A DNA stretch of 64,000 nucleotides from Nocardioides marmorisolisilvae (GTDB taxonomy: Bacteria > Actinomycetota > Actinomycetes > Propionibacteriales > Nocardioidaceae): positions 1,054,001-1,118,000 of the forward strand of contig NZ_CP134227.1 in NCBI RefSeq assembly GCF_031656915.1, read 5' to 3'. The translations under genes were made by a program, and so were the position numbers. The first letter of the stretch is position 1. Each line of letters begins with the position of its first letter. The notes beneath the pieces were generated by a model. The model did not search any database and was not told where the DNA came from. It worked only from the letters and a program-made list of their open reading frames with translations. Below are positions 1 to 64,000 of this stretch, piece after piece.

Positions 1-174
1 TCCGCAGCCGGTCTCGTCGATCAACGTCTTGGCCTCCAACGCACTATCAGCCGTCTGGTGCAGGGACACGGCTCCGTGCCGGTACCTGACAGGCCCAGAA
101 GGTCTGCACGCCACCAACGCGATAGCTCCTTCGCCGGAGACCCACGGAGCGTCGTTCCAGATGCACTTCGCCAT
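1..174 (-). CDS. Unknown protein, N-terminal fragment running off the left edge
   Basis: An open frame begins at an ATG at 174, with an AGGA ribosome-site-like sequence about 12 bases upstream, and stays open for 58 codons to the window edge. The start reads MAKCIWNDAPWVSGEG and the frame continues without interruption. I do not recognise the family. Composition is unlike the neighbouring membrane and Ala-rich proteins. A competing open frame exists on the plus strand but lacks a start codon. The 217 bases between this gene and the M48 gene hold nothing I can identify. Confidence 0.45.
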   Translation of the reverse strand, partial: MAKCIWNDAPWVSGEGAIALVACRPSGPVRYRHGAVSLHQTADSALEAKTLIDETGCG

Positions 175-391
175 CGTCAGAAAGGTCCTGTGCTTACGTG
201 AGCAATTGTGCTGCCGCCAAACTGGTCCCAGATCGGTTGGAGTCACGATCGTCATCCTCACGCAGCGAAGAAGCCAGGGTCTACCCAGGCCGCGGCCGAC
301 CGGATGGACTACGTCGGCTGCCAGCCGCAGAACGGGCCAACGAGGTCGGCCCGGCTGCTACCAGAGGTGTTTCGCCGCCGCGTTCGAGAAG

Positions 392-1195
392 TCACCCAAG
401 GCGACTGCGCATGGCTGCGAGCCGCGCCTGCGGCTCGGGGTGGGTTGCGAACCACCGCCGCTCCAGCCGCGACCACGCGGGGCCGCCGTCGGGCGTCGGC
501 CGCGCCAGGCTTTTCTCGTAGAACCGCATCAGCTCGGCGGCCGCGTCCAGGTCGCGAGTCAGGTCGATGGCGAAGAGATCGGCGGTGGCCTCTTCGCGCC
601 GGTCGAAGGTGAAGCGGAGACCGAGAAACGCCACGGCCGCACTCATCGTGGCCAGCAACGAGGGGCCGGCCAGCTGGGGCGAGGCCGCAAGAGCAGCTGC
701 AGTGAGACCAGCGCCTGCCAACACGAGGAGTAGGTAACCGACCAGCCACGAGTACCGCGCCGCGGCCGAACTGCGCTCGCGGCGGATGACGTGGCCGAGC
801 TCGTGGGCGGCCAGGCTCTGCACTGCGCGGGCGCTGAGGCCGGTGAGCGCGGCCCGCGCGAACACCACGGTGGGGGGACGACCAGCCCGGAAGCGGGTCA
901 CCGCGAGACCACCATCGCCCACGGTCCCATCGGCTTCCCCGGCGACCGGGGCGCCCAGGATCGCAACGACGTCGGTTGCCGGAGGCGGGACGTTCGCGAC
1001 TGCGGCGACGGCGGCCATCGCCGCGGCGGCCCGCTGCTGCAGCAGGACGTCGACCGGGCTTGTTTGCGCGCTGGTGCGCCAGCTGACCGACCAGGCGAGC
1101 AGGACCTTCGCAAGCGCCACGATCAACAGAACGGCTCCGCCGAGGTAGGCGATAGTCACCACGATGAGGAGCGCTGAGGTCAGCTGATCCGGCAT
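392..1195 (-). CDS. M48-family membrane zinc metallopeptidase
   Basis: This 267-residue protein has an N-terminal membrane segment (about residues 8-35), a zinc-binding HELGH motif at 131-135, one or two further hydrophobic segments (about 148-195), and EEATAD at 201-206 supplying the probable third zinc ligand. That is the layout of M48 (HtpX/Ste24-like or BlaR-like) membrane peptidases, which cleave membrane or envelope substrates. The ATG at 1195 is preferred over an upstream in-frame start because it opens directly on the first membrane helix. It follows the coupling operon on the same strand with a gap of 142 bases, and its substrate is unknown. A relative that has lost the zinc motif lies at 55,512-56,384, suggesting M48-fold proteins belong to this element. 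The family is secure; the role in transfer is inference. Confidence 0.85.
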   Translation of the reverse strand: MPDQLTSALLIVVTIAYLGGAVLLIVALAKVLLAWSVSWRTSAQTSPVDVLLQQRAAAAMAAVAAVANVPPPATDVVAILGAPVAGEADGTVGDGGLAVTRFRAGRPPTVVFARAALTGLSARAVQSLAAHELGHVIRRERSSAAARYSWLVGYLLLVLAGAGLTAAALAASPQLAGPSLLATMSAAVAFLGLRFTFDRREEATADLFAIDLTRDLDAAAELMRFYEKSLARPTPDGGPAWSRLERRWFATHPEPQARLAAMRSRLG

Positions 1196-1337
1196 CAGTC
1201 CTACGCCTGGGAGGTCGAAGGGGCGAGAACGCTCAGAATGGCTCTCCCACAACGAAGCGGTGTGTGACTACCCGCTGGCAGGGGTTGCCGTTCTCTCAGC
1301 GGCGTTCTAACGCCGTCTTGAGCCCGTCGTGCCCACT

Positions 1338-1694
1338 TCATCGCGATGCAGTGGGCGCGAGCTCCACGTCTGGGGTCGCCGACGTCGATGGGATTGCGCG
1401 GTCCTCGGCCGCTCGGCCGCGGGCGGCTGTCGCAGGCTCCTCGAGGTCCTCGGTCGCCTCGACCATTTGACGCTGCTCCTCTGTGCTCGGTACGCCGTAT
1501 CGGCGATTGGCCATCGCCTCGACCTGTGCAACGGCGTTCCACACGTACTCACCCGAGCCGTGGGAGTAGCAGGCGTTGACGTGTTCGCGCGCGTGGCCGA
1601 GCTCCTTCTTGCTTGAGCGCGGGTGCTCGCCGAGAGCCTTGAGGGCGCGCTGGGCTCGGCGGATGGCCTCGGAGCGTTCGTTCATCTGCATCAT
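1338..1694 (-). CDS. Small helical protein, last gene of the coupling operon
   Basis: This 118-residue, highly charged protein starts at ATG 1694 in an ATGA overlap with the stop of the preceding gene, so it is probably translationally coupled to it. Residues 5-65 are predicted helical, rich in Arg/Lys/Glu, with the motif HAREHVNACYSHGSGEYVWN; the C-terminal third is low-complexity Ala/Pro/Ser/Thr. I see no membrane segment or signal peptide. I do not recognise a family. Its place at the end of the TraG operon suggests an accessory role in transfer, which is inference only. Confidence 0.7.
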   Translation of the reverse strand: MMQMNERSEAIRRAQRALKALGEHPRSSKKELGHAREHVNACYSHGSGEYVWNAVAQVEAMANRRYGVPSTEEQRQMVEATEDLEEPATAARGRAAEDRAIPSTSATPDVELAPTASR

Positions 1695-2392
1695 TCGCGG
1701 GGTCCCTTCTCGGTGCGGGTGCGCGGCAGAGCGCCGCCCAGCTCGTCGTCGTGGATTTCGCCGGTGTCGAGGTCGACGAGGCCGAGCCGCGGTGGACCGG
1801 CCGGCGATTGTTCGTGTGCCCGCCGGTTGACGGGCAGAGCGTCGATGTCGTGGGCGAACGTGTTCTCGCGGCGCTGGCGGCTGGCGTCGGCCAGGTGCTC
1901 GCTGTGGCGCGGCTTGGCCGGCCAGCTCTTGTGCTCGTCGTCGCAGTGGGTGCGCAGCCTGTTGCGCATCCGGTCGGTGAACGCCGGCAGGCAGTAGCGG
2001 TGCCACTCCTCGAGCGCGTCGCTGGTCATCGCCAGGCCGGCCCGCCGGCGCTGGTCGGCAAGGACGGCGATCTCGTGGACCAGGTGCGGGTGCAGAGGCC
2101 AGCAGCTGGGGATGAGCCCGGAGACGTCCCAGGTGTACTCGCGGTTGAGCCAGATCACGACGTCCTCGAGCCACTCCCACAGGTCGTGACGCAGCTCGGG
2201 GTCCAGGCAGGTCGACGGCTCCCAGGGCCGCGACAGCAGCGCGTGGTTACCCAGGGCCTTCTTCTCCTCCTCGGTCCCGTTGATGGCGATGTGGAGCTCG
2301 CGGTAGGCGAGGCGGACGTGGTCCCCGGGGACGGGGAACGGGAAGACCATCAGCGTGGGTGCCGCCCGGCGGGTCTGCTGCTCGGTGGTCAC
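1691..2392 (-). CDS. DUF4913-like transfer-operon protein
   Basis: This 233-residue soluble protein has a Trp-rich N-terminal half (DLWEWLEDVVIWLNREYTWD and CWPLHPHLVHEIAVLADQRR, about residues 68-118). The spacing resembles DUF4913 proteins that accompany actinobacterial conjugation genes; this assignment is from memory of the family and is tentative. The C-terminal 80 residues are basic and low in complexity. It starts by ATGA overlap with the TraG-like gene and ends by ATGA overlap with the next gene, so it is co-expressed with the coupling ATPase. Its biochemical function is unknown. Confidence 0.7.
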   Translation of the reverse strand: MTTEQQTRRAAPTLMVFPFPVPGDHVRLAYRELHIAINGTEEEKKALGNHALLSRPWEPSTCLDPELRHDLWEWLEDVVIWLNREYTWDVSGLIPSCWPLHPHLVHEIAVLADQRRRAGLAMTSDALEEWHRYCLPAFTDRMRNRLRTHCDDEHKSWPAKPRHSEHLADASRQRRENTFAHDIDALPVNRRAHEQSPAGPPRLGLVDLDTGEIHDDELGGALPRTRTEKGPRE

Positions 2393-3867
2393 AGTTCACT
2401 CCTTGCGTGGTCGGTCTCGTCGTCGACGAAGCCGAGACGGCGTGCCTCGACGAGCGCGGCGGTGGCTCGGGCCTCGGGGGTGATGACCATGCGCCGGTCG
2501 TTGGTGAGGCGCTCGCGCAGCGCCCGCTGGTCGGCCAGCAGGCGTTCCCCGGCCTTGCCTTCGACGCAGCGGTGCAGCTTGGCGATGATCGGGTTGCCGT
2601 TCTCGGCGACGACCAGAGCTTGGCGTTCGGGCAGTTGCCGGACTTCCTCGGGCCGCATGATCGGGATGTCGTCGCCGGAGAAGCTGCGCCCACCGCCACT
2701 GGCTCCGCCGGTGGAGTGGGTGACCCGCCCGATGCGGACCGTTCCGAGGAGGTCGGAGATCTCCTGGTTGAAGGCGACGTCCTTGGAGCCGCCGAACATC
2801 ACCAGGGCGTTGGTGAGGCCGAGCAGTGCTCGGGCCTCGTGCTCACCGAAGATGCTGGTCAGCTGGGGCCGAGTCTGGGCGGCCCAGATGAACGACAGCC
2901 CCAGGGCGCGCTCGTTGGCCATTCGGGTGCGCAGGGTCGGAAGCGGCGCGGTCGACGGCAGCTCGTCGAGCACCGAGACCAGGGGCGGGCACAGCCGGCC
3001 GCCCCACGGTGAGCTGTTGGCCAGCAGCAGGCCGGTGTCCAAGACGTGCTCGGCCACGGCGGTCATCAGGGGGCTGGCCGAGGCGTAGGGGTCTTCGCGG
3101 CCGAGCAGGTAGATGGTGCCGCGTCGACGGATCACGTCGGCGAGGTCGGTGGCGGGACGTCCGGGGCTGGGAATGCAGCGGCGGCGGATGTCGGCCTGGA
3201 AGAACAGCGAGACCGCCTGCTGCACTGTGGTGACGGTGTTGCCGGCGGTGCGGTCGTCACCGTTCAGCGCACCGTGCAGGAGGCCGTGCCAGAACGGCTC
3301 GGCGTGCGGGTGCCGCCGCAGGATCTCCATCGGCTGGGTGGCTGCGGTGGGGTTGGCGACCCACTGCAGCACGTCCTCGAGCGTCCTACCGGTCAGCGCC
3401 GCGGCGTGGAAGTAGCCCTGCAGCACCTTCGCGGACTCGGCGGCGTAGAACCGCGCAGCATCGTCGCCGGTGCCGCCGGTGATCGCGCCCTTGACGGTGC
3501 CGGCGGTGAAAGCCTTGGCGCGCCGCTCGGCGACCTTGGGGTCCACGCAGCCGGCGATCGGGTCCCAGATCAGCTCGTCGACGGCGCCCTCGGCCAGGCC
3601 GAAGGGGTCGAGCACCACGCAGGGCCGGTCGTCGCGGGAACGCTCGGTGAGGCTGAGCAGCAGGTCCTCGACCTTTGTCAGTGTCACCAGGGCGGCACCC
3701 GGAGCGCCGAGCAGCGCAGGGGTGAGCAGGTCAAGGGTCTTGCCGGATCCCTGCGGGCCGATTACGCCGGCGGTGCGGTCCCACGGCACCCACAGCTCGC
3801 CGCCTCGCGGCTCGTGGGCATCACCGATGCGCCAGCCCACGTCCCAGGGGTCGAACCTCAGCTTCAT
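2389..3867 (-). CDS. TraG/VirD4-family type IV coupling ATPase
   Basis: This 492-residue protein carries a Walker A motif GPQGSGKT near residue 37, a Walker B-like region (LVSVLDELPSTAPL) in the middle, and the typical late segment FIWAAQTRPQLTSIFGEHEA. It has no N-terminal membrane helices; these are supplied by the separate membrane protein two genes upstream, a split arrangement known in actinobacterial elements. Such ATPases bring the relaxase-DNA complex to the secretion channel and help pump DNA. The start at 3867 overlaps the previous stop as ATGA; an upstream extension of the frame is not coding-like. The C-terminus is charged and may bind the relaxase, but no relaxase gene is in this window. 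Confidence 0.88.
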   Translation of the reverse strand: MKLRFDPWDVGWRIGDAHEPRGGELWVPWDRTAGVIGPQGSGKTLDLLTPALLGAPGAALVTLTKVEDLLLSLTERSRDDRPCVVLDPFGLAEGAVDELIWDPIAGCVDPKVAERRAKAFTAGTVKGAITGGTGDDAARFYAAESAKVLQGYFHAAALTGRTLEDVLQWVANPTAATQPMEILRRHPHAEPFWHGLLHGALNGDDRTAGNTVTTVQQAVSLFFQADIRRRCIPSPGRPATDLADVIRRRGTIYLLGREDPYASASPLMTAVAEHVLDTGLLLANSSPWGGRLCPPLVSVLDELPSTAPLPTLRTRMANERALGLSFIWAAQTRPQLTSIFGEHEARALLGLTNALVMFGGSKDVAFNQEISDLLGTVRIGRVTHSTGGASGGGRSFSGDDIPIMRPEEVRQLPERQALVVAENGNPIIAKLHRCVEGKAGERLLADQRALRERLTNDRRMVITPEARATAALVEARRLGFVDDETDHARSEL

Positions 3868-4148
3868 CGCGCCACCTCGGGAACGGTGTCCCCGCACGGG
3901 GCGAGGCAGCGACGGCAGATCACCGCACGGCCGTGGCGTTCTTCTTTTCGGCGGCCGAGGAGCGGGAAAGAGGTGTCGGACAGCAGGTCGCGCGCCTCGC
4001 AGAGGAGTTCCACCTGGCCGGCAGCCACGTAGTAGTGGCGCCCGACGAGGACCGGCCGGTGTCCGCGGCGGCGACAGCTGATGCCGCCCAGGCGGCGGCC
4101 GCGGGTGCGAAGTGTCGGGTTGTCCTGCAGTGGGGTCTCGTTGCTCAT
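3864..4148 (-). CDS. Small Cys-containing protein of the coupling operon
   Basis: This 94-residue protein sits between the membrane partner and the TraG-like ATPase and overlaps both neighbours by ATGA. It contains a possible zinc site: an early CRRRGH, a later single Cys (residue 50), then ICRRCLAPCGD near residues 77-87. Middle residues 35-60 (VGRHYYVAAGQVELLCEARD) look like a folded core. It may be a small zinc-binding adaptor of the coupling complex, but that is inferred from Cys spacing and position. No family is recognised. Confidence 0.65.
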   Translation of the reverse strand: MSNETPLQDNPTLRTRGRRLGGISCRRRGHRPVLVGRHYYVAAGQVELLCEARDLLSDTSFPLLGRRKEERHGRAVICRRCLAPCGDTVPEVAR

Positions 4149-4747
4149 CGGTCTTCCTTCGTTCGCCGGCCATGCAGGAGCCACGGGCTGAGGCCGTGGC
4201 CCAGCTGCGGGCCGGGTTGTTCGGTGAGGTCGCCGGCGGTGCGCTGGACCGGCGCTGCTGTCGCGGCGGCGTGCTTGCCGTAGAGGTCCGGGCGGACGAT
4301 GCCGGCGACCTTGCGGAGCCGGGTGACGCCGAGCAGCTTCTCGGCCTCGGCTGCGGTCGCCATGCCGCGCATGCGGCCCGGGCCCCAGCGCTGGTAGGCC
4401 CACGCGCCGAGCCACATGGTCGCGGTGAGCAGCGCGACCTCAGTCAGGGCGAGGCTGACCCAGACCAGGCCGCTACCGGCCAGACCGTCGGGGGTGGGGC
4501 TGGGCAGCCCGGCGTCGGCGTGTCCGCCGAGGACGCCGGGAAGGCTGGTCCAGAAGGCGGTGCCGATGGGTGAGGGGAACGCGCCGGCGTTGGCGTCGGG
4601 CCATGTCCATCCGGCGCCGGCGACCAGGTTGGCGACTGATCGTCCGAGCTGGATGCCAATGACGATGATGAACAGGGTCGCCAAGGCCACCGCTACGGGG
4701 ATCTCCCAGGTCCACGGGTAGGGGTCTCGTCGTCGCTCACGCTGCAT
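4145..4747 (-). CDS. Membrane protein, probable membrane partner of the coupling ATPase
   Basis: This 200-residue protein has two clear membrane helices, about residues 16-42 (VAVALATLFIIVIGIQLG) and 94-120 (GLVWVSLALTEVALLTATMW), separated by an extracellular loop rich in Pro/Gly/Trp. A basic cytoplasmic tail follows, containing AAEAEKLLGVTRLRKV. I chose ATG 4747 rather than the in-frame GTG at 4759 because a GGAGGTGG ribosome site is correctly spaced only from 4747. As the first gene of the operon just before the helix-less TraG-like ATPase, it most likely anchors that ATPase. A shared promoter-like site (4792-4828) lies 50 bases upstream. Confidence 0.75.
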   Translation of the reverse strand: MQRERRRDPYPWTWEIPVAVALATLFIIVIGIQLGRSVANLVAGAGWTWPDANAGAFPSPIGTAFWTSLPGVLGGHADAGLPSPTPDGLAGSGLVWVSLALTEVALLTATMWLGAWAYQRWGPGRMRGMATAAEAEKLLGVTRLRKVAGIVRPDLYGKHAAATAAPVQRTAGDLTEQPGPQLGHGLSPWLLHGRRTKEDR

Positions 4748-4791
4748 CGGTCTGGCCACCTCCAGGCGGTCGTGGGTCGTTGGGCCTCGCT

Positions 4792-4828
4792 GGTCACCTA
4801 TGTGCTGTCAGGGCTCCGGTGCGATCAC
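4792..4828 (-). promoter_or_regulatory. Shared transfer-regulon site A (coupling operon)
   Basis: Read on the minus strand this is GTGATCGC, 16 bases, CACATAGG, then TGACC. It ends about 45 bases before the start codon at 4747. The first block overlaps the stop codon of the wall-hydrolase gene. The same two blocks with the same 16-base gap occur at six other operon heads in the window. It may be a promoter with a long spacer (TGA and ATA cores) or a regulator site. Confidence 0.75.
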
Positions 4829-7800
4829 ACGGCGTGACTCGGGCGTGATGCGTTCTCTGCGAGCCAGGTCGAGGGGTCGACGTTGTCGGGGCCGTAGATG
4901 GAGCCGTTCTTGAGGTGGACCTCGAAGTGGAGGTGGCAGCCGGAGACGTTGCCCTCCTTGCCGACCTGGCCGATCGGCTCGCCGGCTGCGACGGTCTGGC
5001 CGCGGCTGACGCTGACGGTCGCCATGTGGGCGTACCACGTGGTCAGGGACCCGGCGCCGGTGGTGACCTTGACCAGCTGCGGCCCAGCCCAGGAACGCTG
5101 GGTGGTGTCGATCTCGATGGTGCCGGCGTGGGCGGCGTAGACGGTGGTTCCGCAGGGTGCGGAGAAGTCGGTGCCGGTGTGCCACCTGGACCAGTAAGGG
5201 CCGGTCTCGTGCCAGTTGTGGTTGTCGGTTCCGACATACTGCGCGGGCACCGGATAGACGACCTCGTCGCAGGAGGCGCCCTCGAGGCCGACCGGCTGGA
5301 CGGAGGCGCCGGGCTTGACGTTGATGTGGACATGGTCGAGGTGGTTCTCGGTAGCGCTCCCCCGGTCCTCCATCGGCCGCCAGCCCTCGCCTGCGCGGGC
5401 GACCGACCAGATCCGCTGGTACCAGATGATGTAGTCGATGCCGAGCTTCTGGGCATTGGCCTTGGCGTAGGCGGCGAGACGGTCGCCCTGCGCGCGGCCC
5501 GCCGCGTTGAGTGGCACCATGAAGTCGGCCGCGAGCCCGGCCGGGTGGCCGTTGGGGTCGGTGGCGCTCTCGCGGTAGCCGCCGACGGTCTTGATGTCGA
5601 ACATGGGGCCGAGGATGTTGACCAGCTGGGTCAGCTGCGGCTTGACCGGGCCGAGGTTGTACTTGGCCTCCGCGGTGCCGGAGTCGACTGCGCACCCGGC
5701 GCTGCTGCCGGCGGTGGTGGCGGTCACCAGCGGGTGGTCGGCGATCTTGCTGGCCTGGGCGCTGGTGTCGACCGCGGCGCTGGCCCAGGTGAGGTTGGCG
5801 CCGTAGACGTGGTCGATCGGCGCGTCCTGCTTGGGCTTCTTGCAGGGGTCGGCAGAGCCGCCGAAGGCGTTGCTCAGCTCAGGGGTCAGTGCGCAGTGCG
5901 AGGAGTTGCTGCCGTCCTTGCCGTCGTTGAAGTCGCCGAGGATCACCGAAGGGGTGCCGGTGCCTGCGAGCTCGGTCATCGTGGCCAGCTGGAGGCGCAG
6001 CGCCTCCTGGCGGTGCCCGGCGGCGTTCCCGTGGGTGTTGGCCGGGTTGTGGATGCTCCAGACCCAGATCACCTGCCCGGTGGTCGTCGAGGTCAGCTGT
6101 ACCAGGGGCATGCCGACGTCCTTGCCGCCGAAGTACGGGATGTCGACGAGGCGCCCGTCGGTCTGCTCCCACTCGTTGTGGTCCCAGATCACCCGGTTCT
6201 GTGCCTTCCCGCTGGCCGGGTAGATCCCCCACTTGGCCGCGTACTGGTTCTCCAGCGCTTGGGCCTGCGGGCCATGCACCTCCTGGAGGCCGGCGATCGA
6301 GATGCCGGCGTTCTCGATCGTGCGCATGGCGCCGGGCAGTCGCTTGTCCCAGGTGTCGTACCCGGGCCGCTCCCCCGGCTTGTCGGTGTGGCCGGCGCCG
6401 AGCAGGTTGAGGGTGCCGACGGTGATGGGGTTGACGGTCTCGCCCTGGCAGTTGGCGACGTTCGTGGTGGAGCCCTCGGAGTCAGAGCCGGGCAGGTCCG
6501 GCAGGTCGCCGCCGAGCAGATCGGTGATGTCGCCGGCGACGTCCTCCCACTGGGCGTAGGCGTCTGGGTAGCCCGAGCGCTGGACGGCCTGCGCGGCCTG
6601 GGTGAGCGGCATGTTCTGCCAGCCGGGGATGTCGAGGAGGCCGGGGTTGCCGGTGTGCTGGGCCTGGCCGAAGAACGCGCGGGCCGCGAGGAGGGGGTTG
6701 GTGATCTCGGCCCGGCTTCCCCAGCCGGCCGAGGGGCGCTGCTGGAACAGGCCGCCGGAGTCGCGGTCACCTCCGGTGAGGTTGACCAGCTTGGACTCCT
6801 GGATCGCGGCGGCGATCGCGATCTGCAGCCCGTAGTGGGGAATCTCGAGGTCGCGGGCGACCTGGGCGATGGTGATCGCGTTGCGGGCCTGCTCGGCGGT
6901 CATGGTCGGGTAGTTGGACGCGAACCGCAGCCGCATCAGCTGGGCGAGCACGTCGCGGGCCGGCGGCTCGGCGGACGTCCGGGCGGTGGTCGCCGCGGGC
7001 ACGATCCCGTCGGTCGTGGTGGTGGTCTCGGGCGCGCTCTCCGGGCCGGCGCCGTTCATCGCGATGCGAGCCGAGAGCCAGTGGTGGTCCGACACCATCG
7101 TGCCGTCCCAGCCCTGCTCGAGGCGGGCGCCCTGGTGGTGCGGGAAGAAGATGAAGTCGACGCCGTGGTTGTGCCATCCGTAGCCGGCGGCCTTCATCTT
7201 CGCGGCCGCCGTCCAGGGGATGTTGGTGTAGGAGGCCTGGGTGTTCATGTCGCCGCCGATCAGCACCGGACCGTGGGCGGCCAGCGAGTTGCGCAGCTGC
7301 AGCAGGATGACCATTCCGGCGCCGTACTGCTGGGGCCGGGTCAGCGGCGGGTTGCCGTGCTGCTTCGGCCAACGGTGCGGGTTGGTCATGTGGTGGGTGG
7401 AGACCACCGAGACCACGGAGCCGTCGGCGCGGCGCAGCATCACCCATGTCGCGAAGCGGTCCCACGTGACCGGACGCCCGTCGTAGAAGGTCTTGTCGTC
7501 GTCGACGAGCTGGACCCGGCCGCCGTTGACCTTCGTCCAGGTCGAGCTCTTCCAGAGCACGACGTTGCCCATGGCCTGCTCGGCGCCGGTGCCGGTGCCG
7601 GCCGGGGCTGCCACCCGGAAGGCTGAGTAGCCCGGCGTGGCGGCTTCGATCTGCTCCAGGCTCCAGCCGCTGGCCTCGTTGAGGGTGACGAACTCGGGGT
7701 TCTTGGACAGGACCTTGGGCATGGAGGCCCGGAACCCGTCGAGGCCGGAGCGGCGCGGGATGTTGGCCTGCGCCATGGTGATCTTGCCGTTGACCGGGCC

Positions 7801-7980
7801 GCCCACCGGGCCGTCGATGGCTCCGAGGTCACCGAGCTCGGTAGGCACGGTGCCTTGGCTGCTCTGGGTGCGGCACTCGGCGGCCGCGGTGGTCGTCATC
7901 ACCACCATCAGCGTCACCAGGAACGGCAGCCCCATGAAGATGATCAGGACGGGCAGTCCCGCGAGCAGCAGCTTCTTCAT
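4825..7980 (-). CDS. Five-domain secreted protein: two EEP nuclease-fold domains, lytic transglycosylase, ARB_07466-like domain, M23 peptidase
   Basis: This 1051-residue exported protein starts with a membrane helix/signal anchor (5-33). Domain order: endonuclease/exonuclease/phosphatase fold (about 66-307; GGDMN at 242-246, SDHH near 297); lytic transglycosylase-like domain (about 360-485; IQESKL with the probable catalytic Glu, then GLFQQRP); a second EEP domain (518-757; LQEVHG near 565, GDFND near 682, IADHP near 746); an ARB_07466-type domain (785-892; DHVHINVKPG); and an M23 metallopeptidase (930-1030; HTGTDF and HLHFEV zinc motifs). The hydrolases plausibly open peptidoglycan for the channel. 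The EEP domains may cut DNA or phosphodiester/phospholipid substrates outside the membrane. It is last in the T4SS operon, 28 bases after virB4. Individual domains are secure; the joint role is inference. Confidence 0.88.
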   Translation of the reverse strand: MKKLLLAGLPVLIIFMGLPFLVTLMVVMTTTAAAECRTQSSQGTVPTELGDLGAIDGPVGGPVNGKITMAQANIPRRSGLDGFRASMPKVLSKNPEFVTLNEASGWSLEQIEAATPGYSAFRVAAPAGTGTGAEQAMGNVVLWKSSTWTKVNGGRVQLVDDDKTFYDGRPVTWDRFATWVMLRRADGSVVSVVSTHHMTNPHRWPKQHGNPPLTRPQQYGAGMVILLQLRNSLAAHGPVLIGGDMNTQASYTNIPWTAAAKMKAAGYGWHNHGVDFIFFPHHQGARLEQGWDGTMVSDHHWLSARIAMNGAGPESAPETTTTTDGIVPAATTARTSAEPPARDVLAQLMRLRFASNYPTMTAEQARNAITIAQVARDLEIPHYGLQIAIAAAIQESKLVNLTGGDRDSGGLFQQRPSAGWGSRAEITNPLLAARAFFGQAQHTGNPGLLDIPGWQNMPLTQAAQAVQRSGYPDAYAQWEDVAGDITDLLGGDLPDLPGSDSEGSTTNVANCQGETVNPITVGTLNLLGAGHTDKPGERPGYDTWDKRLPGAMRTIENAGISIAGLQEVHGPQAQALENQYAAKWGIYPASGKAQNRVIWDHNEWEQTDGRLVDIPYFGGKDVGMPLVQLTSTTTGQVIWVWSIHNPANTHGNAAGHRQEALRLQLATMTELAGTGTPSVILGDFNDGKDGSNSSHCALTPELSNAFGGSADPCKKPKQDAPIDHVYGANLTWASAAVDTSAQASKIADHPLVTATTAGSSAGCAVDSGTAEAKYNLGPVKPQLTQLVNILGPMFDIKTVGGYRESATDPNGHPAGLAADFMVPLNAAGRAQGDRLAAYAKANAQKLGIDYIIWYQRIWSVARAGEGWRPMEDRGSATENHLDHVHINVKPGASVQPVGLEGASCDEVVYPVPAQYVGTDNHNWHETGPYWSRWHTGTDFSAPCGTTVYAAHAGTIEIDTTQRSWAGPQLVKVTTGAGSLTTWYAHMATVSVSRGQTVAAGEPIGQVGKEGNVSGCHLHFEVHLKNGSIYGPDNVDPSTWLAENASRPSHAV

Positions 7981-8008
7981 GACAGGTCAGTCCCGAGGTC
8001 GCGCGCGC

Positions 8009-9544
8009 TCAGGCGGCGGACTCGATGGCCTCGTTGGTGTAGTAGAGCTTCTTCTCCAGCGGGTGGAGCACCGTCTGGACCTTGTAGGTGGCGTCGCCGA
8101 TGCACCACAGGGCGCGGCCCTTGTCCTGCATGGCCCACCCGGAGACGAGGTCCTGGGCGATCGGGCCGAGCCCGAGCATGGAGTCGAGCTCGCGGGCGAC
8201 CCGGGGCTTCTGGGCACCGAGGATCTTGATGTCGGCCAGCTCGAGGAGGTCCTTGGCGATCATCGCGGCCTGGGAGTCGGCGTCGCCGACCGAGAGCAGG
8301 TCGGAGGGCTTGTGGAGGTTGCAGAACTGGATATCGCCGCCCTTGCCGGCCATGCCGCGTGAGAGCCGCAGGTCGGCGTCGAAGCTCGCCACTGCGGCGG
8401 TTCCGAGGCGCATCTGCTTCCAGACCTCGTCGCGCACCACGATGCGCAGGTCGCCTGGCTCGGCGATCTCCCGCAGACCACGCCCCCAGGAGTTCATGCA
8501 CAGCAGCGCGATGCCCACGGCCTCATCGCCCAGGCCGTCGAGCCGGGAGAGGCTGAACGACTGGATCGGGGCCCGCCAGTCGACCTCGATGTTGGTGAAG
8601 TCGTCGAAGAGGCCGGCGAGGGTGCCGGTGACCAGCTCGCCAAGCGCGTTGCGCAGCAGCCGGGTCTCGTCGAGGAACTGACGGGTGTTCGCGTATTCGC
8701 AGGCCCGGACGAGCTCCTCGGTGGGGTTACGGAGCAGGTCCCACAGCCGCGGGATGGTCGTCTCCTGCAGGACGCTGTTGCCGGCGGCGTAGCCGGTGAG
8801 GATCGCCAGCGCGTTGCGCACGACGTCGCTCTCGTCGGGGCCGAACGGCACCCGGCGCTCGTCGTCGATCTTCATGCTGCCGACCAGGCCTCGGACCAGG
8901 ACGAGCCACCGCTTGAAGATGATCGTGGCGCGGCGCTGCGCCTCCTCGGCCGAGAGCTTCTCCCACCCGTCGCCGAGCGGCCCCATGGACAGCGGGTTGA
9001 CCCGGGCCCAGAAGCCGGGGGCGATGACGAAGGGTTCGACACCGAGCGCGCGGCACAGCGACTCGTACTCGTCCTTGACGTCGCCAGTGACCAGGGTGCG
9101 GTAGCCGAACGGCGTCATCCGGGTGCAGAACGCCTTGGTGGTGCCGGACTTGCCACTTCCCGGCTTGGCGAACTGGAAGATGTTGGGGTTGGTCGCGGGC
9201 ACGTCGTCGCGCAGCACCCAACCGAACGGGTCGCAGTAGAAGCTGCCGCCGGAGAGCTGGTCGACGCCCATCTGGGCGCCCGTCGGGGGCAGGGCGGGAG
9301 CCGACACGAAGGGCCAGAACACCGGGGCCTGGTCGCTGGTCATCCGCCAGGCCATCGCCGGGGCGGTGGCAGCAGCCCAGCCTCGGCCGCGGCGGGTGGC
9401 ACCGCGGCGCGGCGCGTAGCGGAAGAGCCGGGGCTCCTTGGCCTCCGGGGCGAGCGTGGGGATCGTGGGCAGGTCGTGCCCGAAGTCGGAGAGCAGGGCA
9501 GCCATGTCGCGGCCGCCACGGCGGTTCCGGCGGGTGGTGGTCAT
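8009..9544 (-). CDS. virB4: VirB4-like conjugation ATPase
   Basis: This 511-residue protein has a Walker A motif (FAKPGSGKSGTTKAF, near residue 145) and a C-terminal RecA-like domain containing LRIVVRDEVWKQMRLG as Walker B region and GDIQFCNLHKPSDLL. It is shorter than full VirB4/TraC because the N-terminal region is reduced, which is usual when an SCO6880-type protein is encoded next door. VirB4 ATPases energise channel assembly and substrate transfer at the inner face of the membrane. The start at 9544 shares one base with the previous stop (TGATG), indicating coupling; upstream extension of the open frame is a shadow. Confidence 0.88.
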   Translation of the reverse strand: MTTTRRNRRGGRDMAALLSDFGHDLPTIPTLAPEAKEPRLFRYAPRRGATRRGRGWAAATAPAMAWRMTSDQAPVFWPFVSAPALPPTGAQMGVDQLSGGSFYCDPFGWVLRDDVPATNPNIFQFAKPGSGKSGTTKAFCTRMTPFGYRTLVTGDVKDEYESLCRALGVEPFVIAPGFWARVNPLSMGPLGDGWEKLSAEEAQRRATIIFKRWLVLVRGLVGSMKIDDERRVPFGPDESDVVRNALAILTGYAAGNSVLQETTIPRLWDLLRNPTEELVRACEYANTRQFLDETRLLRNALGELVTGTLAGLFDDFTNIEVDWRAPIQSFSLSRLDGLGDEAVGIALLCMNSWGRGLREIAEPGDLRIVVRDEVWKQMRLGTAAVASFDADLRLSRGMAGKGGDIQFCNLHKPSDLLSVGDADSQAAMIAKDLLELADIKILGAQKPRVARELDSMLGLGPIAQDLVSGWAMQDKGRALWCIGDATYKVQTVLHPLEKKLYYTNEAIESAA

Positions 9545-11049
9545 CAGGCGTCTCCGCTCCGGGTCAGGCTCGTGCCGAGGGGGATGGTGGACGCGGCGAA
9601 CCCGACGTCCTGGGCGAGGTCGAGGCGCAGCGGTGCGAACCCGGCGCGTCGGACCGAGGCGTCCAGGCGGCGCCCGAACTCGGTGATCCGCATCGACTTG
9701 GGGACGGTGACCGTGCACACGCCGTAGGGCCGGGTCAGCGAGTTGCCGCGGGCCAGCTTGGCGTCCAGGCCGCGGGCCTTGTGGGCTTCGTCGCGCTGCT
9801 TGGCGCGGGTCTTGCGGCCGAGCTTCTCGTTCATCCCCTCGGCCAGGTCGGCGGCCCACTCGGCGTTGCCGGACTGCCGGTCGGCCTTGGTCTGGGAAAC
9901 GATCGGGTACGCGACGACGAACGATCGCCGCTCACCGAACTCGCTGGGGGTGAGGATCGGTGCCAGGGCACCCATCGCGACGCCGCGGGTCGGCAGCTTG
10001 ATGGTGGCGCTGACCGAGTTCCAGGCGTCGTGGCTGTAGTGCCGCACCGTGGCGTCGGCACCCGAGGGGCCGGCCATCGCCCACGGGACGTCGGCGTTGA
10101 CGCTCGGGTCCTTCTCCCGCAGCGAGAGGGCCTCGACGATGCCGGCGCGGTCGCCGGGGGCGAATCCGGTCCGGCAGGCCAGCGCAAGCTCGGGGCTGGT
10201 GAGCCAGCGCACCGTCGTCATCCCCATCGGGCCGCGCAGCTGGGCCTCGATCTCGGCCATGAGCAGGTAGAGCTCGCGGCAGCGGCCCTCGAAGCCGCCC
10301 CCGGACTCTTTGGCCGACCTCGCGATCCGGGTCTCCGGGATCACGACCGTCACGAATTGCTCGGTGCGCACCGATGCCTGGGTGAGGCCGTGGGCCAGGT
10401 CGCTGTTGACGACCTCCGACAGCCCCGGGGCGTTGGGGCGGCGGTGGCGGTTGACCCACAGGTCGCGCTCGGCGCCGTCCTCGGGGACGGTGCGCACCAT
10501 GAAGAGGATCTCGTCGACCTTCTCTGTGCGACCGGCGACGTCGAGCAGCCCGGCCAGCGCCTCGCCGTAGCGGGCGCGCTCTTCGGTGTCCTTCATGCCG
10601 ATGCCCGGGTGCACGATCGAGGCCGTGACCGCCCAGGTCTTCATGGCGTGGTCCTCGATGATCGCTACGCGCTGCAGCTGCGAGCCGTGCGGCGGGCCGT
10701 CGTGGATCTGGACGCCCTGGAGGACCCCGGGCAGGTCCGGGGTGTCGAGGTCGTCGCCGCGGCCCTGGGCGGCCTTGGCGCGGAACGAGGTCCAGCCGAA
10801 CAGGCCGCCGACGGCGTACATCGTCGAGGCGAACACCCAGCCGGTGGCCGAGCGGCCGCGCACCGGGATCACGGTGATGGCCAGCAGGAACACCCAGACC
10901 AGAGCGAACAGAAACGCGGAGAACCACGCTCCGCGGCTGATCGCCCAGAACGCCGGCAGGCTGGCCAGCGCCAGGAACATCAGCTGGCCTCCGGAGAGGC
11001 CGAAGAACCAACCGATGCGGTCGCGCTGGTAGTCGGCGTAGGTGGTCAT
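9544..11049 (-). CDS. SCO6880-family type IV secretion membrane protein
   Basis: This 501-residue protein opens with two closely spaced membrane helices (about 22-60 and 72-90), a PrgI-like arrangement, followed by a large cytoplasmic domain with FVVAYPIVSQTKADRQSG and a basic C-terminus. It matches the SCO6880 family of actinobacterial conjugation loci, thought to act as the membrane part of the VirB3/VirB4 unit. It lies directly upstream of the short VirB4 gene (TGATG overlap), which supports a two-subunit VirB3-VirB4 machine. There is a 74-base gap from the VirB6-like gene. No P-loop is visible. Confidence 0.85.
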   Translation of the reverse strand: MTTYADYQRDRIGWFFGLSGGQLMFLALASLPAFWAISRGAWFSAFLFALVWVFLLAITVIPVRGRSATGWVFASTMYAVGGLFGWTSFRAKAAQGRGDDLDTPDLPGVLQGVQIHDGPPHGSQLQRVAIIEDHAMKTWAVTASIVHPGIGMKDTEERARYGEALAGLLDVAGRTEKVDEILFMVRTVPEDGAERDLWVNRHRRPNAPGLSEVVNSDLAHGLTQASVRTEQFVTVVIPETRIARSAKESGGGFEGRCRELYLLMAEIEAQLRGPMGMTTVRWLTSPELALACRTGFAPGDRAGIVEALSLREKDPSVNADVPWAMAGPSGADATVRHYSHDAWNSVSATIKLPTRGVAMGALAPILTPSEFGERRSFVVAYPIVSQTKADRQSGNAEWAADLAEGMNEKLGRKTRAKQRDEAHKARGLDAKLARGNSLTRPYGVCTVTVPKSMRITEFGRRLDASVRRAGFAPLRLDLAQDVGFAASTIPLGTSLTRSGDA

Positions 11050-11123
11050 CGTCGGCTTCCCTTCTGGTCAGTGAGATCGGTGGGTGTCGATCGGTGCTCG
11101 AGCTGGGGCGGTCGGCGCATCGG

Positions 11124-13094
11124 TTACACCGCCACCGGTGGGATGCCGCCAGCTGCCGCGCCGGCGCCGCCGGCACTGCCAGCCGCTCCCCCACCGCCGG
11201 CGGCCGGGGTCTTGGGAGCGGCGTCAGCTCCTCCGCCGCCCTGGCCGCCTGAACCGCCGCCGGGGCCGCCGCCGGTGGGCAGCGTCGTCGGGGTGGGCGG
11301 CGCAGGAGGCGTGGGCGGGGTCGGCATCGACGAGTCCTCCTCGCTCTGGTCGCCGTTCTGCGACCCGGGGTGGGTCCCGCCCTGGCCGCCGGACTGGCCA
11401 CCGGACTGCCGTCCACCCAGGCCGCTGAAGTCGGGGCCGTAGGTGCTCTGGCCCACACCGGCCTGGTTGCTCTCGTCCGACATCAGAGAGGTCGCCTTCG
11501 CGCCGGCGGAGTTGATCCAGCCCATGCCGGTCGACAGGGCCTGGCCGACCGGCCCGAAGCTGCCCAGGGCGCCCTGGGTCGACTTGCTGAACCGGTCGCC
11601 GGTCGAGGCTTCGGCGCTCTGCTCGCCCGAGGAGCGGCCGTTGGCGTCAGTGGTCGACGCAGCCGACGAGCCGCCACCTGCGCCGCCGCCGCTGAGCAGG
11701 CCCTGGAGGCCGCCCTGGATGGCCATGCCCTGGCGGAACGACGCGCCGCTGGGGGTGCCGGGGTCGACGAAGGCCAGGAGCTTGAACAGGGACAGCGGGG
11801 CGACGACGCTGATCAGGATCGTCATCACGGCCGGCAGCGCGGTGCCGAACGCCTTGGCTGTGTCCTCGGCCAGGTGGGCGGCGACTCCGTTGGCGAACTG
11901 CACGCCGATGCCCAGCACCATCACCATCAGCACCGGGGTGAACGCCGCGGCGTGGAACCAGCGCAGCGACTTCCAGAACCAGGAGCGGGTGAACTCCGAG
12001 ACCAGGCCGGCGGCCGCGAGCGGCCCCGTGGCGGTGAGCACCAGCAGGGACGCCGCGCGGGCCAGGTAGACCAGGACGTGCCCGATGGCGGCCAGCCACA
12101 GGAAGATCCCCAGGAAGGCAAGAGCGGTGGCCACGCCGGCGTCGGCGATGTCGTCGATGCCGAGTCCGCCGAGCGGGTCCCAGTCGGGCCAGGTCTGCAC
12201 CTTGAGCAGCGACTTCATCAGCGCCTTGGTCAGCGCCCCGCACGCCGCGATGATCATGACGCAGTACCCGAACCAGCAGGCGCACACCAAGACGAACTGG
12301 CCGGACCCGATGAAGGCCCGGGCGAGGCTCTTGCCCTCGCGCTTGAAGGCCGCGGCGCCGAGCTGGAGCATCGCCAAGATGACCACCAGGGCCAGCGCCA
12401 GCCACAGGGTGAAGGCGTAGACGTCCTTGCCCGGGCCGTCGGCGCTCAGGTCCGGAGTCAAGAACAGCTCACTGAACGTGAGCACGATGCGCAGCACGAA
12501 CAGGCCGGAGTTCCAGATCGCGAGCATGGCCGCGGTCCAGGCGTCGGCCGCGGCCTTGGCGATGACGTCGCCGATGGCCTCGAACGGGTTGGGGATGTCA
12601 CCGAGACCGGGGATGCCGCCGCCGAAGAGGTCACCGACGTTCGGCAGACCGGGGATCCCGGGCAGCCCAGGGACGCCCGGAAGCCCGGGCAACCCGCCGA
12701 TGTTGCCGCAGATCGCGTCGAGGATCCCGCAGCCGTCGGGGAGCAGATCTCCCGCGCCGTCGAGCAGGTCGCCGGCACCGTCCTTCACATCGCCGGCGGC
12801 GTCCTTGCCGCAATCGATCGGGTCCTTGGCGCAGTCGACGGCGTCGCCGCCGAGATCGCACAGGGCGTCGGGCCCCGGGCAGCCCATCTTGAGGTTGCGG
12901 GCCGGCAAAGTGCCGCTGGCCACCACCGGGGCGATCGGAGCGAGGTGCGCCGTGCTGGCGGCCGGCTCGCTGGCCGCTGCGGCGGGAGGCTGGAGGGTCG
13001 AGGCAGCTCCGAGGAGCGTGGTGAGCACCAGGAGCGCCAGGGCGGCGTTGGCGAGTCGGCTCGCCCGGCGCACGGCGGTGATGACGGTGCTCAC
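11124..13094 (-). CDS. VirB6/TrbL-like polytopic channel protein
   Basis: This 656-residue protein begins with a signal-like helix (16-33). It has a low-complexity Asp/Gly/Cys region and a collagen-like stretch of Gly-Leu-Pro-Gly repeats (about 130-155), then at least six membrane helices between about 190 and 455. A long Gly/Ser/Pro/Gln-rich tail covers roughly residues 470-656. This is the architecture of VirB6/TrbL proteins that form the inner-membrane pore. The start is a GTG that overlaps the previous stop as GTGA. The collagen-like segment faces outside if topology follows the signal. Sequence similarity to classical VirB6 is weak, so the assignment rests on topology and operon position. 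Confidence 0.75.
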   Translation of the reverse strand: MSTVITAVRRASRLANAALALLVLTTLLGAASTLQPPAAAASEPAASTAHLAPIAPVVASGTLPARNLKMGCPGPDALCDLGGDAVDCAKDPIDCGKDAAGDVKDGAGDLLDGAGDLLPDGCGILDAICGNIGGLPGLPGVPGLPGIPGLPNVGDLFGGGIPGLGDIPNPFEAIGDVIAKAAADAWTAAMLAIWNSGLFVLRIVLTFSELFLTPDLSADGPGKDVYAFTLWLALALVVILAMLQLGAAAFKREGKSLARAFIGSGQFVLVCACWFGYCVMIIAACGALTKALMKSLLKVQTWPDWDPLGGLGIDDIADAGVATALAFLGIFLWLAAIGHVLVYLARAASLLVLTATGPLAAAGLVSEFTRSWFWKSLRWFHAAAFTPVLMVMVLGIGVQFANGVAAHLAEDTAKAFGTALPAVMTILISVVAPLSLFKLLAFVDPGTPSGASFRQGMAIQGGLQGLLSGGGAGGGSSAASTTDANGRSSGEQSAEASTGDRFSKSTQGALGSFGPVGQALSTGMGWINSAGAKATSLMSDESNQAGVGQSTYGPDFSGLGGRQSGGQSGGQGGTHPGSQNGDQSEEDSSMPTPPTPPAPPTPTTLPTGGGPGGGSGGQGGGGADAAPKTPAAGGGGAAGSAGGAGAAAGGIPPVAV

Positions 13095-13867
13095 TGGGGA
13101 GCTCCGTTGATCCGGATCCAGCCGGCCTTCGCGAACTCGGGGGTGCCGGGCGCCACCGCCTGCGGCTGGCCCTCCGAGACCAGGTGCTCGATGTCCGCTT
13201 CGCTGCCCTGGACCAGTCGCCAGTCACCGTCGAGCCACCGCATCAGCTGGGTGCCGGCGTAGAGGCTGTCCTTGACCTGGCCGTCAACGGTGGTGAGGGT
13301 GACGTAGCTGAGCAGGTTCACCGCGTAGTAGCCGGTGTCGAGCTCCTCGAGTGTGAAGGCGACCGGGGTGACGGCGTACGACGCGGGGGCGGGCACGTCG
13401 CCCTCCTTCGCGACGCCGGCCTGCTGGCGGCGCAGCGCGACCGCGGCGCGGGAGCGCTCCTCGAAGACGGCCTTGTCCTCGAAATTGGCGTAGAGGCGGG
13501 CGACGGTGACGGCCTGGTCGTAGTCGAACCCGAGCTGTGCCTTGGCCAGCTCGACCTGAAGCGCCACGGCGCCCAGGTCGGTGGCCGGAAATCCCGTCGG
13601 GTAGCCGTCGACCTGGTCGTCGCCGGTCGGGATTACGACTCCGTCGACCGGCGCGGTGTCCGGTGCGACCTGCTCGACCGATGCGTTCTCGACCGTCTGG
13701 CTCGAGTTGTCCCCGCCGGTGGCGTCGGGGCCGCCGGAGTCGTCGTCGGCCCGGGTGCGAGCACCGAGCCAGACGACGGTGGCCACCATGCAGGCGATCC
13801 CCACCAGGATGCCGATGCGCACCAGGGTGGCCCGCGAGTCGTCGTTGCCGGTCGTCAGGTTCTTCAT
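13091..13867 (-). CDS. VirB8-like bitopic conjugation protein (second copy)
   Basis: This 258-residue protein has one N-terminal membrane helix (about 18-38, IGILVGIACMVATVVWLGA), an acidic linker, and a C-terminal domain (about 95-258) with YYAVNLLSYVTLTTVDG and DGDWRLVQGSEADIEHL, the pattern of an NTF2-like/VirB8 fold. VirB8-type proteins scaffold the channel across the membrane. The start ATG at 13867 forms TGATG with the stop of the previous gene, which has the same architecture; the two are probably paralogues or partner subunits, like the tandem TcpC-like proteins of Gram-positive systems. The in-frame ATG four codons upstream is less likely. Confidence 0.7.
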   Translation of the reverse strand: MKNLTTGNDDSRATLVRIGILVGIACMVATVVWLGARTRADDDSGGPDATGGDNSSQTVENASVEQVAPDTAPVDGVVIPTGDDQVDGYPTGFPATDLGAVALQVELAKAQLGFDYDQAVTVARLYANFEDKAVFEERSRAAVALRRQQAGVAKEGDVPAPASYAVTPVAFTLEELDTGYYAVNLLSYVTLTTVDGQVKDSLYAGTQLMRWLDGDWRLVQGSEADIEHLVSEGQPQAVAPGTPEFAKAGWIRINGAPQ

Positions 13868-14733
13868 CAGTGGTCCCATTCGATGTGGTCAGGGTCAGTG
13901 GTGTCGTCGGTCGACCAGGTGCGCCAGCCGGCCTCGTGGGCCAGCTGCGTGCCGGGCCAGGTCGCGGGGGCGGGTGCGGGCGGGGCGCCGGGAGCGACCA
14001 TCCAGCGCCCGCCGACCCACTGCATGCGCTCGCAATGGGCGAAGGCGATCTGGCCTTCCTGCTTGTAGGAGGCGGTGACCTTCATCAGCACGCAGACGGT
14101 GGTCCAGTCGGGCCCGTCGGTGCCCTTCACGAGCGCGGCGGCCGGCTCGAGGGAGACCGAGGCGCTGGGGTCCTTGACCTCGCCCATTCCGGTGCTGGTC
14201 AAGAAGGCCTGGACGCTGGCGGTGATCCACCACTCCTCGGCGCGGACCCCGCCGGGCAGAGCCCAGGCGTTGTAGACCTCCGCCGCGGTGGTCAGGCTCA
14301 TCGACTGCAGCACCGCCAGGTCGATCTGCGCGAGCTGCCCGATCGCGCCCTCGGGGGTGTGCGGGAACCCGGTCATCACGAACGCCGGTCCGTTCACACC
14401 GGTGCCAGCCGGGACTTTGATGACGGGCACCTTGGCGCTGGTGGTCTCGGCCGGGAAGGCGGCGCTCTCGGGAACGGCCAGCATCGGCTCGGCCGCTACC
14501 TCGTCGCGATGCACGGCACCCTGGGCCACCGTCGAGCGATCGGTCTCGCCGGTGGCGACGTCGGTGTTGGCGCTGGCTTCCTCGCCGATCCCGGCGACGG
14601 CCAGGTAGACCGCGTAGCCGAGGCCACCGAGCAGGAGCACCGCCACGACGACGGCGGCGACCAGGATTCCGAGCAGGCGGCGCCGGCCCCACTCCGTGGC
14701 ACCTTCGGCCTTCTTCGTGGCTGCGCGCCGCAT
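13867..14733 (-). CDS. VirB8-like bitopic conjugation protein (first copy)
   Basis: This 288-residue protein has a basic N-terminus, one membrane helix (about 22-48), and an extracytoplasmic C-terminal domain with VYNAWALPGGVRAEEWWITA and SYKQEGQIAFAHCERMQWVGGRWM. This resembles NTF2-like/VirB8 domains that end in a Trp-rich measured-activity strand. The start at 14733 shares one base with the stop of the pilin-like gene (TGATG). Placed between the VirB2-like gene and a second VirB8-like gene, it is a probable structural channel component. Assignment is by topology, fold pattern and operon context. Confidence 0.7.
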   Translation of the reverse strand: MRRAATKKAEGATEWGRRRLLGILVAAVVVAVLLLGGLGYAVYLAVAGIGEEASANTDVATGETDRSTVAQGAVHRDEVAAEPMLAVPESAAFPAETTSAKVPVIKVPAGTGVNGPAFVMTGFPHTPEGAIGQLAQIDLAVLQSMSLTTAAEVYNAWALPGGVRAEEWWITASVQAFLTSTGMGEVKDPSASVSLEPAAALVKGTDGPDWTTVCVLMKVTASYKQEGQIAFAHCERMQWVGGRWMVAPGAPPAPAPATWPGTQLAHEAGWRTWSTDDTTDPDHIEWDH

Positions 14734-15026
14734 CAGATGCAGCCCTTGCCGAGGATCCCGTTGAGCATGCCGGGCAGGACCAGGTAGGCGATCGCGCAGG
14801 CGAACACGACCACCACCGAGATCACCCCGACCTTGGAGGCGTGCGGCAGGGAGAACACGCGGCCGGCGATGATCGCGCCGATGGCGATCACGATGCCGAG
14901 GCCGAACAGGACGATGACGCCCCACAGCACGTAACTGGTGATCTCGTTGGTGGGTCCGACGGCACCCGGCGGCGCCTTCGGGCAGACCTGGGCGGCCATC
15001 GGGAGGAGAGCGGTCATGACGTCCAT
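14733..15026 (-). CDS. VirB2/TrbC-like small membrane protein
   Basis: This 97-residue protein has two hydrophobic helices (about 31-56 and 68-86) joined by a short basic loop (RVFSLPHASK), and Cys residues near both ends (CPKAPPG and LGKGCI). Size, topology and position before VirB8 match VirB2/TrbC-type subunits or the small two-helix proteins that replace them in Gram-positive T4SS. In actinobacteria these proteins probably do not build a long pilus. Here a separate Tad pilus is encoded at 23-38 kb. A ribosome site (AAGGAAG) precedes the ATG. Confidence 0.7.
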   Translation of the reverse strand: MDVMTALLPMAAQVCPKAPPGAVGPTNEITSYVLWGVIVLFGLGIVIAIGAIIAGRVFSLPHASKVGVISVVVVFACAIAYLVLPGMLNGILGKGCI

Positions 15027-15065
15027 GGGTGGACTTCCTTTCTGGGTTTGCTGACTCGGTGCGGG

Positions 15066-15914
15066 TCAGGCGCTTTCGCTGGTGTCGGTGGACAGGTGGG
15101 CGGGCTCGAGCAGCTGACGGGCTGCCGAGATGAGGGGGGCCGGGACGGGCCGGGAGTCCAGGCCGTTGACCGCGAGCTCGCGTTCCTCGGGGATCTCCAC
15201 GCACCGGTCCGCGACCAGGGCGCGACGTACGGCGGGGCCGCCGGCGTGCTCGAGGCCCCGGGGCCACTTCTTGCGGCGCGGCCCACGCACGGCGAGGGCG
15301 ATCTGCTCGGGCTGCCAGTGGTTGGCCAGCAGCTCGAGCGCGACCGAGGCGCGACGCATCCCGGGGACGGTGGCGGTGGTGACCAGGACGACCTGGTCGG
15401 CGGTGCGGACGGCCTCGGCGAGCCAGCAGTCGGTGGCCAGCAGCAGGCCGGCCTCCCAGCCGACGTCGAGGATGGTCAGCTGGGTCTCGTTCTCGGCGTC
15501 GATCGGCAGCGGAATCTCGTCGACGCCGGCGAGCACCTCGCTGGCCCGCTCGAGCAGGACGTGGTCGCGCTTGCCCTGACGCCAGTCGGTCGGGTGCAGG
15601 CCGAGCTCGGCGGTGCTTGCGGCGGCGAGACCAGAGGCGGTGACCGAGCAGCACTCGATCACCCGGACCGGGCCGGCGGCAGCCAGGCCGGCAGCCAGGG
15701 CGATGGTGCTGGCCCCGACCGACCCGGCGCATCCGATCACCGCGATGGTGTGCTCCCCCGCGGCTGGCGACCAGTCGTCCGCGGCGGCGGGGCCGCGGCC
15801 GCGGGGTCCCCTGCCGGCGCCGACGCCGGTGCGGAACTTGCCGGCGTTCACGGCATCCCAGGCCCGCTTGAGCTCGTCGACCCCGACCGGGCGGCTGGAG
15901 ATCTGGGTGCTCAC
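15066..15914 (-). CDS. ParA/MinD-like P-loop ATPase of the T4SS operon
   Basis: This 282-residue protein contains a deviant Walker A-like segment, VIGCAGSVGASTIALA (about residues 58-73), in which the usual signature Lys is absent. A ParA-like core follows (TQLTILDVGWEAGLLLATDCW, QVVLVTTATVPGMRRAS). It most resembles degenerate MinD/TadZ-like proteins that position a machine at a membrane or pole without strong ATPase activity. It starts with GTG overlapping the previous stop (GTGA). A second protein of this type, the TadZ-like one at 36,978, heads the pilus locus, so both machines carry a positioning ATPase. Confidence 0.75.
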   Translation of the reverse strand: MSTQISSRPVGVDELKRAWDAVNAGKFRTGVGAGRGPRGRGPAAADDWSPAAGEHTIAVIGCAGSVGASTIALAAGLAAAGPVRVIECCSVTASGLAAASTAELGLHPTDWRQGKRDHVLLERASEVLAGVDEIPLPIDAENETQLTILDVGWEAGLLLATDCWLAEAVRTADQVVLVTTATVPGMRRASVALELLANHWQPEQIALAVRGPRRKKWPRGLEHAGGPAVRRALVADRCVEIPEERELAVNGLDSRPVPAPLISAARQLLEPAHLSTDTSESA

Positions 15915-16132
15915 TGGGCCTCCCCGATGCCGCCGCGGCGGAACTCAAGCGCGGCGCGGACCTCAGCCGGAGTCAGGCTTGCCAGCTGTGCCTTGGCGGC
16001 CTGGACCTCGTGCAGCTGGGCGACGCAGCCGGTGAGCTGCTCGATCGCCTCGGTCTCGCGGCCGGCGATCGCGAACAGCTCGGCAACCTGCTCCGGCGTC
16101 CGGCTCTCGCGGTCGTCCTGGGTGTTCGTCAT
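15911..16132 (-). CDS. Small helical protein, first gene of the T4SS operon
   Basis: I place the start at ATG 16132, preceded by a strong GGAGGTGG ribosome site, giving 73 residues. An in-frame ATG at 16204 would add a basic segment translated through the regulatory site and is less likely. The protein is a single predicted helix-rich unit (TPEQVAELFAIAGRETEAIE, QLHEVQAAKAQLASLTPAEV) with one Cys. No family recognised. It is the leader gene of the T4SS operon, 22 bases after shared site B. Confidence 0.7.
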   Translation of the reverse strand: MTNTQDDRESRTPEQVAELFAIAGRETEAIEQLTGCVAQLHEVQAAKAQLASLTPAEVRAALEFRRGGIGEAQ

Positions 16133-16150
16133 GGGCTTCACCACCTCCAG

Positions 16151-16185
16151 TCGCCTATGTGTCGTGGGGCGGTGGGAGCGATCAC
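16151..16185 (-). promoter_or_regulatory. Shared transfer-regulon site B (T4SS operon)
   Basis: Minus-strand reading: GTGATCGC, 16 bases, CACATAGG, then CGA. The second block ends 22 bases before the ATG at 16132, leaving room only for a ribosome site, so transcription must begin close to or just after this block. It matches site A in all 16 conserved positions and in spacing. Confidence 0.8.
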
Positions 16186-16193
16186 GGTTGCGC

Positions 16194-17147
16194 TCATTCG
16201 TCATGGCCGAACTTCCTCGGGGCGGCCGCGGCGAGGGCGCGCATGCTGCGCGAGCCGCGGCGACGGACGGTTGCCTCGGACACCCCGACCCGCGGCGCGA
16301 CCCGGCTGGACACCTCGTTGCTCAGCAGACCGCCGTAGCCGCGAGCAAGGTTGCGGGTCTCGACCCGGTCGGCCTCGTCGACCAGGCACAGCAGCAGGTA
16401 CCGGTCGGCCGGGCTGATCACCTGGTTCTCGCAGGCCCACGCCAGCAGCTCCAGCAGCTCCTCGGTGGCCGACGGCTCCTCCTGCTCCGGGCCGGCGTCG
16501 GCGAGGATCTCGGGACGGTGGAACAGGGCGCCAGCAACCCGTTCGGTCGGCATCGCGGCGGCGCTCCACACTCCTGCGTCGCCGTCGGCCAAGTCTCCGG
16601 ACGAGAAGGACTCCACGAGGGTGGTGTTCGCCCACGTGCGGTCGGCCCGGGAGACGTAGAAGAAGTCCCCGACCTCGCGGAGGACGCCGCCGCGAGTGTT
16701 GATCAGGATGTTCGCGGCGACCTTGCGCAGCCGGCGCCACTTGAAGGTCCGAACCTCGATCCACAGCTGGGAGGCCACCAGCTCGTCGATCCGCTCGACG
16801 GCCGACCAGGAGCCTGCCGCGACGGGCTGGCTGTCGCGGAAGACCTCGCGGGGAGGGAGGGTGCTCAGCCAGCCGGCGAGCCGGCACGCGCCGGGCAGCA
16901 GGCACTTGGCGAGCGCGGCCGCAGCAGCGATGTCGTCGCCGCCATCCGGAGCCGCCAGCATGGCCAGCGCCAGGAGGACCTCGTCAGAGGCTGCGCTGTC
17001 CACCGAGGGCAGCCAGGCCCGGAGGTCGTCGAACTCCTCGACGACTCCAAGCCGTGGATCCGCGGCCACCCAAGCCGGCCACTTCTGGCGGGCCTGGTCG
17101 AGCAGTTCGCTGTTGTCGTCGAGGCCGAGCTGGTCACCCACACTCAT
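16194..17147 (-). CDS. Possible transfer regulator with C-terminal helix-turn-helix
   Basis: This 317-residue soluble protein starts at ATG 17147 behind an AAAGGGGAG ribosome site. Its last 70 residues contain LARGYGGLLSNEVSSRVAPR followed by VGVSEATVRRRGSRSMRAL, a helix-turn-helix-like pattern with a basic recognition helix. The N-terminal part is an unrecognised helical domain with two Trp-rich segments. It lies upstream of the T4SS operon but is separated from it by site B. A repeat-rich 355-base region lies upstream of its own start. Regulation of transfer or maintenance is likely, but that is inference. Confidence 0.65.
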   Translation of the reverse strand: MSVGDQLGLDDNSELLDQARQKWPAWVAADPRLGVVEEFDDLRAWLPSVDSAASDEVLLALAMLAAPDGGDDIAAAAALAKCLLPGACRLAGWLSTLPPREVFRDSQPVAAGSWSAVERIDELVASQLWIEVRTFKWRRLRKVAANILINTRGGVLREVGDFFYVSRADRTWANTTLVESFSSGDLADGDAGVWSAAAMPTERVAGALFHRPEILADAGPEQEEPSATEELLELLAWACENQVISPADRYLLLCLVDEADRVETRNLARGYGGLLSNEVSSRVAPRVGVSEATVRRRGSRSMRALAAAAPRKFGHDE

Positions 17148-17198
17148 CGCACTCGCTCCCCTTTCGTCCGTGGCTGTGCACGGCAGAAAGGTCGCGAG

Positions 17199-17300
17199 CG
17201 GGCGTCCCCGCATCCGTCCCCCCAAACCCCCGATTTGGAGGGGGGACGCAGAGGAGGGACGCGCGTTTCCGCAGGTCAGAGGGCGTCCCCCCGAAAATTG
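17199..17300. promoter_or_regulatory. GCGTCCCC-type repeats and palindrome between regulator and NACHT gene
   Basis: The 355 bases between the divergent genes starting at 17147 and 17503 contain a palindrome: CGTCCCCCC at 17215-17223 pairs with GGGGGGACG at 17240-17248, and the inner flanks CAAA/TTTGG extend it. The half-site GCGTCCCC recurs nearby on the same strand (about 17201 and 17282). Repeated half-sites in a divergent promoter region suggest an operator, perhaps for the regulator at 16194-17147. No confident promoter box was found. Confidence 0.45.
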
Positions 17301-17502
17301 CAGAAACTTCTTGACCAGGGTGGCGCGGGGCCTATTCGTCGAGATGCGCCGAACGTTTCCAAACGCGACGCCCCTACCTTTCAACACAGAATCGGTAGGG
17401 ATTCGCTCCGCGGCAGCGCCCTGGTGACAGACGGACGGGTGACCGCGCGGGTCGAACCCGCCGTGTCGCTGCGCGTTGCTACCTTGAGCCGTCCGTCGAA
17501 CA

Positions 17503-20346
17503 GTGGAGTCGTCCGTGAAGCACCAGCTGCAGTTGTTGTGCCCCGGTGCCTTTCAGTCGATGGCCGCTGCGCTGGCGATCGCCGAGTTCGGCCCAGGTGT
17601 CCAGGTCATGGGCGCTGGCAAGGACGGCGGCCGCGATCTGTACTTCGAGGGCAACCTGAAGTTCGCCTCAGCACTCGAGCCCTCAGAAGACACCTTCAGC
17701 GGTTACACCGTCTTCCAGGTCAAGCATCACGACAAGATCTCCGACTCGGAGACCACCAATGCCTCGTGGTTGTGGGGAGAGGTCAAGAAGGAACTCGACG
17801 CCTGGGCTGAGTGGGATAGGAAGGACCCGCGCGATCCCCTGCCCGATCAGCTCGTCTTCATCACCAACGTCGCACTCACGCCCGTTCAGAACACGGGCGG
17901 CCACGACGCCATCCGCAAGAACATCAAGGCCTACCGCGACAGACTCAACGACCCCAGCCGCGACATCGACGATCAGGATGCAATTCTCGATAGGGTCCAG
18001 CGGCGCAAGCGGATCGCGCACATCAAGACGATCCGATTCTGGGACGGCAACCAGCTAGACGCTCTGTTGAGCACGCACGAAGGCGTGCGCCGCCGGTTCG
18101 ACGCCTTCTTGACCGCCAGCGACGTCTTCACCTTCATCTCTGAACTCACGGGCAACATCGCCGTTAAGGACAGCGAACCGGTTCTGCTTGACCAGGCACG
18201 CACCGAACTACTCTCCGACGGGCTCGTGTACTTCGACGACGCCGGTGACCGCGAAAACCGCGGCATCCCGGTGCACGAGGGCGCCATCGATCTCCCCGTG
18301 ACCTTCCCGGGCGGAGGCCACAGGAGCACCGTGCTGCGGCATGTCTTCGAGCGGGGAGACAACCTCCTAGCTCGAGACATCACAGCTGTGGACGGGCCGC
18401 GCCACATCGTCCTCACCGGCCAGCCGGGCAACGGGAAGACCACGATCTCCAAGCTGATCGTGCAGGCATACCGGGTTGCAGCGCTCAAAGGCTCCACGGC
18501 ACCAGCGGCCAACCACGACACCGTGATCACCGGGACCGTGGACGTGCTGCGGAGGCTGGGGCACCAACTCCCGCGGCACCGGCGCTGGCCGCTGCGCATC
18601 GACCTCGCCGACTACGCGGAGGAACGAGGCCACAAGCTCGACGAATCGCTGATGCGATACGTGGCCGAACACATCAGCAAGAAGTCGAACCATGGCACCG
18701 TCACTCCCGCAACGCTGACCTCCTGGCTGCGCGCTTGGCCCTGGCTAGTCGTATTCGATGGCCTGGACGAGGTCACCGAGCCAGAGACGCGGCGCACGGT
18801 GATCGAGCGCGTCGTGGAGTTCGTCAACAACGCAGAGGGAGACCGATGCGACCTACTTGCCGTCATCACGACCCGCCCGGTTGGCTACACCGAAAACATC
18901 GACCCGACGTCGTTCGAAACCGTCGGACTGGACGACCTGACACCCGCTGAGGCCGTCGCCTTCGGAACTAAGGCCGCCCAAGTACGCCTTAGCGGCGACG
19001 ACGAGCGGATCGGCAAGGTCGTCACGGCCCTTCGGAACGCTGCGCAGGATGAGAACCTCGTCAAACTGCTGCGGACGCCGCTGCAGGTACTCATCTTGTC
19101 GATCATCGTCGACGGCGCAGGGACCATCGCACCAGACCGGTACAGCCTGTTCTGGAGCTATTACGACACCGTCGTACGACGAGAGCGCAACAAACCGACG
19201 ATGGTCCGCACGCTCCTGACCAAGTACGAGCCGTTCATCCACCAGCTTCACGAGCGCGCCGGCTTCGTGCTTCAACAGCGCAGCGAGACGGCCGACCACT
19301 CCACGGCTGTCCTAACAGAGCCGGAGCTGCGCGACATCGTCTGGCACATCCTCAACGACGCCGAGTTCAAGCCCGACGGGCACCACTCCGACGTCCTGGA
19401 CTCGATCATTAGGTCTGCCACACAGCGACTGGTCCTGATCGCGCCCCGGAACGACGGCTTCGGTTTCGACGTGCGCTCACTCCAAGAACTCATGGCGGCC
19501 CGGCGAATCAGCGACGCGCCCCTTGAGACCCTGATCAACCGGCTACGTCTCCTGGCCCCCAGCCCACATTGGCGCAACACCTGGTTGTTCGCGACAGGAA
19601 AGATGTTCGCGGAACCTCGCGCCCACGAACATCAGGCCGTGGTCGAGCTCATCGAGACGGTCGACCCGGAGGCTCCCGAACGATTCGGATCGCATCTACC
19701 GATCGGCCCCGAGGTAGCTCTCGACGTCCTTGACGACGGTATGGCGCGCGCATGGCCGAACTGGAGCCGCCGCATCTTGGCTCACGGGCTCCACGTACTG
19801 GACGCGCCCTCTGCGTTCAACCTGGACCGGTCGCTACGCATCCTTCTGCGCTACGCCGACAGCGGTGCCGAACAACGAGACGCAGTAGCACGAATGATGC
19901 GTGACGACCTCACAGCCACCGCAAACCGTCTGACGGTCGCCAGCGCGGCAGAGATGGTGTCCGCCATCGAGCACGATCTGCAGGTCAACGAGCGCACACT
20001 GGGACTCGGCTTGGTCCTGAACCAGCTGGCCAGCACTCCCCACCCCTGCCCGCCGGGCGTGGACTGGACAGCGTTCGACGACGAGCTCGACACCAGCCCC
20101 CACCCCGCCGCTCTCGACCCTGTCATCCGTGGCGCTGCCGCCGCGATGAAGGCAATCAAGGACGAGGTCTTCGTCGAGGAGCACGAAGCCGACCTCATCG
20201 CCTGCCTGAACATCCCCGAGGCGGCAGCAGTACTGAGCGCAGCTGTCGCTCACGTGCTCCCCGGCGACGTGTCCCTGTTCCTCCAACTCAGATCCGTGCT
20301 CTCGCAGCGCTTCCGCGCCCCACTCGCCGACTGCATCCTCGCCTGA
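17503..20346 (+). CDS. NACHT ATPase with N-terminal PD-(D/E)XK nuclease, probable phage-defence protein
   Basis: This 947-residue protein has an N-terminal restriction-endonuclease-like domain (about 1-210). GKDGGRD at 39-45 and FQVK at 71-74 fit the D...(E/Q)XK active site of Mrr-like nucleases. A NACHT-type NTPase follows, with Walker A GQPGNGKT at 307-314 and Walker B VVFDGLDEV at 417-425. The C-terminal half (about 550-947) is helical and is probably the sensor. Nuclease-NACHT proteins of this layout belong to known bacterial anti-phage NLR-like systems. The start is GTG 17503, with another GTG at 17515; no strong ribosome site is visible. The gene stands alone, divergent from the transfer regulator. 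Its slightly lower GC and more varied codon use suggest acquired cargo. Confidence 0.85.
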   Translation: MESSVKHQLQLLCPGAFQSMAAALAIAEFGPGVQVMGAGKDGGRDLYFEGNLKFASALEPSEDTFSGYTVFQVKHHDKISDSETTNASWLWGEVKKELDAWAEWDRKDPRDPLPDQLVFITNVALTPVQNTGGHDAIRKNIKAYRDRLNDPSRDIDDQDAILDRVQRRKRIAHIKTIRFWDGNQLDALLSTHEGVRRRFDAFLTASDVFTFISELTGNIAVKDSEPVLLDQARTELLSDGLVYFDDAGDRENRGIPVHEGAIDLPVTFPGGGHRSTVLRHVFERGDNLLARDITAVDGPRHIVLTGQPGNGKTTISKLIVQAYRVAALKGSTAPAANHDTVITGTVDVLRRLGHQLPRHRRWPLRIDLADYAEERGHKLDESLMRYVAEHISKKSNHGTVTPATLTSWLRAWPWLVVFDGLDEVTEPETRRTVIERVVEFVNNAEGDRCDLLAVITTRPVGYTENIDPTSFETVGLDDLTPAEAVAFGTKAAQVRLSGDDERIGKVVTALRNAAQDENLVKLLRTPLQVLILSIIVDGAGTIAPDRYSLFWSYYDTVVRRERNKPTMVRTLLTKYEPFIHQLHERAGFVLQQRSETADHSTAVLTEPELRDIVWHILNDAEFKPDGHHSDVLDSIIRSATQRLVLIAPRNDGFGFDVRSLQELMAARRISDAPLETLINRLRLLAPSPHWRNTWLFATGKMFAEPRAHEHQAVVELIETVDPEAPERFGSHLPIGPEVALDVLDDGMARAWPNWSRRILAHGLHVLDAPSAFNLDRSLRILLRYADSGAEQRDAVARMMRDDLTATANRLTVASAAEMVSAIEHDLQVNERTLGLGLVLNQLASTPHPCPPGVDWTAFDDELDTSPHPAALDPVIRGAAAAMKAIKDEVFVEEHEADLIACLNIPEAAAVLSAAVAHVLPGDVSLFLQLRSVLSQRFRAPLADCILA

Positions 20347-20582
20347 CTTCCTGCCGGACCAAGCGGCCGTCAGGCCACGCTGTGTCGAGGGTGTCGGCGG
20401 CCACGAGAAACTGCCCGGAGACGGCCACGAAGCTGCCCGGTGGCGGACATGAGAACTGCCCACTGACGGTCATGGGATCTGCCCGACACGACGTCGTCTG
20501 CCTCACCGGTTCCCACGGTTGAGGCCCCTCCTCAGGTGCGGTTGGCGGTGCTGATGCGCCGTTCGCCCCTGAGGAGGGACAT

Positions 20583-22118
20583 GTGAAGTCTGCCGAGGAG
20601 ATCATGGAAATCTTGGATGCCTACGACCTGACTGGGTCGTTTCGTGATGCCGGTGAGTTGGCCGGCTGTTCGCACCACACGGTGAAGCACTACGTGGACC
20701 GCCGCGCTGCCGGCGGGGAGCTGGACCAGACCGCAGCCCGGCTGCAGTTGATCGATGAGTACCTGCCCAAGGTCGAGGAGTGGGTCGAGCGGTCGTTCGG
20801 GAAGGTCCGTGCCGATGTCGCCCACGAGAAGCTCGTGGCGTTGGGCTACAAGGGTTCGGAACGCACCACACGCCGCGCGGTCGCTAAAGTCAAGGCGTCC
20901 TATCGCTCTGGTCGGGTGCGGGTGCACCGGCCCTGGGTCACCGAGCCGGGGATGTGGCTGCAGTACGACTACGGCGACGGCCCGGTCGTCGACGGCGTCA
21001 AGACGGTGCTGTTCGTGGCGTGGCTGGCGTGGTCGCGGTTCCGGGTCGTGCTGCCGTTGCGTGACAAGACGATGCCGTCCGTGTTCGCCGCGCTGGACGT
21101 CACGTTCCGCCGACTCGGTGGAGTGCCGACCTACGTGCTGACCGACAACGAGAAGACCGTCACGGTCGAGCACATCGCCGGGATCCCGGTCAGGAACCAG
21201 CAGTTGGTCACCTTCGCCGAGCACTACTCGGTCGTGGTGCACACCTGTGTGCCCGCGGATCCGGCGTCCAAGGGCGGCACCGAGGCGTCGGTGAAGATCA
21301 GCAAGGCCGACCTCGTCCCCAAGGACACCAACCTGCGGGAGGAGTACGCGAGTTTCGCTGAGCTCGAGGCGGCCTGCGAGGCGTTCTGCGAGAAGGTCAA
21401 CACCCGTGCCCACCGGACGACGAAGCGGCCGCCGATCGAGATGCTCGCCGAGGAACGAGCTCGGCTGCACCCCGTTCCGGCGCGAGCGCACACGGTCGCG
21501 TTCGGCACCACCCGCATGGTGCCGGCGAACACCCCGATGGTGATGTTCGAGTCCGGCCAGTACTCGGTCCCACACACCCTGCTCGGTGCAACAGTGTGGG
21601 TCCGCACCCACGGGGTCGGTGAGGACGAGTGGGTCGTCATCGTTCATGTCGGCGACGACGGTCCGATCGAGGTCGCCCGCCACCGTCGCGCCACGCCGGG
21701 AACGCCGAAGATCGATGACGGGCACTTCCCGCCCCAGCCGTCCGGCCCGCTGGACCGCCAGCCCCGAGCGAAGAACGCCGCGGAGTCGGAGTTCCTCGAC
21801 CTGGGTGAGGGGGCCCGGCTGTGGTTGGTCGAGGCGGCTGCCGCGGGCACGCCGCGGATGCGGGTCAAGATGACCGAGGCGCTCGCGTTGGCCAAGTTGT
21901 TCGACCCCGTCGAGGTCGACTGGGCACTGGGCCACGCCGCGGTCCATGGCCGGTTCGCCGAGGCCGACCTCTCTTCGATCCTGGACCACCACGCCCGGCA
22001 GCCCGGCACAGGTGAGCATCGTGCCAGCGAGGACTCCTCGCTGACCCAGGGCACCGCCGCGTGGGCACGGCTCGGCCAGCGGTCCACCGCGGACGGCGAC
22101 GGCGAGGTGACCCGATGA
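20583..22118 (+). CDS. istA: IS21-family transposase IstA
   Basis: This 511-residue transposase has an N-terminal helix-turn-helix (DAGELAGCSHHTVKHYVDRR, about 21-40), a DDE catalytic core with YDYGDGP near residue 124 (first Asp), TDNEKTV near 187 (second Asp), and PASKGGTEASVK near 223 (Glu region), and the IstA-type C-terminal beta domain. Its ATG lies 60 bases inside the last left-end repeat. It overlaps istB by ATGA. The protein appears full length and intact, so the element may be active. Confidence 0.9.
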   Translation: MKSAEEIMEILDAYDLTGSFRDAGELAGCSHHTVKHYVDRRAAGGELDQTAARLQLIDEYLPKVEEWVERSFGKVRADVAHEKLVALGYKGSERTTRRAVAKVKASYRSGRVRVHRPWVTEPGMWLQYDYGDGPVVDGVKTVLFVAWLAWSRFRVVLPLRDKTMPSVFAALDVTFRRLGGVPTYVLTDNEKTVTVEHIAGIPVRNQQLVTFAEHYSVVVHTCVPADPASKGGTEASVKISKADLVPKDTNLREEYASFAELEAACEAFCEKVNTRAHRTTKRPPIEMLAEERARLHPVPARAHTVAFGTTRMVPANTPMVMFESGQYSVPHTLLGATVWVRTHGVGEDEWVVIVHVGDDGPIEVARHRRATPGTPKIDDGHFPPQPSGPLDRQPRAKNAAESEFLDLGEGARLWLVEAAAAGTPRMRVKMTEALALAKLFDPVEVDWALGHAAVHGRFAEADLSSILDHHARQPGTGEHRASEDSSLTQGTAAWARLGQRSTADGDGEVTR

Positions 22119-22900
22119 CGACGAGGAGCCCCATCAGCACCGCGCCGCCGTTGCCGGTCGAGTTGGAGGAGCTGCTGCGCAAGCTGCGGCTGCCGCACAT
22201 CCGTCGCCACGCGCCCGAGGTGGTCGCGACCGCGAAGGCCCAACGCTGGGAGCCCGCCGAGGTCCTCAAGGCCCTGTTCGCTGAGGAGGTCGCCGGCCGG
22301 GAACGCTCCGCCTTGGCCACGAGGCGGGCGGCCGCAGGGTTCCCGACCGGCAAGACGTTCGATGCGTGGCAGCCCGAGATCTCCTCGATCCCGGCCCCGA
22401 CCCAGCAGGCGCTGCGGACCTTGGAGTGGGTCCACCGGCGAGAGAACCTCGTGGTCTGCGGGCCATCCGGGACCGGGAAGACGTTCCTGCTCGAAGCGCT
22501 CGGACAACAAGCCGTCGAGCAGGGACTCAAGGTCGCCTGGTTCACCCTGGAAGACCTCGGCGTCCTGCTGCGCCGGCACCGTGCGGACGACACCGTCACC
22601 AAGGCCATCGCCCGAATCCTGCGGGCCGACCTGGTCATCGTCGATGACATCGGGCTCCTGGCCGTCGCCGCCGACGCCGCCGAAGGCCTCTACCGCCTCG
22701 TCGACGCCGCCTATGAGAAGCGCTCGGTCGCGATCAGCTCGAACCTGCACCCGTCCGGGTTCGACGAGCTCATGCCCAAGACGCTGGCCACCGCCACAGT
22801 CGACCGGCTGCTCCACCACGCCCACGTCTGCCAGACCAGCGGCGACAGCGTGCGCCTGACCCAGGCACTCGCCGGCCAGGGGGTGAGCCCGTTGAGCTGA
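22115..22900 (+). CDS. istB: IS21-family helper ATPase IstB
   Basis: This 261-residue protein starts at ATG 22115 in an ATGA overlap with istA; an upstream extension of the frame is a shadow. It contains Walker A GPSGTGKT (about residue 113) and Walker B ADLVIVDDIGLLA (about 172), the DnaA/DnaC-like AAA+ fold of IstB, and the usual C-terminal DRLLHHAHVCQTSGDSVRL. IstB assembles on target DNA and activates IstA. The protein looks complete. Confidence 0.9.
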   Translation: MTTRSPISTAPPLPVELEELLRKLRLPHIRRHAPEVVATAKAQRWEPAEVLKALFAEEVAGRERSALATRRAAAGFPTGKTFDAWQPEISSIPAPTQQALRTLEWVHRRENLVVCGPSGTGKTFLLEALGQQAVEQGLKVAWFTLEDLGVLLRRHRADDTVTKAIARILRADLVIVDDIGLLAVAADAAEGLYRLVDAAYEKRSVAISSNLHPSGFDELMPKTLATATVDRLLHHAHVCQTSGDSVRLTQALAGQGVSPLS

Positions 22901-23184
22901 GCACCCCGGTCGGTGGTGGCCACCGCCCCCTTGGGCAGATCCCGTGGCCACCACCGGGCAGTTCTCGTGGCCGTCAGCGGGCAGGTTTCATGTCCGCCCC
23001 TGGGCAGTTCCTACTGTCCCTTGACACGAGGGCGAGCTCGCAGATCGGCGGACCCCAGACCGCCAGAAGGGCGGGCACCCAGGTCACGTGACGGGCCAGC
23101 TGGCCCCCCGAAGGCGAGCGTCTAGGTCCGCGCGATTTCCTATTCATCAGCGCAGGCGAGCCACCCCATGCTCTACTTCTCGCG

Positions 23185-23214
23185 AGCCCCAGGTGACCCG
23201 AGACGCCTGGGGCT
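23185..23214. terminator. Stem-loop terminator right of the IS21 element
   Basis: AGCCCCAGG (23185-23193) pairs perfectly with CCTGGGGCT (23206-23214) over a 12-base loop, followed by CTTTCA on the plus strand. The GC-rich stem followed by a short pyrimidine run is terminator-like. It could stop transcription coming from the IS21 genes or, read the other way, help end the Tad operon. Confidence 0.6.
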
Positions 23215-23291
23215 CTTTCACGTCCAGCAGCGGCAGCACGAGCAGCTCCGCTCGGCGGGCCCGGTACCTCGGGGCGCGCTCGGGCAGCGAA

Positions 23292-23334
23292 CGACACAGG
23301 TCCCCTTCCTGCTGAGAGGACGGGACCTGTGTCG
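23292..23334 (-). terminator. Perfect 13-bp stem-loop at the end of the Tad operon
   Basis: CGACACAGGTCCC (23292-23304) and GGGACCTGTGTCG (23322-23334) form a perfect 13-bp stem with a 17-base loop, 25 bases beyond the stop codon at 23359. There is no T-run, which is common for actinobacterial terminators. The position is right for ending the long minus-strand pilus operon. Confidence 0.65.
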
Positions 23335-23358
23335 GTGGGTCGGTCGGCTAGTACAGGG

Positions 23359-24255
23359 TCACTGGGTCAGCACCTGGGCCTCCCCGATGCGGATCGGGAG
23401 GGGCTCGGTGGCAAGGTCGAACTCGATGGTTCCGGACTGCCCGCCACCGGTCCACTCGACCACCCAGTGACTGGCCGCGGTGACCTGGTACGCACCCTCG
23501 GGCTGGTCGGTCGACATCTTCGCGTAGCGGTGCCCGCAGGTCGGGGAGTCCTGCTTGCCGTAGTGATCGGCGTACGGCGTCCCCTTGCCGGTGCAGGTCA
23601 CCTTGGTGCCGTCGCCCATGTTCCACACGATGCTGGAGACGCTGGCGGTGGCGCCGACCGAGACCGGCCCTTCGCTGGCGGACGCGGTGATCGGTCCGAA
23701 CGTGTCATCGGTCGGGCTGTCGACCCACATCCACACCGGCAGACCAACGAGTCCGATCCGGTTGGGGCCGGGCTCGGGAACGATGCCGATCCTGATCGGA
23801 TCCAGGTCCATCGACGCGATCGCGCGATTGGCGAGAACCACCGGGTCGATCGTGACCGTGCCGTTCTGGATCCAGACCGGATCCCATGAGGAGCCTGGGG
23901 GCGGCCAGTAGCAGATGTGCCACGCACCATCCTCGTTGCTCTGTCCAGGGGGCGGCAGTGGGCCCTCCCCACCCGGATCCCAGACGTCGCCGACCCAGCA
24001 CTGATGGCTGCTGCTCCATACCGACCCGCCGGGGCCAGTGCACGGGATCTCCCTACCGTCTGAGGTCGAGCAAGTCGACGAGCCACCGGTGTCACCGCCG
24101 TCACCGCCGTCGTTGCCGCCATCCTCGTCGTCACAGACAACTTCGCCGGTCACCGGGTCCGCTGTGCAGTCAGCGCTCGCGGCGGAGGCGGTGACGAACA
24201 CGATGACGAGCGACCCTGCCAACGCCACCAACAGAGCAATGAGTCTCCTCAGCAT
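23359..24255 (-). CDS. Secreted PKD-like protein, last gene of the Tad operon
   Basis: This 298-residue exported protein starts at ATG 24255, inside the end of the lipoprotein gene (7-base overlap). It has a signal peptide (about 1-27, ending ASAASA), an acidic Gly/Asp linker, Cys pairs (residues ~28-75), a Trp/Pro-rich middle, and a C-terminal beta domain with SIVWNMGDGTKVTC, which matches the WxFGDG-like core of PKD domains. Such proteins are often found at the end of actinobacterial Tad loci, annotated as hypothetical. A cell-surface adhesive or pilus-assembly role is plausible but unproven. Confidence 0.7.
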   Translation of the reverse strand: MLRRLIALLVALAGSLVIVFVTASAASADCTADPVTGEVVCDDEDGGNDGGDGGDTGGSSTCSTSDGREIPCTGPGGSVWSSSHQCWVGDVWDPGGEGPLPPPGQSNEDGAWHICYWPPPGSSWDPVWIQNGTVTIDPVVLANRAIASMDLDPIRIGIVPEPGPNRIGLVGLPVWMWVDSPTDDTFGPITASASEGPVSVGATASVSSIVWNMGDGTKVTCTGKGTPYADHYGKQDSPTCGHRYAKMSTDQPEGAYQVTAASHWVVEWTGGGQSGTIEFDLATEPLPIRIGEAQVLTQ

Positions 24256-24815
24256 GGCTGGTCCCAAAGCAGGTCCGAGTCGGAGACCTTCCACGCACCC
24301 TTGTCCTTGACGAGCGTGTACTCAACCGGGGCGGGGTTGCGGAGCGGGTTTCCGTTGGGGTCGGTGAAGTCCGGTTGCCTGATCGCCCCGTCGTTCTTCC
24401 AGGTGACCCTGGTGCGGTCCTCGCAGTCGATGATCAGGATCGAGGTCCCGCGATTCCGCGGCGCGTCGAGCGTGTGTGCGTACTCCCCGGTCACCGTGAC
24501 GTTTTCATTCATCATGCTCGCGACGGTGTGCTGCAACTGCAGAAACTCCTCACCGGTCGCGACCGGATTGAGCGCCTTGAAGTTGATGTCCCGCTTCCGG
24601 TAAGCGAGGTCGCGTACCTCGAGGTACATCGCCAGCTGGGCCGCCGCCTTCTCCTCGGGAGTCTGCGGCGTCGGCGCAGTGCTCGTCGGGCTCGAGCTCG
24701 GCGTAGCGGTCGGGGTGTCCTCGGCCTCGGGGTCGGTGCTGTCGTCCGAGCAGCCCGTGAGGGTGAGGGCGAGGGCGAGGGCCACTCCCCCGAGTGCGGA
24801 GTGGTGCTTCCTCAT
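24249..24815 (-). CDS. Lipoprotein of the Tad operon
   Basis: This 188-residue protein has a classical lipoprotein signal with the lipobox LTGC near residues 19-22, then an acidic Thr/Ser/Pro linker. The C-terminal domain (about 55-188) contains ELRDLAYRKRDIN-like helices and strands ending YTLVKDKGAWKVSDSDL, typical of NTF2/SnoaL-like domains. It should be anchored on the outer face of the membrane. It overlaps the preceding gene by ATGA. Its function in pilus assembly or surface display is not known. Confidence 0.75.
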   Translation of the reverse strand: MRKHHSALGGVALALALTLTGCSDDSTDPEAEDTPTATPSSSPTSTAPTPQTPEEKAAAQLAMYLEVRDLAYRKRDINFKALNPVATGEEFLQLQHTVASMMNENVTVTGEYAHTLDAPRNRGTSILIIDCEDRTRVTWKNDGAIRQPDFTDPNGNPLRNPAPVEYTLVKDKGAWKVSDSDLLWDQPC

Positions 24816-25087
24816 GCGGTGTCTCCTCCTATGTTGGGCGGCGCCATGACTGATCGCTGGCTGACGTCGGTGGCAATGTGCTCGAGGTGTTCTTCGGCGG
24901 CGTCGACGAGCTCGGCCAGCGAGCCGTTGTCGGCGGGGTCGATGCCGAACTGCTTGTCGGCGTTGTAGAGGGTGCGGATGGTGTCGCGCACGAAGACGGC
25001 CCTGGCCACGCGTCGGGCGTCGAGGTCTGGGCGGTCGCCGCCGGCCGCGACGTAGCGGCCGGTGAGCTCCTGGTCGAACGTGGTCAT
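24812..25087 (-). CDS. Small soluble protein of the Tad operon
   Basis: This 91-residue protein is predicted helical, with the segments RRVARAVFVRDTIRTLYNAD and SLAELVDAAEEHLEHIATDV. It follows the LysM-BTAD gene after 22 bases and overlaps the lipoprotein gene by ATGA. No membrane segment, signal or known domain is visible. Its conserved-looking amphipathic helices suggest a small cytoplasmic partner. I do not recognise it. Confidence 0.6.
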   Translation of the reverse strand: MTTFDQELTGRYVAAGGDRPDLDARRVARAVFVRDTIRTLYNADKQFGIDPADNGSLAELVDAAEEHLEHIATDVSQRSVMAPPNIGGDTA

Positions 25088-25109
25088 GTGCTGGTGCTCC
25101 CTTCCCGAG

Positions 25110-28100
25110 TCAGCTCGCGAGCCAGCCGTGGGTACTGATGATGGTCTTCGTGCGCTCCGACAGTTCCAGCGGGGCGTCGCCGTCGTCGGACCGGTTGCAG
25201 ATCTCCTCGCGGAGGATCCGGTCGGCCTCGAGCTGGTCGCCCTCGGCCTTCATGACGTGGGCCAGGCACAGGCGGGTGCTCTCGCCGTCAGGGTCGGCCC
25301 GGTTGGCGACGTAAGCGGCGGAGCGAGCCTTGACCAGGTCGCCGGCGGCGAGAGCCTCGGTCACGACGATGAGGGCGACGTCGGCGATCCAGCCGGACGC
25401 CATGAGGTCGACGCGGTCGGGCTCATTGACCAGCCAAGACCATCCCTCTTCACGCAGTTGGCTGAACGGCTTGGCCTCGCCGACCAGCTCGAGCGCGGTG
25501 CAGAGGTCGGCGACGCCTTCCGCGCCGCCCCGGGCCTGCCCGCGCTTGCGCAGTCGGAGGAAAAGGTGGAGGTCGACCAAGAGACCGTCGTCGACCTGGT
25601 AGACGTTGACGCCGCGAAGCTTGGTGGCGGGTGCCTTGTCGGCGTGGGGCAGGTGGGGCTCTCCAGTGGCCGGGTTGGAGCCCAGCCACTCGCGGACGGT
25701 GTTGGTGTAGTCGCGCACCTTGCCGGGGGTGATCCCGAATGCCTCGCCGATCTCCTCGCGGGTGGCTCCGTGCTTGCGGTGCAGGGCAAGGTACGCGAGG
25801 AGCTCGGTGAAGTAGGGCTTGCGCTTGGCCAGGGCCTTGCCGTGGGTGCGTGCGGTGACCGGACCGAGCAGGCTGAGCCGTGGACGGTCGCAGTCGGTCG
25901 AGAACCAGTCGGCGATGTCCTGGTCGAGATTGGGGTCGCTCTGCTCGACCTCGGCTCGGACGTGCTCGGGAACCTTCGGCGCCAGCGTCTCGAGGTCCTC
26001 CTGCACGATCGCGCTCTGACGGATGTAGTCCTGGTCGTCGCCCTCCAGGAGGGAGGACAGCGGCTCGTCGACGGCGTCCGCGGGGGTGTTGCGCGGCAGG
26101 GTGTACTCGCGGCGCAGTGCCCCGGACTGGTCGGTGTAGGCCTCCCAGCCGTCGGTGGCGGTCTCGTCGACCGGCACGGGGACGTCCTCGGCGACCTCGC
26201 TCTGTCCGTAGACCAGGGCGCAGCCGCGGGCCTCGTCGCTGGTGAGGCCGACGGCGATGAGGTTGAGGCTGGCTTGCTCGAGGACGACGCGGCCGGTGTT
26301 CGTCATGTGCAGGACGGCGCCCGGTGTGTTGGGGCGCTCGCCGGCGACGACGATGGAGGTGGCGGACTGCCCGACGTGGTCGGTGACCAGCTGCAGCAGC
26401 TGCTCGAGGTCCTCGGGGTCTCCGGCCGCCGCGTCGAGCAACAGCATCCGGGCCGGCCAGGTGTCGTCGTCGACGCTGCCGGTGCGTGCCGTGGACACGT
26501 CGGTGTCGTGTCGCTTCGCCCGGTCGACCGTGGTGACGGCGGCCGCGAGGGCCTCCGCGGTCGCGAGCGACCCGGCTGCTCCGGTCGGGTGGTAGCTGAT
26601 CCGCTCGTCCATGGCGACGGCTTCCTCAGCCACGCCGATGCAGTCGACCTGCACGCGCCGCGACCACGGGTTGACGGCGAACTGTGCGGCGAGGTGGCGG
26701 GCGAAGTCCCGGCCGTAGGTCGGGTCGCCGCTGATGGTGAGAGTGGACAGCTCCTCGCAGTTGAGCAGCCACGTCTCACCGGTGTCGCTCATGCCGATGG
26801 TGGCCAGGAGCGGGTAGGGCGGCTCGACGTTCCCCGTGTCCGGGCCAAGCTCGTCGACGGCGGTGTCCGTGCTGACGTGCCAGTGGGTCTGGTCCGGGCT
26901 GCCCACCCAGGGCCCCGGGACAGCGGCCGGCGCGCTCAGGTGCAAGGTCAGCTTGCCGTGCGCGAGTTCCACGGCAGCGAGCGGCGGCATCGTGATGCCC
27001 TGCGCGCCGACGGCGGCCGCGAGGCGGCGCAGCGCCTCGTCCGCGAACTCCACGGTCGCCGCGGCCGCGGCACCGGTGGCGTTCAGGGTCATCTCGACCG
27101 GCGCGAGCTCCGGAGGCGGCGCGGCGATCGCGCGGCCCGGTGTCCGGTTCCGGTAGCCGGCGCGGCGGCGAGACCGCAGGGCCATGAGCAGTGCCCCGGA
27201 CAGCAGGACGCCCCCGCCGGTCAGACCGGCGAGGACCCACGGCGCGTCGAGGATCGAGTCGTCAGCGTCGTCGACCTGGTCGACGTCGGCGGCCGGCGCC
27301 GCCGGCTCCTCGGCCTGGGGCGGCGCGTCGGGCACGGCCGTCTCGGGTACCTCGGGCACCTCAGGCTCGTGGGCGACCGGCGGCTCCTCCTCGGCCGGCA
27401 GGTCGACGGGCCGCTGGTCCTCGGGGCTGGCGGGCGTCTCGGGCTCGACGTCGCGCGGCTGCTGGTGCCGGGTGTCGTCGTGACTGCCCCCCTGCTCGGC
27501 GCCGGGGATGTTGAGCTTCCAGCCGACGTCGATGACGTCGGGGTCGGTCAGCTGGGCCCCGCCGGGCTGGGTGATGCCGGTGGAGGCCTGGTAGATCTCG
27601 GGCCAGCGGTCGGCGTCGCCGAGCTGCTCTTGGGCGATCTCGCTGAGGGTGTCGGTGGGCTGCACCGTGTAGTCGTGCGCCGGTGCCCCGCCGTTAAGCG
27701 CGGGCAGTTTGAGAACCCAACCGGGCTCGAGGAAGCTCGGCTGCGCGCCGAGGAGGTCGCGGTTGAGCTCGACGAGCTCCTTGTAGCGGGCACCGTCCCC
27801 GAAGTGGTCCTCGGCGATCGACCACAGGCTCTCCCCCGGCTTCACAGCGTGGTCGACGGTCTTGCGCTGGCGCTCCTGCTTCGTCTCGACCTTGACGTCC
27901 TGCTGGGCGGGCGCCTGGTCGGCGGCACCGGCGTTGACGTGTCCCACCGTCACCGGCGCCGCGGCGGCCGTGGTGATCGTGGCTGCCTGGGCGGCGATGG
28001 GCGCGGCGATGAACAGCAGAGCGGCGAGGCCGATGAGGCCGCGTGCTGCGGCCTGCGGCCGGCCCAGGCCCGGCAGCTGGGGCGCCTGGACCTTGCGGAG

Positions 28101-28364
28101 CCGTGCGATGGCCTCCACGACCAGGCTCAGCGCCATGAAGACCCACGCGACCCAGCCGATCACCTTGAACAGGCCGAGGACGAGGGTGCCGTCGTCGGGC
28201 GCCATGAGCGCGTTCTTGATGCCGTCCAGGGTCGGGACGTGGTCCGGGATTGGGCTGGCACCCATCGCGAGGAATAGTGCGGGCAGCCCGAGGACGATGC
28301 CGAGTACGGCGGCAGAGGCTGCGAGGCCGGTGAGCCGCTGGCCCAGGGTGGGATGGGTGGTCAT
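25110..28364 (-). CDS. LysM-BTAD membrane protein of the Tad locus
   Basis: This 1084-residue protein has three N-terminal membrane helices (about 14-35, 61-85, 108-130), two LysM domains (about 171-221, with KPGESLWSIAEDHFGD; and 231-287, with PTDTLSEIAQEQLGD), an acidic linker, and another helix near 375-398. A large middle domain follows, and at about 840-1084 there is a winged-helix plus bacterial transcriptional activator (BTAD) region (REEIGEAFGITPGKVRDYTN). LysM binds peptidoglycan and BTAD domains occur in SARP regulators. The combination could sense the wall and signal inwards, or act as a scaffold. It starts by ATGA overlap with a TadE-like gene. LysM-BTAD proteins recur in actinobacterial Tad loci. 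Confidence 0.8.
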   Translation of the reverse strand: MTTHPTLGQRLTGLAASAAVLGIVLGLPALFLAMGASPIPDHVPTLDGIKNALMAPDDGTLVLGLFKVIGWVAWVFMALSLVVEAIARLRKVQAPQLPGLGRPQAAARGLIGLAALLFIAAPIAAQAATITTAAAAPVTVGHVNAGAADQAPAQQDVKVETKQERQRKTVDHAVKPGESLWSIAEDHFGDGARYKELVELNRDLLGAQPSFLEPGWVLKLPALNGGAPAHDYTVQPTDTLSEIAQEQLGDADRWPEIYQASTGITQPGGAQLTDPDVIDVGWKLNIPGAEQGGSHDDTRHQQPRDVEPETPASPEDQRPVDLPAEEEPPVAHEPEVPEVPETAVPDAPPQAEEPAAPAADVDQVDDADDSILDAPWVLAGLTGGGVLLSGALLMALRSRRRAGYRNRTPGRAIAAPPPELAPVEMTLNATGAAAAATVEFADEALRRLAAAVGAQGITMPPLAAVELAHGKLTLHLSAPAAVPGPWVGSPDQTHWHVSTDTAVDELGPDTGNVEPPYPLLATIGMSDTGETWLLNCEELSTLTISGDPTYGRDFARHLAAQFAVNPWSRRVQVDCIGVAEEAVAMDERISYHPTGAAGSLATAEALAAAVTTVDRAKRHDTDVSTARTGSVDDDTWPARMLLLDAAAGDPEDLEQLLQLVTDHVGQSATSIVVAGERPNTPGAVLHMTNTGRVVLEQASLNLIAVGLTSDEARGCALVYGQSEVAEDVPVPVDETATDGWEAYTDQSGALRREYTLPRNTPADAVDEPLSSLLEGDDQDYIRQSAIVQEDLETLAPKVPEHVRAEVEQSDPNLDQDIADWFSTDCDRPRLSLLGPVTARTHGKALAKRKPYFTELLAYLALHRKHGATREEIGEAFGITPGKVRDYTNTVREWLGSNPATGEPHLPHADKAPATKLRGVNVYQVDDGLLVDLHLFLRLRKRGQARGGAEGVADLCTALELVGEAKPFSQLREEGWSWLVNEPDRVDLMASGWIADVALIVVTEALAAGDLVKARSAAYVANRADPDGESTRLCLAHVMKAEGDQLEADRILREEICNRSDDGDAPLELSERTKTIISTHGWLAS

Positions 28365-28813
28365 CTCTCGATGCCTCCTTCGGCGCGGATGAGCCGCGCG
28401 GACGCCTCCCCGGTGACCTGCATCGTGTCCAGGCCGATGATCCCGAGAAACTTGCTGGTGTATGTGTCGGTGGTGGTGACGATCAGGGTGTCGCCGTCGA
28501 CGACGCGGACGGTTCCCTCCACGCCGGCGGCGCGGAGATAGTCCATGGCGGCCGTCTTGGCGGCGGTGAGGTCGACGCGGAGGTCCTCGCCGCGGACTGC
28601 GGTCGAGCCCTGAACCTCCTGGGCGCCGGTGCGGGCGGCCTGGGCGGCCGCGCTGCGGGCTTGCTGCTGGGTGTGGACCTTGCCGCCGAGGTCGACGGCC
28701 ATCCCGACGAGGATGATCATCGCCAGTGCTGCGGTGGCGAACCAGACGCTGATGGAGCCGCGCTCATCGCGCGAGCGCGGCGTCATGAGGCAGCGGATGC
28801 GGTGGCTCATCAT
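28361..28813 (-). CDS. TadE/TadG-like pilus assembly protein (third copy)
   Basis: This 150-residue protein has the DERGSISVWFATAALAMIIL signature of TadE/TadG-type pseudopilins: a short basic leader, then a membrane helix (about 22-42), then a small extracytoplasmic domain (TVRVVDGDTLIVTTTDTYTS). Its start overlaps the previous stop by ATGA. In Tad systems TadE-like minor pilins are processed by a prepilin peptidase and help pilus initiation or anchoring. No prepilin peptidase gene is in the window, so a chromosomal enzyme would be needed. Confidence 0.8.
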   Translation of the reverse strand: MMSHRIRCLMTPRSRDERGSISVWFATAALAMIILVGMAVDLGGKVHTQQQARSAAAQAARTGAQEVQGSTAVRGEDLRVDLTAAKTAAMDYLRAAGVEGTVRVVDGDTLIVTTTDTYTSKFLGIIGLDTMQVTGEASARLIRAEGGIER

Positions 28814-29331
28814 CGGCGCTCCCGGTAGGCGTCGACGGGGCTGCTGGCGGTCGCGGTGATCGTCCGGGTGCCGGGCAGGCCGGGGATGCTCAGGTCCGCC
28901 ACGTCGACCTTGCAGGTCACGGTGGCGGTGACCTGGGCGGTGGTTCCCAGCGGGGCGTTGAAGGCCGCAGCGTTGATAGTGATGTTGGTGGTCGTGCATT
29001 GCAGGCCCTGGTCGTTCAAGCTGCTGGTGGCCGCGGACTTGCCGGAGGTGATGGCCTCGCTCTGAGTGCGCTCGATGGAGGCCGCTCGTGCCGCCTCGTA
29101 GGCGGCTGCGTCCACGGACTGCTTGGCGATCTCCACGCGGCCGCCCAGGATGATCATCGCCACGAACAGGCCGAAGGCCGGGACGCCGATCGCGGCCTCG
29201 ATGGCCACCGACCCGCGCTCGTCCCGGCGCCGGCTGCGTGTGCTGGTCCGCCTCGTCTGCCTGGTCATGTCCCTAATGCCGTGAGTTCGTCGAGCTCCGA
29301 AGTTCCTGATCGGGCCGTTGTTCCTGCTCAT
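28810..29331 (-). CDS. TadE-like pilus assembly protein (second copy)
   Basis: This protein carries DERGSVAIEAAIGVPAFGLF as its pseudopilin signature and membrane helix. A small outside domain with two Cys (LQCTTTN, TVTCKV) follows, which could form a disulphide. I choose ATG 29331 (173 residues) because, if the mobile element at 29,386-32,770 is removed, this ATG overlaps the stop of the upstream tadE-like gene as ATGA, the rule throughout this operon. A later in-frame ATG at 29268 is the alternative. Confidence 0.8.
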   Translation of the reverse strand: MSRNNGPIRNFGARRTHGIRDMTRQTRRTSTRSRRRDERGSVAIEAAIGVPAFGLFVAMIILGGRVEIAKQSVDAAAYEAARAASIERTQSEAITSGKSAATSSLNDQGLQCTTTNITINAAAFNAPLGTTAQVTATVTCKVDVADLSIPGLPGTRTITATASSPVDAYRERR

Positions 29332-29375
29332 CGGGCCCATGTGACACCCCTGGGAATCTTCGAGAGAAGGTAGAA

Positions 29376-29385
29376 ATTCGTGAAC
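29376..29385. repeat. Direct repeat at left end of tyrosine-recombinase element
   Basis: ATTCGTGAAC occurs here and again exactly at 32,761-32,770, bracketing the recombinase element. Related sequences lie just inside the ends (ATTCGTGAT near 29,413; AGTTCGCGAAC near 32,687). This is consistent with the crossover site of a tyrosine recombinase and its arm-type binding sites. Confidence 0.65.
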
Positions 29386-29438
29386 AGACTCTGATATCTA
29401 TGAGGCGTGACATGGATTCGTGATCCCCAGGGCCGCGC

Positions 29439-30533
29439 ATGACTCTGGCAGTGGTGCGTTCGATCGACTCGCCGCTGCGGCTGGCGTCTGCCGCGGATGC
29501 GGAGGTGTTCGAGCAGGAGATCGTCGACCAGCACGCGCTGGCGATGGTCGGTGCTGGTCTGACCGACGGCTACATCGACGCCGAGCGGTCCGCGGTCATC
29601 GAGTTCGCCCGTTTCCTCGGCGAGCCTGTCTGGTGCGCGACCAGCGCGGACGCCGACCGGTACCTGACCTGGCTGCGGCGCGAACGGGGACTGTCGCGAT
29701 CCACAGTGGAAGGCAAGGCCACCGCGGTGGCACGCTTCTTCGAGTTCACGATCGCCCGCTACCAGGGCGACATCCATGCCCTCACCGGCGTCGTGGTCGC
29801 CCAGCCGGTCGATGAGTTCAACCGTCCGGCGTCCACCTGGACTCAGGCGATCCGGGTGCCACCGACCGACAAGGAGGTCGACCACCTGTTCACCAACTGG
29901 GCCGACACGCTCGTCGATCAGCGCAAGTACTTGACCGCGGCACGCGACTTCATGGCCGCCTCGCTGTGGCGACGCGTCGGGCTCCGGCTCAACGAGTCGC
30001 GGATGTTGGATCTGCGTGACTGGCGTCCCGATCTCGGCGACCACGGCAAGCTCCACGTCCGGTTCGGCAAGGGATCTCGCGGCCGCGGTCCGAAGACCCG
30101 GCTGGTGCCGGCCATCAACGGGGTCGACGGGCTGCTCAACTGGTGGCTGACCGACGTGCGCCACCAGTTCGGTGACGACTGGAACGACCCCGACGCACCC
30201 CTGCTGCCCAGCGAGCGCTACGACAAGATGACCGGCCGACCGACCAGGGTGGGCGACGATGCCCTCCGTGCCGGGATCGCCCATGCCACCGCACGCTGGC
30301 TGCCCGCCTGGGAGCAACGCCTGACACCACACGTGTTGCGCCACTACTGCGCCACTTCGCTCTACCACCGCGGGATGGCGCTCAAGGCCATCCAGGACCT
30401 CCTCGGGCACGCCTGGCTCAAGACCACCACCACCTACGTGCACGTCCACGACGACCACATCGAGCGGGCTTGGGACGTAGCCAACGAACGCGTCGCCCAG
30501 CGATTCAACCTGACCTCTGACCCGAGGGAGTGA
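29439..30533 (+). CDS. Tyrosine recombinase of the 3.4-kb element
   Basis: This 364-residue protein has an N-terminal SAM-like DNA-binding domain (about 40-125) and a catalytic domain with the first Arg in WRRVGLRLNESRML (about 180), HVLRHY near 289-294, LLGH near 312-315, and the nucleophilic Tyr probably in TTTTYVHVHDDH (about 321). All of the R-H-R-H-Y residues appear present, so it should be active. It likely moves the element using the ATTCGTGAAC sites. It is followed after 7 bases by the XRE gene. Confidence 0.88.
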   Translation: MTLAVVRSIDSPLRLASAADAEVFEQEIVDQHALAMVGAGLTDGYIDAERSAVIEFARFLGEPVWCATSADADRYLTWLRRERGLSRSTVEGKATAVARFFEFTIARYQGDIHALTGVVVAQPVDEFNRPASTWTQAIRVPPTDKEVDHLFTNWADTLVDQRKYLTAARDFMAASLWRRVGLRLNESRMLDLRDWRPDLGDHGKLHVRFGKGSRGRGPKTRLVPAINGVDGLLNWWLTDVRHQFGDDWNDPDAPLLPSERYDKMTGRPTRVGDDALRAGIAHATARWLPAWEQRLTPHVLRHYCATSLYHRGMALKAIQDLLGHAWLKTTTTYVHVHDDHIERAWDVANERVAQRFNLTSDPRE

Positions 30534-30540
30534 CGATCCG

Positions 30541-30867
30541 ATGAAGTGGAACCTGCGCATGGCCGCCGCCGAACATGGCATCTGGAAGTCCACCGACCTG
30601 CGTCGCATGCTCGCCGACGCGGGGCTCGAGATCTCCGCCGGGAAGATGTCGGGCCTGTGGACCGGCAACCCCACCACCATCCGCCTCGATGACCTTGACG
30701 TGATCTGCGAGGTCCTCGGTTGCGAGCCCTCCAAGCTGTTGATCCGCGAACCCGGCAAGGTCGCAGCGCTGCGCTCGAACACGACAGCCACCGGCGACGG
30801 GCCGGGCAACCCGACCCCAACTGTCCAGCCGCGGCTGGGTCGCAACCGGACCCGGCCCCCTGAGTGA
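30541..30867 (+). CDS. Small XRE-type DNA-binding protein of the 3.4-kb element
   Basis: This 108-residue protein has a Cro/CI-type helix-turn-helix across about residues 15-70 (DLRRMLADAGLEISAGKMSG and LDDLDVICEVLGCEPSKLLI), followed by a disordered basic tail. It lies between two recombinase genes and overlaps the next by GTGA. Proteins of this size in such triplets may act as directionality or regulatory factors, but this is inference. Confidence 0.75.
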   Translation: MKWNLRMAAAEHGIWKSTDLRRMLADAGLEISAGKMSGLWTGNPTTIRLDDLDVICEVLGCEPSKLLIREPGKVAALRSNTTATGDGPGNPTPTVQPRLGRNRTRPPE

Positions 30868-32660
30868 GCGGCGGCAAACCACCCAAGCCCTGCATCGCCT
30901 GCCGTCAGCGTCCAGCAGCCTGGACGAAGCCACGGGTCGATTACTGTTACCAGTGCCTGCCTGGCGGCCCATTCCCGCCACCAGCTTGCACACGCTGCAA
31001 CGCCGGCACGGACGGTGATGGGGCGTCGGGCAGGACCAAGCCCCAGGATGGGTTCGGGGTCGAGTACTACTCCCAGGGCCTGTGCACCCGCTGTCACTTG
31101 CACGCACCGCAGCGGCTCGCGAGTTGCCGCGACTGCCACGCCTGGGGTGTGATCCGTAAGCACAAGTGGCTGTGCTGGCGCTGCCGCAGCTGGCGCGCCC
31201 GGCTCCCGAAGGGAACCTGCCGGCTCTGTCACCGTGTCGACCTGTCGGTCAACCCCGACGCCGTCTGCAACCTGTGCGACCGGCAGATGAGCATCACCTT
31301 GGGCGCCACCGTCGACGAAGCGAACACCGGCGGGCAGCAGCTCTACTTCGCCAACATGCCCTGGCAGCCCACCAGGATTCGCTGGGGCAACGTCCGCCGG
31401 CTCGACAAGCCCAACCCTCGCAACCTCCACCGCGACCGCGCCGACAGGTTCGCCACCATCGAGTTCTACCCGGTCGAGCAGATCCAGTTCGCGCTGTTCG
31501 ACATGCCCCGCGACCTCACCTGCGCCCTGGGTCGAGAGCTGTCCAGCGAACCGCTCCCCGACCCGCCCCATCCGCGGATGGCGGCCTTCCTCGACGCCGC
31601 GGTCCTCGACCACGCGCGGCGCCACGGCTGGCCCAAGTCCACCATCCACCGCACCCAACGCTCGATGCGCGTTCTGCAGCTCATGCAAGACACCCCCGGC
31701 GCGATGCTGCTCACCTCCGACGCCATTCGGCTCCACGAGATCGGGCTGACCGCGATCCCCGTCATCGACGTCGCCACCGCCGCCGGCGTCATGCTCGATG
31801 ACCGCCAACCCGCCATCCACGCCTACGTCGACACCACCACCGCCGACCTGCCCGAGCAGATGCGCACCGAGCTGGGCGAGTGGTTCACCATCATGCTCAA
31901 CGGCTCCACCACACCGCCACGACGCAAACCCCGCGACCAGAACACCACCCGGATGTACCTGCGCTGGGCGATGCCCGCCCTCACCACCTGGGCCGAACAA
32001 GGCCACACCTCGCTGCGAGAGATCACCAGCACCGACGTCCGCGCCGTGCTGCCGCCCTCGGGCAACCCCCGCTCCACGATGGGCGCCGGGCTCCGCTCCA
32101 TCCTCACCCTGCTCAAGGCCCGCAAGATCTTGTTCGTCAACCCCATTGCCCGGATCCAGACCGGCAGCCACGAACGGCGCGACCCGCTGCCCGCGCACGC
32201 CGAGGAGATCCGCGCATCGCTGCTCTCGCCCAACCCCGCCGGCGCCGCCCTGACCGCCCTGGCGACCTTCCACGGGCTGCGCGCCGGCGAGCTGCGCAAC
32301 ATGCACCTGACCGACCTCGCCGACGGCCGACTCCGAGTCGGCCACCGCAGCATCCTGCTGGCGGAACCCGTCCGCGTCCGGATCCGCGCCTGGCTCGACT
32401 ACCGCAACCAGCGTTGGCCCGGCACCGCCAACCCCCACGTGTTCCTCAACCACCGCAACTGCAGCCGCACCACGCCCGTCGGCCCACGATGGCTCACCCT
32501 GGCCACCGGCATCCCTATTCACGTGATGCGCGAAGACCGGATCCTTCACGAAGCCCGCGCCACCGGCGGAGACGTCCGCCGCATCTGCGACCTGTTCGGC
32601 CTCACCGTCGAAGGAGCACTGCGCTACCTCCCCGAACCCGAGCCCGCCGACCTCGAGTAG
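30864..32660 (+). CDS. Zinc-ribbon recombinase-like protein of the 3.4-kb element
   Basis: This 598-residue protein starts at a GTG overlapping the XRE stop. The first 150 residues contain at least six CxxC/CxxH pairs (CIACRQRP, CTRCNAGT, CTRCHLH, CRDCHAW, CWRCRSW, CRLCHRV, CNLCDRQ), suggesting a tandem zinc-ribbon array. The C-terminal 350 residues have a tyrosine-recombinase fold with GLRAGELRN, but the HxxR and LxxxLGH motifs are not recognisable. It may therefore be a catalytically dead accessory subunit that binds element ends. A Tyr is present in LRYLPEP. Confidence 0.75.
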   Translation: MSGGKPPKPCIACRQRPAAWTKPRVDYCYQCLPGGPFPPPACTRCNAGTDGDGASGRTKPQDGFGVEYYSQGLCTRCHLHAPQRLASCRDCHAWGVIRKHKWLCWRCRSWRARLPKGTCRLCHRVDLSVNPDAVCNLCDRQMSITLGATVDEANTGGQQLYFANMPWQPTRIRWGNVRRLDKPNPRNLHRDRADRFATIEFYPVEQIQFALFDMPRDLTCALGRELSSEPLPDPPHPRMAAFLDAAVLDHARRHGWPKSTIHRTQRSMRVLQLMQDTPGAMLLTSDAIRLHEIGLTAIPVIDVATAAGVMLDDRQPAIHAYVDTTTADLPEQMRTELGEWFTIMLNGSTTPPRRKPRDQNTTRMYLRWAMPALTTWAEQGHTSLREITSTDVRAVLPPSGNPRSTMGAGLRSILTLLKARKILFVNPIARIQTGSHERRDPLPAHAEEIRASLLSPNPAGAALTALATFHGLRAGELRNMHLTDLADGRLRVGHRSILLAEPVRVRIRAWLDYRNQRWPGTANPHVFLNHRNCSRTTPVGPRWLTLATGIPIHVMREDRILHEARATGGDVRRICDLFGLTVEGALRYLPEPEPADLE

Positions 32661-32733
32661 CCCGCTCGCCAAACAGTCGCCGTCAGTTCGCGAACCCACG
32701 ACCACAACGGCGCTCTGTGAGACGCTCAAGGCG

Positions 32734-33174
32734 TCAGTTCCCACCGCTAGACCCTTCAGTATTCGTGAACTCACGGGAGGGTTCCGTCAGCCTCTCGACC
32801 GGGACGCTGGCGCTCTGGGTGACGGTCACGTGCCAGCCGGGGACAACGCTCATGGACTTGCCCGTGACGGTGATCGTGGCGGTGGTCGTGGTCCGTGATC
32901 CGGAGACGCTGGTGGAGGTCATCACGTCGGAGCCTCCGGCGTCGTGGAGGAAGGTGTTCGCCGTGGCCACACCGGCGTCGCGGGTGCCGGTCTCGCTGCC
33001 TGCCTCACGGGCGCCCTCCTGCGCGGCCGCGAGCGCTACCTGCTTCGCGTGGTAGTACAGGGCGCCTTGGAGGCCGAGGAACATCAGCAGGAACAGCGCG
33101 GGCATCAGGAAGACCATCTGGATGGTCACTGAGCCGCGCTCGTCCCGGCTGCGGCGGTGGAGGCTGGCGAACAT
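32734..33174 (-). CDS. TadE-like pilus protein (first copy) with its 3' end altered by an insertion
   Basis: This 146-residue protein has a DERGSVTIQMVFLMPALFLL pseudopilin helix followed by an extracytoplasmic domain (ATITVTGKSMSVVPGWHVTV). The original gene ended elsewhere. The codons up to REFTN belong to the gene, and the last seven codons plus stop come from the inserted element. Without the insertion the frame continues FYLLSKIPRGVTWAR to a stop at 29,328. The protein is still nearly full length, so it may remain functional. However, coupling to the downstream pilus genes is broken and they may now depend on a promoter in the element. Confidence 0.8.
   Translation of the reverse strand: MFASLHRRSRDERGSVTIQMVFLMPALFLLMFLGLQGALYYHAKQVALAAAQEGAREAGSETGTRDAGVATANTFLHDAGGSDVMTSTSVSGSRTTTTATITVTGKSMSVVPGWHVTVTQSASVPVERLTEPSREFTNTEGSSGGN
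32761..32770. repeat. Direct repeat at right end of tyrosine-recombinase element
   Basis: Second copy of ATTCGTGAAC, matching 29,376-29,385 in all ten positions. It lies within the coding frame of the interrupted tadE-like gene, where its complement encodes part of REFTN. Confidence 0.65.
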
Positions 33175-33180
33175 GGCGGC

Positions 33181-33384
33181 CTACTTGATCTTGGCGGACT
33201 CGCTGGTCACGAAGAACTTGATGGCCGCGACGACGATGCCGACGATGACGATCACTGCGCCGGCCCACAGGACCTGCTCGATCGTGACGGAGCCGCGCTC
33301 GTCGCGCTGCCTGGTGACGCGGTCCTCGAGGGAGGCGAGCGTGGTCAGCGCCGCTATCTGGAGGGCGATGAAGAGCTTCAACAT
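33181..33384 (-). CDS. Flp-like pilin of the Tad locus
   Basis: This 67-residue protein has a longer leader (about 27 residues), then RDERGSVTIEQVLWAGAVIVIVG split as a prepilin cleavage site (after Gly of RG, with Glu at position +5) and a membrane helix, then a very short charged tail. The size and the G|SVTIE motif fit class III/Flp-type pilins processed by a prepilin peptidase. It is the best candidate for the major pilus subunit. It lies 6 bases upstream of the first tadE-like gene. Confidence 0.78.
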   Translation of the reverse strand: MLKLFIALQIAALTTLASLEDRVTRQRDERGSVTIEQVLWAGAVIVIVGIVVAAIKFFVTSESAKIK

Positions 33385-33458
33385 CGGGGTTCTTCCTTCC
33401 TGGTTGTTCGGTTTGCGGTCTGGGTGGACCCGGGTTCTTGGGGTCGGTGTTAGGTCGG

Positions 33459-34373
33459 TCAGGTGGTGAAGCGGAGCAGGGAGGGGGTGACGAGGATCGC
33501 CATGAAGACGATGCCGAGCAGGCTGGCTGGGATGTACATGCGCTCGGAGGTGGCGTTGGCCTTGCCGACCTCGGCGCTGAGCATCGCCGAGCGGAGTGCG
33601 GCGGCGCGGGCCCGGAGGTTGTTGTAGATCTGGGCTCCGTCCTGGCCGGACTGCTGCATGATGTCGGCGAGGTCATCGAGCTCGGTGACCCCGAGCTCGT
33701 CGGCCAGACCGTGCAGGGAGTCCCAGGGTGCGCGGGTCATGTAGCGGGCGCGGCGCAGCTCACTCTCGATCCGCTTGAAGACCCACTTGTCGCCGACCTC
33801 GGCCGCCTGGCGCAGCGCCTGCTGGCCGCTGGATCCGTCGCGTACACCGGTGGCCACCATGTCGATGTAGGCGCCCAGGGCGCGGCTGAACTCGATGCGG
33901 GCCTTCTTGGCGTCGTCGGCGGCGTTGTAGTTGGGCATGAACCAGAACAGGGCGCCCAGGGCCAGCGACCCGAGCGTGGGGATCGCGAACGGGAGCGGGA
34001 GCCCGATCAGGCTGAAGAATCCCGCAAGTAGCGGCGGCATGATCAGCCCGAGCATCGCCCAGACGACCTTCTCGCCGTAGAACCGGGTCTCGCTAATCTG
34101 CAGGAGCGCCAGGTCCTTGCGGGGCGTGTGCGCCCAGGCACCACCGGGCAGGTTCTTCATCGCCCACAAGCCGATCCGGTCGACCGCCGAGCTGGTGCCG
34201 GTGCCGGCGTCGTCGAGGCCATGGGCGCTGCGGCGGGGCCCGACGTGGTCAGGCGAGAGACGGTCCAGGGCGTCGACCAGATCAGGGTCGGACGGCGCGA
34301 GACGCCACACGAGCAGGGCGAGGGCCAGTCCGAGGAGGGCGCCGCTGGCGAGAGCGATCTGCAGTCCGGTCAT
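33459..34373 (-). CDS. tadC: TadC-like inner-membrane pilus assembly protein
   Basis: This 304-residue T2SF-type protein has membrane helices near 5-23, 100-125, 128-147 and 278-300. The cytoplasmic T2SSF domain contains RALGAYIDMVATGVRDGSSG and IMQQSGQDGAQIYNNLRARA. TadB and TadC form the membrane platform on which the ATPase TadA acts. It starts by ATGA overlap with tadB. A 74-base gap to the Flp-like gene contains no evident terminator; pilin genes often have extra control. Confidence 0.88.
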   Translation of the reverse strand: MTGLQIALASGALLGLALALLVWRLAPSDPDLVDALDRLSPDHVGPRRSAHGLDDAGTGTSSAVDRIGLWAMKNLPGGAWAHTPRKDLALLQISETRFYGEKVVWAMLGLIMPPLLAGFFSLIGLPLPFAIPTLGSLALGALFWFMPNYNAADDAKKARIEFSRALGAYIDMVATGVRDGSSGQQALRQAAEVGDKWVFKRIESELRRARYMTRAPWDSLHGLADELGVTELDDLADIMQQSGQDGAQIYNNLRARAAALRSAMLSAEVGKANATSERMYIPASLLGIVFMAILVTPSLLRFTT

Positions 34374-35302
34374 GCGAGTGCGCCTTCCCTGTCGCCCGGT
34401 GCCGTGCGCTGGGCGGCGCGGTGCGCGTTGCGGGCCTGAAGGTCCAGGAACCGCGGGAGCGGCTTGGCGACCGCCATCCGGCGCAACCACAGCAAGGTGG
34501 CCACGTAGGCCGAGAGCAGGACGGCGAGGATGACCTGGCCCAGCGGCGAGCCGTAGGGCTCGATGTAGTCGCCGGTGAAGGCGAGCATGCCGAGCACACC
34601 GAGGGTGATCACGGTGACGGTGCGGGCGGTGGTTCGGGGCTTGGCCTGGTCGGCGGCGATCTGGCGGCGGGCGCGCACATCGGAGGCGACGGTCTCGGCG
34701 AGGGCGTCCAGGGCCTTCGCCAGACCGGCCTGGCCGCGGCCGCTGGCTGCCAGGATCAGCTGGCTGGCCACGACGTCGCCGGTGGAGTCGTTGAGGTCCT
34801 CGGCGAAGGCGCGCAGCACGTCCTCGGTGCTGGCGGTGTTGTTCCACAACCGGGAGACCATCAGTCCGACCTCACGCTCGATCGGCGCCGGCGCGGACTG
34901 TAGGGACTTGATGAGCGCCGAGCGCAGGGACTGGCCGGCGGTCAGCTTGCCCGACAGCGACCGGGTCCACTCCTCGAGCGCCTCGAGCTTCTCGATGCTC
35001 GCGGCCGCCGGCGGGGGCGTCAACAACAGCGGGATACCGACGATCCCGGCCGGGACGAGCACGATCGCGATCACCCAGCCGGTCACCAGCGCGACCAGGA
35101 GGCCGGCCACGGCACCGCCGACCATCAGCATCCGGGTGCGGCGGTCGAGCCGGACGAACCAGTTCCCCAGCCGTCCGAACGGTGTGACGGGCCGGGCGGG
35201 ACGGCGCGGCTTCGGCGGTGCCGGGATCAGCGCGTAGACCATCCCGATCAGGCCGATGACGATGAGCGCGCCGAAGACGGCGGGCAGGAACGCGGTGCTC
35301 AT
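34370..35302 (-). CDS. tadB: TadB-like inner-membrane pilus assembly protein
   Basis: This 310-residue T2SF-domain protein has helices near 5-25, 58-95 (two), and 248-285 (two). Its cytoplasmic domain contains LEEWTRSLSGKLTAGQSLRS and AASGRGQAGLAKALDALAET. It pairs with TadC to build the platform of the Tad pilus. Overlaps are ATGA at both ends. Length and topology match TadB. Confidence 0.88.
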   Translation of the reverse strand: MSTAFLPAVFGALIVIGLIGMVYALIPAPPKPRRPARPVTPFGRLGNWFVRLDRRTRMLMVGGAVAGLLVALVTGWVIAIVLVPAGIVGIPLLLTPPPAAASIEKLEALEEWTRSLSGKLTAGQSLRSALIKSLQSAPAPIEREVGLMVSRLWNNTASTEDVLRAFAEDLNDSTGDVVASQLILAASGRGQAGLAKALDALAETVASDVRARRQIAADQAKPRTTARTVTVITLGVLGMLAFTGDYIEPYGSPLGQVILAVLLSAYVATLLWLRRMAVAKPLPRFLDLQARNAHRAAQRTAPGDREGALA

Positions 35303-36981
35303 GAGGTGGCCACCCCCGGGTTGGCCAGCGACTCGGCCTTGTACGCCTCGAGGTCGAACCCGTGCCGCGCCAGCTCCTGGGCGAGGAAGTTGTCGAGCTT
35401 GCCGGTCGCGACGGCCTGGCCGAGCTGGTTGGGCGCGAAGATCGGGGTGGTGGCGTATCCCCTGGCGGCGTCGATGCTGGGCTGGACGACCAGGACCTCC
35501 TCGACCCAGCGCTGCTTGCGGGAGGTGCCGTCGGGGTTGGGGATGACCTCCGAGCGCAGGTACATCACGATGTCGATCGCGGCGGCGAGCTTGCTGATGG
35601 CCAGCTCGCGGGTGACCTGGGGGCCCTTCTCCATGGCGCAGGAGACGAGCTTCTCGATGGTGTGCTCGGCGCTGCGGGCGTGGGTGGTGCTGATCGAGCC
35701 CGGGCCGGACTCCATGGCCTTAAGCATGTTCCAGACCTCGGGGCCGCGGACCTCGCCGACGATCTGGCGGGCGAGGTTGAACCGGAAGGAGTGGTGGATG
35801 GCCTCCTCGAGGCTGAACTCACCGGCCTGGCGTCCGTCGATGCCGACCTCGCCGGATCCGGGGCGGTGTTCCCAGGCGTGGACGATCTTGTGCCGGTCGA
35901 CGAGCTCGTGCAGGTGCAGCTCGAACTCGGTCTCGAAGGTGCCGATCATCTCCCAGGGCGGGATGCACGAAGCCAGGGCGCGGACCCAGGTGGTCTTCCC
36001 GCTGCCTTGGACCCCGGAGACGACGATGCTCTTGCCGGCGCGCACGCAGGCGGCGGCGAAGTCGGCCAGGACCGGGCTACAGGCCTTGCGGTCGTAGACC
36101 ATCTCGTCCATCGACACCTCGCGCATGCCGTGGCGCCGGATCACGACCGAGGTGTAGGCCATCACCCAGGAGCCGGCCGCGAGCCGCGCTCCCCCGGGCA
36201 GCCGGAGGTCCAGATGCGGCCGGGCCTCGGTGAAGGGCCGGTTCTGCCGGGCGCCGAGGTCGGAGAGGAACTCGCGCAGCTCGTCCTCGGAGTCGGCGAT
36301 CGGGGCGGCCTCGACCAGGGTGCCGTCGACCAGCTCCAGCCACACCGAACAGGCCGGGCCGCGGGCGATGACGATGATGTTCTCGACGTCCTCGCGCTCG
36401 ACCAGCGGCTGCAGGCGGCCGAGGCCGAACAGGGCGGCACGGAGGGCGGACTTGAGCGCCTTCTCCTGACCGGTCGTCCACGGCGGCCGACCGGTGGAGA
36501 CCAGCGTCTCGGCCTCGGACTTGATGAGCTCCTCGATGACGTCGAGGCCCATCTGCTCGCGGTCTTCCTCGGTGACCCGGCCACCTTCCTTGTCGAGCCG
36601 GGCGGTCAGTCGCGACGAGATCTCCGCGCGGTACTGCGCGATCAGCTCCCAGTCCAACTCGACCTCGCCATCCGCACCGTGGATGTGATGGTGCTCCTCC
36701 GGTGTGGGCGCCACCAGCGGGCGCAAGCTGCACTCCGAGCGGGCGCGGCCGGGCAGCTGACCCTCGCCTTCGCTGGTCCAGGCGCCGGCGAAGATCGGCA
36801 GAGAGGTCGGGTCGTGGTCCTCGACGACCGGCGGCGGAGGCGGCGGGGAGCCGTTGGTGCCGCGGCCGCGGGCGAACGGCGAGGTCTGCTCACGGTTCGC
36901 GGCGTGACGGGCCTCGAGCCACTCATCGGCGCGCAGCGGGTCACGGCCGTTGGTTTCCGGGTGGTGTCCGTTGGTGCTCAT
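35299..36981 (-). CDS. tadA: TadA/CpaF-family pilus assembly ATPase
   Basis: This 560-residue protein has a disordered N-terminus (1-105), a helical N-domain, and the secretion-ATPase core: Walker A GVQGSGKT at 323-330, an Asp-box region with IGTFETEFELHLHELVDRHK, then FRFNLARQIVGEVRGPEVWN (Walker B region) and STTHARSAEHTIEKL (His box). It should be a hexameric ATPase driving pilus assembly with TadB and TadC. The start at 36,981 overlaps the tadZ-like gene by ATGA; a much longer open frame upstream is a shadow. Confidence 0.9.
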   Translation of the reverse strand: MSTNGHHPETNGRDPLRADEWLEARHAANREQTSPFARGRGTNGSPPPPPPVVEDHDPTSLPIFAGAWTSEGEGQLPGRARSECSLRPLVAPTPEEHHHIHGADGEVELDWELIAQYRAEISSRLTARLDKEGGRVTEEDREQMGLDVIEELIKSEAETLVSTGRPPWTTGQEKALKSALRAALFGLGRLQPLVEREDVENIIVIARGPACSVWLELVDGTLVEAAPIADSEDELREFLSDLGARQNRPFTEARPHLDLRLPGGARLAAGSWVMAYTSVVIRRHGMREVSMDEMVYDRKACSPVLADFAAACVRAGKSIVVSGVQGSGKTTWVRALASCIPPWEMIGTFETEFELHLHELVDRHKIVHAWEHRPGSGEVGIDGRQAGEFSLEEAIHHSFRFNLARQIVGEVRGPEVWNMLKAMESGPGSISTTHARSAEHTIEKLVSCAMEKGPQVTRELAISKLAAAIDIVMYLRSEVIPNPDGTSRKQRWVEEVLVVQPSIDAARGYATTPIFAPNQLGQAVATGKLDNFLAQELARHGFDLEAYKAESLANPGVATS

Positions 36982-37817
36982 GCGTGGCCTCCGTTCGTGG
37001 GAGCGAGGGCGGCCTGGTTGGCGCCGAGGATGGACTGGATCGCCGCGGCGCTGGCCCGGTAGCCGCGCAGCAGCCCGGAGGACTCGAACTTGCGGGGCTT
37101 GCGGGCGCCGTGGGAGTAGACCTCGGCCACCTCGGGCTCCCAGTCCACGGAGGCGACCACGGGGATCTGCAGGGCCTTGGCGATGTGGCGGGCGGTGTAT
37201 GGCCGGACGCGGGCTCCGGTGGGAACCGTGGGCCACCGGCGCTCCTCGTCGACGAGGAGGACCCCGAGACGAGACAGGCCACCGACCGCACCGAACTGGT
37301 CGCGCAGCGACTTGGCCCACGAGCGTGCACCGGCCAGTGCCGGCAGTGAGCTGCGGGTGACCAGCAGGGTCAGGTCGGAGGCAGCGATGAGCGGCTGCGG
37401 CCAGCCCGCGAGACCGAGCCGCCCGGAGTCGACGATGACGTCCTGAACGTTGCGGTCCAGCGCGCGCAGCTGCTCGGCGAGCGGCTCCCACAACGGCAGC
37501 AGGCTAGGGGCCTGCTCGTGGGCCCGGATGCCGGGCAGGAACCAGGCCGAGCGCTCGGCCGGGACCTCGGGGTCCAGCAACAGCGTCTCGCGAGGAAGGG
37601 CGGCAGCCAGTGTCCCCTCGCGCAGCGCGAGGGCGAGGTTGATCAGCCCGCCGGTGGGTTCCTGGGTGCCGTGGAAGTAGCCGGCGAAGACCGAGGAGGA
37701 ACCGGTCGGGTCGGCGTCGACCAGGAGCACGGGACGGTGCCAGTCGAGGGTGAGCCCCAGCGCCGTGGTGGAGACACCGGGCGAACCGCTGGCGGAGGCC
37801 AGGACGATCAGCGCCAT
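36978..37817 (-). CDS. TadZ/CpaE-like localisation ATPase
   Basis: This 279-residue ParA-superfamily protein has a P-loop-like SASGSPGVSTTALGLT (residues 7-22), a VDADPTG segment near 35, and a C-terminal LGANQAAL tail. The P-loop lacks the canonical signature Lys, as in TadZ/CpaE proteins that position the pilus machine. It follows the SAF-domain gene by 3 bases and overlaps tadA by ATGA. It resembles the degenerate ATPase of the T4SS operon (15,066-15,914) in design. Confidence 0.82.
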   Translation of the reverse strand: MALIVLASASGSPGVSTTALGLTLDWHRPVLLVDADPTGSSSVFAGYFHGTQEPTGGLINLALALREGTLAAALPRETLLLDPEVPAERSAWFLPGIRAHEQAPSLLPLWEPLAEQLRALDRNVQDVIVDSGRLGLAGWPQPLIAASDLTLLVTRSSLPALAGARSWAKSLRDQFGAVGGLSRLGVLLVDEERRWPTVPTGARVRPYTARHIAKALQIPVVASVDWEPEVAEVYSHGARKPRKFESSGLLRGYRASAAAIQSILGANQAALAPTNGGHA

Positions 37818-37820
37818 CGC

Positions 37821-38501
37821 TCAGCGCTCCCGAGCGTCCAGGACCAGTGCGACCCGCCCGGTAGCGGCCCGGGCAGCCAGGTCGGCCGCATCGCCCTCAG
37901 GGACAGAGACGTCGACAACGGTCTCCCCCGTCTCCTCGACCCGGCTAACACCAACGACGGTGGCCTCGATGCTGACCGGCTCCTTGTCGGTGATCTCGCC
38001 CTGGTCGCCGGGCGTGGTGACGATACTGACGACGTCGCCGCCGTAGAGCGGCTCCGAGGGCATCTGGGCGGGAGTGAGACTGATGCCCACCAGGGACTCC
38101 CCCTCCCCCGGCACCAGGTTGTCCGCGACTGCCTGCTCGGTGAGCAGGGTGCCGGCCCACAGGTCGACGGCGGCGCGGCTGCCCTCGAGCTCCGCCTTCT
38201 GGCTGCCGGGAACCGGCGTCAACGCCGGGTCGACACTGACCCGCACGACGGCGAGGTCACCGGCCTCGATGGTCTCGCCGCGCTTGACGTCGCTCCTGAC
38301 GACCAAGACCTCTCGGGTGTCATTAACAGACGTGAACGCGTAGCCGGTACCTAGCGCACCAGCAGCGACCAAGCCCGCGCAGAGTGCAAACACCCACCGC
38401 CTGGGGCGTTGTCTGACGGGCGGGAAGTGGTTGATGTGGGGCGTGGTCGGGATATTGGAGGGTGCCTCGCCCGACCGTTCCTGAGTGATGTTCATCGACA
38501 T
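37821..38501 (-). CDS. SAF-domain protein, CpaB/RcpC-like
   Basis: This 226-residue protein has a cytoplasmic basic N-terminus, one membrane helix (about 34-55), and a SAF domain (about 62-130, VLVVRSDVKRGETIEAGDL). A second beta region with GGDVVSIVTTPGDQG follows. CpaB/RcpC proteins act in the periplasm or outside in Tad pilus biogenesis and probably bind peptidoglycan or glycans. ATG 38501 is chosen: a GAGAGGA site lies about 10 bases upstream, while the earlier in-frame GTG (38531) lies inside shared site C. Confidence 0.8.
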   Translation of the reverse strand: MSMNITQERSGEAPSNIPTTPHINHFPPVRQRPRRWVFALCAGLVAAGALGTGYAFTSVNDTREVLVVRSDVKRGETIEAGDLAVVRVSVDPALTPVPGSQKAELEGSRAAVDLWAGTLLTEQAVADNLVPGEGESLVGISLTPAQMPSEPLYGGDVVSIVTTPGDQGEITDKEPVSIEATVVGVSRVEETGETVVDVSVPEGDAADLAARAATGRVALVLDARER

Positions 38502-38525
38502 GGATCCCGAGTCCTCTCGTGTCTC

Positions 38526-38562
38526 GATCACCTACGTGTCAAGACGGGTCCGGAGCGATCAT
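38526..38562 (-). promoter_or_regulatory. Shared transfer-regulon site C (Tad pilus operon)
   Basis: Minus-strand reading: ATGATCGC, 16 bases, CACGTAGG, then TGAT. It differs from the consensus at two of 16 block positions and keeps the exact spacing. The second block ends 30 bases before the ATG at 38,501. This is the site that ties the pilus operon to the T4SS operons. Confidence 0.75.
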
Positions 38563-38614
38563 CGCCAACCCAACTCGACAAGACGACACTAGTGCATTTC
38601 TATCGAGCGAGTGG

Positions 38615-38784
38615 TTATCCGCAGGTGACCAACTCCGAGATGTCATCGCCCGAGTCCTGACCGGAAGCGGTTGCGCGGCCCAGTCCCCCGATGGGACCGA
38701 TCAATTTCGCGCACCGAATGTCCGGATCTATGGGACCACAAAATCATCCGGTTCTCCCGGGGAGAACCTGTTCCTTGTGGATAA
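38615..38784. promoter_or_regulatory. DnaA boxes upstream of the Tad operon
   Basis: The 320 bases between the Tad operon start and the XRE gene contain TGTGGATAA at 38,776-38,784 (a perfect DnaA box, inverse orientation) and TTATCCGCA at 38,615-38,623 (one mismatch). Apart from site C and these boxes I see no gene here. They could be targets for the DnaA-domain protein of this element (45,156) or for chromosomal DnaA. Confidence 0.5.
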
Positions 38785-38822
38785 CCGTCAACCCGGGGCG
38801 TTTGCGCGTTGTCTGCCCGAAG

Positions 38823-39269
38823 CTAGATCTCCTCGCGCTGCAGGCGTTGGCGTTGTGCCTCGAAGAAGGCGGCGACGACGACATCAACGGGGTGCCCCGA
38901 GGCACCGGCGAGTTTGTCGAGTTGCCTGGCCGCAGGGAGCCGAGCCCAGCGGCCTTGCTCCCAGGCGTAGTAGGTAGGCACAGCAACGTTCACGGCCGCC
39001 GCCAGCTTGGGGACTGTCAGTCCGGCCTGCAGACGCAGCGCCCTGAGGTCGGGGATCTCACCGTCAATGTGGATGAGACGAAGGGTCGGGATGTCCAGGG
39101 CTCTTGCGAGCTTGACCAGGAAATCCGGCCGGGGAACGGACGTGCCGAGCTCCCAGCGCGAGACGCGCTCCCCGCCGGCAGCACCAACGAGACGCGCCAG
39201 CTCGTGCTGGGTCAGGCCCGCCTTCTCGCGTGCTGCCCGCAACTCCGAGGGGTCGACTCCGGTAACCAT
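38823..39269 (-). CDS. Double helix-turn-helix XRE regulator
   Basis: This 148-residue protein contains two Cro/CI-type domains: residues about 8-65 (LRAAREKAGLTQHELARLVG) and about 73-130 (LRALRLQAGLTVPKLAAAVN). The second has TYYAWEQGRW at the recognition region. Two tandem HTH domains in one chain would suit binding to two-block DNA sites such as the shared motif. It lies at the head of the pilus operon, same strand, 292 bases upstream of site C. A partial motif (GTGATCGT only) lies just upstream of its own start, at 39,297-39,304. It is the best local candidate for the shared regulator, by inference. Confidence 0.82.
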   Translation of the reverse strand: MVTGVDPSELRAAREKAGLTQHELARLVGAAGGERVSRWELGTSVPRPDFLVKLARALDIPTLRLIHIDGEIPDLRALRLQAGLTVPKLAAAVNVAVPTYYAWEQGRWARLPAARQLDKLAGASGHPVDVVVAAFFEAQRQRLQREEI

Positions 39270-39324
39270 CAGCGACGAACACTAGCGACAGGGAGAACGA
39301 TCACAGTTCCGCGACCGCGCCGAG

Positions 39325-39516
39325 GTGCTCGAACTCCTGGGCATAGTCCAGCCGCCAGGCGCCCCGGAGGCTACAGCCGCCCCGGTGGACTGCTTCACCC
39401 CCGAACGCCTCTTGCTGATCGCTCGGACGCTCCTCAATCACAAAGGTGACCCGCACCTGGATGGCAGAATCCCAGTGATGACTACACCAGACCGCTACTC
39501 CCCTGCGGCCGGCTGA
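39325..39516 (+). CDS. Possible small protein upstream of the 211-residue gene
   Basis: This 63-codon frame starts at GTG 39325 and reads VLELLGIVQPPGAPEATAAP, then ERLLLIARTLLNHKGDPHLD. The composition is protein-like and the frame is closed four bases before the next GTG start. There is no clear ribosome site and an in-frame stop sits at 39,283. It may be a real small gene divergent from the XRE regulator or the remnant of a longer one. Confidence 0.4.
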   Translation: MLELLGIVQPPGAPEATAAPVDCFTPERLLLIARTLLNHKGDPHLDGRIPVMTTPDRYSPAAG

Positions 39517-39520
39517 TCGG

Positions 39521-40156
39521 GTGGCTGCACGATCCTGGCGCGACCGGCGCATCGACGACCTCCTGGCGGCCGTCTCCGACCTCGGCATGACGATGTCCCG
39601 GTCCGCTGCCGGCGAGTTGCTCGACGAACGGGTCAAGTTCGTCGCCGAGCAGATGCGTGTCACAGAGACCAACGCCCGCCGGTACCTCACCGACGATGCC
39701 CTCGCCGGCATGGCCAGGGAGATCGTCTTCGGCTTCGTCGAAGAGACACCGGGTGCGGACCTGATGAGCGCACCGCGGACCGCCGCGGTTCCCGTGAGGT
39801 TCGCCGGCCGGGTCTTCGCGGGGTTGGGCGAGGTCGTCCGCATCCTCCTCGTCGAGCGCGACGATCTCGAGCACACCCGCGATCGGGTGGCTCAGATCGC
39901 GCACGCGCAGAGCTATCTCGGACTGCTGGTCCATGACCAGGTGGCCACCACAGGCTTCTACGACGAGCCGTCGGTCCAGATGCCCCCGGCGCTTCTCCTG
40001 CGCGTGGCGCGCATCCTGGAGACCGCCGCAGACCTGGTGGAGGATGGCCTGATCGGCTACCAGGGGGATCCGGAGCAGAGCGCTGGGCTCCCATCAGCCT
40101 TCCGCCGAGACGTTCGCCTGATGCGCACTATGGCCGGGCAGGAGTCGAGCACGTGA
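39521..40156 (+). CDS. Unknown soluble protein, 211 residues
   Basis: This protein starts with GTG at 39,521. It is helical, with RRIDDLLAAVSDLGMTMSRS and RVTETNARRYLTDDALAGMA in the N-terminal half and PPALLLRVARILETAADLVE in the C-terminal half. The segment MRVTETNARRYL resembles a helix-turn-helix, so DNA binding is possible. No membrane segment. The family is not recognised. It is transcribed divergently from the XRE regulator and ends by GTGA-type overlap with another short frame. Confidence 0.6.
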   Translation: MAARSWRDRRIDDLLAAVSDLGMTMSRSAAGELLDERVKFVAEQMRVTETNARRYLTDDALAGMAREIVFGFVEETPGADLMSAPRTAAVPVRFAGRVFAGLGEVVRILLVERDDLEHTRDRVAQIAHAQSYLGLLVHDQVATTGFYDEPSVQMPPALLLRVARILETAADLVEDGLIGYQGDPEQSAGLPSAFRRDVRLMRTMAGQESST

Positions 40157-40195
40157 CGGAGACCGCAGCTCGAGTCCTCGCCCTGTACGCCCCGG

Positions 40196-40351
40196 GTGCA
40201 GGAGATCCCGCCCGACCACCGCGGCGGCTACACCCTCGGCCGAGAGGAGTTGACCGTCCAGGACTCCGACTACGACCAGGCGCTCGCGGCCGCCCGACGC
40301 CGCGTTCCTGACGGGTGGCGAATCATCGCCCTGCGAGTCGTGCGCAGCTAG
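40196..40351 (+). CDS. Small conserved-looking protein, 51 residues
   Basis: The frame from GTG 40196 reads VQEIPPDHRGGYTLGREELT, then DYDQALAAARRRVPDGWRII, ending at a TAG that coincides with the CTAG target of the adjacent IS5-family element. The compact helix-strand composition (RRRVPDGWRIIALRVVR) looks like a real protein. A slightly earlier frame (from GTG 40153) overlaps the previous stop but breaks after 52 codons; a +1 shift between the two frames is possible. Confidence 0.45.
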   Translation: MQEIPPDHRGGYTLGREELTVQDSDYDQALAAARRRVPDGWRIIALRVVRS

Positions 40352-41342
40352 GGCGTGTCTCCCATATCTCAGGTGAGGCGCACGTGAGTATCGGTGGGTG
40401 AGTTCTTCGAGGTGCCGGGCGCTGTCGGACATGGAGTGGGATCGGATAGAGCCGTTGCTGCCATCGAACGCTGGCCGGCGGGGCCATCCGTTCGGCGATG
40501 ACCGGCGCGTGGTCGAGGGGATCGTCTACCGCTACCGCACGGGGATGCCGTGGCGGGACCTGCCGCGTGAGGTGTTCGGGCCTTGGCAGACGGTGTGGAA
40601 ACGACACCGTCGGTATGCCGAGGACGGCACCTGGGACAGGGTGCTTGCCGAACTGCTGGCTCAGGCCGACGCTGCGGGCAAGGTCGACTGGACAGTCTCA
40701 ATCGACGCCACGATCAGCCGTGCCCACCAGCACGGCACGAACACCACCCGCCCGGATCAGGACACGGGGGGCTCGATCGAGTTACACGAATTTGCCGGCC
40801 GGGTTCATCGCGAGCCAGCTGGGCGGTGAGCGAGAACCCGCAGGTCACGGGGTGGGTCGCTCTCGTGGCGGGCTGACCACGAAGATCCATGCCGCGGTCG
40901 ATGGTCACGGCCGCCCGTTGGCGCTGGTGGTCACCGGCGGCCAGCGCAACGACGGCGCGATGCTGGCTGAGGTGCTGGCAGACATCCGGGTGCCGCGGCT
41001 GGGGTCGGGACGTCCGCGCACACGTCCCGACGTCGTCGTGGCCGACCGCGCCTACACCAACGGCGTCAACCGACGCATGCTGGCCGCGCGCGGCGTCAAG
41101 ACGGTCATCCCGCAGAAGAACACCGAGATCGCGGCCCGACTACGCAGAGGCTCTGCCGGCGGGAGGACACCAGCCTTCGATGCCGAGATCTACAAGGGCC
41201 GCAACGTCGTGGAGCGCTCCTTCAACCTGTCGAAGCAGTGGCGGGGCCTGGCCACCCGCTACGACAAGCTCGCCATCACCTACCGGGCCGCGGCCGTTCT
41301 CCAAGCCTGCATCCGCTGGCTTCGCCTATTGGGAGACACGGC
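40352..41342 (+). mobile_element. IS5-family insertion sequence with CTAG target duplication
   Basis: A 991-bp element bounded by inverted repeats: the left end begins GGCGTGTCTCCCA and the inverse of the right end reads GCCGTGTCTCCCA. CTAG occurs on both sides (40,348-40,351 and 41,343-41,346). It carries a two-frame DDE transposase. Removing it joins the end of the 51-codon frame to sequence leading to shared site H at 41,433. Confidence 0.8.
40398..40829 (+). CDS. IS5-family transposase, first frame (OrfA)
   Basis: This 143-residue frame has the DUF4096-like N-terminus (LSDMEWDRIEPLLPSNAGRR, VEGIVYRYRTGMPWRDLPRE) and the first catalytic Asp in VDWTVSIDATISRAHQHG. The catalytic domain continues in the +1 frame, so a full transposase needs ribosomal frameshifting in the overlap near 40,780-40,829. 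That is known for the IS427 group of IS5. The shift signal itself is not obvious. Confidence 0.8.
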   Translation: MSSSRCRALSDMEWDRIEPLLPSNAGRRGHPFGDDRRVVEGIVYRYRTGMPWRDLPREVFGPWQTVWKRHRRYAEDGTWDRVLAELLAQADAAGKVDWTVSIDATISRAHQHGTNTTRPDQDTGGSIELHEFAGRVHREPAGR

Positions 41343-41346
41343 CTAG
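40765..41346 (+). CDS. IS5-family transposase, second frame (OrfB)
   Basis: The second frame carries RSRGGLTTKIHAAVDGHGRP, the second Asp in VVVADRAYTNGVNRR, the Glu region NVVERSFNLSKQWRGLATRY and the C-terminal end RWLRLLGDTA. It completes the DDE core begun in the first frame. The start coordinate marks where this frame overlaps OrfA; it is probably expressed as a frameshift fusion rather than from its own start. Confidence 0.75.
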   Translation, partial: RGARSSYTNLPAGFIASQLGGEREPAGHGVGRSRGGLTTKIHAAVDGHGRPLALVVTGGQRNDGAMLAEVLADIRVPRLGSGRPRTRPDVVVADRAYTNGVNRRMLAARGVKTVIPQKNTEIAARLRRGSAGGRTPAFDAEIYKGRNVVERSFNLSKQWRGLATRYDKLAITYRAAAVLQACIRWLRLLGDTA

Positions 41347-41432
41347 CAGCGGATCCGATGCTGCCGTGCCCGCCGCCGGTGCACTACGCGTGCCGGCCCA
41401 GGCCGGTGAGCTGGCGAAAGTACCTCGCGCAG

Positions 41433-41469
41433 CTGATCGCTCCCAAGGTCCGGGATCACCTAGGTGACC
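41433..41469 (+). promoter_or_regulatory. Shared transfer-regulon site H
   Basis: Plus-strand reading: CTGATCGC, 16 bases, CACCTAGG, then TGACC. Fourteen of the 16 block positions match the consensus, with identical spacing. It ends 19 bases before the ATG at 41,488. The IS5-family element lies about 90 bases upstream and does not disturb it. Confidence 0.75.
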
Positions 41470-41487
41470 AAGCAGAGGAGGACCCAG

Positions 41488-41802
41488 ATGAGCACTTCAC
41501 CCGCAGAGCAGCCGGGCCCCGGCTTCGTCACCTTCACCCAGCAGGGCGACCGCGCCCTCGATCGCCTCGCCGCCGACCTGGTCGACCACTGCGACGGCTC
41601 CGCCGGCAGCATCGCCGACATTCTCGAGCAGGTGCTGTCCGCCGACATCGCCGAGCTTGCCGACAAGCTCGGCGAATCCCTCGTCTGCGGCGAGGCCGGC
41701 CCAGCCCCCGAGAGTCCCGACCAGGCAGCCCGTAGACGCCTCGGCGCCGACCGGTCCACTGCCGGCGGCGCTCCTCCCCCGCCACGCCGGATCGGCCGTT
41801 GA
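41488..41802 (+). CDS. Small protein downstream of site H
   Basis: This 104-residue protein starts at ATG 41488 behind a GAGGAGG ribosome site. Residues 12-65 are ordered (FVTFTQQGDRALDRLAADLV and ILEQVLSADIAELADKLGES), and the tail is Pro/Arg/Gly-rich. No known family. Direct placement behind a shared site suggests expression together with the transfer genes. It may be a small regulator or anti-restriction-type protein, but nothing in the sequence proves that. Confidence 0.65.
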   Translation: MSTSPAEQPGPGFVTFTQQGDRALDRLAADLVDHCDGSAGSIADILEQVLSADIAELADKLGESLVCGEAGPAPESPDQAARRRLGADRSTAGGAPPPPRRIGR

Positions 41803-41844
41803 CACGCCGGTCCCACGCGCGAGAGCTCGCCCGCCGAGTGACCA

Positions 41845-41888
41845 CCTAGACTGACCTAGAAAACCCCCTAAATCTAGGTGAGTCTAGG
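41845..41888. promoter_or_regulatory. CTAG-rich palindrome upstream of the AAA ATPase
   Basis: CCTAGACTGACCTAGA (41845-41860) and TCTAGGTGAGTCTAGG (41873-41888) are inverted repeats matching at 15 of 16 positions over a 12-base loop. Each arm has two CTAG half-sites. The palindrome ends 12 bases before the likely start codon of the ATPase, so a bound protein would block its expression. It is a strong operator candidate. Confidence 0.7.
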
Positions 41889-41900
41889 AAGGTGGCGCTG

Positions 41901-43241
41901 GTGGATCAGAGCCCGTACACGCCCGGTGCTGGGCACAACCCGCCCGTCCTGGCAGGACGCGACGGCCTTCTCCGTGACTGGCACTTGATGCTCAACGACA
42001 TTGTCGCTGGCGGCCGCGTCCGTGCCCAGGACATGATCCTTGCTGGCCCGCGCGGCGTGGGGAAGACCGTCACGGTGAGCGCGTTCGCGGACCTTGGCAA
42101 GGAGCAAGGCTTCGAGGTGGTCAACCTCCAGGCTGTGTCGGGCCACGCTGGTCTTGTAGAGGCGCTGCTCCAGCGCGCTCGCACCCGTATGGCGGAGGAG
42201 GCCGGCCCCTGGCAGCGCGCCCGCAAGGCCTTCGAGCGGATCGGTGGGGTCAACCTCAGCATCGCGGGCATCGGTGCCGGGATCTCTACCCGCCAATCCG
42301 ACGCCGCAGCACCGGGCCTGGACGCGGGAACGCTCGCTGACGCCCTGGCCACGCTGGCGGCCGAGGTCCGCAAGGACGCCCACAGCGGCGGCCTGCTGAT
42401 CACCGTCGATGAACTCCAGGTCGCCTCTGGGCCCGACCTCGCCCTGCTCGCGGCGACGCTGCACCGACTCAACGTCGACCACCCCTCCGCACCGGTCCTC
42501 TTCGCCGGCACCGGACTGCCCTTCACCCCCGATGCACTCCGCAAGGCCGGCGTGACCCACCCAGACCGCCTCTTCGTGCTGGAGCCCATCCCGCTGACGC
42601 TCGAACCCGATGACGCCCGATACGCCGTGGTGGAGCCAGCACGCCGGGCCGGTGTCGCGTGGACCCCCGAGGCGGCTGCAGCCGTGGTCGAGGCCAGCAA
42701 CGGCTACCCGGCCCACCTGCAGCTGTTCGCCCACGCCATCTGGACATCCGCGCCTGGGCCCGACCAGATCACCCTCGGCGACGTCGAAGCCGCACTCCCC
42801 CAGGTCGCCGACATGCTCGAACGCCGCACGCTTGGTCCCCGCTGGGACCGCATCAGCGATCGCCAGATGGAGTTCCTTGCCGCCCTCGCTCTGCACGGCG
42901 GGCGCGCCTCGACAGCGGCGATCGCCAAGACTCTCGGTCGCTCCCAGCAAGAGCTGTCCTGGCTCCGCGAGGAGCTCATCGAGGAGGGCGACGTCTACGC
43001 ACCCAAACGCGGCCAGCTGGCGATGGCGGTTCCGCTCTTTAACCACTTCGTTCTGAGCCACTACGAACGCACGCGGCCCGAGGCAGCGACCGAACTGCTG
43101 AGCCTGCAGAAGATGATCGCGAACGCCGGGCTGGATCCGTCAGCAGCCCACGCGGATCGGGACATGCTGCGCCGAAGCAAGCAGAACGAGACCCGCCAGT
43201 TGCCACCGCCCAGCGGCGAATCTGGGCGGCCGCGCTCCTGA
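41901..43241 (+). CDS. AAA ATPase with C-terminal winged helix (ORC/Cdc6-like layout)
   Basis: This 446-residue protein has a P-loop (GPRGVGKT near residue 50), Walker B in GGLLITVDELQVASG (about 165-178) and sensor-type LFAGTGLPF. A C-terminal winged-helix region contains RQMEFLAALALHGGRASTAA and SQQELSWLREELIEEGDVYA. This ORC/Cdc6- or MalT-like layout occurs in many ATPases of mobile elements; the exact role is unknown. GTG 41901 is preferred over GTG 41892 because AGGAAGG is correctly spaced only from 41901. It lies behind the CTAG palindrome, a likely self-control site. Confidence 0.78.
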   Translation: MDQSPYTPGAGHNPPVLAGRDGLLRDWHLMLNDIVAGGRVRAQDMILAGPRGVGKTVTVSAFADLGKEQGFEVVNLQAVSGHAGLVEALLQRARTRMAEEAGPWQRARKAFERIGGVNLSIAGIGAGISTRQSDAAAPGLDAGTLADALATLAAEVRKDAHSGGLLITVDELQVASGPDLALLAATLHRLNVDHPSAPVLFAGTGLPFTPDALRKAGVTHPDRLFVLEPIPLTLEPDDARYAVVEPARRAGVAWTPEAAAAVVEASNGYPAHLQLFAHAIWTSAPGPDQITLGDVEAALPQVADMLERRTLGPRWDRISDRQMEFLAALALHGGRASTAAIAKTLGRSQQELSWLREELIEEGDVYAPKRGQLAMAVPLFNHFVLSHYERTRPEAATELLSLQKMIANAGLDPSAAHADRDMLRRSKQNETRQLPPPSGESGRPRS

Positions 43242-43349
43242 GTGGCCGCACGCACCGCTACCGAACGCGCGGACATACGTTCCGTTACACAACGCAGCCG
43301 TGTAACAGGCTGGGAGCGGGCCGGCACGGACCGCGACAGTCCGCGCGGC

Positions 43350-43619
43350 GCTAGAGCTGGCGGCGGGCCCGCCGCAGCATGAGGCCCTGTCACGTCGGGC
43401 AGCAGCGCGGCAAGGGACTGCGGCGGCGCGACGTCGGCCAGCTCGTCCAGCAACTCGGAGTCGTCTGCCGTCAGTGACTCCGTCGTCGGGCGCAGTAGGC
43501 GTTCCACTCACTGACCGCCGCGGCGAGCCGGCGATAGGCCTCAACATCCTGGGGGCGTTGAACCACGCGGCGGCGGACATCGCGACGCGCCGCGCGATCA
43601 GGGCCGCTTTGTCGTCCAT
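43350..43619 (-). pseudogene. Frameshifted small gene on the minus strand
   Basis: Starting at ATG 43619, three successive frames carry protein-like sequence: MDDKAALIARRVAMSAAAWF, then DVEAYRRLAAAVSEWNAY, then LRPTTESLTADDSELLDELA. Joining them needs two frameshifts, near 43,555 and 43,500, both in or beside short C/G runs. This looks like one decayed gene (or two sequence errors). The segment between the AAA gene and 43,755 otherwise holds only a near-DnaA box at 43,668-43,676 (TTGTCCACA). Confidence 0.45.
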
Positions 43620-43754
43620 GGCTGCTCAGTCTCCCTCCCCACACACCTGGAGGGAGTCCCTTTCCCGTTGTCCACAGCCCCACCGCCAGCGGCGCGCGCC
43701 GGCCGGCGAGATCCGCGAGACTCAAGCCCAACCTCTCGGAGGGAAGGGCACCCG

Positions 43755-44162
43755 GTGGACGACAACGACCAGCTCGAAGCAGGCGGACACGCGTCGGCGG
43801 CCCGCGAGCACGTCTACGGCTTCAACCGCGCCACGATGTGGGAGCAGGACCAGATCCCGGCTGAGACCTCCGCCCAGCTTGCGGAGTTCGCCGAGATCGC
43901 GGCCGCACTCCCCCAGGCGTTATCGCAGCTTTCCAGCACGCTCGAGCAGGCTCTGGCTCACCAGGTGCTCAGCATGGATGCGATGACCGACGAGTCGGAC
44001 CCGGCGATGGCGATCGGCGTCGCTCGCCTCCATCTAGAGGAGGCCCGCGGTCTCGCGGTCCACCTGCACAAGCACCTCAACGCCGCGCGCAACGCCACCG
44101 CGCACGTCATCAGCCAGGGCGCCGACGACGGCCAGGAGTCGATGCCCTGGGACCAGCCCTGA
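43755..44162 (+). CDS. Unknown helical protein, 135 residues
   Basis: The start is GTG 43755 behind GGAGGGAAGGG. The protein is mostly long helices (AQLAEFAEIAAALPQALSQL, LEQALAHQVLSMDAMTDESD, HLEEARGLAVHLHKHLNAAR), suggesting a helical bundle or coiled coil. It resembles the 237-residue helical protein at 44,434 in style and may be its paralogue. A DnaA-like box (TTGTCCACA) lies about 80 bases upstream. Confidence 0.65.
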   Translation: MDDNDQLEAGGHASAAREHVYGFNRATMWEQDQIPAETSAQLAEFAEIAAALPQALSQLSSTLEQALAHQVLSMDAMTDESDPAMAIGVARLHLEEARGLAVHLHKHLNAARNATAHVISQGADDGQESMPWDQP

Positions 44163-44204
44163 CCCGGCCCCGCTGACGCATCAGCGAAGATTTCTTCGCG
44201 TCGG

Positions 44205-44241
44205 GTGATCGCCCCGACGGGTCGACATTCCTTTGGTGACT
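44205..44241 (+). promoter_or_regulatory. Shared transfer-regulon site D
   Basis: Plus-strand reading: GTGATCGC, 16 bases, TCCTTTGG, then TGACT. The first block is perfect; the second is the most divergent of the set but keeps the GG-TGAC core and the exact spacing. It ends 33 bases before GTG 44275. Confidence 0.65.
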
Positions 44242-44274
44242 GAGAGATGACCCCGGTCCACCAAGGAGCTGCGC

Positions 44275-44427
44275 GTGAGCACGCCCACCGATTCCCCGTC
44301 CGCGGCCGACCGTGACCCGGTCCAGGACGTCCGCGCACACCTCGAGCAGGCCCTGGCTGCGCTCGATCAACTCCGCGAGGTCCTGCCCCCTCCCACCGCT
44401 CCGCCCGCCCGAAACCAGAGGCGGTGA
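44275..44427 (+). CDS. Small helical protein, 50 residues
   Basis: Starts at GTG 44275 with AAGGAG about seven bases upstream, reads VSTPTDSPSAADRDPVQDVR, then one amphipathic helix (HLEQALAALDQLREVL) and a Pro-rich tail. It is the first gene after site D and ends six bases before the next gene. No family recognised. Confidence 0.6.
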   Translation: MSTPTDSPSAADRDPVQDVRAHLEQALAALDQLREVLPPPTAPPARNQRR

Positions 44428-44433
44428 GTCGGC

Positions 44434-45147
44434 ATGACCACCGACACCACACTGAGCGCCGCCGACGCCGTGTTCGAGGCCGAGCAGGCCGTGGGCAGGG
44501 CCCGATGGGTGGTGGAGGAGCTGAAGGAGACGATCGGCTCCGCGCTCCGCGTGCTCAACGACGCCGAACTCAACTCGGCCAAGGCCAAGCTGTCCGAGCG
44601 CGGTTCCTTCTACCTCGAGGCCGCCGGCGAGCACCTAGGACGGCTGCGCACGAGGTGCAACGAGATGCCTGACCTGACGCACGACCTGTTCGTACACCTC
44701 AATCGCGCGTCGCAGTCGGTCACCGACGCCCGTGCCCTCCTCGACCCGGCCGACACCTCCGATCCCGTCATCGCCAGCGAGGTCGCCCAACTCAAGCCGC
44801 ACCTCGCGGTCGTCGGCGAGATGGTCGCCCTGGCCAAGCCCTTCGCCCAGCTGGCTGCCCAGCACGTCGAGACGGCACACCAGGCCAGCCAGGACGTGAC
44901 TGCCATGGGGCTGCTGGAGCCGGTCAGCCTGGAGCGGAGCATCGCGACCGCCGGCAAGGAGCTCGGCCGCGCCGACGAGGACGTGCGCCTGCTCGGCAAC
45001 GTCGTCGACCACGCCGCGGCCAGCGCCCGTGAGTCGGCCGGGATCGCCAGCGAGATCACCGACAACGCTCGCCGGCGGATGTCCGAGCAGGCCCGTGACC
45101 CGATCCCGAGCCCCACCCTGCCGGGTCCCAGGACCCCGGGTCGGTAG
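44434..45147 (+). CDS. Coiled-coil/helical-bundle protein of accessory operon D
   Basis: This 237-residue protein is almost entirely helical, with heptad-like stretches (AVFEAEQAVGRARWVVEELK, DLFVHLNRASQSVTDARALL, LGNVVDHAAASARESAGIAS) and a basic Pro-rich tail. There is no membrane segment. It lies between the 50-residue gene and the DnaA-domain protein in one operon (7- and 8-base gaps). I do not recognise the family. A structural or DNA-associated role is possible. Confidence 0.7.
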   Translation: MTTDTTLSAADAVFEAEQAVGRARWVVEELKETIGSALRVLNDAELNSAKAKLSERGSFYLEAAGEHLGRLRTRCNEMPDLTHDLFVHLNRASQSVTDARALLDPADTSDPVIASEVAQLKPHLAVVGEMVALAKPFAQLAAQHVETAHQASQDVTAMGLLEPVSLERSIATAGKELGRADEDVRLLGNVVDHAAASARESAGIASEITDNARRRMSEQARDPIPSPTLPGPRTPGR

Positions 45148-45155
45148 AGCGAGCC

Positions 45156-46079
45156 ATGGATCTCGACCCGGGCGGCCGCCAGCTGGCGGGCCTCATCCTC
45201 GACGCGGCTGGCCGAGGCGAACATGACCAGGTCGCCAGCCTGATTGCACCGCTCGATGCAGAGCGGCTGCGCTCGCTGGTGACGGTGCTGGCCGTCCAGG
45301 TCGACCAGAGCGCGCCGGCCTCCTCGGCAACCGGCCCGGCCGCGGTGTGCGAGCTGGCCATCAACGCCGCGGCGCCGATGTTCGGCACGACGCCGGAGGC
45401 GATTCTTAGCGCCGAACGCCGCCGACCAGTCAGCGATGCGCGGGCGGTGGCCATGACGGCCGCCCGCGAGACCGGCCTGTCCCTGCCAGCGATCGCCGAG
45501 CAATTCAACAAGGACCACGGCTCGGTGATCCATGCGGTCCGCCGCACCGCCGAGCGGCCCCGACTGGCCGACGCCGCGGCGCGGGTGAGCGAGCACGTCA
45601 ACAGCCGCTACACCGCCCGTCTCCCCCGCACCGAAGAGAACGTGGTCGACCTCCCCCAGCGGCCGCCCGCCTCGACTTTCGAGCCCGATGGCCCGGTCGA
45701 ACACGCCGTGCTGGCGGCCGCGGAGGCCCTCAACACCACACCCGAGGTCCCCCTGGGTGCCGACCGGAGCCGGGCGGCCGCCGATGCCCGAGCGGTGGCC
45801 ATAACGGCCGCCCGGATCCACGGGCACAGCCTGCCCACGATCGCCCGGCACTTCGAGCGCGACCACACCACGGTGCTGCAAGCCACCCGCCGCATCGAGA
45901 AGACCCCGCCGCTTCGGGACCTGGCCGCCAAGATCGCCGCGGATCTCCCGAGCAGCGGGCCAGCGCCAGCGCCGGCCGGCTCGACGTCGACGATCCCGTG
46001 CCCGAGAGCGGCCACCGCTCCCTCGGGTTGCGCGAGCAGCAGCGGGCGATCCCCGTTGCTGGCGAGCGGCCGCAGCTGA
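45156..46079 (+). CDS. Tandem DnaA domain IV protein without ATPase domain
   Basis: This 307-residue protein contains two copies of the DnaA C-terminal box-binding domain. Copy 1 spans about 61-137 (ARAVAMTAARETGLSLPAIA, with KDHGSVIHAVRR at 119-130). Copy 2 spans about 180-250 (ARAVAITAARIHGHSLPTIA, with RDHTTVLQATRR at 235-246). RDHTT matches the DnaA residues that read the DnaA box. No AAA+ domain, P-loop or DnaB-interaction domain is present. The protein could bind two DnaA boxes as a regulator, initiation competitor or partition factor. It lies in operon D; perfect DnaA boxes occur at 38,776 and 56,511. Domain assignment is firm; function is inference. Confidence 0.85.
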   Translation: MDLDPGGRQLAGLILDAAGRGEHDQVASLIAPLDAERLRSLVTVLAVQVDQSAPASSATGPAAVCELAINAAAPMFGTTPEAILSAERRRPVSDARAVAMTAARETGLSLPAIAEQFNKDHGSVIHAVRRTAERPRLADAAARVSEHVNSRYTARLPRTEENVVDLPQRPPASTFEPDGPVEHAVLAAAEALNTTPEVPLGADRSRAAADARAVAITAARIHGHSLPTIARHFERDHTTVLQATRRIEKTPPLRDLAAKIAADLPSSGPAPAPAGSTSTIPCPRAATAPSGCASSSGRSPLLASGRS

Positions 46080-46089
46080 GGGTGGCCCG

Positions 46090-46299
46090 GTGAAGGCCCT
46101 GATCGGGCTGGCCGCGGCCGCGGTCCTCGCGCTCAGCGCCGGCGGGATCAAGGCCGCGATCCCCGGAGTCCAGTCAGGCCCCGAGTCCGCTGAGGGCAAG
46201 ACCAGCCAGGTGCGCGTGACCGCGGTCGTCGACGGCGACACGATCCGCGTCGAGACGCTAGGAGGCCGCCAGCTCGGCCGAGTTCGGCTGCTCGGCATC
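46090..46299 (+). pseudogene. SNase-like nuclease gene, 5' half
   Basis: A GTG start at 46090, 10 bases after the DnaA-domain gene, opens a signal anchor (about 2-25) and the first part of a staphylococcal-nuclease (thermonuclease) domain: VRVTAVVDGDTIRVE and GRVRLLGI. The reading frame is cut after the ATC codon at 46,297-46,299 by the 7.9-kb mobile element and ends three codons later. The remaining domain is found in frame from 54,249. Together they would make a 174-residue secreted or anchored nuclease-like protein. Confidence 0.8.
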
Positions 46300-46546
46300 A
46301 TTCATTAGTCAAGTCTGGTGTCGGGATTGGACCTGTCGTGCCCCGTGGCAGCGGAACCTGTCGTAGTCGGCACCCGTGGAAACACCGGAACGGAAGGTCC
46401 CGGTACGAGATCGACTTGCCGCCGTGGGTATGTCAGAGGAGGCCCCCGTCCCGGTGACGGAGCCCGGACGGCTCCTACGGGACGTCCGCCGGGTGGTCGG
46501 GCCAGGATGGGCTTCTAGCCTGGGCGTTCACCGTTTGTGGTTCCCG

Positions 46547-47005
46547 TTACGACGCAGTTCGTTGATCTCGTGCATCGGCGGCAGAGGTAGCGGCGGGGTC
46601 CCAGAGCCCTTCGGCCGTGTCGGTGGCCACGTGTTCTTCGTACACGGCGACCTTCCACGTGATCAGGTCCAAGCACTCGGTGAGTGCGTCCAGTTGTGCC
46701 TGCACCCGCGCTTGGTGAGACCGGAGCAGATCGAGGCGCTGGTGCTCGTTGCCGGGACCTTGGCGAACGAGGTCGGCGAACGTCTGCAGGCTGGCCAGCG
46801 GCATGCCCGAGGCGCGCAGCTTGGTGCAGATGGTCAACCAGTCGACGTCGGTCTGCGTGTAGATGCGCCGCCCACCGGACGTGCGCTGCACCGGCGAGAC
46901 CATCAGGTTCTCGCGTTCGTAGAACCGCAGGGCGTGCACGCTCAGGCCTGTGCGGGCGGCGACGCCGCCGATACTGAAACTGTCACTGTCGTGGATCGCT
47001 GGCAT
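46547..47005 (-). CDS. MerR-family regulator
   Basis: This 152-residue protein has the MerR N-terminal winged HTH (SIGGVAARTGLSVHALRFYE, residues ~11-30; GGRRIYTQTDVDWL near 44-57) and a long coiled-coil dimerisation helix (HQARVQAQLDALTECLDLIT). It lacks the conserved Cys cluster of metal sensors, so it is closer to MerR regulators of oxidoreductase genes. It is divergent from the SDR gene with a 53-base gap containing a 19-base-spacer promoter. Confidence 0.88.
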   Translation of the reverse strand: MPAIHDSDSFSIGGVAARTGLSVHALRFYERENLMVSPVQRTSGGRRIYTQTDVDWLTICTKLRASGMPLASLQTFADLVRQGPGNEHQRLDLLRSHQARVQAQLDALTECLDLITWKVAVYEEHVATDTAEGLWDPAATSAADARDQRTAS

Positions 47006-47021
47006 GGTGTCACGGTAGCCC

Positions 47022-47052
47022 TTGACCTAGACCACGCTCTAACTCCTAGCGT
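47022..47052 (+). promoter_or_regulatory. MerR-type promoter of the SDR gene
   Basis: TTGACC (47022-47027) and TAGCGT (47047-47052) are separated by 19 bases, the long spacer typical of MerR-activated promoters. The spacer contains a short dyad (CTAGA / TCTAA). The start codon at 47,059 is only six bases beyond the -10 box, so the message may be leaderless. Confidence 0.65.
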
Positions 47053-47058
47053 GTTGGT

Positions 47059-48030
47059 ATGACAACTCCGCAGCAACCGATCGGATCAGGCTTCGGCTTC
47101 CGCAGCACCACCAATGATGTCCTATCCGGTATCAGTCTCACCGGCAAGACCGCCGTGGTGACCGGCGGCTACTCCGGCCTCGGACTAGAGACCACCCAAG
47201 CGCTGAGCGCGGCCGGCGCGCAGGTGATCGTTCCGGCCCGCAGACCTGACGTGGCGCGCGCCGAGCTGGCCGCCGTACCCGGGGTCAGGGTCGAGCCGAT
47301 GGACCTGGCCGATCTGGACAGCATCTACCGTCTGGCAGACGCACTGCTGGCTATCGGCCGATCGATCGACTTTCTCATCGGGGCCGGTGGGGTGATGGCA
47401 AGCCCGGAGACCCGCGTTGGCCCTGGCTGGGAGGGCCAGTTCGCGATCAACCACCTCGGCCACTTCGCGTTGACCAACGAGTTGTGGCCAGCGCTGGTCG
47501 CAGGCCGGGCGCGCGTCATCTCCTATTCCTCGGCAGGTCATCACCTGTCGGGCATCCGCTGGGACGACGTGCAGTTCGACACCGGCTACGACAAGTGGCT
47601 GGCCTACGGGCAGTCCAAGACCGCGAATGCGCTATTTGCCGTGCACCTCGACGCCCTTGGTCGGGAGCACGGCGTGCGGGCGTTCTCGCTGCATCCGGGA
47701 TCGATCCTGACCCCGTTGCAACGCCACATGAGCCACGACGAGCTGACCGACCGCGGCTGGGTCGACGCCGCCGGCAACCCCGCGGACCCAACTTTCAAGA
47801 CCCTGGCGCAAGGCGCCGCGACAGGCGTATGGGCAGCGACCTCACCTGGGCTGTCCGGACTCGGCGGGGTGTACTGCGAGGACTGCGACATCGCCACCAT
47901 CGCCGACCCGGTCGGGCCGATGGACTCCGGCGGAGTCCGCGACTATGCCATCGACCCCGGTCAAGCTGCCCGACTCTGGCGGCTGTCCTCCGAGCTCACC
48001 GGACTCGACACCGTCCCAACAACCGCGTGA
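47059..48030 (+). CDS. Short-chain dehydrogenase/reductase
   Basis: This 323-residue protein is a classical SDR: cofactor motif TGGYSGLG near 34-41, the NNAG-equivalent IGAGGV near 111, catalytic Ser in ISYSSAGHH (about 155) and the YxxxK motif YGQSK (about 178-182). It is similar to oxidoreductases of the retinol-dehydrogenase/WWOX-like group that act on unknown aldehydes or ketones. Controlled by the divergent MerR regulator. It is cargo of the 7.9-kb element and may give protection against a reactive compound; that is inference. Confidence 0.88.
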   Translation: MTTPQQPIGSGFGFRSTTNDVLSGISLTGKTAVVTGGYSGLGLETTQALSAAGAQVIVPARRPDVARAELAAVPGVRVEPMDLADLDSIYRLADALLAIGRSIDFLIGAGGVMASPETRVGPGWEGQFAINHLGHFALTNELWPALVAGRARVISYSSAGHHLSGIRWDDVQFDTGYDKWLAYGQSKTANALFAVHLDALGREHGVRAFSLHPGSILTPLQRHMSHDELTDRGWVDAAGNPADPTFKTLAQGAATGVWAATSPGLSGLGGVYCEDCDIATIADPVGPMDSGGVRDYAIDPGQAARLWRLSSELTGLDTVPTTA

Positions 48031-48229
48031 CAGCGCTCATCCATCGCCGGCCCAAGATGTGCCGCTGGCCGATCGCTTTCCGGGACGCAGCCCACACATT
48101 CGGCTCGGGTGGTTGGAGCCGGTGGGCTGCCTGGCCCTGTCTGCCCGTTCGGCGCGCTGATCCAGCGGGTGCACCGCGACCTGCATGGCACAGCCGGTCG
48201 CGGGGCGAATCCCCTCAGGGTCTAGCGCG

Positions 48230-48652
48230 CTAGGCCGACGAATGCGCGCCGATATGTGGTACCTGTCGGAGCGAGGCGAGTTCTTCGCGTGCTTGGTGGA
48301 GTTCGAGGGACAGTTCGCCGACGATCTTGGTCAGCGTCTTGGTGGTCTCGCGTTCTTCGGCGAGCTGCGTGTTGAGAGCATCGTTTTCGTTCTTGAGCGC
48401 GCGGTTCTCGTCGGCGATTCGTGTGGTCGAGTTGGGCGTGGCGTGCTGGGCTTTGACGCGGGCCTTGAAGTCGTCGACGAGGTTCTTGTGGTCGCCGTAG
48501 ACGACGTCACGTCGTAGCCCGGACTCGGTGATCAGCTGTGTGCTGGTGAGTTTGCCGGTGGTCGACCTCAGCGGGGTGCCGGCCAGGAGTCGTTCCGCGG
48601 CGGCGGCCAGGTCGCGGCGCTCGGCATCGAGGTCGCGTCGCCTGCGGGTCAT
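48230..48652 (-). CDS. DUF6262-type accessory protein of the recombinase trio
   Basis: This 140-residue protein has a basic N-terminal helix-turn-helix-like region (KLTSTQLITESGLRRDVVYG) and a coiled coil (ADENRALKNENDALNTQLAE). It matches DUF6262, the TnpC-like partner found after recombinase trios. It overlaps the preceding recombinase by ATGA. TnpC of Tn554 affects orientation and efficiency of transposition; the same role is plausible here. Confidence 0.8.
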   Translation of the reverse strand: MTRRRRDLDAERRDLAAAAERLLAGTPLRSTTGKLTSTQLITESGLRRDVVYGDHKNLVDDFKARVKAQHATPNSTTRIADENRALKNENDALNTQLAEERETTKTLTKIVGELSLELHQAREELASLRQVPHIGAHSSA

Positions 48653-50772
48653 CGTGTGCGTCCTTCTTTGGGCGGTGTCTGGTGTCGTGTGAGGACGCCG
48701 CGGATCTGCTCGGCTTGGGCGCGTGCGCGGTCGCGCAGCGGGGCCGGCGCCATCGGCTCGTCGGCGGCATCATTGAGGACGTTGAGGCGTTCGCGCAGGC
48801 GAGTGATGTCGCGGTCGGTGTAGGCCAGGTTGACGCACCCGGCCTGGCATTCCGCCTCGAGCGGGCCGTCGACGATCGGCAGCCCTTGGGCTTGTCGGCT
48901 GGTGCGGCAGGCGGCGGTCTCGGCCCGGTATACGCAGGTCATCCCGTCGCCGTGGTGGATGCTGCGGTCGGCGTGTTGCAGGATGCGTTCGACGTTGCGG
49001 ACGCGGTTGACGACCCGCCCGGCGAACCTGTGGGTGGATGCGACTCGGTCGCGATAGTGGGTGGCGGCGGGGCCGCTGACGTGTTCGCCGCCGGCCAACA
49101 AGGCGTGGTCGTGCTGGTTGTGCTCAATGATGGCCTCCAGGCGTTCGACGGCCAGGTCGTCGAGCCATCCGGTGTCGGCCTTGCCGCTGTAGCTGAGGGT
49201 GACGGTGGTGGACACGTGCCCGTATTGCAGTGCCGCGGCGATCAGGCCGCGGGGGCGGCGCACGATGAAGTAGGCCAGGGTGCGCCGAAACCGGGTCGGG
49301 TAGATCCGACCGGCCGGATCAGGGGGGATTGCGGCGTGGCCGTCGAGCCGGTGGAAGCTGGCGTTGACCCAGGCGATGAAGTTTTCCAGGTCGCGGGTCA
49401 CTTCGCCGTTTCGGCGGGCGTGCCGCTCGGCGGGCCGGATCGCGTGCGGCTTGTGGAGGCTGGACGGGAACAGGAAGGGTGCGTCGGTCAGCTGCTCGAG
49501 CAGGGTGATGGCCTGGTGGACGGGGCGCACCACGACCCAGGTGCGTTTCCAGGGATCGTCACCGAGGGTGGGGCGTGGGGTGCGGGCCGGCCCCTTGCCG
49601 TAGCGGCCGGCTACCAGTAGCTGACCGGTCGTCTCGTCCTGGCAGGTGCAGCCGCGGCGTAGGTTGAGGACCTCGCCGGGTCGCATGCCCGACAGGTAGC
49701 TGATGACGACGAAGCAGGCCGCGGACAGGTGAGAGATCAGGGCGGGGAGTTCTTGTGTCGTCAGGGGCCGTTCGCGCCACGGGCGGCCGTCAATGAGTCC
49801 GGTGATGGTGCCCACGGGTGAGCCATCGGCGACATGTAGGCCGCTGTCGAGGATGACGGGTTGCAGGCTGGGCGGTACTTGACGCTGGGGCAGGCGCAGC
49901 ATCCTGGCGAGGTGGCTCCAGTTGATCCGTGGTTGCGCCTGCGGGTTACTGCTGGGGTGTCCGGGCAGGGCGCGGTCCTGCGCGGATGCGTCGGCGGCGA
50001 AGGCTTCGAGTCGTTGCCGGGAGGACAACCCGTCCAGGGTCACCTGGCTGGGGTGGGTGCCGGCCTCGAGCTGGTCCAGCTCGGCGCGCGCTGCCACGAT
50101 GTCGGGGCCGATCACCTCGACCATGCGCAGACTCCAGTCCAGTAGGGCCTCCATGGTGGCCGGGGCGACGCGTGGGGTCGTGTTCTCCGCGCCCGCCGGT
50201 CGGCAGGGCGCATTTGCCAGCCGGGATGGGGGCGCACCGCCCCAGGGGTTGTGGGTGTCCAGTCGGCAGTGCGGCGGAAGGCGCGCTCGGTACTCCCAGA
50301 CGGTGCGGACCGCGACGAATAGGTCGCGCTTGCGGCGGTTGCTGGTCTCCAGCCGGAGCACGTGCTGGCGGTAGCGTTCCAGCTGCTGGTCGGTGACCTC
50401 GTGCAGGCTGGGCAGTTGTTGCTGGCTCATCCAGGCCGCGAACACGCGCAGCGTGCACAGCCGGAATGCCAGGGTGCCGATGCTCATCAGGTCCCCGTCG
50501 CTGGTGAGGGTGACGCTGCGCGGAGTGGGGTGTTCCAGGAAGGCCAGGGTGACGTTCTTGAACACTTCGACCAGCTCGGTGGGCCAGCGGTCCCATTGGA
50601 TCGCGTTGATCTTGGCGTGCGCGTCGGGATGGGCGGGGGCCAGGTGCCAGACTGCGTCCTCGAAGCGGGACAGCTTGCCCGGCGGGGTGCCGGGACGCAC
50701 GGTGCGGTGGCGCAGGATCGGTGCCCCGACACGGTTCCGGTCGCCCTCGTCGCTGATCAGTGCAGGTCCCAT
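48649..50772 (-). CDS. Tyrosine recombinase, third of the trio
   Basis: This 707-residue protein starts at ATG 50772, overlapping the previous gene by 16 bases. The catalytic domain has SGMRPGEVLNLRRG (Arg I), RIYPTRFRRTLAYFIVRRPR (helix with box II-like Arg), LQYGHVSTTVTLSYSG (His and the probable nucleophile Tyr). A Cys-rich C-terminal segment (TCVYRAETAACRTSRQAQGL and CQAGCVNLAYTD) is typical of TnpB-like members. Much of the first 350 residues is an unrecognised N-terminal domain. Confidence 0.85.
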   Translation of the reverse strand: MGPALISDEGDRNRVGAPILRHRTVRPGTPPGKLSRFEDAVWHLAPAHPDAHAKINAIQWDRWPTELVEVFKNVTLAFLEHPTPRSVTLTSDGDLMSIGTLAFRLCTLRVFAAWMSQQQLPSLHEVTDQQLERYRQHVLRLETSNRRKRDLFVAVRTVWEYRARLPPHCRLDTHNPWGGAPPSRLANAPCRPAGAENTTPRVAPATMEALLDWSLRMVEVIGPDIVAARAELDQLEAGTHPSQVTLDGLSSRQRLEAFAADASAQDRALPGHPSSNPQAQPRINWSHLARMLRLPQRQVPPSLQPVILDSGLHVADGSPVGTITGLIDGRPWRERPLTTQELPALISHLSAACFVVISYLSGMRPGEVLNLRRGCTCQDETTGQLLVAGRYGKGPARTPRPTLGDDPWKRTWVVVRPVHQAITLLEQLTDAPFLFPSSLHKPHAIRPAERHARRNGEVTRDLENFIAWVNASFHRLDGHAAIPPDPAGRIYPTRFRRTLAYFIVRRPRGLIAAALQYGHVSTTVTLSYSGKADTGWLDDLAVERLEAIIEHNQHDHALLAGGEHVSGPAATHYRDRVASTHRFAGRVVNRVRNVERILQHADRSIHHGDGMTCVYRAETAACRTSRQAQGLPIVDGPLEAECQAGCVNLAYTDRDITRLRERLNVLNDAADEPMAPAPLRDRARAQAEQIRGVLTRHQTPPKEGRTR

Positions 50773-52610
50773 TGGCCCTCCAGGAGGTCGCTGATGCGTT
50801 GGCGGTGCCCGTCGGTGATCCTGGCCCTGGCGTGGTCGATTTCGGCGGGCTGGAAGCCGGCGGTGATGTCGCGCAGCTGGCCCAGGCGGGGTGCGTACCG
50901 GCGCGCCCACAGGGCCGGGGGCAGGTGTGGACGCATCTGCTCCAGTGCGTCGATCGCGGCCAGCTGGATCGGTAGCTGGTGCGGCAGAGCGCGGGCGTTG
51001 GCGCAGTCCAGGCAGGCCAGGAACGACGCCGAGCAGGCGGCCCCGGGCGGGTCGTACGGGCTGGCCCGGTGGTCTTGGCAGGACGCCAGAACGGTGTCCC
51101 GACCGCCCTCGATCAGCCCGGCCAACTGCCTCATGCTCATGTCGGCCTGGCTGGCGGCGGCCTGTGGGTCGCGTCGGGCGAGGTCTAGGAAGTTCTGGGT
51201 GAAGACCGGCACCCGAGCATGGTCGCGGGCCTTGCTCACCTCGTCGTCCAGGGCGGCAGCGACGACGGCGTGGGACTCGGCCTGGACGGTGGGGTGGGGC
51301 ATCAGGTAGGTATCGCGCATGGTGGTCGCGGTGTGCGCCACGGGGCGACGGCGCCGCTCGATCGCGGTCAGCCGCAGCGTCCTCACCGAGACCACCGGCT
51401 TCCCGGCAGGGACCGCGAGGGTGGCGGTGGGGAAGCTGCGGGCGGCGGCCCACCGCTGCACATGCTGGCTGGTCAGCGTGGTGATCCACGGGCTTGGAGT
51501 ATGAACGGTCTTCTTGGCGATCCGGCCGGTGAAGAGTCCCTGGCTGTTGCTCAGGCGGCGGGCGGTGTCGCCGAGGTCGAGCAGCATCCGGTACACCCTC
51601 AGTGGCGACCGGGACCACCGGTGTTCTCTGTCGCCGCCGGTGATGAGGTCTTCCAGCGCGATGACCATGTGTTCCCGGTCGGGTCCGCGGCGTGGCTTGC
51701 ACGCCTCGACCAGTGCCAGGCCCTCGTCGGTCAGCCCGCCGTCGGGACGGAAGTGCGCGGCCGGCCAGGTGACGATCGTGCCGTAGTTCTGCCCGGTCAA
51801 CGCGACAAGGAGCAGCGCGAACGCGGCCAGTTCGTCCGGGGACGGGCACAGCATGCCGGCGACCTTGACCAGTCCGCCGCACCGTTGCACGTCCGGCGTG
51901 CCGTTCGTGTCGACCCTGCGGGGCAGTTGGCCGGTGCGTTCGAAGCCATCCAACAACCGACCGAGTGTGACGTCCTCGCTGCCCGCTGGAAGCTCTCCGG
52001 CCCGATACCGGACCAGGAGCCGCCGCGCGGCGTGGATCCGGTCCCGGGCCGCCCGCACGTCATGTCGAACGGCGGTCAAGATCTCCTGCCATTCGGCCTC
52101 GGTGTAGCCCCGCTTGCTGATGTCGCCCCGGCCCATCCCGCGTACCCGGATCGCCGCCAACCCGGCCCTCGCCTGGGGGCTGAGACGCTCGTCGTCGCGC
52201 AGCAAACGTCGCAGGTTCTCGACGTAGCCGCTCACGGTTCGTGGTTTCAGGTGCTCGTAGCGGCGCCGGAAGGCCAGCAAGTGCTCGGCGACGACGTCTT
52301 CTGGCTGCCGGACCGGGACCGGGTGCTCGGACAGCACGACCGCGAAATGGCGGGCCGTGTCCACCAGTGACCTGGCGGTGGGCAATCGTTTCACCGTCGA
52401 ACGGGTGGTGACCTGGCGGGCGACCCGGCCGGCCAGCCACCGGCGGATCGGCTCGGCCACCGGCAGGTCGGTGAACTCGAACAGCGTGCTGCGCCCACTG
52501 GTCTCGTCGAGGAACAGCACACTTTGACCATCGGCTCCCAGTCGTGGCCGCGGCGCCCACCCGGCCGGTGGCAGGGCTGCGGGTTGTCCTCCCCCCACGC
52601 GGTCGCTCAC
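50757..52610 (-). CDS. Tyrosine recombinase, second of the trio
   Basis: This 617-residue protein begins with GTG in a GTGA overlap with the first recombinase. It has a SAM-like N-terminal domain (about 90-165) and a divergent catalytic region with LLVALTGQNYGTIVTWPAAH and VSVRTLRLTAIERRRRPVAH. The usual first Arg is not clear, so it may be a non-catalytic or divergent subunit. A Cys-containing C-terminal region has GAACSASFLACLDCANARAL. Confidence 0.8.
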   Translation of the reverse strand: MSDRVGGGQPAALPPAGWAPRPRLGADGQSVLFLDETSGRSTLFEFTDLPVAEPIRRWLAGRVARQVTTRSTVKRLPTARSLVDTARHFAVVLSEHPVPVRQPEDVVAEHLLAFRRRYEHLKPRTVSGYVENLRRLLRDDERLSPQARAGLAAIRVRGMGRGDISKRGYTEAEWQEILTAVRHDVRAARDRIHAARRLLVRYRAGELPAGSEDVTLGRLLDGFERTGQLPRRVDTNGTPDVQRCGGLVKVAGMLCPSPDELAAFALLLVALTGQNYGTIVTWPAAHFRPDGGLTDEGLALVEACKPRRGPDREHMVIALEDLITGGDREHRWSRSPLRVYRMLLDLGDTARRLSNSQGLFTGRIAKKTVHTPSPWITTLTSQHVQRWAAARSFPTATLAVPAGKPVVSVRTLRLTAIERRRRPVAHTATTMRDTYLMPHPTVQAESHAVVAAALDDEVSKARDHARVPVFTQNFLDLARRDPQAAASQADMSMRQLAGLIEGGRDTVLASCQDHRASPYDPPGAACSASFLACLDCANARALPHQLPIQLAAIDALEQMRPHLPPALWARRYAPRLGQLRDITAGFQPAEIDHARARITDGHRQRISDLLEGQWDLH

Positions 52611-54181
52611 CGAGACACCACCCCGGTGAGGGTGATCGGCTGCACCGTGCGCCCGCCTTCGCGGGCAAGGGTACGCAGCAACGCATCGACTCCGGCGGTC
52701 TCCCCCTCGTCCAACAGGGCCATCAAGTAGTCGACCTCAAGCCCGGCGAATGGTTCGAGGTAGATGTCTCGCGTGGTCATCGGGTGGGCGTGGCCCATCA
52801 GCGTGGCCAGCTGGTACCAGATGTCACCCAGCTGGTCGCGCAGGTCACGCGTCTCCTCCTCGGACAGGCCCGTGACCCGGGTCCGCCAGACCGCCGAGAA
52901 GATCGAGTACCACTTGAGGCAGAACGAGTGCCGCAGCATGTGCGGCCGCGCCCACAACGGGCACTGGTCCGCGTCCACCCCGTCACCGACGGTCTCGGCC
53001 CACACGCGGGCGATGCGGTGATTGGCGTGATCGAAGGTGTCTTCCCACCCGTAGGGCTTCTTCGGCAACCCATTCGGGGCGAGCCACAGCCACAACGGCG
53101 CCAGCCCGTCCGGGGTGCGTCGGAACAAACGGCGTCGCTCGTCCGGGCCGAGCACGTCCACCGAGACGGGCACCGGCCCGCCCGGGTCCTCGATCAGCAG
53201 CCGCTGACTGTGCGCGCGGTAGCCGGTCACGACCCGGACGCCGGGCAACTGCTGGTAGCGGCCGGCCCGCTGTGCCCGTCGGACGACCTCAGCCCGGGAG
53301 CCCGCCACCGGGTCGGTGTAGGCGGCTACCGCGTGCAGCACGCTTCGCGGGATCCGATACGTCCGGCCGGCCTTGGCGCCCTTGAGACATGCCGCCGACA
53401 GGTGCGCCGGCGCGAACCGGGCCGCGCCCGGTGCGGGGATCTCGAGGTCGAGGACGCTGGCCCACTCCGCCAACCGCAGGCCCGTCCCGTACAGGCCATC
53501 GACGAACGCCGCATCCCGGTCCTCATTGATGCCGCGCCAGCCAGGGCGGCGCAGCCCGTCGAAGCCGTAGCCACACAGCCCGATGTTGCGCCACTGCTCG
53601 AACGCCGACCGCAGCATCCACTTGACCTGCCGCCGCGTTGAGCCAGCGGGCCGCAAGGGATCCCGGCCACCCGGTCGGCGGCGCAGCGCCTCTTCGGGCG
53701 GCGCAACGCTGCGTCGCGGGCCCATGCCGGCGGTAGCGACCGGATTGGCCACGCCGTACCGCTGGCCGGCCCACGAATAGAAGCTGTTCAATGCCGACCG
53801 GTCCGTGTCGAAGCTCGTCGGCTGCACCCGCTTGGCATTGTCCAGCGACGTCAGCCGCCACTCCTTGAATGCTCCCACGTCTCTCGCCGTCGCGTCCGTC
53901 CAGCCGCGGCCGACCACGTGTAGGTAGTCCAGCCACACCACCAGGGCGTAGGCGTACCGGCGCCACGTTCCGGGGCGGGCCTCGGCCATCGGCCCGGTGC
54001 GGAAGAACAGATTGACCCGCGGGTCAGGCCACCCGCCCGGGCCGATCAACACCGGGGTCCCGTGCCGGGCACCATTGGCAGCAGCGCGGGCGTGCACCTC
54101 CCCGAAACCCGACAAACACTCAGCGTCAGGCGTGGTCACGGACGCCGTGAAGTCGTAGAACGTCACCGTCCACCCTTCCAT
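52607..54181 (-). CDS. Tyrosine recombinase, first of the trio
   Basis: This 524-residue protein starts at ATG 54181 in preference to a TTG at 54193. It has an N-terminal SAM-like domain, first Arg in LYGTGLRLAEWASVLDLEI, box II WARPHMLRHSFCLKWYSIFS, TLMGHAHPMTTRDIYLEP with His and the catalytic Tyr. All key residues are visible, so it is the likeliest strand-exchange enzyme of the trio. Its start lies about 67 bases inside the right end of the element. Confidence 0.87.
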   Translation of the reverse strand: MEGWTVTFYDFTASVTTPDAECLSGFGEVHARAAANGARHGTPVLIGPGGWPDPRVNLFFRTGPMAEARPGTWRRYAYALVVWLDYLHVVGRGWTDATARDVGAFKEWRLTSLDNAKRVQPTSFDTDRSALNSFYSWAGQRYGVANPVATAGMGPRRSVAPPEEALRRRPGGRDPLRPAGSTRRQVKWMLRSAFEQWRNIGLCGYGFDGLRRPGWRGINEDRDAAFVDGLYGTGLRLAEWASVLDLEIPAPGAARFAPAHLSAACLKGAKAGRTYRIPRSVLHAVAAYTDPVAGSRAEVVRRAQRAGRYQQLPGVRVVTGYRAHSQRLLIEDPGGPVPVSVDVLGPDERRRLFRRTPDGLAPLWLWLAPNGLPKKPYGWEDTFDHANHRIARVWAETVGDGVDADQCPLWARPHMLRHSFCLKWYSIFSAVWRTRVTGLSEEETRDLRDQLGDIWYQLATLMGHAHPMTTRDIYLEPFAGLEVDYLMALLDEGETAGVDALLRTLAREGGRTVQPITLTGVVSR

Positions 54182-54248
54182 CCCAGCAGACAAACGCTCT
54201 CTCCAAGCAGGTCGTGACCGACGACTCTGAATAGCCTAGAGAAGGATC

Positions 54249-54563
54249 GACGCTCCCGAAGTCGCTCATCCGCTGGAGCCGTCCGAGTGCTACGCCGCGG
54301 ACGCCACGCGCCTGCTCGAGCGACTCGCGCCGGTCGGCAGCACCGTCGACCTGGTCACCGACACCGCCCAGCCCAGCCGTGACCGCTACGACCGGCTGCT
54401 GCGCTACGTCGACCACGATGCCGTCGACGTAGCCCGCGAGCTCCTGGCCAGCGGCGCCGCCCGCCGCTACGAAGCAGACCAGGCGCTTGCCCGCGAGGAG
54501 TCGTACGCCGGCGCCGTCGACGACGCCCAGGGCGCTGAGCGCGGCCTGTGGGGAAGCTGCTGA
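54249..54563 (+). pseudogene. SNase-like nuclease gene, 3' half
   Basis: From 54,249 the frame reads DAPEVAHPLEPSECYAADAT, then DTAQPSRDRYDRLLRYVD, then VARELLASGAARRYEADQAL and ends RGLWGSC at 54,563. These are the conserved features of the second half of thermonuclease domains: ECY, the DRYxRxLxYV strand and the RGLW tail. There is no start codon, so the half is silent unless the mobile element excises or the gene is read through. Confidence 0.8.
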
Positions 54564-54571
54564 GAGCCCCG

Positions 54572-54957
54572 GTGCAGGTGATGGACGAGCAGCTGACGCT
54601 GGCCGCGAAGACGCTGGCCGGTGGTGCTACGCCCTCGGCGTCGACGAACGCCTCCTCGGCTGCGGCGAGCAGCTGCGCAGACTCGCCGTCGACCAGGCCC
54701 TCGGCCGACGGGCGCCGGCGCACCTCGAGCAGGCGCTATGGCAACAGACCGCCACCCTGCTGCGGCAGCGCCTCGACTGGGACCGCGACCACCAGGTGAG
54801 CCCACCGGCGCCCGCTGCGTGCCTGCCCTGCGCCGTGGCGGCCGACCAGTGCCCCACCCACGCCGACCGCCGCTGTCGCGCGTGCGGTGGCCAGCTGCAC
54901 CGCATCGTCGTCGACGAGGGCTTCGACACCCACCCGTGCTGCGACCGGCCGGCGTGA
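54572..54957 (+). CDS. Small Cys-rich protein, apparently frameshifted
   Basis: A start near 54,572-54,581 (VQVMDEQLTLAAKTLAG) runs for about 14 codons. The main protein-like sequence then continues in another frame as RWCYALGVDERLLGCGEQLR, LEQALWQQTATLLRQRLDWD and a Cys-rich end (CLPCAVAADQCPTHADRRCR, CRACGGQLH). A missing base near 54,620 would explain this. The C-terminal CxxC pairs suggest a zinc site. It lies nine bases after the SNase stop and probably belonged to operon D. Confidence 0.5.
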
Positions 54958-54991
54958 TCGGACCCGGCCCGTCGAGACGGATCCGCCGCGG

Positions 54992-55028
54992 GTGATCGCT
55001 CCCACCCCTGGCCCGCACTTAGGAGACC
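54992..55028 (+). promoter_or_regulatory. Shared transfer-regulon site E
   Basis: Plus-strand reading: GTGATCGC, 16 bases, CACTTAGG, then AGACC. Fifteen of the 16 block positions match the consensus and the spacing is identical. It ends 52 bases before ATG 55080. Confidence 0.75.
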
Positions 55029-55079
55029 AAGGAGGACTGGCGCAGCCGGTGCCGGTCCACGGGATCCATGGGAGTTCAC

Positions 55080-55295
55080 ATGAGTGAAGCCGCTCGCGAG
55101 GAAGAGGCCCGTCAGCGCGCCGAGGAGATCAGGGCGACTGAGGAGGCCGCCGCCCAGGCCGCGGCCGCCGACACCGGCCCCTCCCCCGACGCCGAGATCA
55201 CGCAGGTCCACCGTTCCGGTCGCCAGCACGACCACACCGACACGGCCGCCTACCAGCGGCCCCAGATCGGCCGCCGCCGCGGCCCGCGCCGCTAG
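55080..55295 (+). CDS. Small charged protein, 71 residues
   Basis: Starts at ATG 55080 after GGGAG; reads MSEAAREEEARQRAEEIRAT, a charged Ala/Glu helix, then a disordered His/Arg-rich half ending RRRGPRR. It is the first gene after site E. The composition suggests a helical or disordered adaptor. No family recognised. Confidence 0.6.
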   Translation: MSEAAREEEARQRAEEIRATEEAAAQAAAADTGPSPDAEITQVHRSGRQHDHTDTAAYQRPQIGRRRGPRR

Positions 55296-55304
55296 GAGGT
55301 CGTG

Positions 55305-55481
55305 ATGGCAACCGCGCTCGCATCAGCGGACGTCAGTCACGTCCCCGGCCGCACAACGGTCCGCTGGGTCGACTGCTCCCACAAGCTGGGTTCGCTGCCG
55401 TGCATGAACCACAAGCCGCACGAGGGCAACGGCCGCGGCTGCGTGCACCACTCCACCTCCGGCTTCCAGGACGACGAGTAG
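55305..55481 (+). CDS. Small Cys/His-rich protein, 58 residues
   Basis: An AGGAGGT ribosome site (55294-55300) precedes ATG 55305. The protein reads TTVRWVDCSHKLGSLPCMNH, then KPHEGNGRGCVHHSTSGFQD. Three Cys and several His in a short chain (DCSH, PCMNHKPH, GCVHH) suggest a zinc-binding fold. It is the second gene of operon E. Its excellent ribosome site supports it as a real gene despite its size. Confidence 0.65.
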   Translation: MATALASADVSHVPGRTTVRWVDCSHKLGSLPCMNHKPHEGNGRGCVHHSTSGFQDDE

Positions 55482-55511
55482 CTCGCGGACCTGCAGCGCC
55501 GGAGAGTGTGC

Positions 55512-56384
55512 CTAGCCGTGGACCAGGTGCAGCCGCGGCCGCGCCGGCTGCTCGACGGCCGCCTCCAGGAGCTGCAGCCGCTCGAGCGTCATCGGATTGC
55601 CATGACGCCGGAGCAGGCCAGCCAGCACGGAGCCGAGCCCCAGGGAGACCACCAGCTGGTCGGCCGCGGCCTCCGCGCTGGCCTCGATCCGGCGGCTGGC
55701 CGCCGGCACCAGGTAGGTCAGGAGGATCACCGCGCCGCCCAGGATCCCCGGAGCGGGCCGGCCCTCAACGACCGACTGCACGATGCAGATCACTCCGACG
55801 ACACCTCGCAGCGTCCACGCCAGCCGCACGAACGGAAGCCAGGCGAACGCCCGGGCCACGCCGCGGAACGACGCGACCACCAGCCGCCACGGCGTCGTCG
55901 ACGCAAGCACCGCGAGCTCGAGCCGCGGGCGGATCGCACGCCGCCGGCCGACGGCATGAGCCATCGCGGAGGCCGCCTCCGCGTCGGTCACCCCTCCGCG
56001 GTAAGTGGCGTCGACCAGGCCGGGGCTGACCACGACAGCGCCATCTGCGATCGCCATAGCCACCAGGGTGCTCGGACCCTGACGCCGGCGTACGAACAGG
56101 GCGCCGACGTCGACACCGCGGACACCCAGCTCGGCGAGCACAGGCCCCATCACCTGGAGCTCAGCCGCAGTCGCAGGCCGCGACCCGGTCAGCGCTGCGG
56201 TCGCCGACACCTCGAACCGGCCGAGCGCCAGCGCAACGAGCACGCCCGCTGCAGCCAGGAACGCGATCAGGCCGAGCGCCGGCGGGAGCACGGCGCACAC
56301 CACCACGGTGAGGACGAAGCTCACCAGCACCGCCGGCGCCAGCGTCACCACTCTCAGCACGGTCATCGGGAACCTCCTCATCAC
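55512..56384 (-). CDS. M48-like membrane protein lacking the zinc motif
   Basis: This 290-residue protein has the outline of an M48 peptidase: two N-terminal helices (about 14-55), a domain ending MAHAVGRRRAIRP where active relatives have HExxH (here HAVGR at 143-147), two further helices (about 185-225), and RIEASAEAAADQLVVSLGLG in place of the third-ligand region. The zinc His pair and catalytic Glu are gone, so it should be inactive: a pseudoenzyme, perhaps a partner or inhibitor of the active M48 at 392-1195. It is divergent from site F operon. Confidence 0.75.
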   Translation of the reverse strand: MMRRFPMTVLRVVTLAPAVLVSFVLTVVVCAVLPPALGLIAFLAAAGVLVALALGRFEVSATAALTGSRPATAAELQVMGPVLAELGVRGVDVGALFVRRRQGPSTLVAMAIADGAVVVSPGLVDATYRGGVTDAEAASAMAHAVGRRRAIRPRLELAVLASTTPWRLVVASFRGVARAFAWLPFVRLAWTLRGVVGVICIVQSVVEGRPAPGILGGAVILLTYLVPAASRRIEASAEAAADQLVVSLGLGSVLAGLLRRHGNPMTLERLQLLEAAVEQPARPRLHLVHG

Positions 56385-56435
56385 GACCCTCCTCCATCTG
56401 TCAGCACTAGTGCGAATCTCTTGACTTTATCCGTG

Positions 56436-56472
56436 GTGATCGTCCGGCGACCGCCATACGACATAGGCGAAC
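56436..56472 (+). promoter_or_regulatory. Shared transfer-regulon site F
   Basis: Plus-strand reading: GTGATCGT, 16 bases, GACATAGG, then CGAAC. Fourteen of 16 block positions match the consensus, identical spacing. It ends about 127 bases before GTG 56599, the longest leader of the set, and the leader contains a DnaA box. Confidence 0.7.
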
Positions 56473-56510
56473 GAGACCAGTTTGTGCCCAGCCGCCGACA
56501 CGACCCCGAG

Positions 56511-56519
56511 TTATCCACA
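56511..56519 (+). promoter_or_regulatory. Perfect DnaA box between site F and its operon
   Basis: TTATCCACA, a perfect match to the DnaA box consensus, lies 39 bases after site F and 80 bases before the GTG at 56,599. It could be read by the DnaA-domain protein of the element or by host DnaA. Confidence 0.6.
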
Positions 56520-56598
56520 GCCCGCCGCGCAGCGGAGCGAGGACCGACCCGGACGTGGGTTCATGGGCCAGACCGACCTCCGACCGAAAGGAACACCC

Positions 56599-56961
56599 GT
56601 GGACACCCTCAACGCTGACGGCACTTGGGACCGCCTCGGCTCGATCGCCCTCCTGCTGCACCAGGCCGCCACCCAGGTATGGAGCGACGCCGACCGGTCT
56701 GCCGCCGACTCGCCACTGCACGACCTCGGCCTCGGTGTCTACCTCGCGCACTCCCGGGCCAGCGCCCTGCTGCCCCAGGACTACGAGCTGCCCGACGTCG
56801 AGGTCGACGAGCTCGAGGAGCGCACCCCGCTGCAGCTACTCACCGAGGCCGAGGGGTTGACCCGGCCCCTGCCGTTGCACCGGCCCGACCTGGTTCACGG
56901 CTCCCAGCTGGTCGTCGACCTGTGCGACCTCATCCGAGAAGCACGCGGCCTTGGCTACTGA
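56599..56961 (+). CDS. Unknown protein, 120 residues, operon F
   Basis: Starts at GTG 56599 behind AAAGGA. The protein has SIALLLHQAATQVWSDADRS, LHDLGLGVYLAHSRASALLP, and acidic VDELEERTPLQLLTEAEGLT, ending LCDLIREARGLGY. It is compact and helical. No family recognised. Overlaps the start of the next gene by 11 bases, so they are likely coexpressed. Confidence 0.65.
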   Translation: MDTLNADGTWDRLGSIALLLHQAATQVWSDADRSAADSPLHDLGLGVYLAHSRASALLPQDYELPDVEVDELEERTPLQLLTEAEGLTRPLPLHRPDLVHGSQLVVDLCDLIREARGLGY

Positions 56962-58474
56962 CCTGCGGGTGGCGTACGCCGACATCGACCAGGAGCTCTT
57001 CGACATCGACCAGATCCCGGTGACCTCGCGCGACGTGCGCAGCGTCGGCGAGATGCTCTTCGACGTCGACTACCTGGCGCGCCAACTCCTGATGGATGTT
57101 GACGGAGACGCCGCCGGCACGCTGCTGCGCAGCTGGCCGACGATGGTCGCGGCCGCCGAGGACCTGTGGGCATCCCTGCCCGGTCGACGCCCCGGCATCG
57201 ACGAGCGCGACCGTCCCATCACCACCCTCTCCGCCCAAGCCGCCACCATCGAGACCAGCCTCTCCGGCCGCACCGCCTGGCCAGGGCAGGGCCCGACCAG
57301 CCCCCGCATCGACCAGATGACCCAGACGTTCCTCAACGCCGCCGCGCTGGTCCGCCGCTACGGTGCCGAGATCCCCCACGCACAGCCCGACGCTCACCGC
57401 GACCTCGAGGCCGCGCGCACCCGGATCATGCACGGGCTCTACCTCACCGCCCACGCCGTCAACGTCGCGCTCCACGAGCACGGCCGCGACCGCCTCAACG
57501 ACGCCCGCGGCTCCGGGCACCGGATCCAGCTGGCGCAGCACCACTCTCCCTACGCGATCGCCCCCACGGGCGCCTGGATCGACAGGATCTCCGCGTGCGA
57601 GAACACCGCCCGCAGCTACCTAAGCGACCGGTTCGCCCAAGCCCTCGCCGGCGAGGCGATGCGGCCCGTCGACGACCCCAGCCGGCTCGCGCAAGCGCTG
57701 GCCCACTGGGACATCCAGACCCACCGCGCGCTGGCCCGAGATCTCGAACCGTCCAACATCCTGCTGATCACCCGCACCCAAGGCCTGATCGCCGGCGCGA
57801 GCATGGTCCTCATCGACGCGGCCGCGGCCGCAGGCGTGCTCGAGCGCTCCGAGCGCCTGGTCCCCGCCATCGCCGAGGCAGGACGCTCCTGGAGCAATCT
57901 GGCCAGCCGCTGGGGCGACCTCGCTCCCCCAGGAGCCCGCCTCGAGGAGCGGCTGGCACGCGCGGCCGCGGAGGTCCGCGCCGCCTACCGCCAGATCACC
58001 CACAACAAGACCACCCTGGCCAGTCCCGAGGTCATCGCCGGCCGCCCAGGACTCCCCCAAGCAGTTCTCGCCACGCTGCGCGCGATCGAGGCCGGCTCCG
58101 AGCTCGCAGTTGTCGTCGCCGAGAAGGCCGACGAGGACCTCGTCGGCCCGGCCCGCGCCCTGTCCCGTCGAGCGCACAACGACGTCGAGGCCGGCCTGGC
58201 CACCCCGCCGGCCGAGGGCGACGTCGTCTGGGTCTCCCCCGCCGACATCCTCAACAAGCGCCTCGTGCCACTCCCCCCGCCCGTCGCGGAGACCCTGCGC
58301 GCGGCCAGCGACGCCACGATCGACGCCACCAGCTCGGCCTCCGCAGTGATTATGGTGCACACACCGAGCATGGAACCAGTCCCGGCCAGGGTGAATACGC
58401 ATCAAAGCCCGGCCGGGCGAAATGAAGTGACACCGCTCACCGCCGGTATCCCAGCCAAGAGTCGTGGCCGGTGA
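56951..58474 (+). CDS. Large helical protein of unknown function, operon F
   Basis: This frame of 507 residues starts at a TTG (56951) or a nearby GTG. It is nearly all helical with several Asp/His-containing segments (DIDQELFDIDQIPVTSRDVR, RIMHGLYLTAHAVNVALHEH, LARDLEPSNILLITRTQGLI). The middle third contains a hydrophobic stretch (ASMVLIDAAAAAGV) that is not clearly a membrane helix. The last 50 residues are low-complexity and end close to the IS pile. Such proteins occur as hypotheticals in actinobacterial conjugative elements. The function is unknown. Confidence 0.65.
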   Translation: MATDLRVAYADIDQELFDIDQIPVTSRDVRSVGEMLFDVDYLARQLLMDVDGDAAGTLLRSWPTMVAAAEDLWASLPGRRPGIDERDRPITTLSAQAATIETSLSGRTAWPGQGPTSPRIDQMTQTFLNAAALVRRYGAEIPHAQPDAHRDLEAARTRIMHGLYLTAHAVNVALHEHGRDRLNDARGSGHRIQLAQHHSPYAIAPTGAWIDRISACENTARSYLSDRFAQALAGEAMRPVDDPSRLAQALAHWDIQTHRALARDLEPSNILLITRTQGLIAGASMVLIDAAAAAGVLERSERLVPAIAEAGRSWSNLASRWGDLAPPGARLEERLARAAAEVRAAYRQITHNKTTLASPEVIAGRPGLPQAVLATLRAIEAGSELAVVVAEKADEDLVGPARALSRRAHNDVEAGLATPPAEGDVVWVSPADILNKRLVPLPPPVAETLRAASDATIDATSSASAVIMVHTPSMEPVPARVNTHQSPAGRNEVTPLTAGIPAKSRGR

Positions 58475-58551
58475 AGACGCTTCGCGCCCGAACAAGTCCG
58501 GTAGCACCGCAACTGACCCGCGCCTGCCACGAACTGATGCTCCTATTGGTG

Positions 58552-59055
58552 TCAAGCGGCCTGAAGCCAGGTTCGGTAGCGCTCGGTGAACTCGCGGTCG
58601 TGGGTGATGCCACGCTCGATGCGACTGACGTGGATTTGGCAGGTACCGAGCGCTTCGACGACCTTGCGTAGGGGCAGGTTCTTCTCGCGTCGGACGCGGT
58701 GGCGGTCGTCGATGCTGGCCAGAGCGTTGGGCTCCCGGAGCAGCCTGAATACCTCGCGGGCAATGGTGCGCTTGAGGATCCGCAGGAGCTCAGGATTGCT
58801 CCTGTTCCTCGCCCGTTGTGCCGCGACGAACGCTCGGGTCCGGGGATCGCTGGACATTCGCACGGTGGCGACAGTGTGCAGGGCCGCGTTGGCGTGCCGG
58901 GCCCAACCGCGGGAGAGCCGGTAGCGGGTCTTGCCCGACGACGCGGGAACGGGCGCGGTGCCGCACTAAGCCGCGAAGGAGGGATCGCTGGCGAGTCGCT
59001 CGGGATTGCCGCCAGCGGTGACGAGCAGCTGAGCTGCGGTGACCGGGCCGTGCCT
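58552..59055 (-). pseudogene. IS110-family transposase remnant
   Basis: On the minus strand the sequence reads GPVTAAQLLVTAGGNPERLA, then a stop codon near 58,967, then CGTAPVPASSGKTRYRLSRG, ARHANAALHTVATVRMSSDP and ELLRILKRTIAREVFRLLRE. This is the C-terminal half of an IS110 transposase (Ser-containing APVPASSG motif). The N-terminal RuvC-like half is missing and a nonsense codon is present, so it is dead. The tail after REP is an unusual XRE-like segment (VEALGTCQIHVSRIERG). Confidence 0.75.
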
Positions 59056-59094
59056 CGGTGCTCGTGGCCTTCGCGCTGGACTTGGTGGCGGCCA

Positions 59095-59626
59095 TCAGTT
59101 GACCTCCAGACCGAAAGCGCGGTCGTAGTCGCTGAGATCCCGGGCCAGGTCATCGCCAGCAGCGGCGGCAGGGCGGGGTTGCTGGAACTGTTTGCGCAGC
59201 CAAGCGGCGGTCTCGACATGGACCGGGTCGGTGACCGTGGTTCCTCGGGCCCACACTCGCGGGTGTTCGGCCACGACCCGGCCCTCGCAGTGAACGCGGA
59301 CCCGGTCAAGGTCCGCGCTGACGTCGACCATGCGGCCGATCACGGTCGGGTCGACGGAGTAGTCGTTGGTGTCCAGACGGACGTAGTAGTCCCGCCCGAG
59401 CCGGATCTTGTTGCGCCAGCCCAGGTGCAGCGGGACCGGTGGCAGCGGCAGCATCGCGGCCCGGTCGGCCTGGACCAGGTCGACCGGTGCGGCCTTGATC
59501 GTGCGCACCACGCGGGCGTCGGCCTTGTCCAGCCAGTCGGTGAACTGGTCGTTGAAGTCGTCCGGCGACCTGAAGGACCGGCCGGGCATGAAGGAGGTCT
59601 CGAACCAGCCGTTGCGTCGCTCCAGC
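59095..59626 (-). pseudogene. istA: IS21-family istA, C-terminal part (interrupted)
   Basis: This part encodes LERRNGWFETSFMPGRSFRS onwards through the IstA C-terminal beta-strand region (RLDTNDYSVDPTVIGRMVDV, RVVAEHPRVWARGTTVTD) to a stop that forms TGATG with the istB start. It belongs with 61,383-62,056. The start at the IS boundary is not a natural start. Confidence 0.8.
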
Positions 59627-61331
59627 CTGACTCGTGCCACCGGGGTGTGTCAGTGAGGTCTGGCCTGTAGCGCGGTGAGGATCGCCTGGGCTGCTGGGGT
59701 GGTCGGGTCGGCGGCGAGGTGCTCGTGGCCGGCGATGCGGACGGTGATCTCCTGGATCGGCCGCAGGGTCGTGATGATCTTCTTGATGCTCGCGCCGGTG
59801 CTGTTCTGCAGGTCGCGGGCGATCGCGAGGGCAGCGAACACGATGGTCAGGTGGGCCTCGATCGCGTCGCGGGTGTGGTGGAAGATCGGCCTGGCGGCGA
59901 GGTCGGTTTTGGACATCCGGAATGACTGCTCGACGTGCCACAGGTCGTGATAGCTGGCGACGACCTCACCGGCGGGCATCAGATCGGCGGGGATGTTGGT
60001 GACGTAGCCCTTCAAGCCGACCAGCTCACGCGCCCGGGCGAGTGAGGCTTCGTCGAGGACGGTGGCGCCGTTGCGGGACTTCACGAACCGGGGCGTCCTC
60101 GCGGCCCTCTCGCCGGCCACGACCGCCCTGGCCTTGTTCTCCTGCAAGGAGAGGGTCTTGTTGTCTCGCACAGCTCGCTTGCGGGAGTAGGCCCACACCG
60201 CCCGCCACGACTTCGCATGCACCTTCGGGTCCCAGACAGGTTCGGCCCGCCGCATCGGGTCACTGGCCTTCACCGCGGTGCCGCGTTGATCCCTGGGGGT
60301 GATGGTGTCGATTACCTGCCCATCGGCGAAGGCGGTGCCGTGCCAGCGGAAGTGGGACTCCAGATCCTTCGGGGCCTTCGTCACCCGCGACCCGACGATG
60401 AACCGCAGGCCCGCCTCGTCCAGCTCGCGCAGGTTCGTCGCCGACAGCATCCCGGCGTCAGCGACGATCACCATGTCAGCGACGCCGTGCCGAGCCTGGA
60501 ACTGCTTGACGATCGGGATGATCGTCAACGTCTCTGCCTTGTTGCCCTCGAAGCAGCCGATCTCGAGCGGGAACCCACGCCGGTCGACCAGCAGCCCGAC
60601 CACGATCTGCGGATCGACCCGGCGTTCCTTGCTGTAGCCAACCTTGCGGAGTTGGTCCTCATTCTCGGCTTCGAAGTAGAGCGTGGTCACGTCGTAGAGC
60701 ACCAGGCTGACGTCGCCAGTGATCATCGCGTGGTCGAAGCAGGCAGCCGCGATCCGATCGCGGTAGTCGCGCTCCTGGGCTCGCTGCAGTGACCGGAACA
60801 TCGTGCGCAACGACACCGTCGGCGCGCCGATCTCGTTCAGCACCCGGACCGAGTCGGCCTTCGAGGTCGGCTCGATGATCCGCGCCAACACCAGTTGCGC
60901 GAAGGCCTCGTCGTCGATGGCGTCGAACCCCAGCCGCGTGTAGGCCGAGGTGAGGACCTGCCACAGCAGCGCTGAGCGCTTGCTCGTGATCGGGGCAGGC
61001 CTGGTTGGCACGCCCTCATCTTCAAGGCCGACACCGTCCAGGTCGAGAGCCTCCTGGCCCTCGTGCATGCGTCGACGCGCCACCGCGAACAGCACCGCCA
61101 GCTCGGCGTCGTCGCGGGCCGTGCCAAGGTGCTCGAGGACGACATCACGCCCGTCGCGACGCTCAGCGAGCTGGACCTTCGTGCTCCCCGAACGCCCCGG
61201 GACCTTCCGCACAAACACCACTGGCCGGACCCTACCGACCAACGGGGTGTGTCAATCACGCCGCCCGCAACCCCGTGACCTGCGAAAACACCAGCGTGAT
61301 CCGCGATCTCAACTCAAGTGGCACGAGTCAG
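59627..61331 (-). mobile_element. IS1634-family element with long target duplication
   Basis: Ends are perfect 14-base inverted repeats (CTGACTCGTGCCAC at 59,627 and its inverse ending near 61,331). The element carries one transposase gene. It is flanked by a ~51-53 bp direct repeat (59,574-59,626 and 61,330-61,382) that is part of istA. Long and variable target duplications are a known trait of IS1634-type elements. Confidence 0.85.
59650..61242 (-). CDS. IS1634-family (IS4-like DDE) transposase
   Basis: This 530-residue transposase has first Asp in VLYDVTTLYFEAEN, second Asp in MVIVADAGMLSATNL, and the C-terminal Y-box region with YHDLWHVEQSFRMSKTDLAA holding the Glu. A C-terminal helical part ends with RIAGHEHLAADPTTPAAQAI. 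The frame is intact and starts just inside the element end, so the element may be active and is probably a recent insertion. Confidence 0.87.
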   Translation of the reverse strand: MVGRVRPVVFVRKVPGRSGSTKVQLAERRDGRDVVLEHLGTARDDAELAVLFAVARRRMHEGQEALDLDGVGLEDEGVPTRPAPITSKRSALLWQVLTSAYTRLGFDAIDDEAFAQLVLARIIEPTSKADSVRVLNEIGAPTVSLRTMFRSLQRAQERDYRDRIAAACFDHAMITGDVSLVLYDVTTLYFEAENEDQLRKVGYSKERRVDPQIVVGLLVDRRGFPLEIGCFEGNKAETLTIIPIVKQFQARHGVADMVIVADAGMLSATNLRELDEAGLRFIVGSRVTKAPKDLESHFRWHGTAFADGQVIDTITPRDQRGTAVKASDPMRRAEPVWDPKVHAKSWRAVWAYSRKRAVRDNKTLSLQENKARAVVAGERAARTPRFVKSRNGATVLDEASLARARELVGLKGYVTNIPADLMPAGEVVASYHDLWHVEQSFRMSKTDLAARPIFHHTRDAIEAHLTIVFAALAIARDLQNSTGASIKKIITTLRPIQEITVRIAGHEHLAADPTTPAAQAILTALQARPH

Positions 61332-61382
61332 GACCGGCCGGGCATGAAGGAGGTCTCGAACCAGCCGTTGCGTCGCTCCAGC

Positions 61383-62056
61383 AGGCCCTTGGACTCCGGG
61401 TCATTCGGTGGCAGCAGCACCAGCTTGGTGGCCAGGGTGCCCATGAACGAGGCCACCCCTTCGGCGCGGCGTTGACCGCGACCGATGCCTGCCTCGTTGT
61501 CCCAGATCAGCCGACGCGGGACCCGCCCGAGCTGCTGGATCAGCTCCCACGACCCGAGTAGCAGGTCCTCGGTCTTCCGGGTCGGGATCATCCGCCCGGT
61601 GATGAACCGCGAGTGCGCGGCTGTGATCACCAGCACCGGCAACAACTTCGTGGTGCCGTCCTCGAGCGGGATCTTGCGCGGCGGGAACCACAAGTCGCCC
61701 TGCGCGGCGTCGCCGACGGTCCAGGTGATCCGGTCAGCCGGGTCGACCGGTCGGTGATCCGGGCGCAGCCGCTTCACGTTCTCCGAGAACCAGCGGATCG
61801 AGCCCGTCCAGCCGACCCGCTCGGCCAACACCGTCGCGGGCATGTCCGGCACCTCGTCCAGCAGCGCCCGCACCGCCGGCTCGAACGCGGTGAACGACGT
61901 CGGCCCCGCCTTGCGCTCATAACGCGGCGGAGCGTCCGAGTTCACCGCCTTGATGACCGTGGTCCGCGAGATCCCCAGCTGCGCTGCGATCCGCGTCTTC
62001 GGCACCCCGTCTGCAGCCAGCCTTCTGATCAGCGCCCAGTCCTCCAAAGTGATCAC
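61383..62056 (-). pseudogene. istA: IS21-family istA, N-terminal part (interrupted)
   Basis: The N-terminal HTH (GVPKTRIAAQLGISRTTVIK), the first catalytic Asp region (GDAAQGDLWFPPRKIPLEDG) and second (LIWDNEAGIGRGQ) are visible. The frame then enters the duplicated segment LLERRNGWFETSFMPGRS and stops at 61,328 inside the IS1634-family element. Joining to 59,095-59,626 restores a complete IstA. Confidence 0.8.
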
Positions 62057-62097
62057 TCTCCAATCGTTGAGTGCTCACTTTTCACCGCCGAAACTGT

Positions 62098-63038
62098 TCA
62101 GTTTTCGAGCGCCGCCGACAGCTGCCGCGAGGCAGGGAAAATGGCGGCCCGCCCTGTTGGACCGTCGGTTGGGGGCACTGTAGCGTCGGTCCGAGACTTT
62201 GCTAACCGTTTTCCGACTGGAAACTGGCCGGGACGTCGACCCTCCCCCGGTGGGCCGGCGAAGGCTTGGGCAACTGCCATCCATTCCGTCGCCACGTCGC
62301 CCACCACGGCCAGGCGTGTGTCGAGGAGATGGCGTCGCTGCGTAACGACGAGACAGAAGTCGAGCGCCGGGCCGGTGACGTGGTTCGTCGCCTCCGGTGC
62401 GCCCCAACTCCATATCCGCGCTCATGGGGTCCGGTGAGCTCTACTCGAACCGGTGCCGTTGGCACTGGACGACCGCGTACTCGGAAGCTATTTGGAAGTG
62501 TGCGGACCCCGAGATCCGCGATGTGCCTGAGCCTGTCTGTCGCAACCGGGCTGAGCCCGAGAGCATCAATGATGTCCTGCCCGTGTGCCCACGTCTCCAT
62601 GAGACGAGCGGTGGCGAATGAAGCGACGCTCATGGCGGGCCCGAACCAGGGGATTCGCACCTGCGGTGCAACGGAGCGAAGCGACTCAATCAATTCCATT
62701 CGAGCACGTAGAAACTGGCCCAGCAACTCGTTTCCGGGCAACCGCCGTCCTGGAATGTTTGCGCGCTCGATGAATTCCGCGAGGTCCAAAAGGGCCTCGG
62801 CGCGAAGCTGCTCGAACCGACGTTCGTCGGTGATCGCATGGTGGGCCGCGTTGTCGGAGAAGGCCAGGTGGCTCACCTGATCCCGCACGGTCCACCCTTC
62901 CGCTGGTGTGGGTGTGTCCCATGCCGGCGTCGGTAAGGCGAGGAGCAGGCCCATCAGGTAACCGGTCTCGTCACCGAGATCCCGGAGCAGTGCCTCGAGC
63001 TCCACGCTCTTTGGGCCGCCGGTGGCGCGGGCGCTCAT
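62098..63038 (-). pseudogene. TIGR03084-like protein gene with frameshift
   Basis: Minus-strand start at ATG 63038 (MSARATGG). The N-terminal 190 residues fit the TIGR03084 / mycothiol-dependent maleylpyruvate-isomerase-like family (LEALLRDLGDETGYLMGLLL, WTVRDQVSHLAFSDNAAHHA, MSVASFATARLMETWAHGQD). Near 62,412-62,428 the frame is lost: IWSWGAPEATNHVTGPALDF and VVGDVATEWMAVAQAFAGPP continue one frame over, ending at 62,098. A one-base deletion explains it (or a sequence error). The 3' end then runs to the edge of the IS21 remnant, which may have replaced the last codons. Confidence 0.7.
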
Positions 63039-63049
63039 CGCGTTGCCTG

Positions 63050-63838
63050 TCACCGGCCCTGCCATTGTGGTGCACGCTTCTCTCGAAAAGCTCGCGGCCC
63101 CTCCTGGGCATCGGCACTCAGATAGACCGGCTCCCAGATTCGGTCCGCCTCGTCAAGCGCATCGTGCCAGCCACGATCAGCTGACGCGTAAACCATCGCC
63201 TTGGATGCAGCGACGGAGAGCGGGGCATTGACTGCTATACGTTCGCCCAGCTCCTGAGCGGCTTCGTGCAGCTGCTTGGCCGGCACAACCTCGTTGACGA
63301 GGCCGACCTCGCGGGCCCTCGTGGCATCGATAGGGTCGCCGGTCATAAGCAACTGCAGTGCCACCCGCGGCGGAATCAACCAGGGCAGCGGCGCCGCCCA
63401 CGGGGATCCGCGACCAACTTTGACCTCTGTCACCGCGAAGCGGGCATGGTCTGCTGCGACGACCAAGTCGCACATCTGCGCCAGGAGAAAGCCACCGGCG
63501 TAAGCCACGCCGTTCACGGCGGCGATTGTCGGCTTGTTCACAGCAACCGTCCGACCGAAGTACGGAATGAAGTCGCGTGGTGGCAAAGCCAAACCTTGCT
63601 CCGCCATCTCCTTCAGGTCGCCTCCTGCGCAGAAGGCAGCGTCACCCGTTCCGGTGAGGATCAGGACCTTGGCCTCCGTATCGGCATTGAATCGTTCGAC
63701 GGCCTGGAACAGTCCGGCGCGAACCGCGGCGTTGATCGCGTTGCGTGCTTCTGGTCGGTTGAGTCTCACCCAGGCGACATGGTCGACGACCTCGTAGGTC
63801 ACCGCGTCGGTAGCAGCGTTCATCTCTGTCATCCGCAC
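63050..63838 (-). CDS. Enoyl-CoA hydratase/isomerase family protein
   Basis: This 262-residue crotonase-fold protein has the oxyanion-hole segments FCAGGDLKEM (about 68-77) and AVNGVAYAGGFLLAQMCDLV (about 109-128), with acid residues at EVKVGRGSPWA (about 140-150). It probably hydrates or isomerises an acyl-CoA. Starts are possible at 63,838, 63,832 or 63,823. It lies just before the TIGR03084-like gene, ending 12 bases into the region upstream of its likely start. Together with the next gene it forms a fatty-acid or aromatic-acid catabolic set that appears chromosomal. Confidence 0.9.
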   Translation of the reverse strand: MRMTEMNAATDAVTYEVVDHVAWVRLNRPEARNAINAAVRAGLFQAVERFNADTEAKVLILTGTGDAAFCAGGDLKEMAEQGLALPPRDFIPYFGRTVAVNKPTIAAVNGVAYAGGFLLAQMCDLVVAADHARFAVTEVKVGRGSPWAAPLPWLIPPRVALQLLMTGDPIDATRAREVGLVNEVVPAKQLHEAAQELGERIAVNAPLSVAASKAMVYASADRGWHDALDEADRIWEPVYLSADAQEGPRAFREKRAPQWQGR

Positions 63839-63841
63839 TCC

Positions 63842-64000
63842 TTAGTAGGAACTGGGCAGGCCGAGGCTGTGCCGGGCGACATAGTTGAGGATCATCTCCC
63901 GACTGATCGGCGCCGTCCGCATAAGCCGCATCGGTCCCCAGAGGGTGGCCAGGCCGTACTCGGTAGATAGCCCATTGCCACCGTGGGTCTGGATGGCTTG
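63842..64000 (-). CDS. Acyl-CoA dehydrogenase, C-terminal fragment
   Basis: The last 52 codons of a gene running off the right edge: QAIQTHGGNGLSTEYGLATL, then RTAPISREMILNYVARHSLG ending LPSSY with TAA at 63,842. THGGNG and the following region are the conserved C-terminal helix of acyl-CoA dehydrogenases that contacts FAD across the dimer. It is just upstream of the enoyl-CoA hydratase gene, consistent with a beta-oxidation-like operon. Confidence 0.85.
   Translation of the reverse strand, partial: QAIQTHGGNGLSTEYGLATLWGPMRLMRTAPISREMILNYVARHSLGLPSSY

Follow-up and report, generated by a model that had tools for sequence, protein, structure and literature searches.

The closest described counterpart of the protein reported here is domain IV of bacterial DnaA (PF08299; 1J1V, 3PVP), whose base-contacting residues in E. 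coli are R399, P423 and positions 432-435 (PMC5043019) and for which the standard high-affinity box in Actinobacteria is TTGTCCACA (PMC4285127). The two are alike in fold, in their helix-turn-helix, in the equivalents of R399, P423 and RDHTTV found in the second domain copy of the present protein, and in having DnaA-box sites nearby. They differ in that the present protein, carried by a mobile element, lacks domains I-III and the ATPase, holds two or three domain copies per chain and has KDHGSV in copy 1; compared with the DnaA of its own host, its domains are two residues shorter around the helix-turn-helix.

Two plasmid proteins are also close, those of pTC1 (ABM10333.1) and pNOCA01 (WP_011751415.1), likewise conjugative, MobF plasmids. 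They share the N-terminal region and the domain with 47-48% identity over residues 26-152 but have a single copy, and their genes follow immediately on that for the T4 coupling protein and one conserved gene. A literature search returned no published function for these one-domain proteins. Outside DnaA, a C-terminal Bac_DnaA_C-like domain also occurs on mobile DNA in the TnpA-REP transposases of subclass 2.1.2, in which, however, it is fused to a HuH nuclease, is neither stand-alone nor tandem, and is associated with flanking repeats unlike DnaA boxes (PMC6006769). The NCBIfam families NF004686 and NF004688 (PRK06030, hypothetical protein) show weak similarity (26.4 and 19.5 bits), so far below their curated cut-offs of 148 and 136 bits that the present protein is not a member of either.

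Database records already give the names "dnaA domain protein" or "helix-turn-helix domain-containing protein" to proteins that have this domain by itself. Within the open-access literature, to which the search was mostly confined rather than to subscription journals, there is no description of stand-alone or tandem DnaA domain IV plasmid proteins or of a box regulon. What appears to be new here, judged from sequence, is the set of conserved box regions, the tandem form and its candidate box regulon.

Two DnaA domain IV copies in one chain

The gene lies in a window of 64,000 nucleotides (the whole stretch of Nocardioides marmorisolisilvae DNA that was analysed) and comprises the following parts, numbered by window position.

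45156-46079, + strand: gene of the DnaA-domain-IV-only protein, a 307-aa ORF as read in the window, with Pfam Bac_DnaA_C twice; relatives are 302-416 aa
45168-45311, + strand: helical region at the N terminus (residues 5-52), family-wide and outside DnaA domain IV (structure model, family alignment)
45336-45620, + strand: domain IV copy 1, residues 61-155, KDHGSV (Pfam, model helices 61-155, residues)
45693-45944, + strand: domain IV copy 2, residues 180-263, RDHTTV, canonical contact residues (Pfam, model helices 180-263, residues)
45945-46093, + strand: C-terminal tail, in a different frame from that of all close relatives (family alignment, sequence)

The initial annotation had proposed two DnaA domain IV copies without an ATPase, and profile searches showed exactly this content. 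Bac_DnaA_C (PF08299) matched the 307-aa protein in two stretches with 95.9 bits (E 1.5e-27; Pfam cut-off 31.5 bits), and in the genome-wide search each copy alone exceeded the cut-off (55.8 bits for copy 1, 46.1 bits for copy 2), while the host's own DnaA, encoded elsewhere at G000:C1:2888175, scored 101.7 bits. Bac_DnaA_C was the winning family, the runner-up helix-turn-helix families being far weaker (HTH_38, 29.3 bits). No AAA+ family matched the protein in the Pfam and NCBIfam profile searches, and the DnaA initiator profile TIGR00362 reached 70.8 bits against a cut-off of 343.9, its best stretch covering profile positions 353-418 only.

An AF2 structure model built from an 18-row alignment consists of the N-terminal helical region, two confident helical domains at residues 61-155 and 180-263, and a disordered tail, with domain pLDDT of about 87-98 in most ten-residue blocks. 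In a Foldseek search against the PDB, the best matches were the M. tuberculosis DnaA DNA-binding domain on its box, 3pvp (TM 0.77-0.79 by target length, 2.0-2.1 Å), with E. coli domain IV on DNA, 1j1v, at rank 5.

Both recognition signatures named in the initial annotation are present in the translation. Copy 2 retains the equivalents of all contact residues (R399, P423 and RDHT), the same set as in host DnaA, whereas copy 1 keeps those of R399, P423, D433 and H434 and has K in place of R432 and G in place of T435. These differences are a property of the family: RDHTTV occurs in every intact copy 2, and copy 1 has KDHGSV throughout, apart from KNHGSV and KDHSSV in two cases.

In the window, the tail is shifted by one base after copy 2 (near 45,945; a mutation or a sequencing error) relative to all close relatives, which affects the last ~44 residues. 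The conserved tail ...REQQRA..QLRVAR is legible in another frame and ends at 46,093, where, as in relatives, 4 bases are shared with the start of the next gene (the 4-base overlap is seen in pA-N39). Both DNA-binding copies precede the frameshift; the window copy, frameshifted in a damaged element, may be inactive.

A conjugative element of Nocardioidaceae and its relatives

The home of the gene is a conjugative plasmid-type element of Nocardioidaceae, which here lies in a chromosome contig. It spans from about G000:C1:1034283 to about 1112400 (~78 kb) within a single 4.23-Mb contig, has a MobF relaxase homologue and SSB on its left flank, and shows no tRNA gene, as a possible attachment site, in 40 kb on either side of its ends. 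The window is blockwise collinear with plasmid pA-N39 over the T4SS genes (1691-17147), a LysM protein and Tad-pilus-like cluster (25110-38501), the cluster of the present gene, and the genes at 55512-58474. The neighbouring genes that concern us are listed below.

37821-38501, - strand: SAF-domain gene, first of the Tad-pilus-like cluster, behind boxes C (Pfam; counterpart annotated in pA-N39)
43755-44162, + strand: conserved gene, first of its cluster, behind box A; found in related elements, 87-98% identical in most
44275-44427, + strand: small conserved ORF, 50 aa (tblastn in relatives)
44434-45147, + strand: conserved 237-aa gene directly upstream of the domain IV gene, found in related elements; no Pfam family at a useful E
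46090-46308, + strand: thermonuclease-family gene, 5' part; the rest is at 54288-54560, and the gene is annotated unsplit in pA-N39 and pCHL
55512-56384, - strand: conserved gene divergent from the 56599 gene across box B, found in related elements
56599-56961, + strand: conserved 120-aa gene behind box B, found in related elements
56951-58474, + strand: conserved helical 507-aa protein behind box B (low-confidence model, pLDDT 54)

By Pfam, the Tad-pilus-like cluster contains ParA-like, CpaF/VirB11-like and two T2SSF proteins. The element is damaged: about 8 kb (46310-54287) interrupt the thermonuclease gene, about 5.7 kb (L060:3468-9188, G000:C1 about 1037468-1043188) divide a ParB-domain gene, and the domain IV gene is frameshifted. 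Within the 46310-54287 insert are genes for a MerR regulator and a short-chain dehydrogenase, together with large genes of which one has a phage-integrase SAM domain. A cassette of integrase, HTH and hypothetical genes at 29439-32660 recurs at other positions in pA-N39 (L038:26557-29865) and pTC1 (L037:2207-5440), and is a small mobile unit. Upstream of the domain IV cluster, 41892-43241 encodes an AAA_16 ATPase with a winged-helix region and a weak Orc1/Cdc6-like match (E 0.002); many related elements have, in the same place, an ATPase only about 30% identical.

Relatives with 77-94% identity along most of the chain were found in nine other genomes of a 198-genome family sample, as well as on plasmids of Pimelobacter and Nocardioides. 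When one genome of each species was scanned, ~25 multi-copy loci and about a dozen one-copy relatives emerged; the former all belong to Nocardioides, Pimelobacter or nearby MAGs, plus one Brachybacterium MAG, and plasmids pA-N39 and pCHL carry the multi-copy protein. Two copies are present in most loci, three in one 416-aa ORF of pA-N39 and in L090, and three with broken frames in L082 and L083. A phage origin was considered and dropped, there being no match in phage records or IMG/VR. The pCHL record (NZ_CP124682.1) begins inside the domain IV gene (L035:1-910), which is unannotated in its table; the starting point may reflect rotation of the assembly to a supposed dnaA. This plasmid family is also a vehicle for resistance genes, pCHL bearing cmx, sul1 and aadA2.

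Copy 1 is 55% identical to the one-copy proteins, 48% to copy 2 and 42% to host DnaA, and copy 2 is likewise closer to copy 1 than to host DnaA (39%). Since the copies resemble each other more than they resemble host DnaA, an internal duplication of the domain fits. Both domains are under purifying selection, with dN/dS of the gene at 0.10-0.23 for pairs among Nocardioidaceae and 0.35 against Brachybacterium, and with values for the domains below that of the linker in most pairs.

DnaA boxes before three gene clusters

With a perfect box defined as TTRTCCACA, four sites in the window come into question.

38615-38623, + strand: box C1, TTATCCGCA, one mismatch, 114 bp before the start of the SAF/pilus cluster; inverted partner of C2
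38776-38784, - strand: box C2, TTATCCACA, inverted partner of C1
43668-43676, + strand: box A, TTGTCCACA, 87 bp before the 43755 gene start, in the cluster holding the gene of the protein
56511-56519, + strand: box B, TTATCCACA, 88 bp before the 56599 gene start, within the block GAGTTATCCACAG

The initial annotation had called the boxes at 56,511 and 38,776 perfect and that at 38,615 a near match, as the sequence bears out; its further near match at 43,668 is itself perfect, since TTGTCCACA is the standard actinobacterial box. Three perfect boxes in the window, all intergenic, compare with 0.25 expected, a number reached in 0 of 100 shuffles, while no perfect box marks the T4SS genes of the window as targets. 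One-mismatch boxes number seven against 8.05 expected and were dropped as evidence; with that count at chance, the argument depends on the perfect boxes and on how well they are conserved. The host genome holds 25 perfect boxes in total, of which four fall in the ~78-kb element against 0.46 expected (Poisson P 0.001 for four, or 0.012 for three, one of the four being at an insertion edge). That one, at L060:9177, was set aside as a fourth target, lying as it does at the edge of the apparent insertion that splits the ParB-domain gene. TTATCCACA occurs four times in the host genome, twice inside the element, and in the whole 111-kb pA-N39 two of three perfect boxes are those at sites A and B.

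Across related elements, the boxes recur at the same positions. Of 23 related loci, 22 have a perfect box at site B, 87-128 bp ahead of the 56,599 gene, and the remaining one has a single mismatch; the 22 include the Brachybacterium element, where resemblance across this intergenic region as a whole is only ~50%. Five divergent rows (the window, L041, L047, L078 and L091, the last about 50% alike overall) share just two identical runs of at least 6 bases in the 217-column B intergenic region, AGACCAGT and GAGTTATCCACAG, and the block of box B is the longest fully identical run. The AGACCAGT block, located within 56385-56598, is the same in all five and stands 36-37 bp before box B.

Conservation of the other two regions is less complete. 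At site A, in a single orientation and 86-116 bp upstream of the gene, the box is perfect in 11 of 21 loci, has one mismatch in four and is absent from six, three of which have only a partial match to the 43755 gene. The inverted pair C, 158-162 bp apart before the pilus cluster, is found in the window and in the G094, G112, G106 and G160 elements, and is incomplete or weak in several others. Among one-copy relatives, no perfect box lies within up to 10 kb on either side of the gene, bar one in pTC1 ~4.2 kb off.

The form of box B is distinctive. Site B reads TTATCCACA in 28 of 29 rows and TTACCCACA in the other, with A at position 3 in all 29, whereas 21 of the 22 perfect boxes in 13 dnaA regions of the same family are TTGTCCACA, with G at that position (Fisher P 3e-13, a figure overstated by the relatedness of the rows). 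Box B is therefore not simply following the host's own box. A minor-groove cause for TTA versus TTG was ruled out, as host DnaA and the element domains alike have R at the 399 position.

Candidate role and ligand of the boxes

The protein is, on balance, probably an element-encoded transcription regulator acting on DnaA-box-type operators. We regard transcription control as its most likely role on the ground that the same three clusters, among them the one with the gene itself, have conserved boxes ahead of them at distances typical of promoters. Of the roles put forward in the initial annotation, regulation of genes next to DnaA boxes is thus the best supported, the boxes being kept in the same three intergenic regions across the family; we infer, as the remaining step, that the element protein and not only host DnaA is their ligand and that its binding alters transcription. 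Its other suggestions, that the protein blocks or recruits host DnaA or counts copies of the element, are conceivable but less well supported, host DnaA probably being able to bind these boxes too.

Such a regulator would combine duplicated domain IV modules with a small helical domain at the N terminus and a tail that is flexible yet conserved, would lack any ATPase, and would have its putative operators about 88 bp before the start codons of its own and the 56,599 clusters and as the inverted pair before the pilus cluster. The element would in this way set the expression of three clusters and the level of the protein itself. Two or three modules would allow tight or bridging binding, copy 1 perhaps reading a relaxed or different site. 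The suggestion that the protein is a bivalent binder holds in part: the conserved inverted pair before 38,501 agrees with it, but the other two regions have a single strong box and copy 1 has lost two of the four recognition-helix residues.

Among the alternatives, the one that survives best, although we consider it unlikely, is that the boxes are bound chiefly by host DnaA, which ties element genes to the host cell cycle, the element protein competing for the same boxes and tuning or insulating that input. The boxes fit the DnaA consensus, host DnaA shares the recognition residues, and site A is often TTGTCCACA, the actinobacterial box (PMC4285127); host DnaA can probably bind these sites, and conservation of the boxes could come from host DnaA instead, which also recognises these 9-mers. 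This reading sits poorly, however, with a box B of the TTA form in nearly every row beside oriC-region boxes of the TTG form. The TTA form at site B, the canonical copy 2 and the case of pINDO-MA30-4 all point to the element protein as a ligand. That plasmid encodes a 32% homologue of the 56,951 protein, and its counterparts of the 56,599 cluster are distant ones. Over the 29 kb that were read, this single case showed neither a relative of the domain IV protein nor a box before that cluster.

Somewhat less probable again is a plasmid replication factor that marks or loads at an origin, of which region B (56385-56598) or another box would be part. Region B is highly conserved and is among the lowest-GC stretches of pA-N39, which supports this weakly, the GO terms of the family (electronic) are those of DNA replication initiation, and no obvious Rep was recognised. 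Against it, region B is 63% GC with one box, box B stands between divergent genes at a promoter-like distance, the boxes are spread over three separate regions, and the protein has no ATPase and is kept in elements within chromosome-size contigs. Nor does GC skew turn sharply at region B, and a replicon reading from the skew was dropped for want of a clear turn. Finally, action on the host, by occupying or titrating oriC boxes and so delaying host replication, is very improbable: copy 2 could bind the two perfect boxes between dnaA and dnaN in the host oriC region, but this leaves the conserved element boxes unexplained, and site B differs at position 3 from the oriC form TTGTCCACA.

Returning to the transcription regulator, these patterns suggest that the domain IV tip may have been turned into a plasmid gene regulator. 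A more far-reaching version, which we put forward tentatively as possible rather than probable, is that the tip was cut off, multiplied within one chain into two or three copies whose recognition helices differ, and put to use by a family of conjugative elements as a multivalent regulator of their own. In this version TTATCCACA at one site would be kept distinct from the TTGTCCACA of oriC, and control would run parallel to, or compete with, that of host DnaA. If this is true, the box-reading part of DnaA can exist as a stand-alone regulator without the ATPase switch. The three conserved upstream regions offer concrete targets, the natural series of one, two and three modules lets one ask how module number bears on box recognition, and the question is raised whether mobile elements evade, imitate or read out the control exerted by host DnaA.

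Regions B and C have a further motif in common, the palindrome GCACTAGTGC/T, at 56404-56413 and 38586-38595 and in the same places in most related elements, whose count in the window is at chance level when one mismatch is allowed. It may be bound by a different regulator of the element, for instance the product of the HTH gene at 38832-39269.

Follow-up and report, generated by a model that had tools for sequence, protein, structure and literature searches.

An interrupted SNase gene in integrated actinobacterial DNA and its probable Tn554/SE/GInt-like transposon

The SNase gene studied here lies in a 64,000-nt stretch of the Nocardioides marmorisolisilvae genome (hereafter the window) and is interrupted by an insert that is probably a transposon related to Tn554, SEs and GInts, with tyrosine recombinases and a specific target site. 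The host DNA of this transposon is likely to be an integrated element as well, one that carries conjugation-type genes within the genome of a member of the Nocardioidaceae. A preliminary description had proposed that a recombinase element splits the gene in an exactly rejoinable manner, and that its excision could switch the nuclease back on. The interruption was corroborated by our analysis, the exactness of rejoining had to be qualified, and the switch found no support.

The interrupted SNase gene and its surroundings

The 5' half of the gene (46090-46299) ends with ...RVRLLGI and the 3' half continues from 54249 with DAPEVAHP...ECY...DRYDRLLRYV...RGLW up to the stop codon at 54561-54563, which confirms the LLGI / DAPEVA split and both halves as they had been described; the motifs DGDT, ECY, DRYxRxLxYV and RGLW were likewise recognized when the rejoined halves were read. 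The Pfam SNase domain (PF00565) matches the 3' half alone (54249 onward, E 1.5e-10). With the 5' half alone no Pfam match was obtained, and its NCBIfam thermonuclease match was weak (E 1.6e-4, far under the model cut-off). The gene was assigned to the SNase family (PF00565), as the domain lies in the 3' half and the 5' motifs precede the split, and similarity to staphylococcal nuclease was obtained with an intact orthologue (E 2.4e-8). Sequence comparison indicates that both halves derive from one gene, because the same intact gene, L031, is the closest to each of them (Table 1). Intact homologues with unrelated halves would have spoken against the split; instead, all 24 uninterrupted first-family homologues listed run from LLGI directly into DAPE or EAPE. 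An assembly or annotation artefact, in which two unrelated half-genes only seem joinable, found no supporting point and has a negligible probability, since the genome is a single contig, L031 is closest to both halves, the identical junction is present in other genomes and the intact homologues contradict it.

The preliminary description had also suggested that the operon was formerly continuous through the SNase gene, and that uninterrupted homologues of it should be sought. Such loci were found and their synteny agrees with the suggestion: a homologue of the ORF at 55068 follows the SNase gene in 15/15 of the fetched uninterrupted loci, and a DnaA-C-domain gene precedes it in 14 of the 15. 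Conjugation genes are present in the window. However, plasmids of about 110.8 kb with the same backbone are typed in PLSDB as non-mobilizable, which counts against conjugative travel.

Ends, cores and genes of the element

The interrupting element encodes two tyrosine recombinases (IntA and IntB), a degenerate recombinase and a small protein, together with MerR/SDR cargo that adjoins its far end (Table 1). Its ends, which the gene junction had already nearly fixed, could be sharpened to a 6-bp core at each side, so that six variable bases lie between each end and the target; this core length was fixed by the intact APH genes around L067. The reading frame is uninterrupted throughout each of the four recombination genes. 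The catalytic R, K, H, R, H and Y of IntA are found in 9/9 rows of alignment A1, and IntA matches Phage_int_SAM_1 (E 1.1e-6) and, partially, XerC-like NCBIfam models. In IntB, for which the queries spanned 48649-50790 and residues are numbered accordingly, R370, R503, H525 and Y534 are found in 6/6 rows of alignments A2 and A6. The PHROGs search returned the broad integrase family alone for IntA and IntB (for the latter with E 2e-5). In the second protein the first Arg is replaced by N (10 rows) or E (1 row) in the 11 rows aligned, the motif assignment being our own. Its predicted model superimposes on lambda integrase (Z 12.3, rmsd 3.6, 235 residues), the Foldseek result being weaker (best E 0.017), and on this model the protein has a recombinase fold. 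The small fourth protein, 52-58% identical in four relatives, could not be confidently placed in a family by Pfam, NCBIfam or further family searching. No NCBIfam match was obtained for the second protein, IntB or the small protein, and none among PDB sequences with the IntA profile. A phage origin was set aside after a tblastn search with IntA gave no match in 50,697 phage records.

Table 1. Features of the interrupted locus (window coordinates)
Feature	Position	Strand	Details
Upstream operon gene with DnaA-C domains	45156..46079	+	PF08299, E 1.5e-27
SNase gene, 5' part	46090..46294	+	DGDT and RVRLLG motif; GTG start assumed; 94.6% DNA identity to L031
IntA-distal core	46295..46300	+	GCATCA
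Element proper	46301..54243		7,943 bp; ends kept among related elements
IntA-distal end	46301..46338	+	TTCATTAGTCAAGTC...TGTCGGGATTG...; common to G047, G153, G289, G228, L064, L066, L067, G784
Cargo, MerR-family regulator	46547..47005	-	152 aa; PF13411, E 4.7e-17
Cargo, short-chain dehydrogenase (SDR)	47059..48030	+	323 aa; NF004845 above cut-off, E 3.4e-148; PF00106
Small fourth protein	48230..48652	-	140 aa; coiled-coil-like; TnpC/Srap/GinD position
IntB, large tyrosine recombinase	48649..50772	-	707 aa from ATG at 50772
Second protein, degenerate tyrosine recombinase (Tfp/GinC-like)	50757..52610	-	617 aa
IntA, tyrosine recombinase	52607..54193	-	528 aa
IntA-proximal end	54213..54243	-	inward TTCTCTAGGCTATTCAGAGTCGTCGG
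IntA-proximal core	54244..54249	+	GGATCG; identical 6 bases in closest intact gene L031
SNase gene, 3' part	54250..54563	+	to stop codon; 92.0% DNA identity to L031
Downstream syntenic genes	55068..58474	+	members 55068, 55512 (on -), 56482, 56951

To call the gene exactly rejoinable was an overstatement, since positions 2 and 6 are not identical between the two cores (2/6 bases). The part of the claim that stands is the reading frame, which is kept with either core; depending on the core, the rejoined codon reads GAC (Asp) or AAC (Asn). The surviving frame and the four open, full-length recombination genes would suit an insertion under regulation, whose clean departure would reactivate the nuclease. 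However, the unequal cores speak against such a switch, and so does the distribution of the insertion. When the 3' half was used as the query in 294 genomes of the family (at least 65% identity, two G278 rows counted as one gene), 31 first-family SNase genes were found, of which three are split (in G000, G047 and G153, all carrying the same element) and 28 are uninterrupted; in the genome from which the window comes, a single copy is present. Because 28/31 genes are uninterrupted, the insertion appears to be sporadic rather than a built-in switch. Moreover, SNase genes unrelated to this one are also split by the same element, in its relatives the interrupted genes encode other enzymes, and the elements closest in layout leave no or just occasional empty sites in the published accounts, SEs reportedly leaving none (PMC10214605). 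Thus, a regulated switch is very improbable.

Target motif, core bases and movement

Six close copies of the element were found (IntA 86-92%), and 6/6 adjoin an SNase 3' half, with the 5' half at the opposite element end in five of them; the copy on plasmid pNOCA01 is broken, its pieces matching at 91% and 82%. All six are located at the same codons, G-I-D/S of RLLGI[D/S]APE, although the SNase targets belong to two families that are about 40% identical to each other. This codon motif is very probably the attachment site of the element. Since close relatives occupy these codons of nuclease genes in related soil bacteria, the element looks like one that homes to a nuclease active-site motif, frequently within DNA that is itself mobile. 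More distant members have inserted into APH, Nudix and radical-SAM genes, among others. Searches of the order (293 genomes) and class (394 genomes) revealed, beyond the window and G153, only more distant relatives, and a search of 215 Nocardioides genomes yielded no new close copy. A pattern scan of genome contigs gave at least 13 named loci, the end motif being present in L069 alone among the matches listed; for the JS614 copy, a search for the far end was negative. The elements of G047 and G153 lie in a stretch of 12,352/12,352 shared bases, within flanks that agree at merely 594/739 and 170/219 positions (78-80%), which implies that the element has been mobile recently, with the reservation that G047 may be a mis-joined contig.

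The core bases point to the previous location of the window copy. The final A of the left core, GCATCA, is absent at this place in 23/23 scored first-family intact genes (13/47 loci were dropped for motif misfit, and L142 and L156 duplicate the genes of L059 and L057), and in a FastTree tree the recombination module of the window groups with three second-family residents. Together, these observations indicate that the window copy previously resided in an SNase gene of the second family (A-type). Another copy is indicated to have moved between the SNase families in the opposite direction.

According to the SE rule, the 6 bp on the IntA side belong to the target and those on the far side to the donor. 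Three of four informative copies agree with this rule, two of them weakly; G716 was omitted, as its far-end candidate has 4 mismatches and a core that equals the near one in reverse complement, and as no target gene could be assigned to it. L067 agrees clearly: its IntA-side core equals the intact AGCTCC (exact in 4/7 orthologues) and its other core is foreign even at the base adjoining the target, which is not expected from a crossover inside the core. The window and G289 cores agree as well but also fit a core-internal crossover, and the radical-SAM homologues did not discriminate between the strand models. In the case of G784, the cores GCTGCG and ACTGCT, compared with the intact ACTGCG in 6/7 ERCNLHC-type homologues, are better explained by an internal crossover. 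Cut-and-paste movement with crossover within the core (GInt-like heteroduplex resolution), in which precise excision would be infrequent and unregulated, is a candidate to which we assign somewhat less than an even chance. Mixed cores of this type are described for GInt circles (PMC5385486), but the gene order here is SE-like, unlike that of GInts.

In our overall explanation, which we consider likely although only six close copies are known and 28/31 first-family genes are uninterrupted, the recombinases would use the SNase codon stretch as attB; the element circle would carry the 6 bp of its last site, and integration would leave them at one junction. The last residence of the window copy would have been an A-type gene. 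By targeting SNase genes on plasmids and conjugative elements the element could travel, the nuclease being broken as a by-product. With strand-biased copying the SNase gene would stay broken, and only true excision would restore it. A bolder reading, held tentatively and well short of even probability, is that the element belongs to an actinobacterial branch of strand-biased copy-out/copy-in transposons, subfamilies of which would each home to the catalytic-motif codons of one enzyme family (SNase, APH, Nudix or radical SAM), in many cases within conjugative elements or plasmids, and copy out without leaving. The 6 bp would then label the last address, so that jumps between gene families and replicons could be read from the sequence, and the SNase gene would be permanently disabled, with no switch.

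Comparison with known systems

Searches of the open-licence PMC literature listed no transposon described as targeting SNase. In the accounts consulted, SEs are reported from Gammaproteobacteria and Tn554 itself from Firmicutes, and the Tn554-related transposons of actinobacteria are described as having two or three genes only. With its exact ends, naturally empty sites, pair of interchangeable targets and legible 6-bp address labels, this four-gene relative from actinobacteria allows the question of copy or cut movement to be tested in another phylum. Landing in conserved nuclease codons on other mobile DNA would be a simple way of hitch-hiking, and such insertions explain truncated SNase, APH or Nudix genes beside rows of genes annotated as integrase or hypothetical.

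In layout the element is SE-like and resembles GInts and Tn554. RIT elements also have three recombinase-type genes in a row, but for these proteins lengths of 315-410 aa and a catalytic Tyr in every one are reported, together with terminal repeats of 34 bp (PMC10214605, PMC8138268). RIT membership was set aside here, the proteins being 528, 617 and 707 aa long, the second without the first Arg, and the repeats not being of the RIT type. Tn554 and the actinobacterial transposons related to it share with our element 6-bp cores, a TnpC-like small partner and two recombinases, of which one is shorter and the other very long (PMC3414803). However, in our element IntA and IntB are separated by a third, degenerate recombinase, and a small fourth gene follows; Tn554 membership (tnpA, tnpB, tnpC) was set aside because of the extra recombinase gene. 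PMC3414803 describes two recombinases and, for pNOCA01, which it lists, no TnpC; the plasmid also carries a copy of the window element, which is not necessarily the pair listed. GInts, as described in PMC5385486, likewise have three integrase-type genes and a small one followed by cargo, imperfect repeats, 6-nt staggered cores and one integrase without the first arginine. An empty site was reported for GInts in some strains only. Their degenerate gene is the third (GinC), whereas here it is the second and the third has R, R, H and Y; their reported targets are the end of an ABC-transporter gene, ssb and others, not SNase. GInt membership was set aside on the position of the degenerate gene, the comparison being with the GInt description rather than with Gin sequences.

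The closest likeness in gene order, intA, a non-catalytic Tfp, a large intB and a small srap, is to SE-6283 and SE-6945 (PMC10214605, PMC9345347), the proteins measuring 528, 617, 707 and 140 aa here and 408, 581, 720 and 135 aa in SE-6945 on pSEA1. According to the published descriptions, SEs also combine catalytic IntA and IntB with a non-catalytic second protein, a 6-bp footprint or core at each junction and a target within a gene (bcp for SE-6283). Profile comparison by hhalign gave weak similarity for IntA (E 8.3e-4, Prob 24) and IntB (E 8e-5, Prob 61), and none for the second (Prob 0.2) and small (Prob 0.7) proteins. SEs are reported to have imperfect inverted terminal repeats of 13-19 bp, and recombination of their ends reportedly yields a strand-biased circle (PMC10214605); read inward, the two ends of the window element are identical at 8 positions out of the first 12 and at 11 out of the first 20. 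Our element differs from the SEs in being actinobacterial, in being known from sequence alone and in having an SNase motif as its target.

The interrupted nuclease gene and its intact homologues

The window's genome is a single contig of 4.23 Mb in which the SNase gene is split by a four-gene tyrosine-recombinase transposon with cargo, the reading register being kept across the element and the 3' half matching PF00565 on its own. The preliminary description had proposed that the two halves rejoin in frame at LLGI/DAPE and that the operon once ran through the site. Among the 30 loci listed, 24 were uninterrupted genes of the same family (hereafter the first family), the remainder being three split copies and three other SNases, and LLGI was joined directly to DAPE or EAPE in all 24. 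The operon was syntenic across the fetched uninterrupted loci: a homologue of the ORF at 55068 came after the SNase gene in 15 of 15, and a DnaA-C-domain gene lay upstream of it in 14 of 15. Uninterrupted homologues thus bear out the correspondence of the halves, the junction and the former continuity of the operon. A rejoined gene could encode Asp or Asn at the position corresponding, in the alignment, to residue 40 in the active site of staphylococcal nuclease. The further suggestion that precise excision could turn the nuclease back on gained no positive support.

Ends, cores and target genes of the element

The IntA-side end, at the SNase 3' half, is conserved among relatives and reads inward TTCTCTAGGCT...GTTGTCGG in most of them, and the far end reads TTCATTAG[G/T]CAA...TGTCGG. 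Each end is separated from the target by six variable bases, the core. Its length was set at six because intact orthologues of the target of L067, a member on a K. papulosa plasmid, show it (GATTTCC-AGCTCC-GCAAC); AGCTCC was exact in four of seven plasmid loci, the other three having AGCTCA (two) or AGCGTC (one). The window's element measures 7,943 bp. At L099 (genome G716), the candidate far end carries a core reverse-complementary to the near one, a relation seen in no other copy; this end is either false or part of an inverted arrangement.

Coordinates of the element, its cores and associated features
Feature	Location	Coordinates	Detail
SNase 5' half, last codon	window	46297-46299	
SNase 3' half, restart	window	54249	
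Far-side core	window	46295-46300	GCATCA
IntA-side core	window	54244-54249	GGATCG
ORF of 1,051 aa	window (-)	4825-7980	endonuclease/exonuclease/phosphatase and M23 peptidase domains
Segment identical in the G047 and G153 elements	L022 (G047)	3348-15699	12,352 bp
Second trio and small gene	L068	13925-21460	
Broken JS614 copy	pNOCA01 (NC_008697)	89.7-90.8 kb; 215.5-220.5 kb	

Six close copies were found (G000, the window's genome; G047; G153; G289; G228; and G288, Nocardioides sp. JS614), with IntA identities of 86-92%; the IntA pieces of the broken pNOCA01 copy were 91% and 82% identical. An SNase 3' half adjoins the IntA-side end in all six and a 5' half the far end in five, that of G228 sitting on another contig. 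The copies are divided equally, three each, between the first SNase family and a second, the 3' halves of the two families being about 40% identical. The JS614 copy is broken within IntA, with about 125 kb between its parts; the larger piece of IntA continues into an ORF annotated DrmB, and a DrmC gene lies beside the other.

More distant members occupy other genes, whose names come from record annotation or from reading of motifs: APH at HGDxxxxN (L067, L137 and, by sequence, L068), a Nudix box (L065 and, by our reading, L069), a radical-SAM CxxxCxxC motif (G784) and a gene annotated as a methyltransferase (L066). The remote member L028 (IntA 31-34%) adjoins what, read by eye, we take to be a penicillin-acylase gene. 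This list leaves out L064, G340, G716 and several others. On the Streptomyces sp. CdTB01 plasmid of L068, a second integrase/hypothetical/integrase trio with a small gene lies in the opposite orientation a few kb from the first.

Mode and history of movement

For strand-biased circularizing integrative elements (SE), the published account states that the IntA side keeps the 6 bp of the target, those of the donor going to the far side, and extends the same strand rule to Tn554 (PMC10214605); a similar bias is mentioned for Tn552-II (PMC12486829). The cores of L067 agree clearly with this rule. Those of G289 and of the window, whose closest intact gene carries GGATCG, agree too, but a crossover within the shared ATC explains these two as well. 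At L137, where the IntA end alone was read, the core is AGCTCA, a variant that two of the intact orthologues also carry. The G784 cores are GCTGCG and ACTGCT; six of seven intact ERCNLHC-type homologues have ACTGCG, and TGTGCC occurs in an eighth homologue, which is divergent. These cores fit an internal crossover better than the strand rule. Equal cores made five of the nine surely two-ended copies uninformative. Given these mixed fits (L067, window, G289 and G784), strand-biased copying is a leading, as yet unproven, option.

Cores were scored in 34 of 47 loci. All 23 scored first-family genes carried GCATCG, GGATCG or GAATCG, none with a final A, and second-family GIS genes carried GGATCA (L059, L140, L143) or GCATCA (L144), the latter core also occurring in the GIN gene L057. 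In the window, the last base of the left core, next to the element, is A, which indicates that this base arrived with the element from an SNase whose core ends in A. Both ends of the G228 element, in a second-family gene, have GCATCA; the G289 element, whose target likewise belongs to the second family, has GGATCA next to its IntA-side end and GAATCG at the far side, the final G of which probably derives from a first-family gene. Both attributions hold independently of the strand rule. A FastTree module tree separated the window, JS614, G289 and G228 from G047/G153 with support 1.0, the branching order within the former group being unresolved.

The elements of G047 and G153 (matching part of G153:C48) share a segment identical at 12,352 of 12,352 bases, their SNase flanks are 78-80% alike (594/739 and 170/219), and their far cargo differs (15,277 and 28,967 bp). 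In G047, a genome of 150 contigs, the SNase halves are nearest to different lineages (96.6% to L052, 89.7% to L034), which could reflect either a mis-join or recombination by way of the element. The window holds conjugation-type genes (TraG/VirD4, TrbL/VirB6, an M23 protein and an integrase), among which the 1,051-aa ORF lies. Plasmids of 110.7-110.9 kb from Pimelobacter simplex and from Nocardioides sp. QY071 share the window's backbone and are typed non-mobilizable in PLSDB, and pNOCA01 is typed conjugative. We infer that hitch-hiking of the element on other mobile DNA is plausible.

Recombination genes and known systems

IntA (528 aa) retains R, K, H, R, H and Y in all nine aligned members, and IntB (707 aa) R, R, H and Y in six of six members in each of two alignments. 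In 11 members of the second protein (617 aa), the position assigned to the first Arg holds N in 10 and E in one. The model predicted for the window's protein (mean pLDDT 78.9, pTM 0.47) is similar to tyrosine recombinases, superposing on lambda integrase with Z 12.3 and rmsd 3.6 over 235 residues; Foldseek alone gave weaker matches, the best being XerH at E 0.017. Among the matches listed, relatives of genes 2 and 3 come after IntA in all 13 named genome loci, with hosts that include Actinomycetota, a Chloroflexi MAG and Chelativorans, and the small fourth gene was detected in six of these 13; family searches with its protein gave no confident family. Outside Actinomycetota, the three-recombinase array is present at L076 (the Chloroflexi MAG) and L081 (Chelativorans). 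The window's element carries MerR and SDR cargo genes; two relatives on Rhodococcus plasmids, 6,222 and 6,252 bp end to end, contain no annotated cargo gene.

SE provides the nearest known layout, the pSEA1 reference genes matching in order and approximately in size; alignment to them, weak and confined to the catalytic part, was obtained for IntA and IntB only. GInt, Tn554 and RIT each depart in a tested feature. An account of 2012 described Tn554-related transposons of actinobacteria and lists pNOCA01, with TnpC entered as none (PMC3414803). New in the present analysis are a degenerate second recombinase, a fourth gene for a small protein, precisely placed ends and cores, uninterrupted (empty) sites and the SNase motif as the very probable target.
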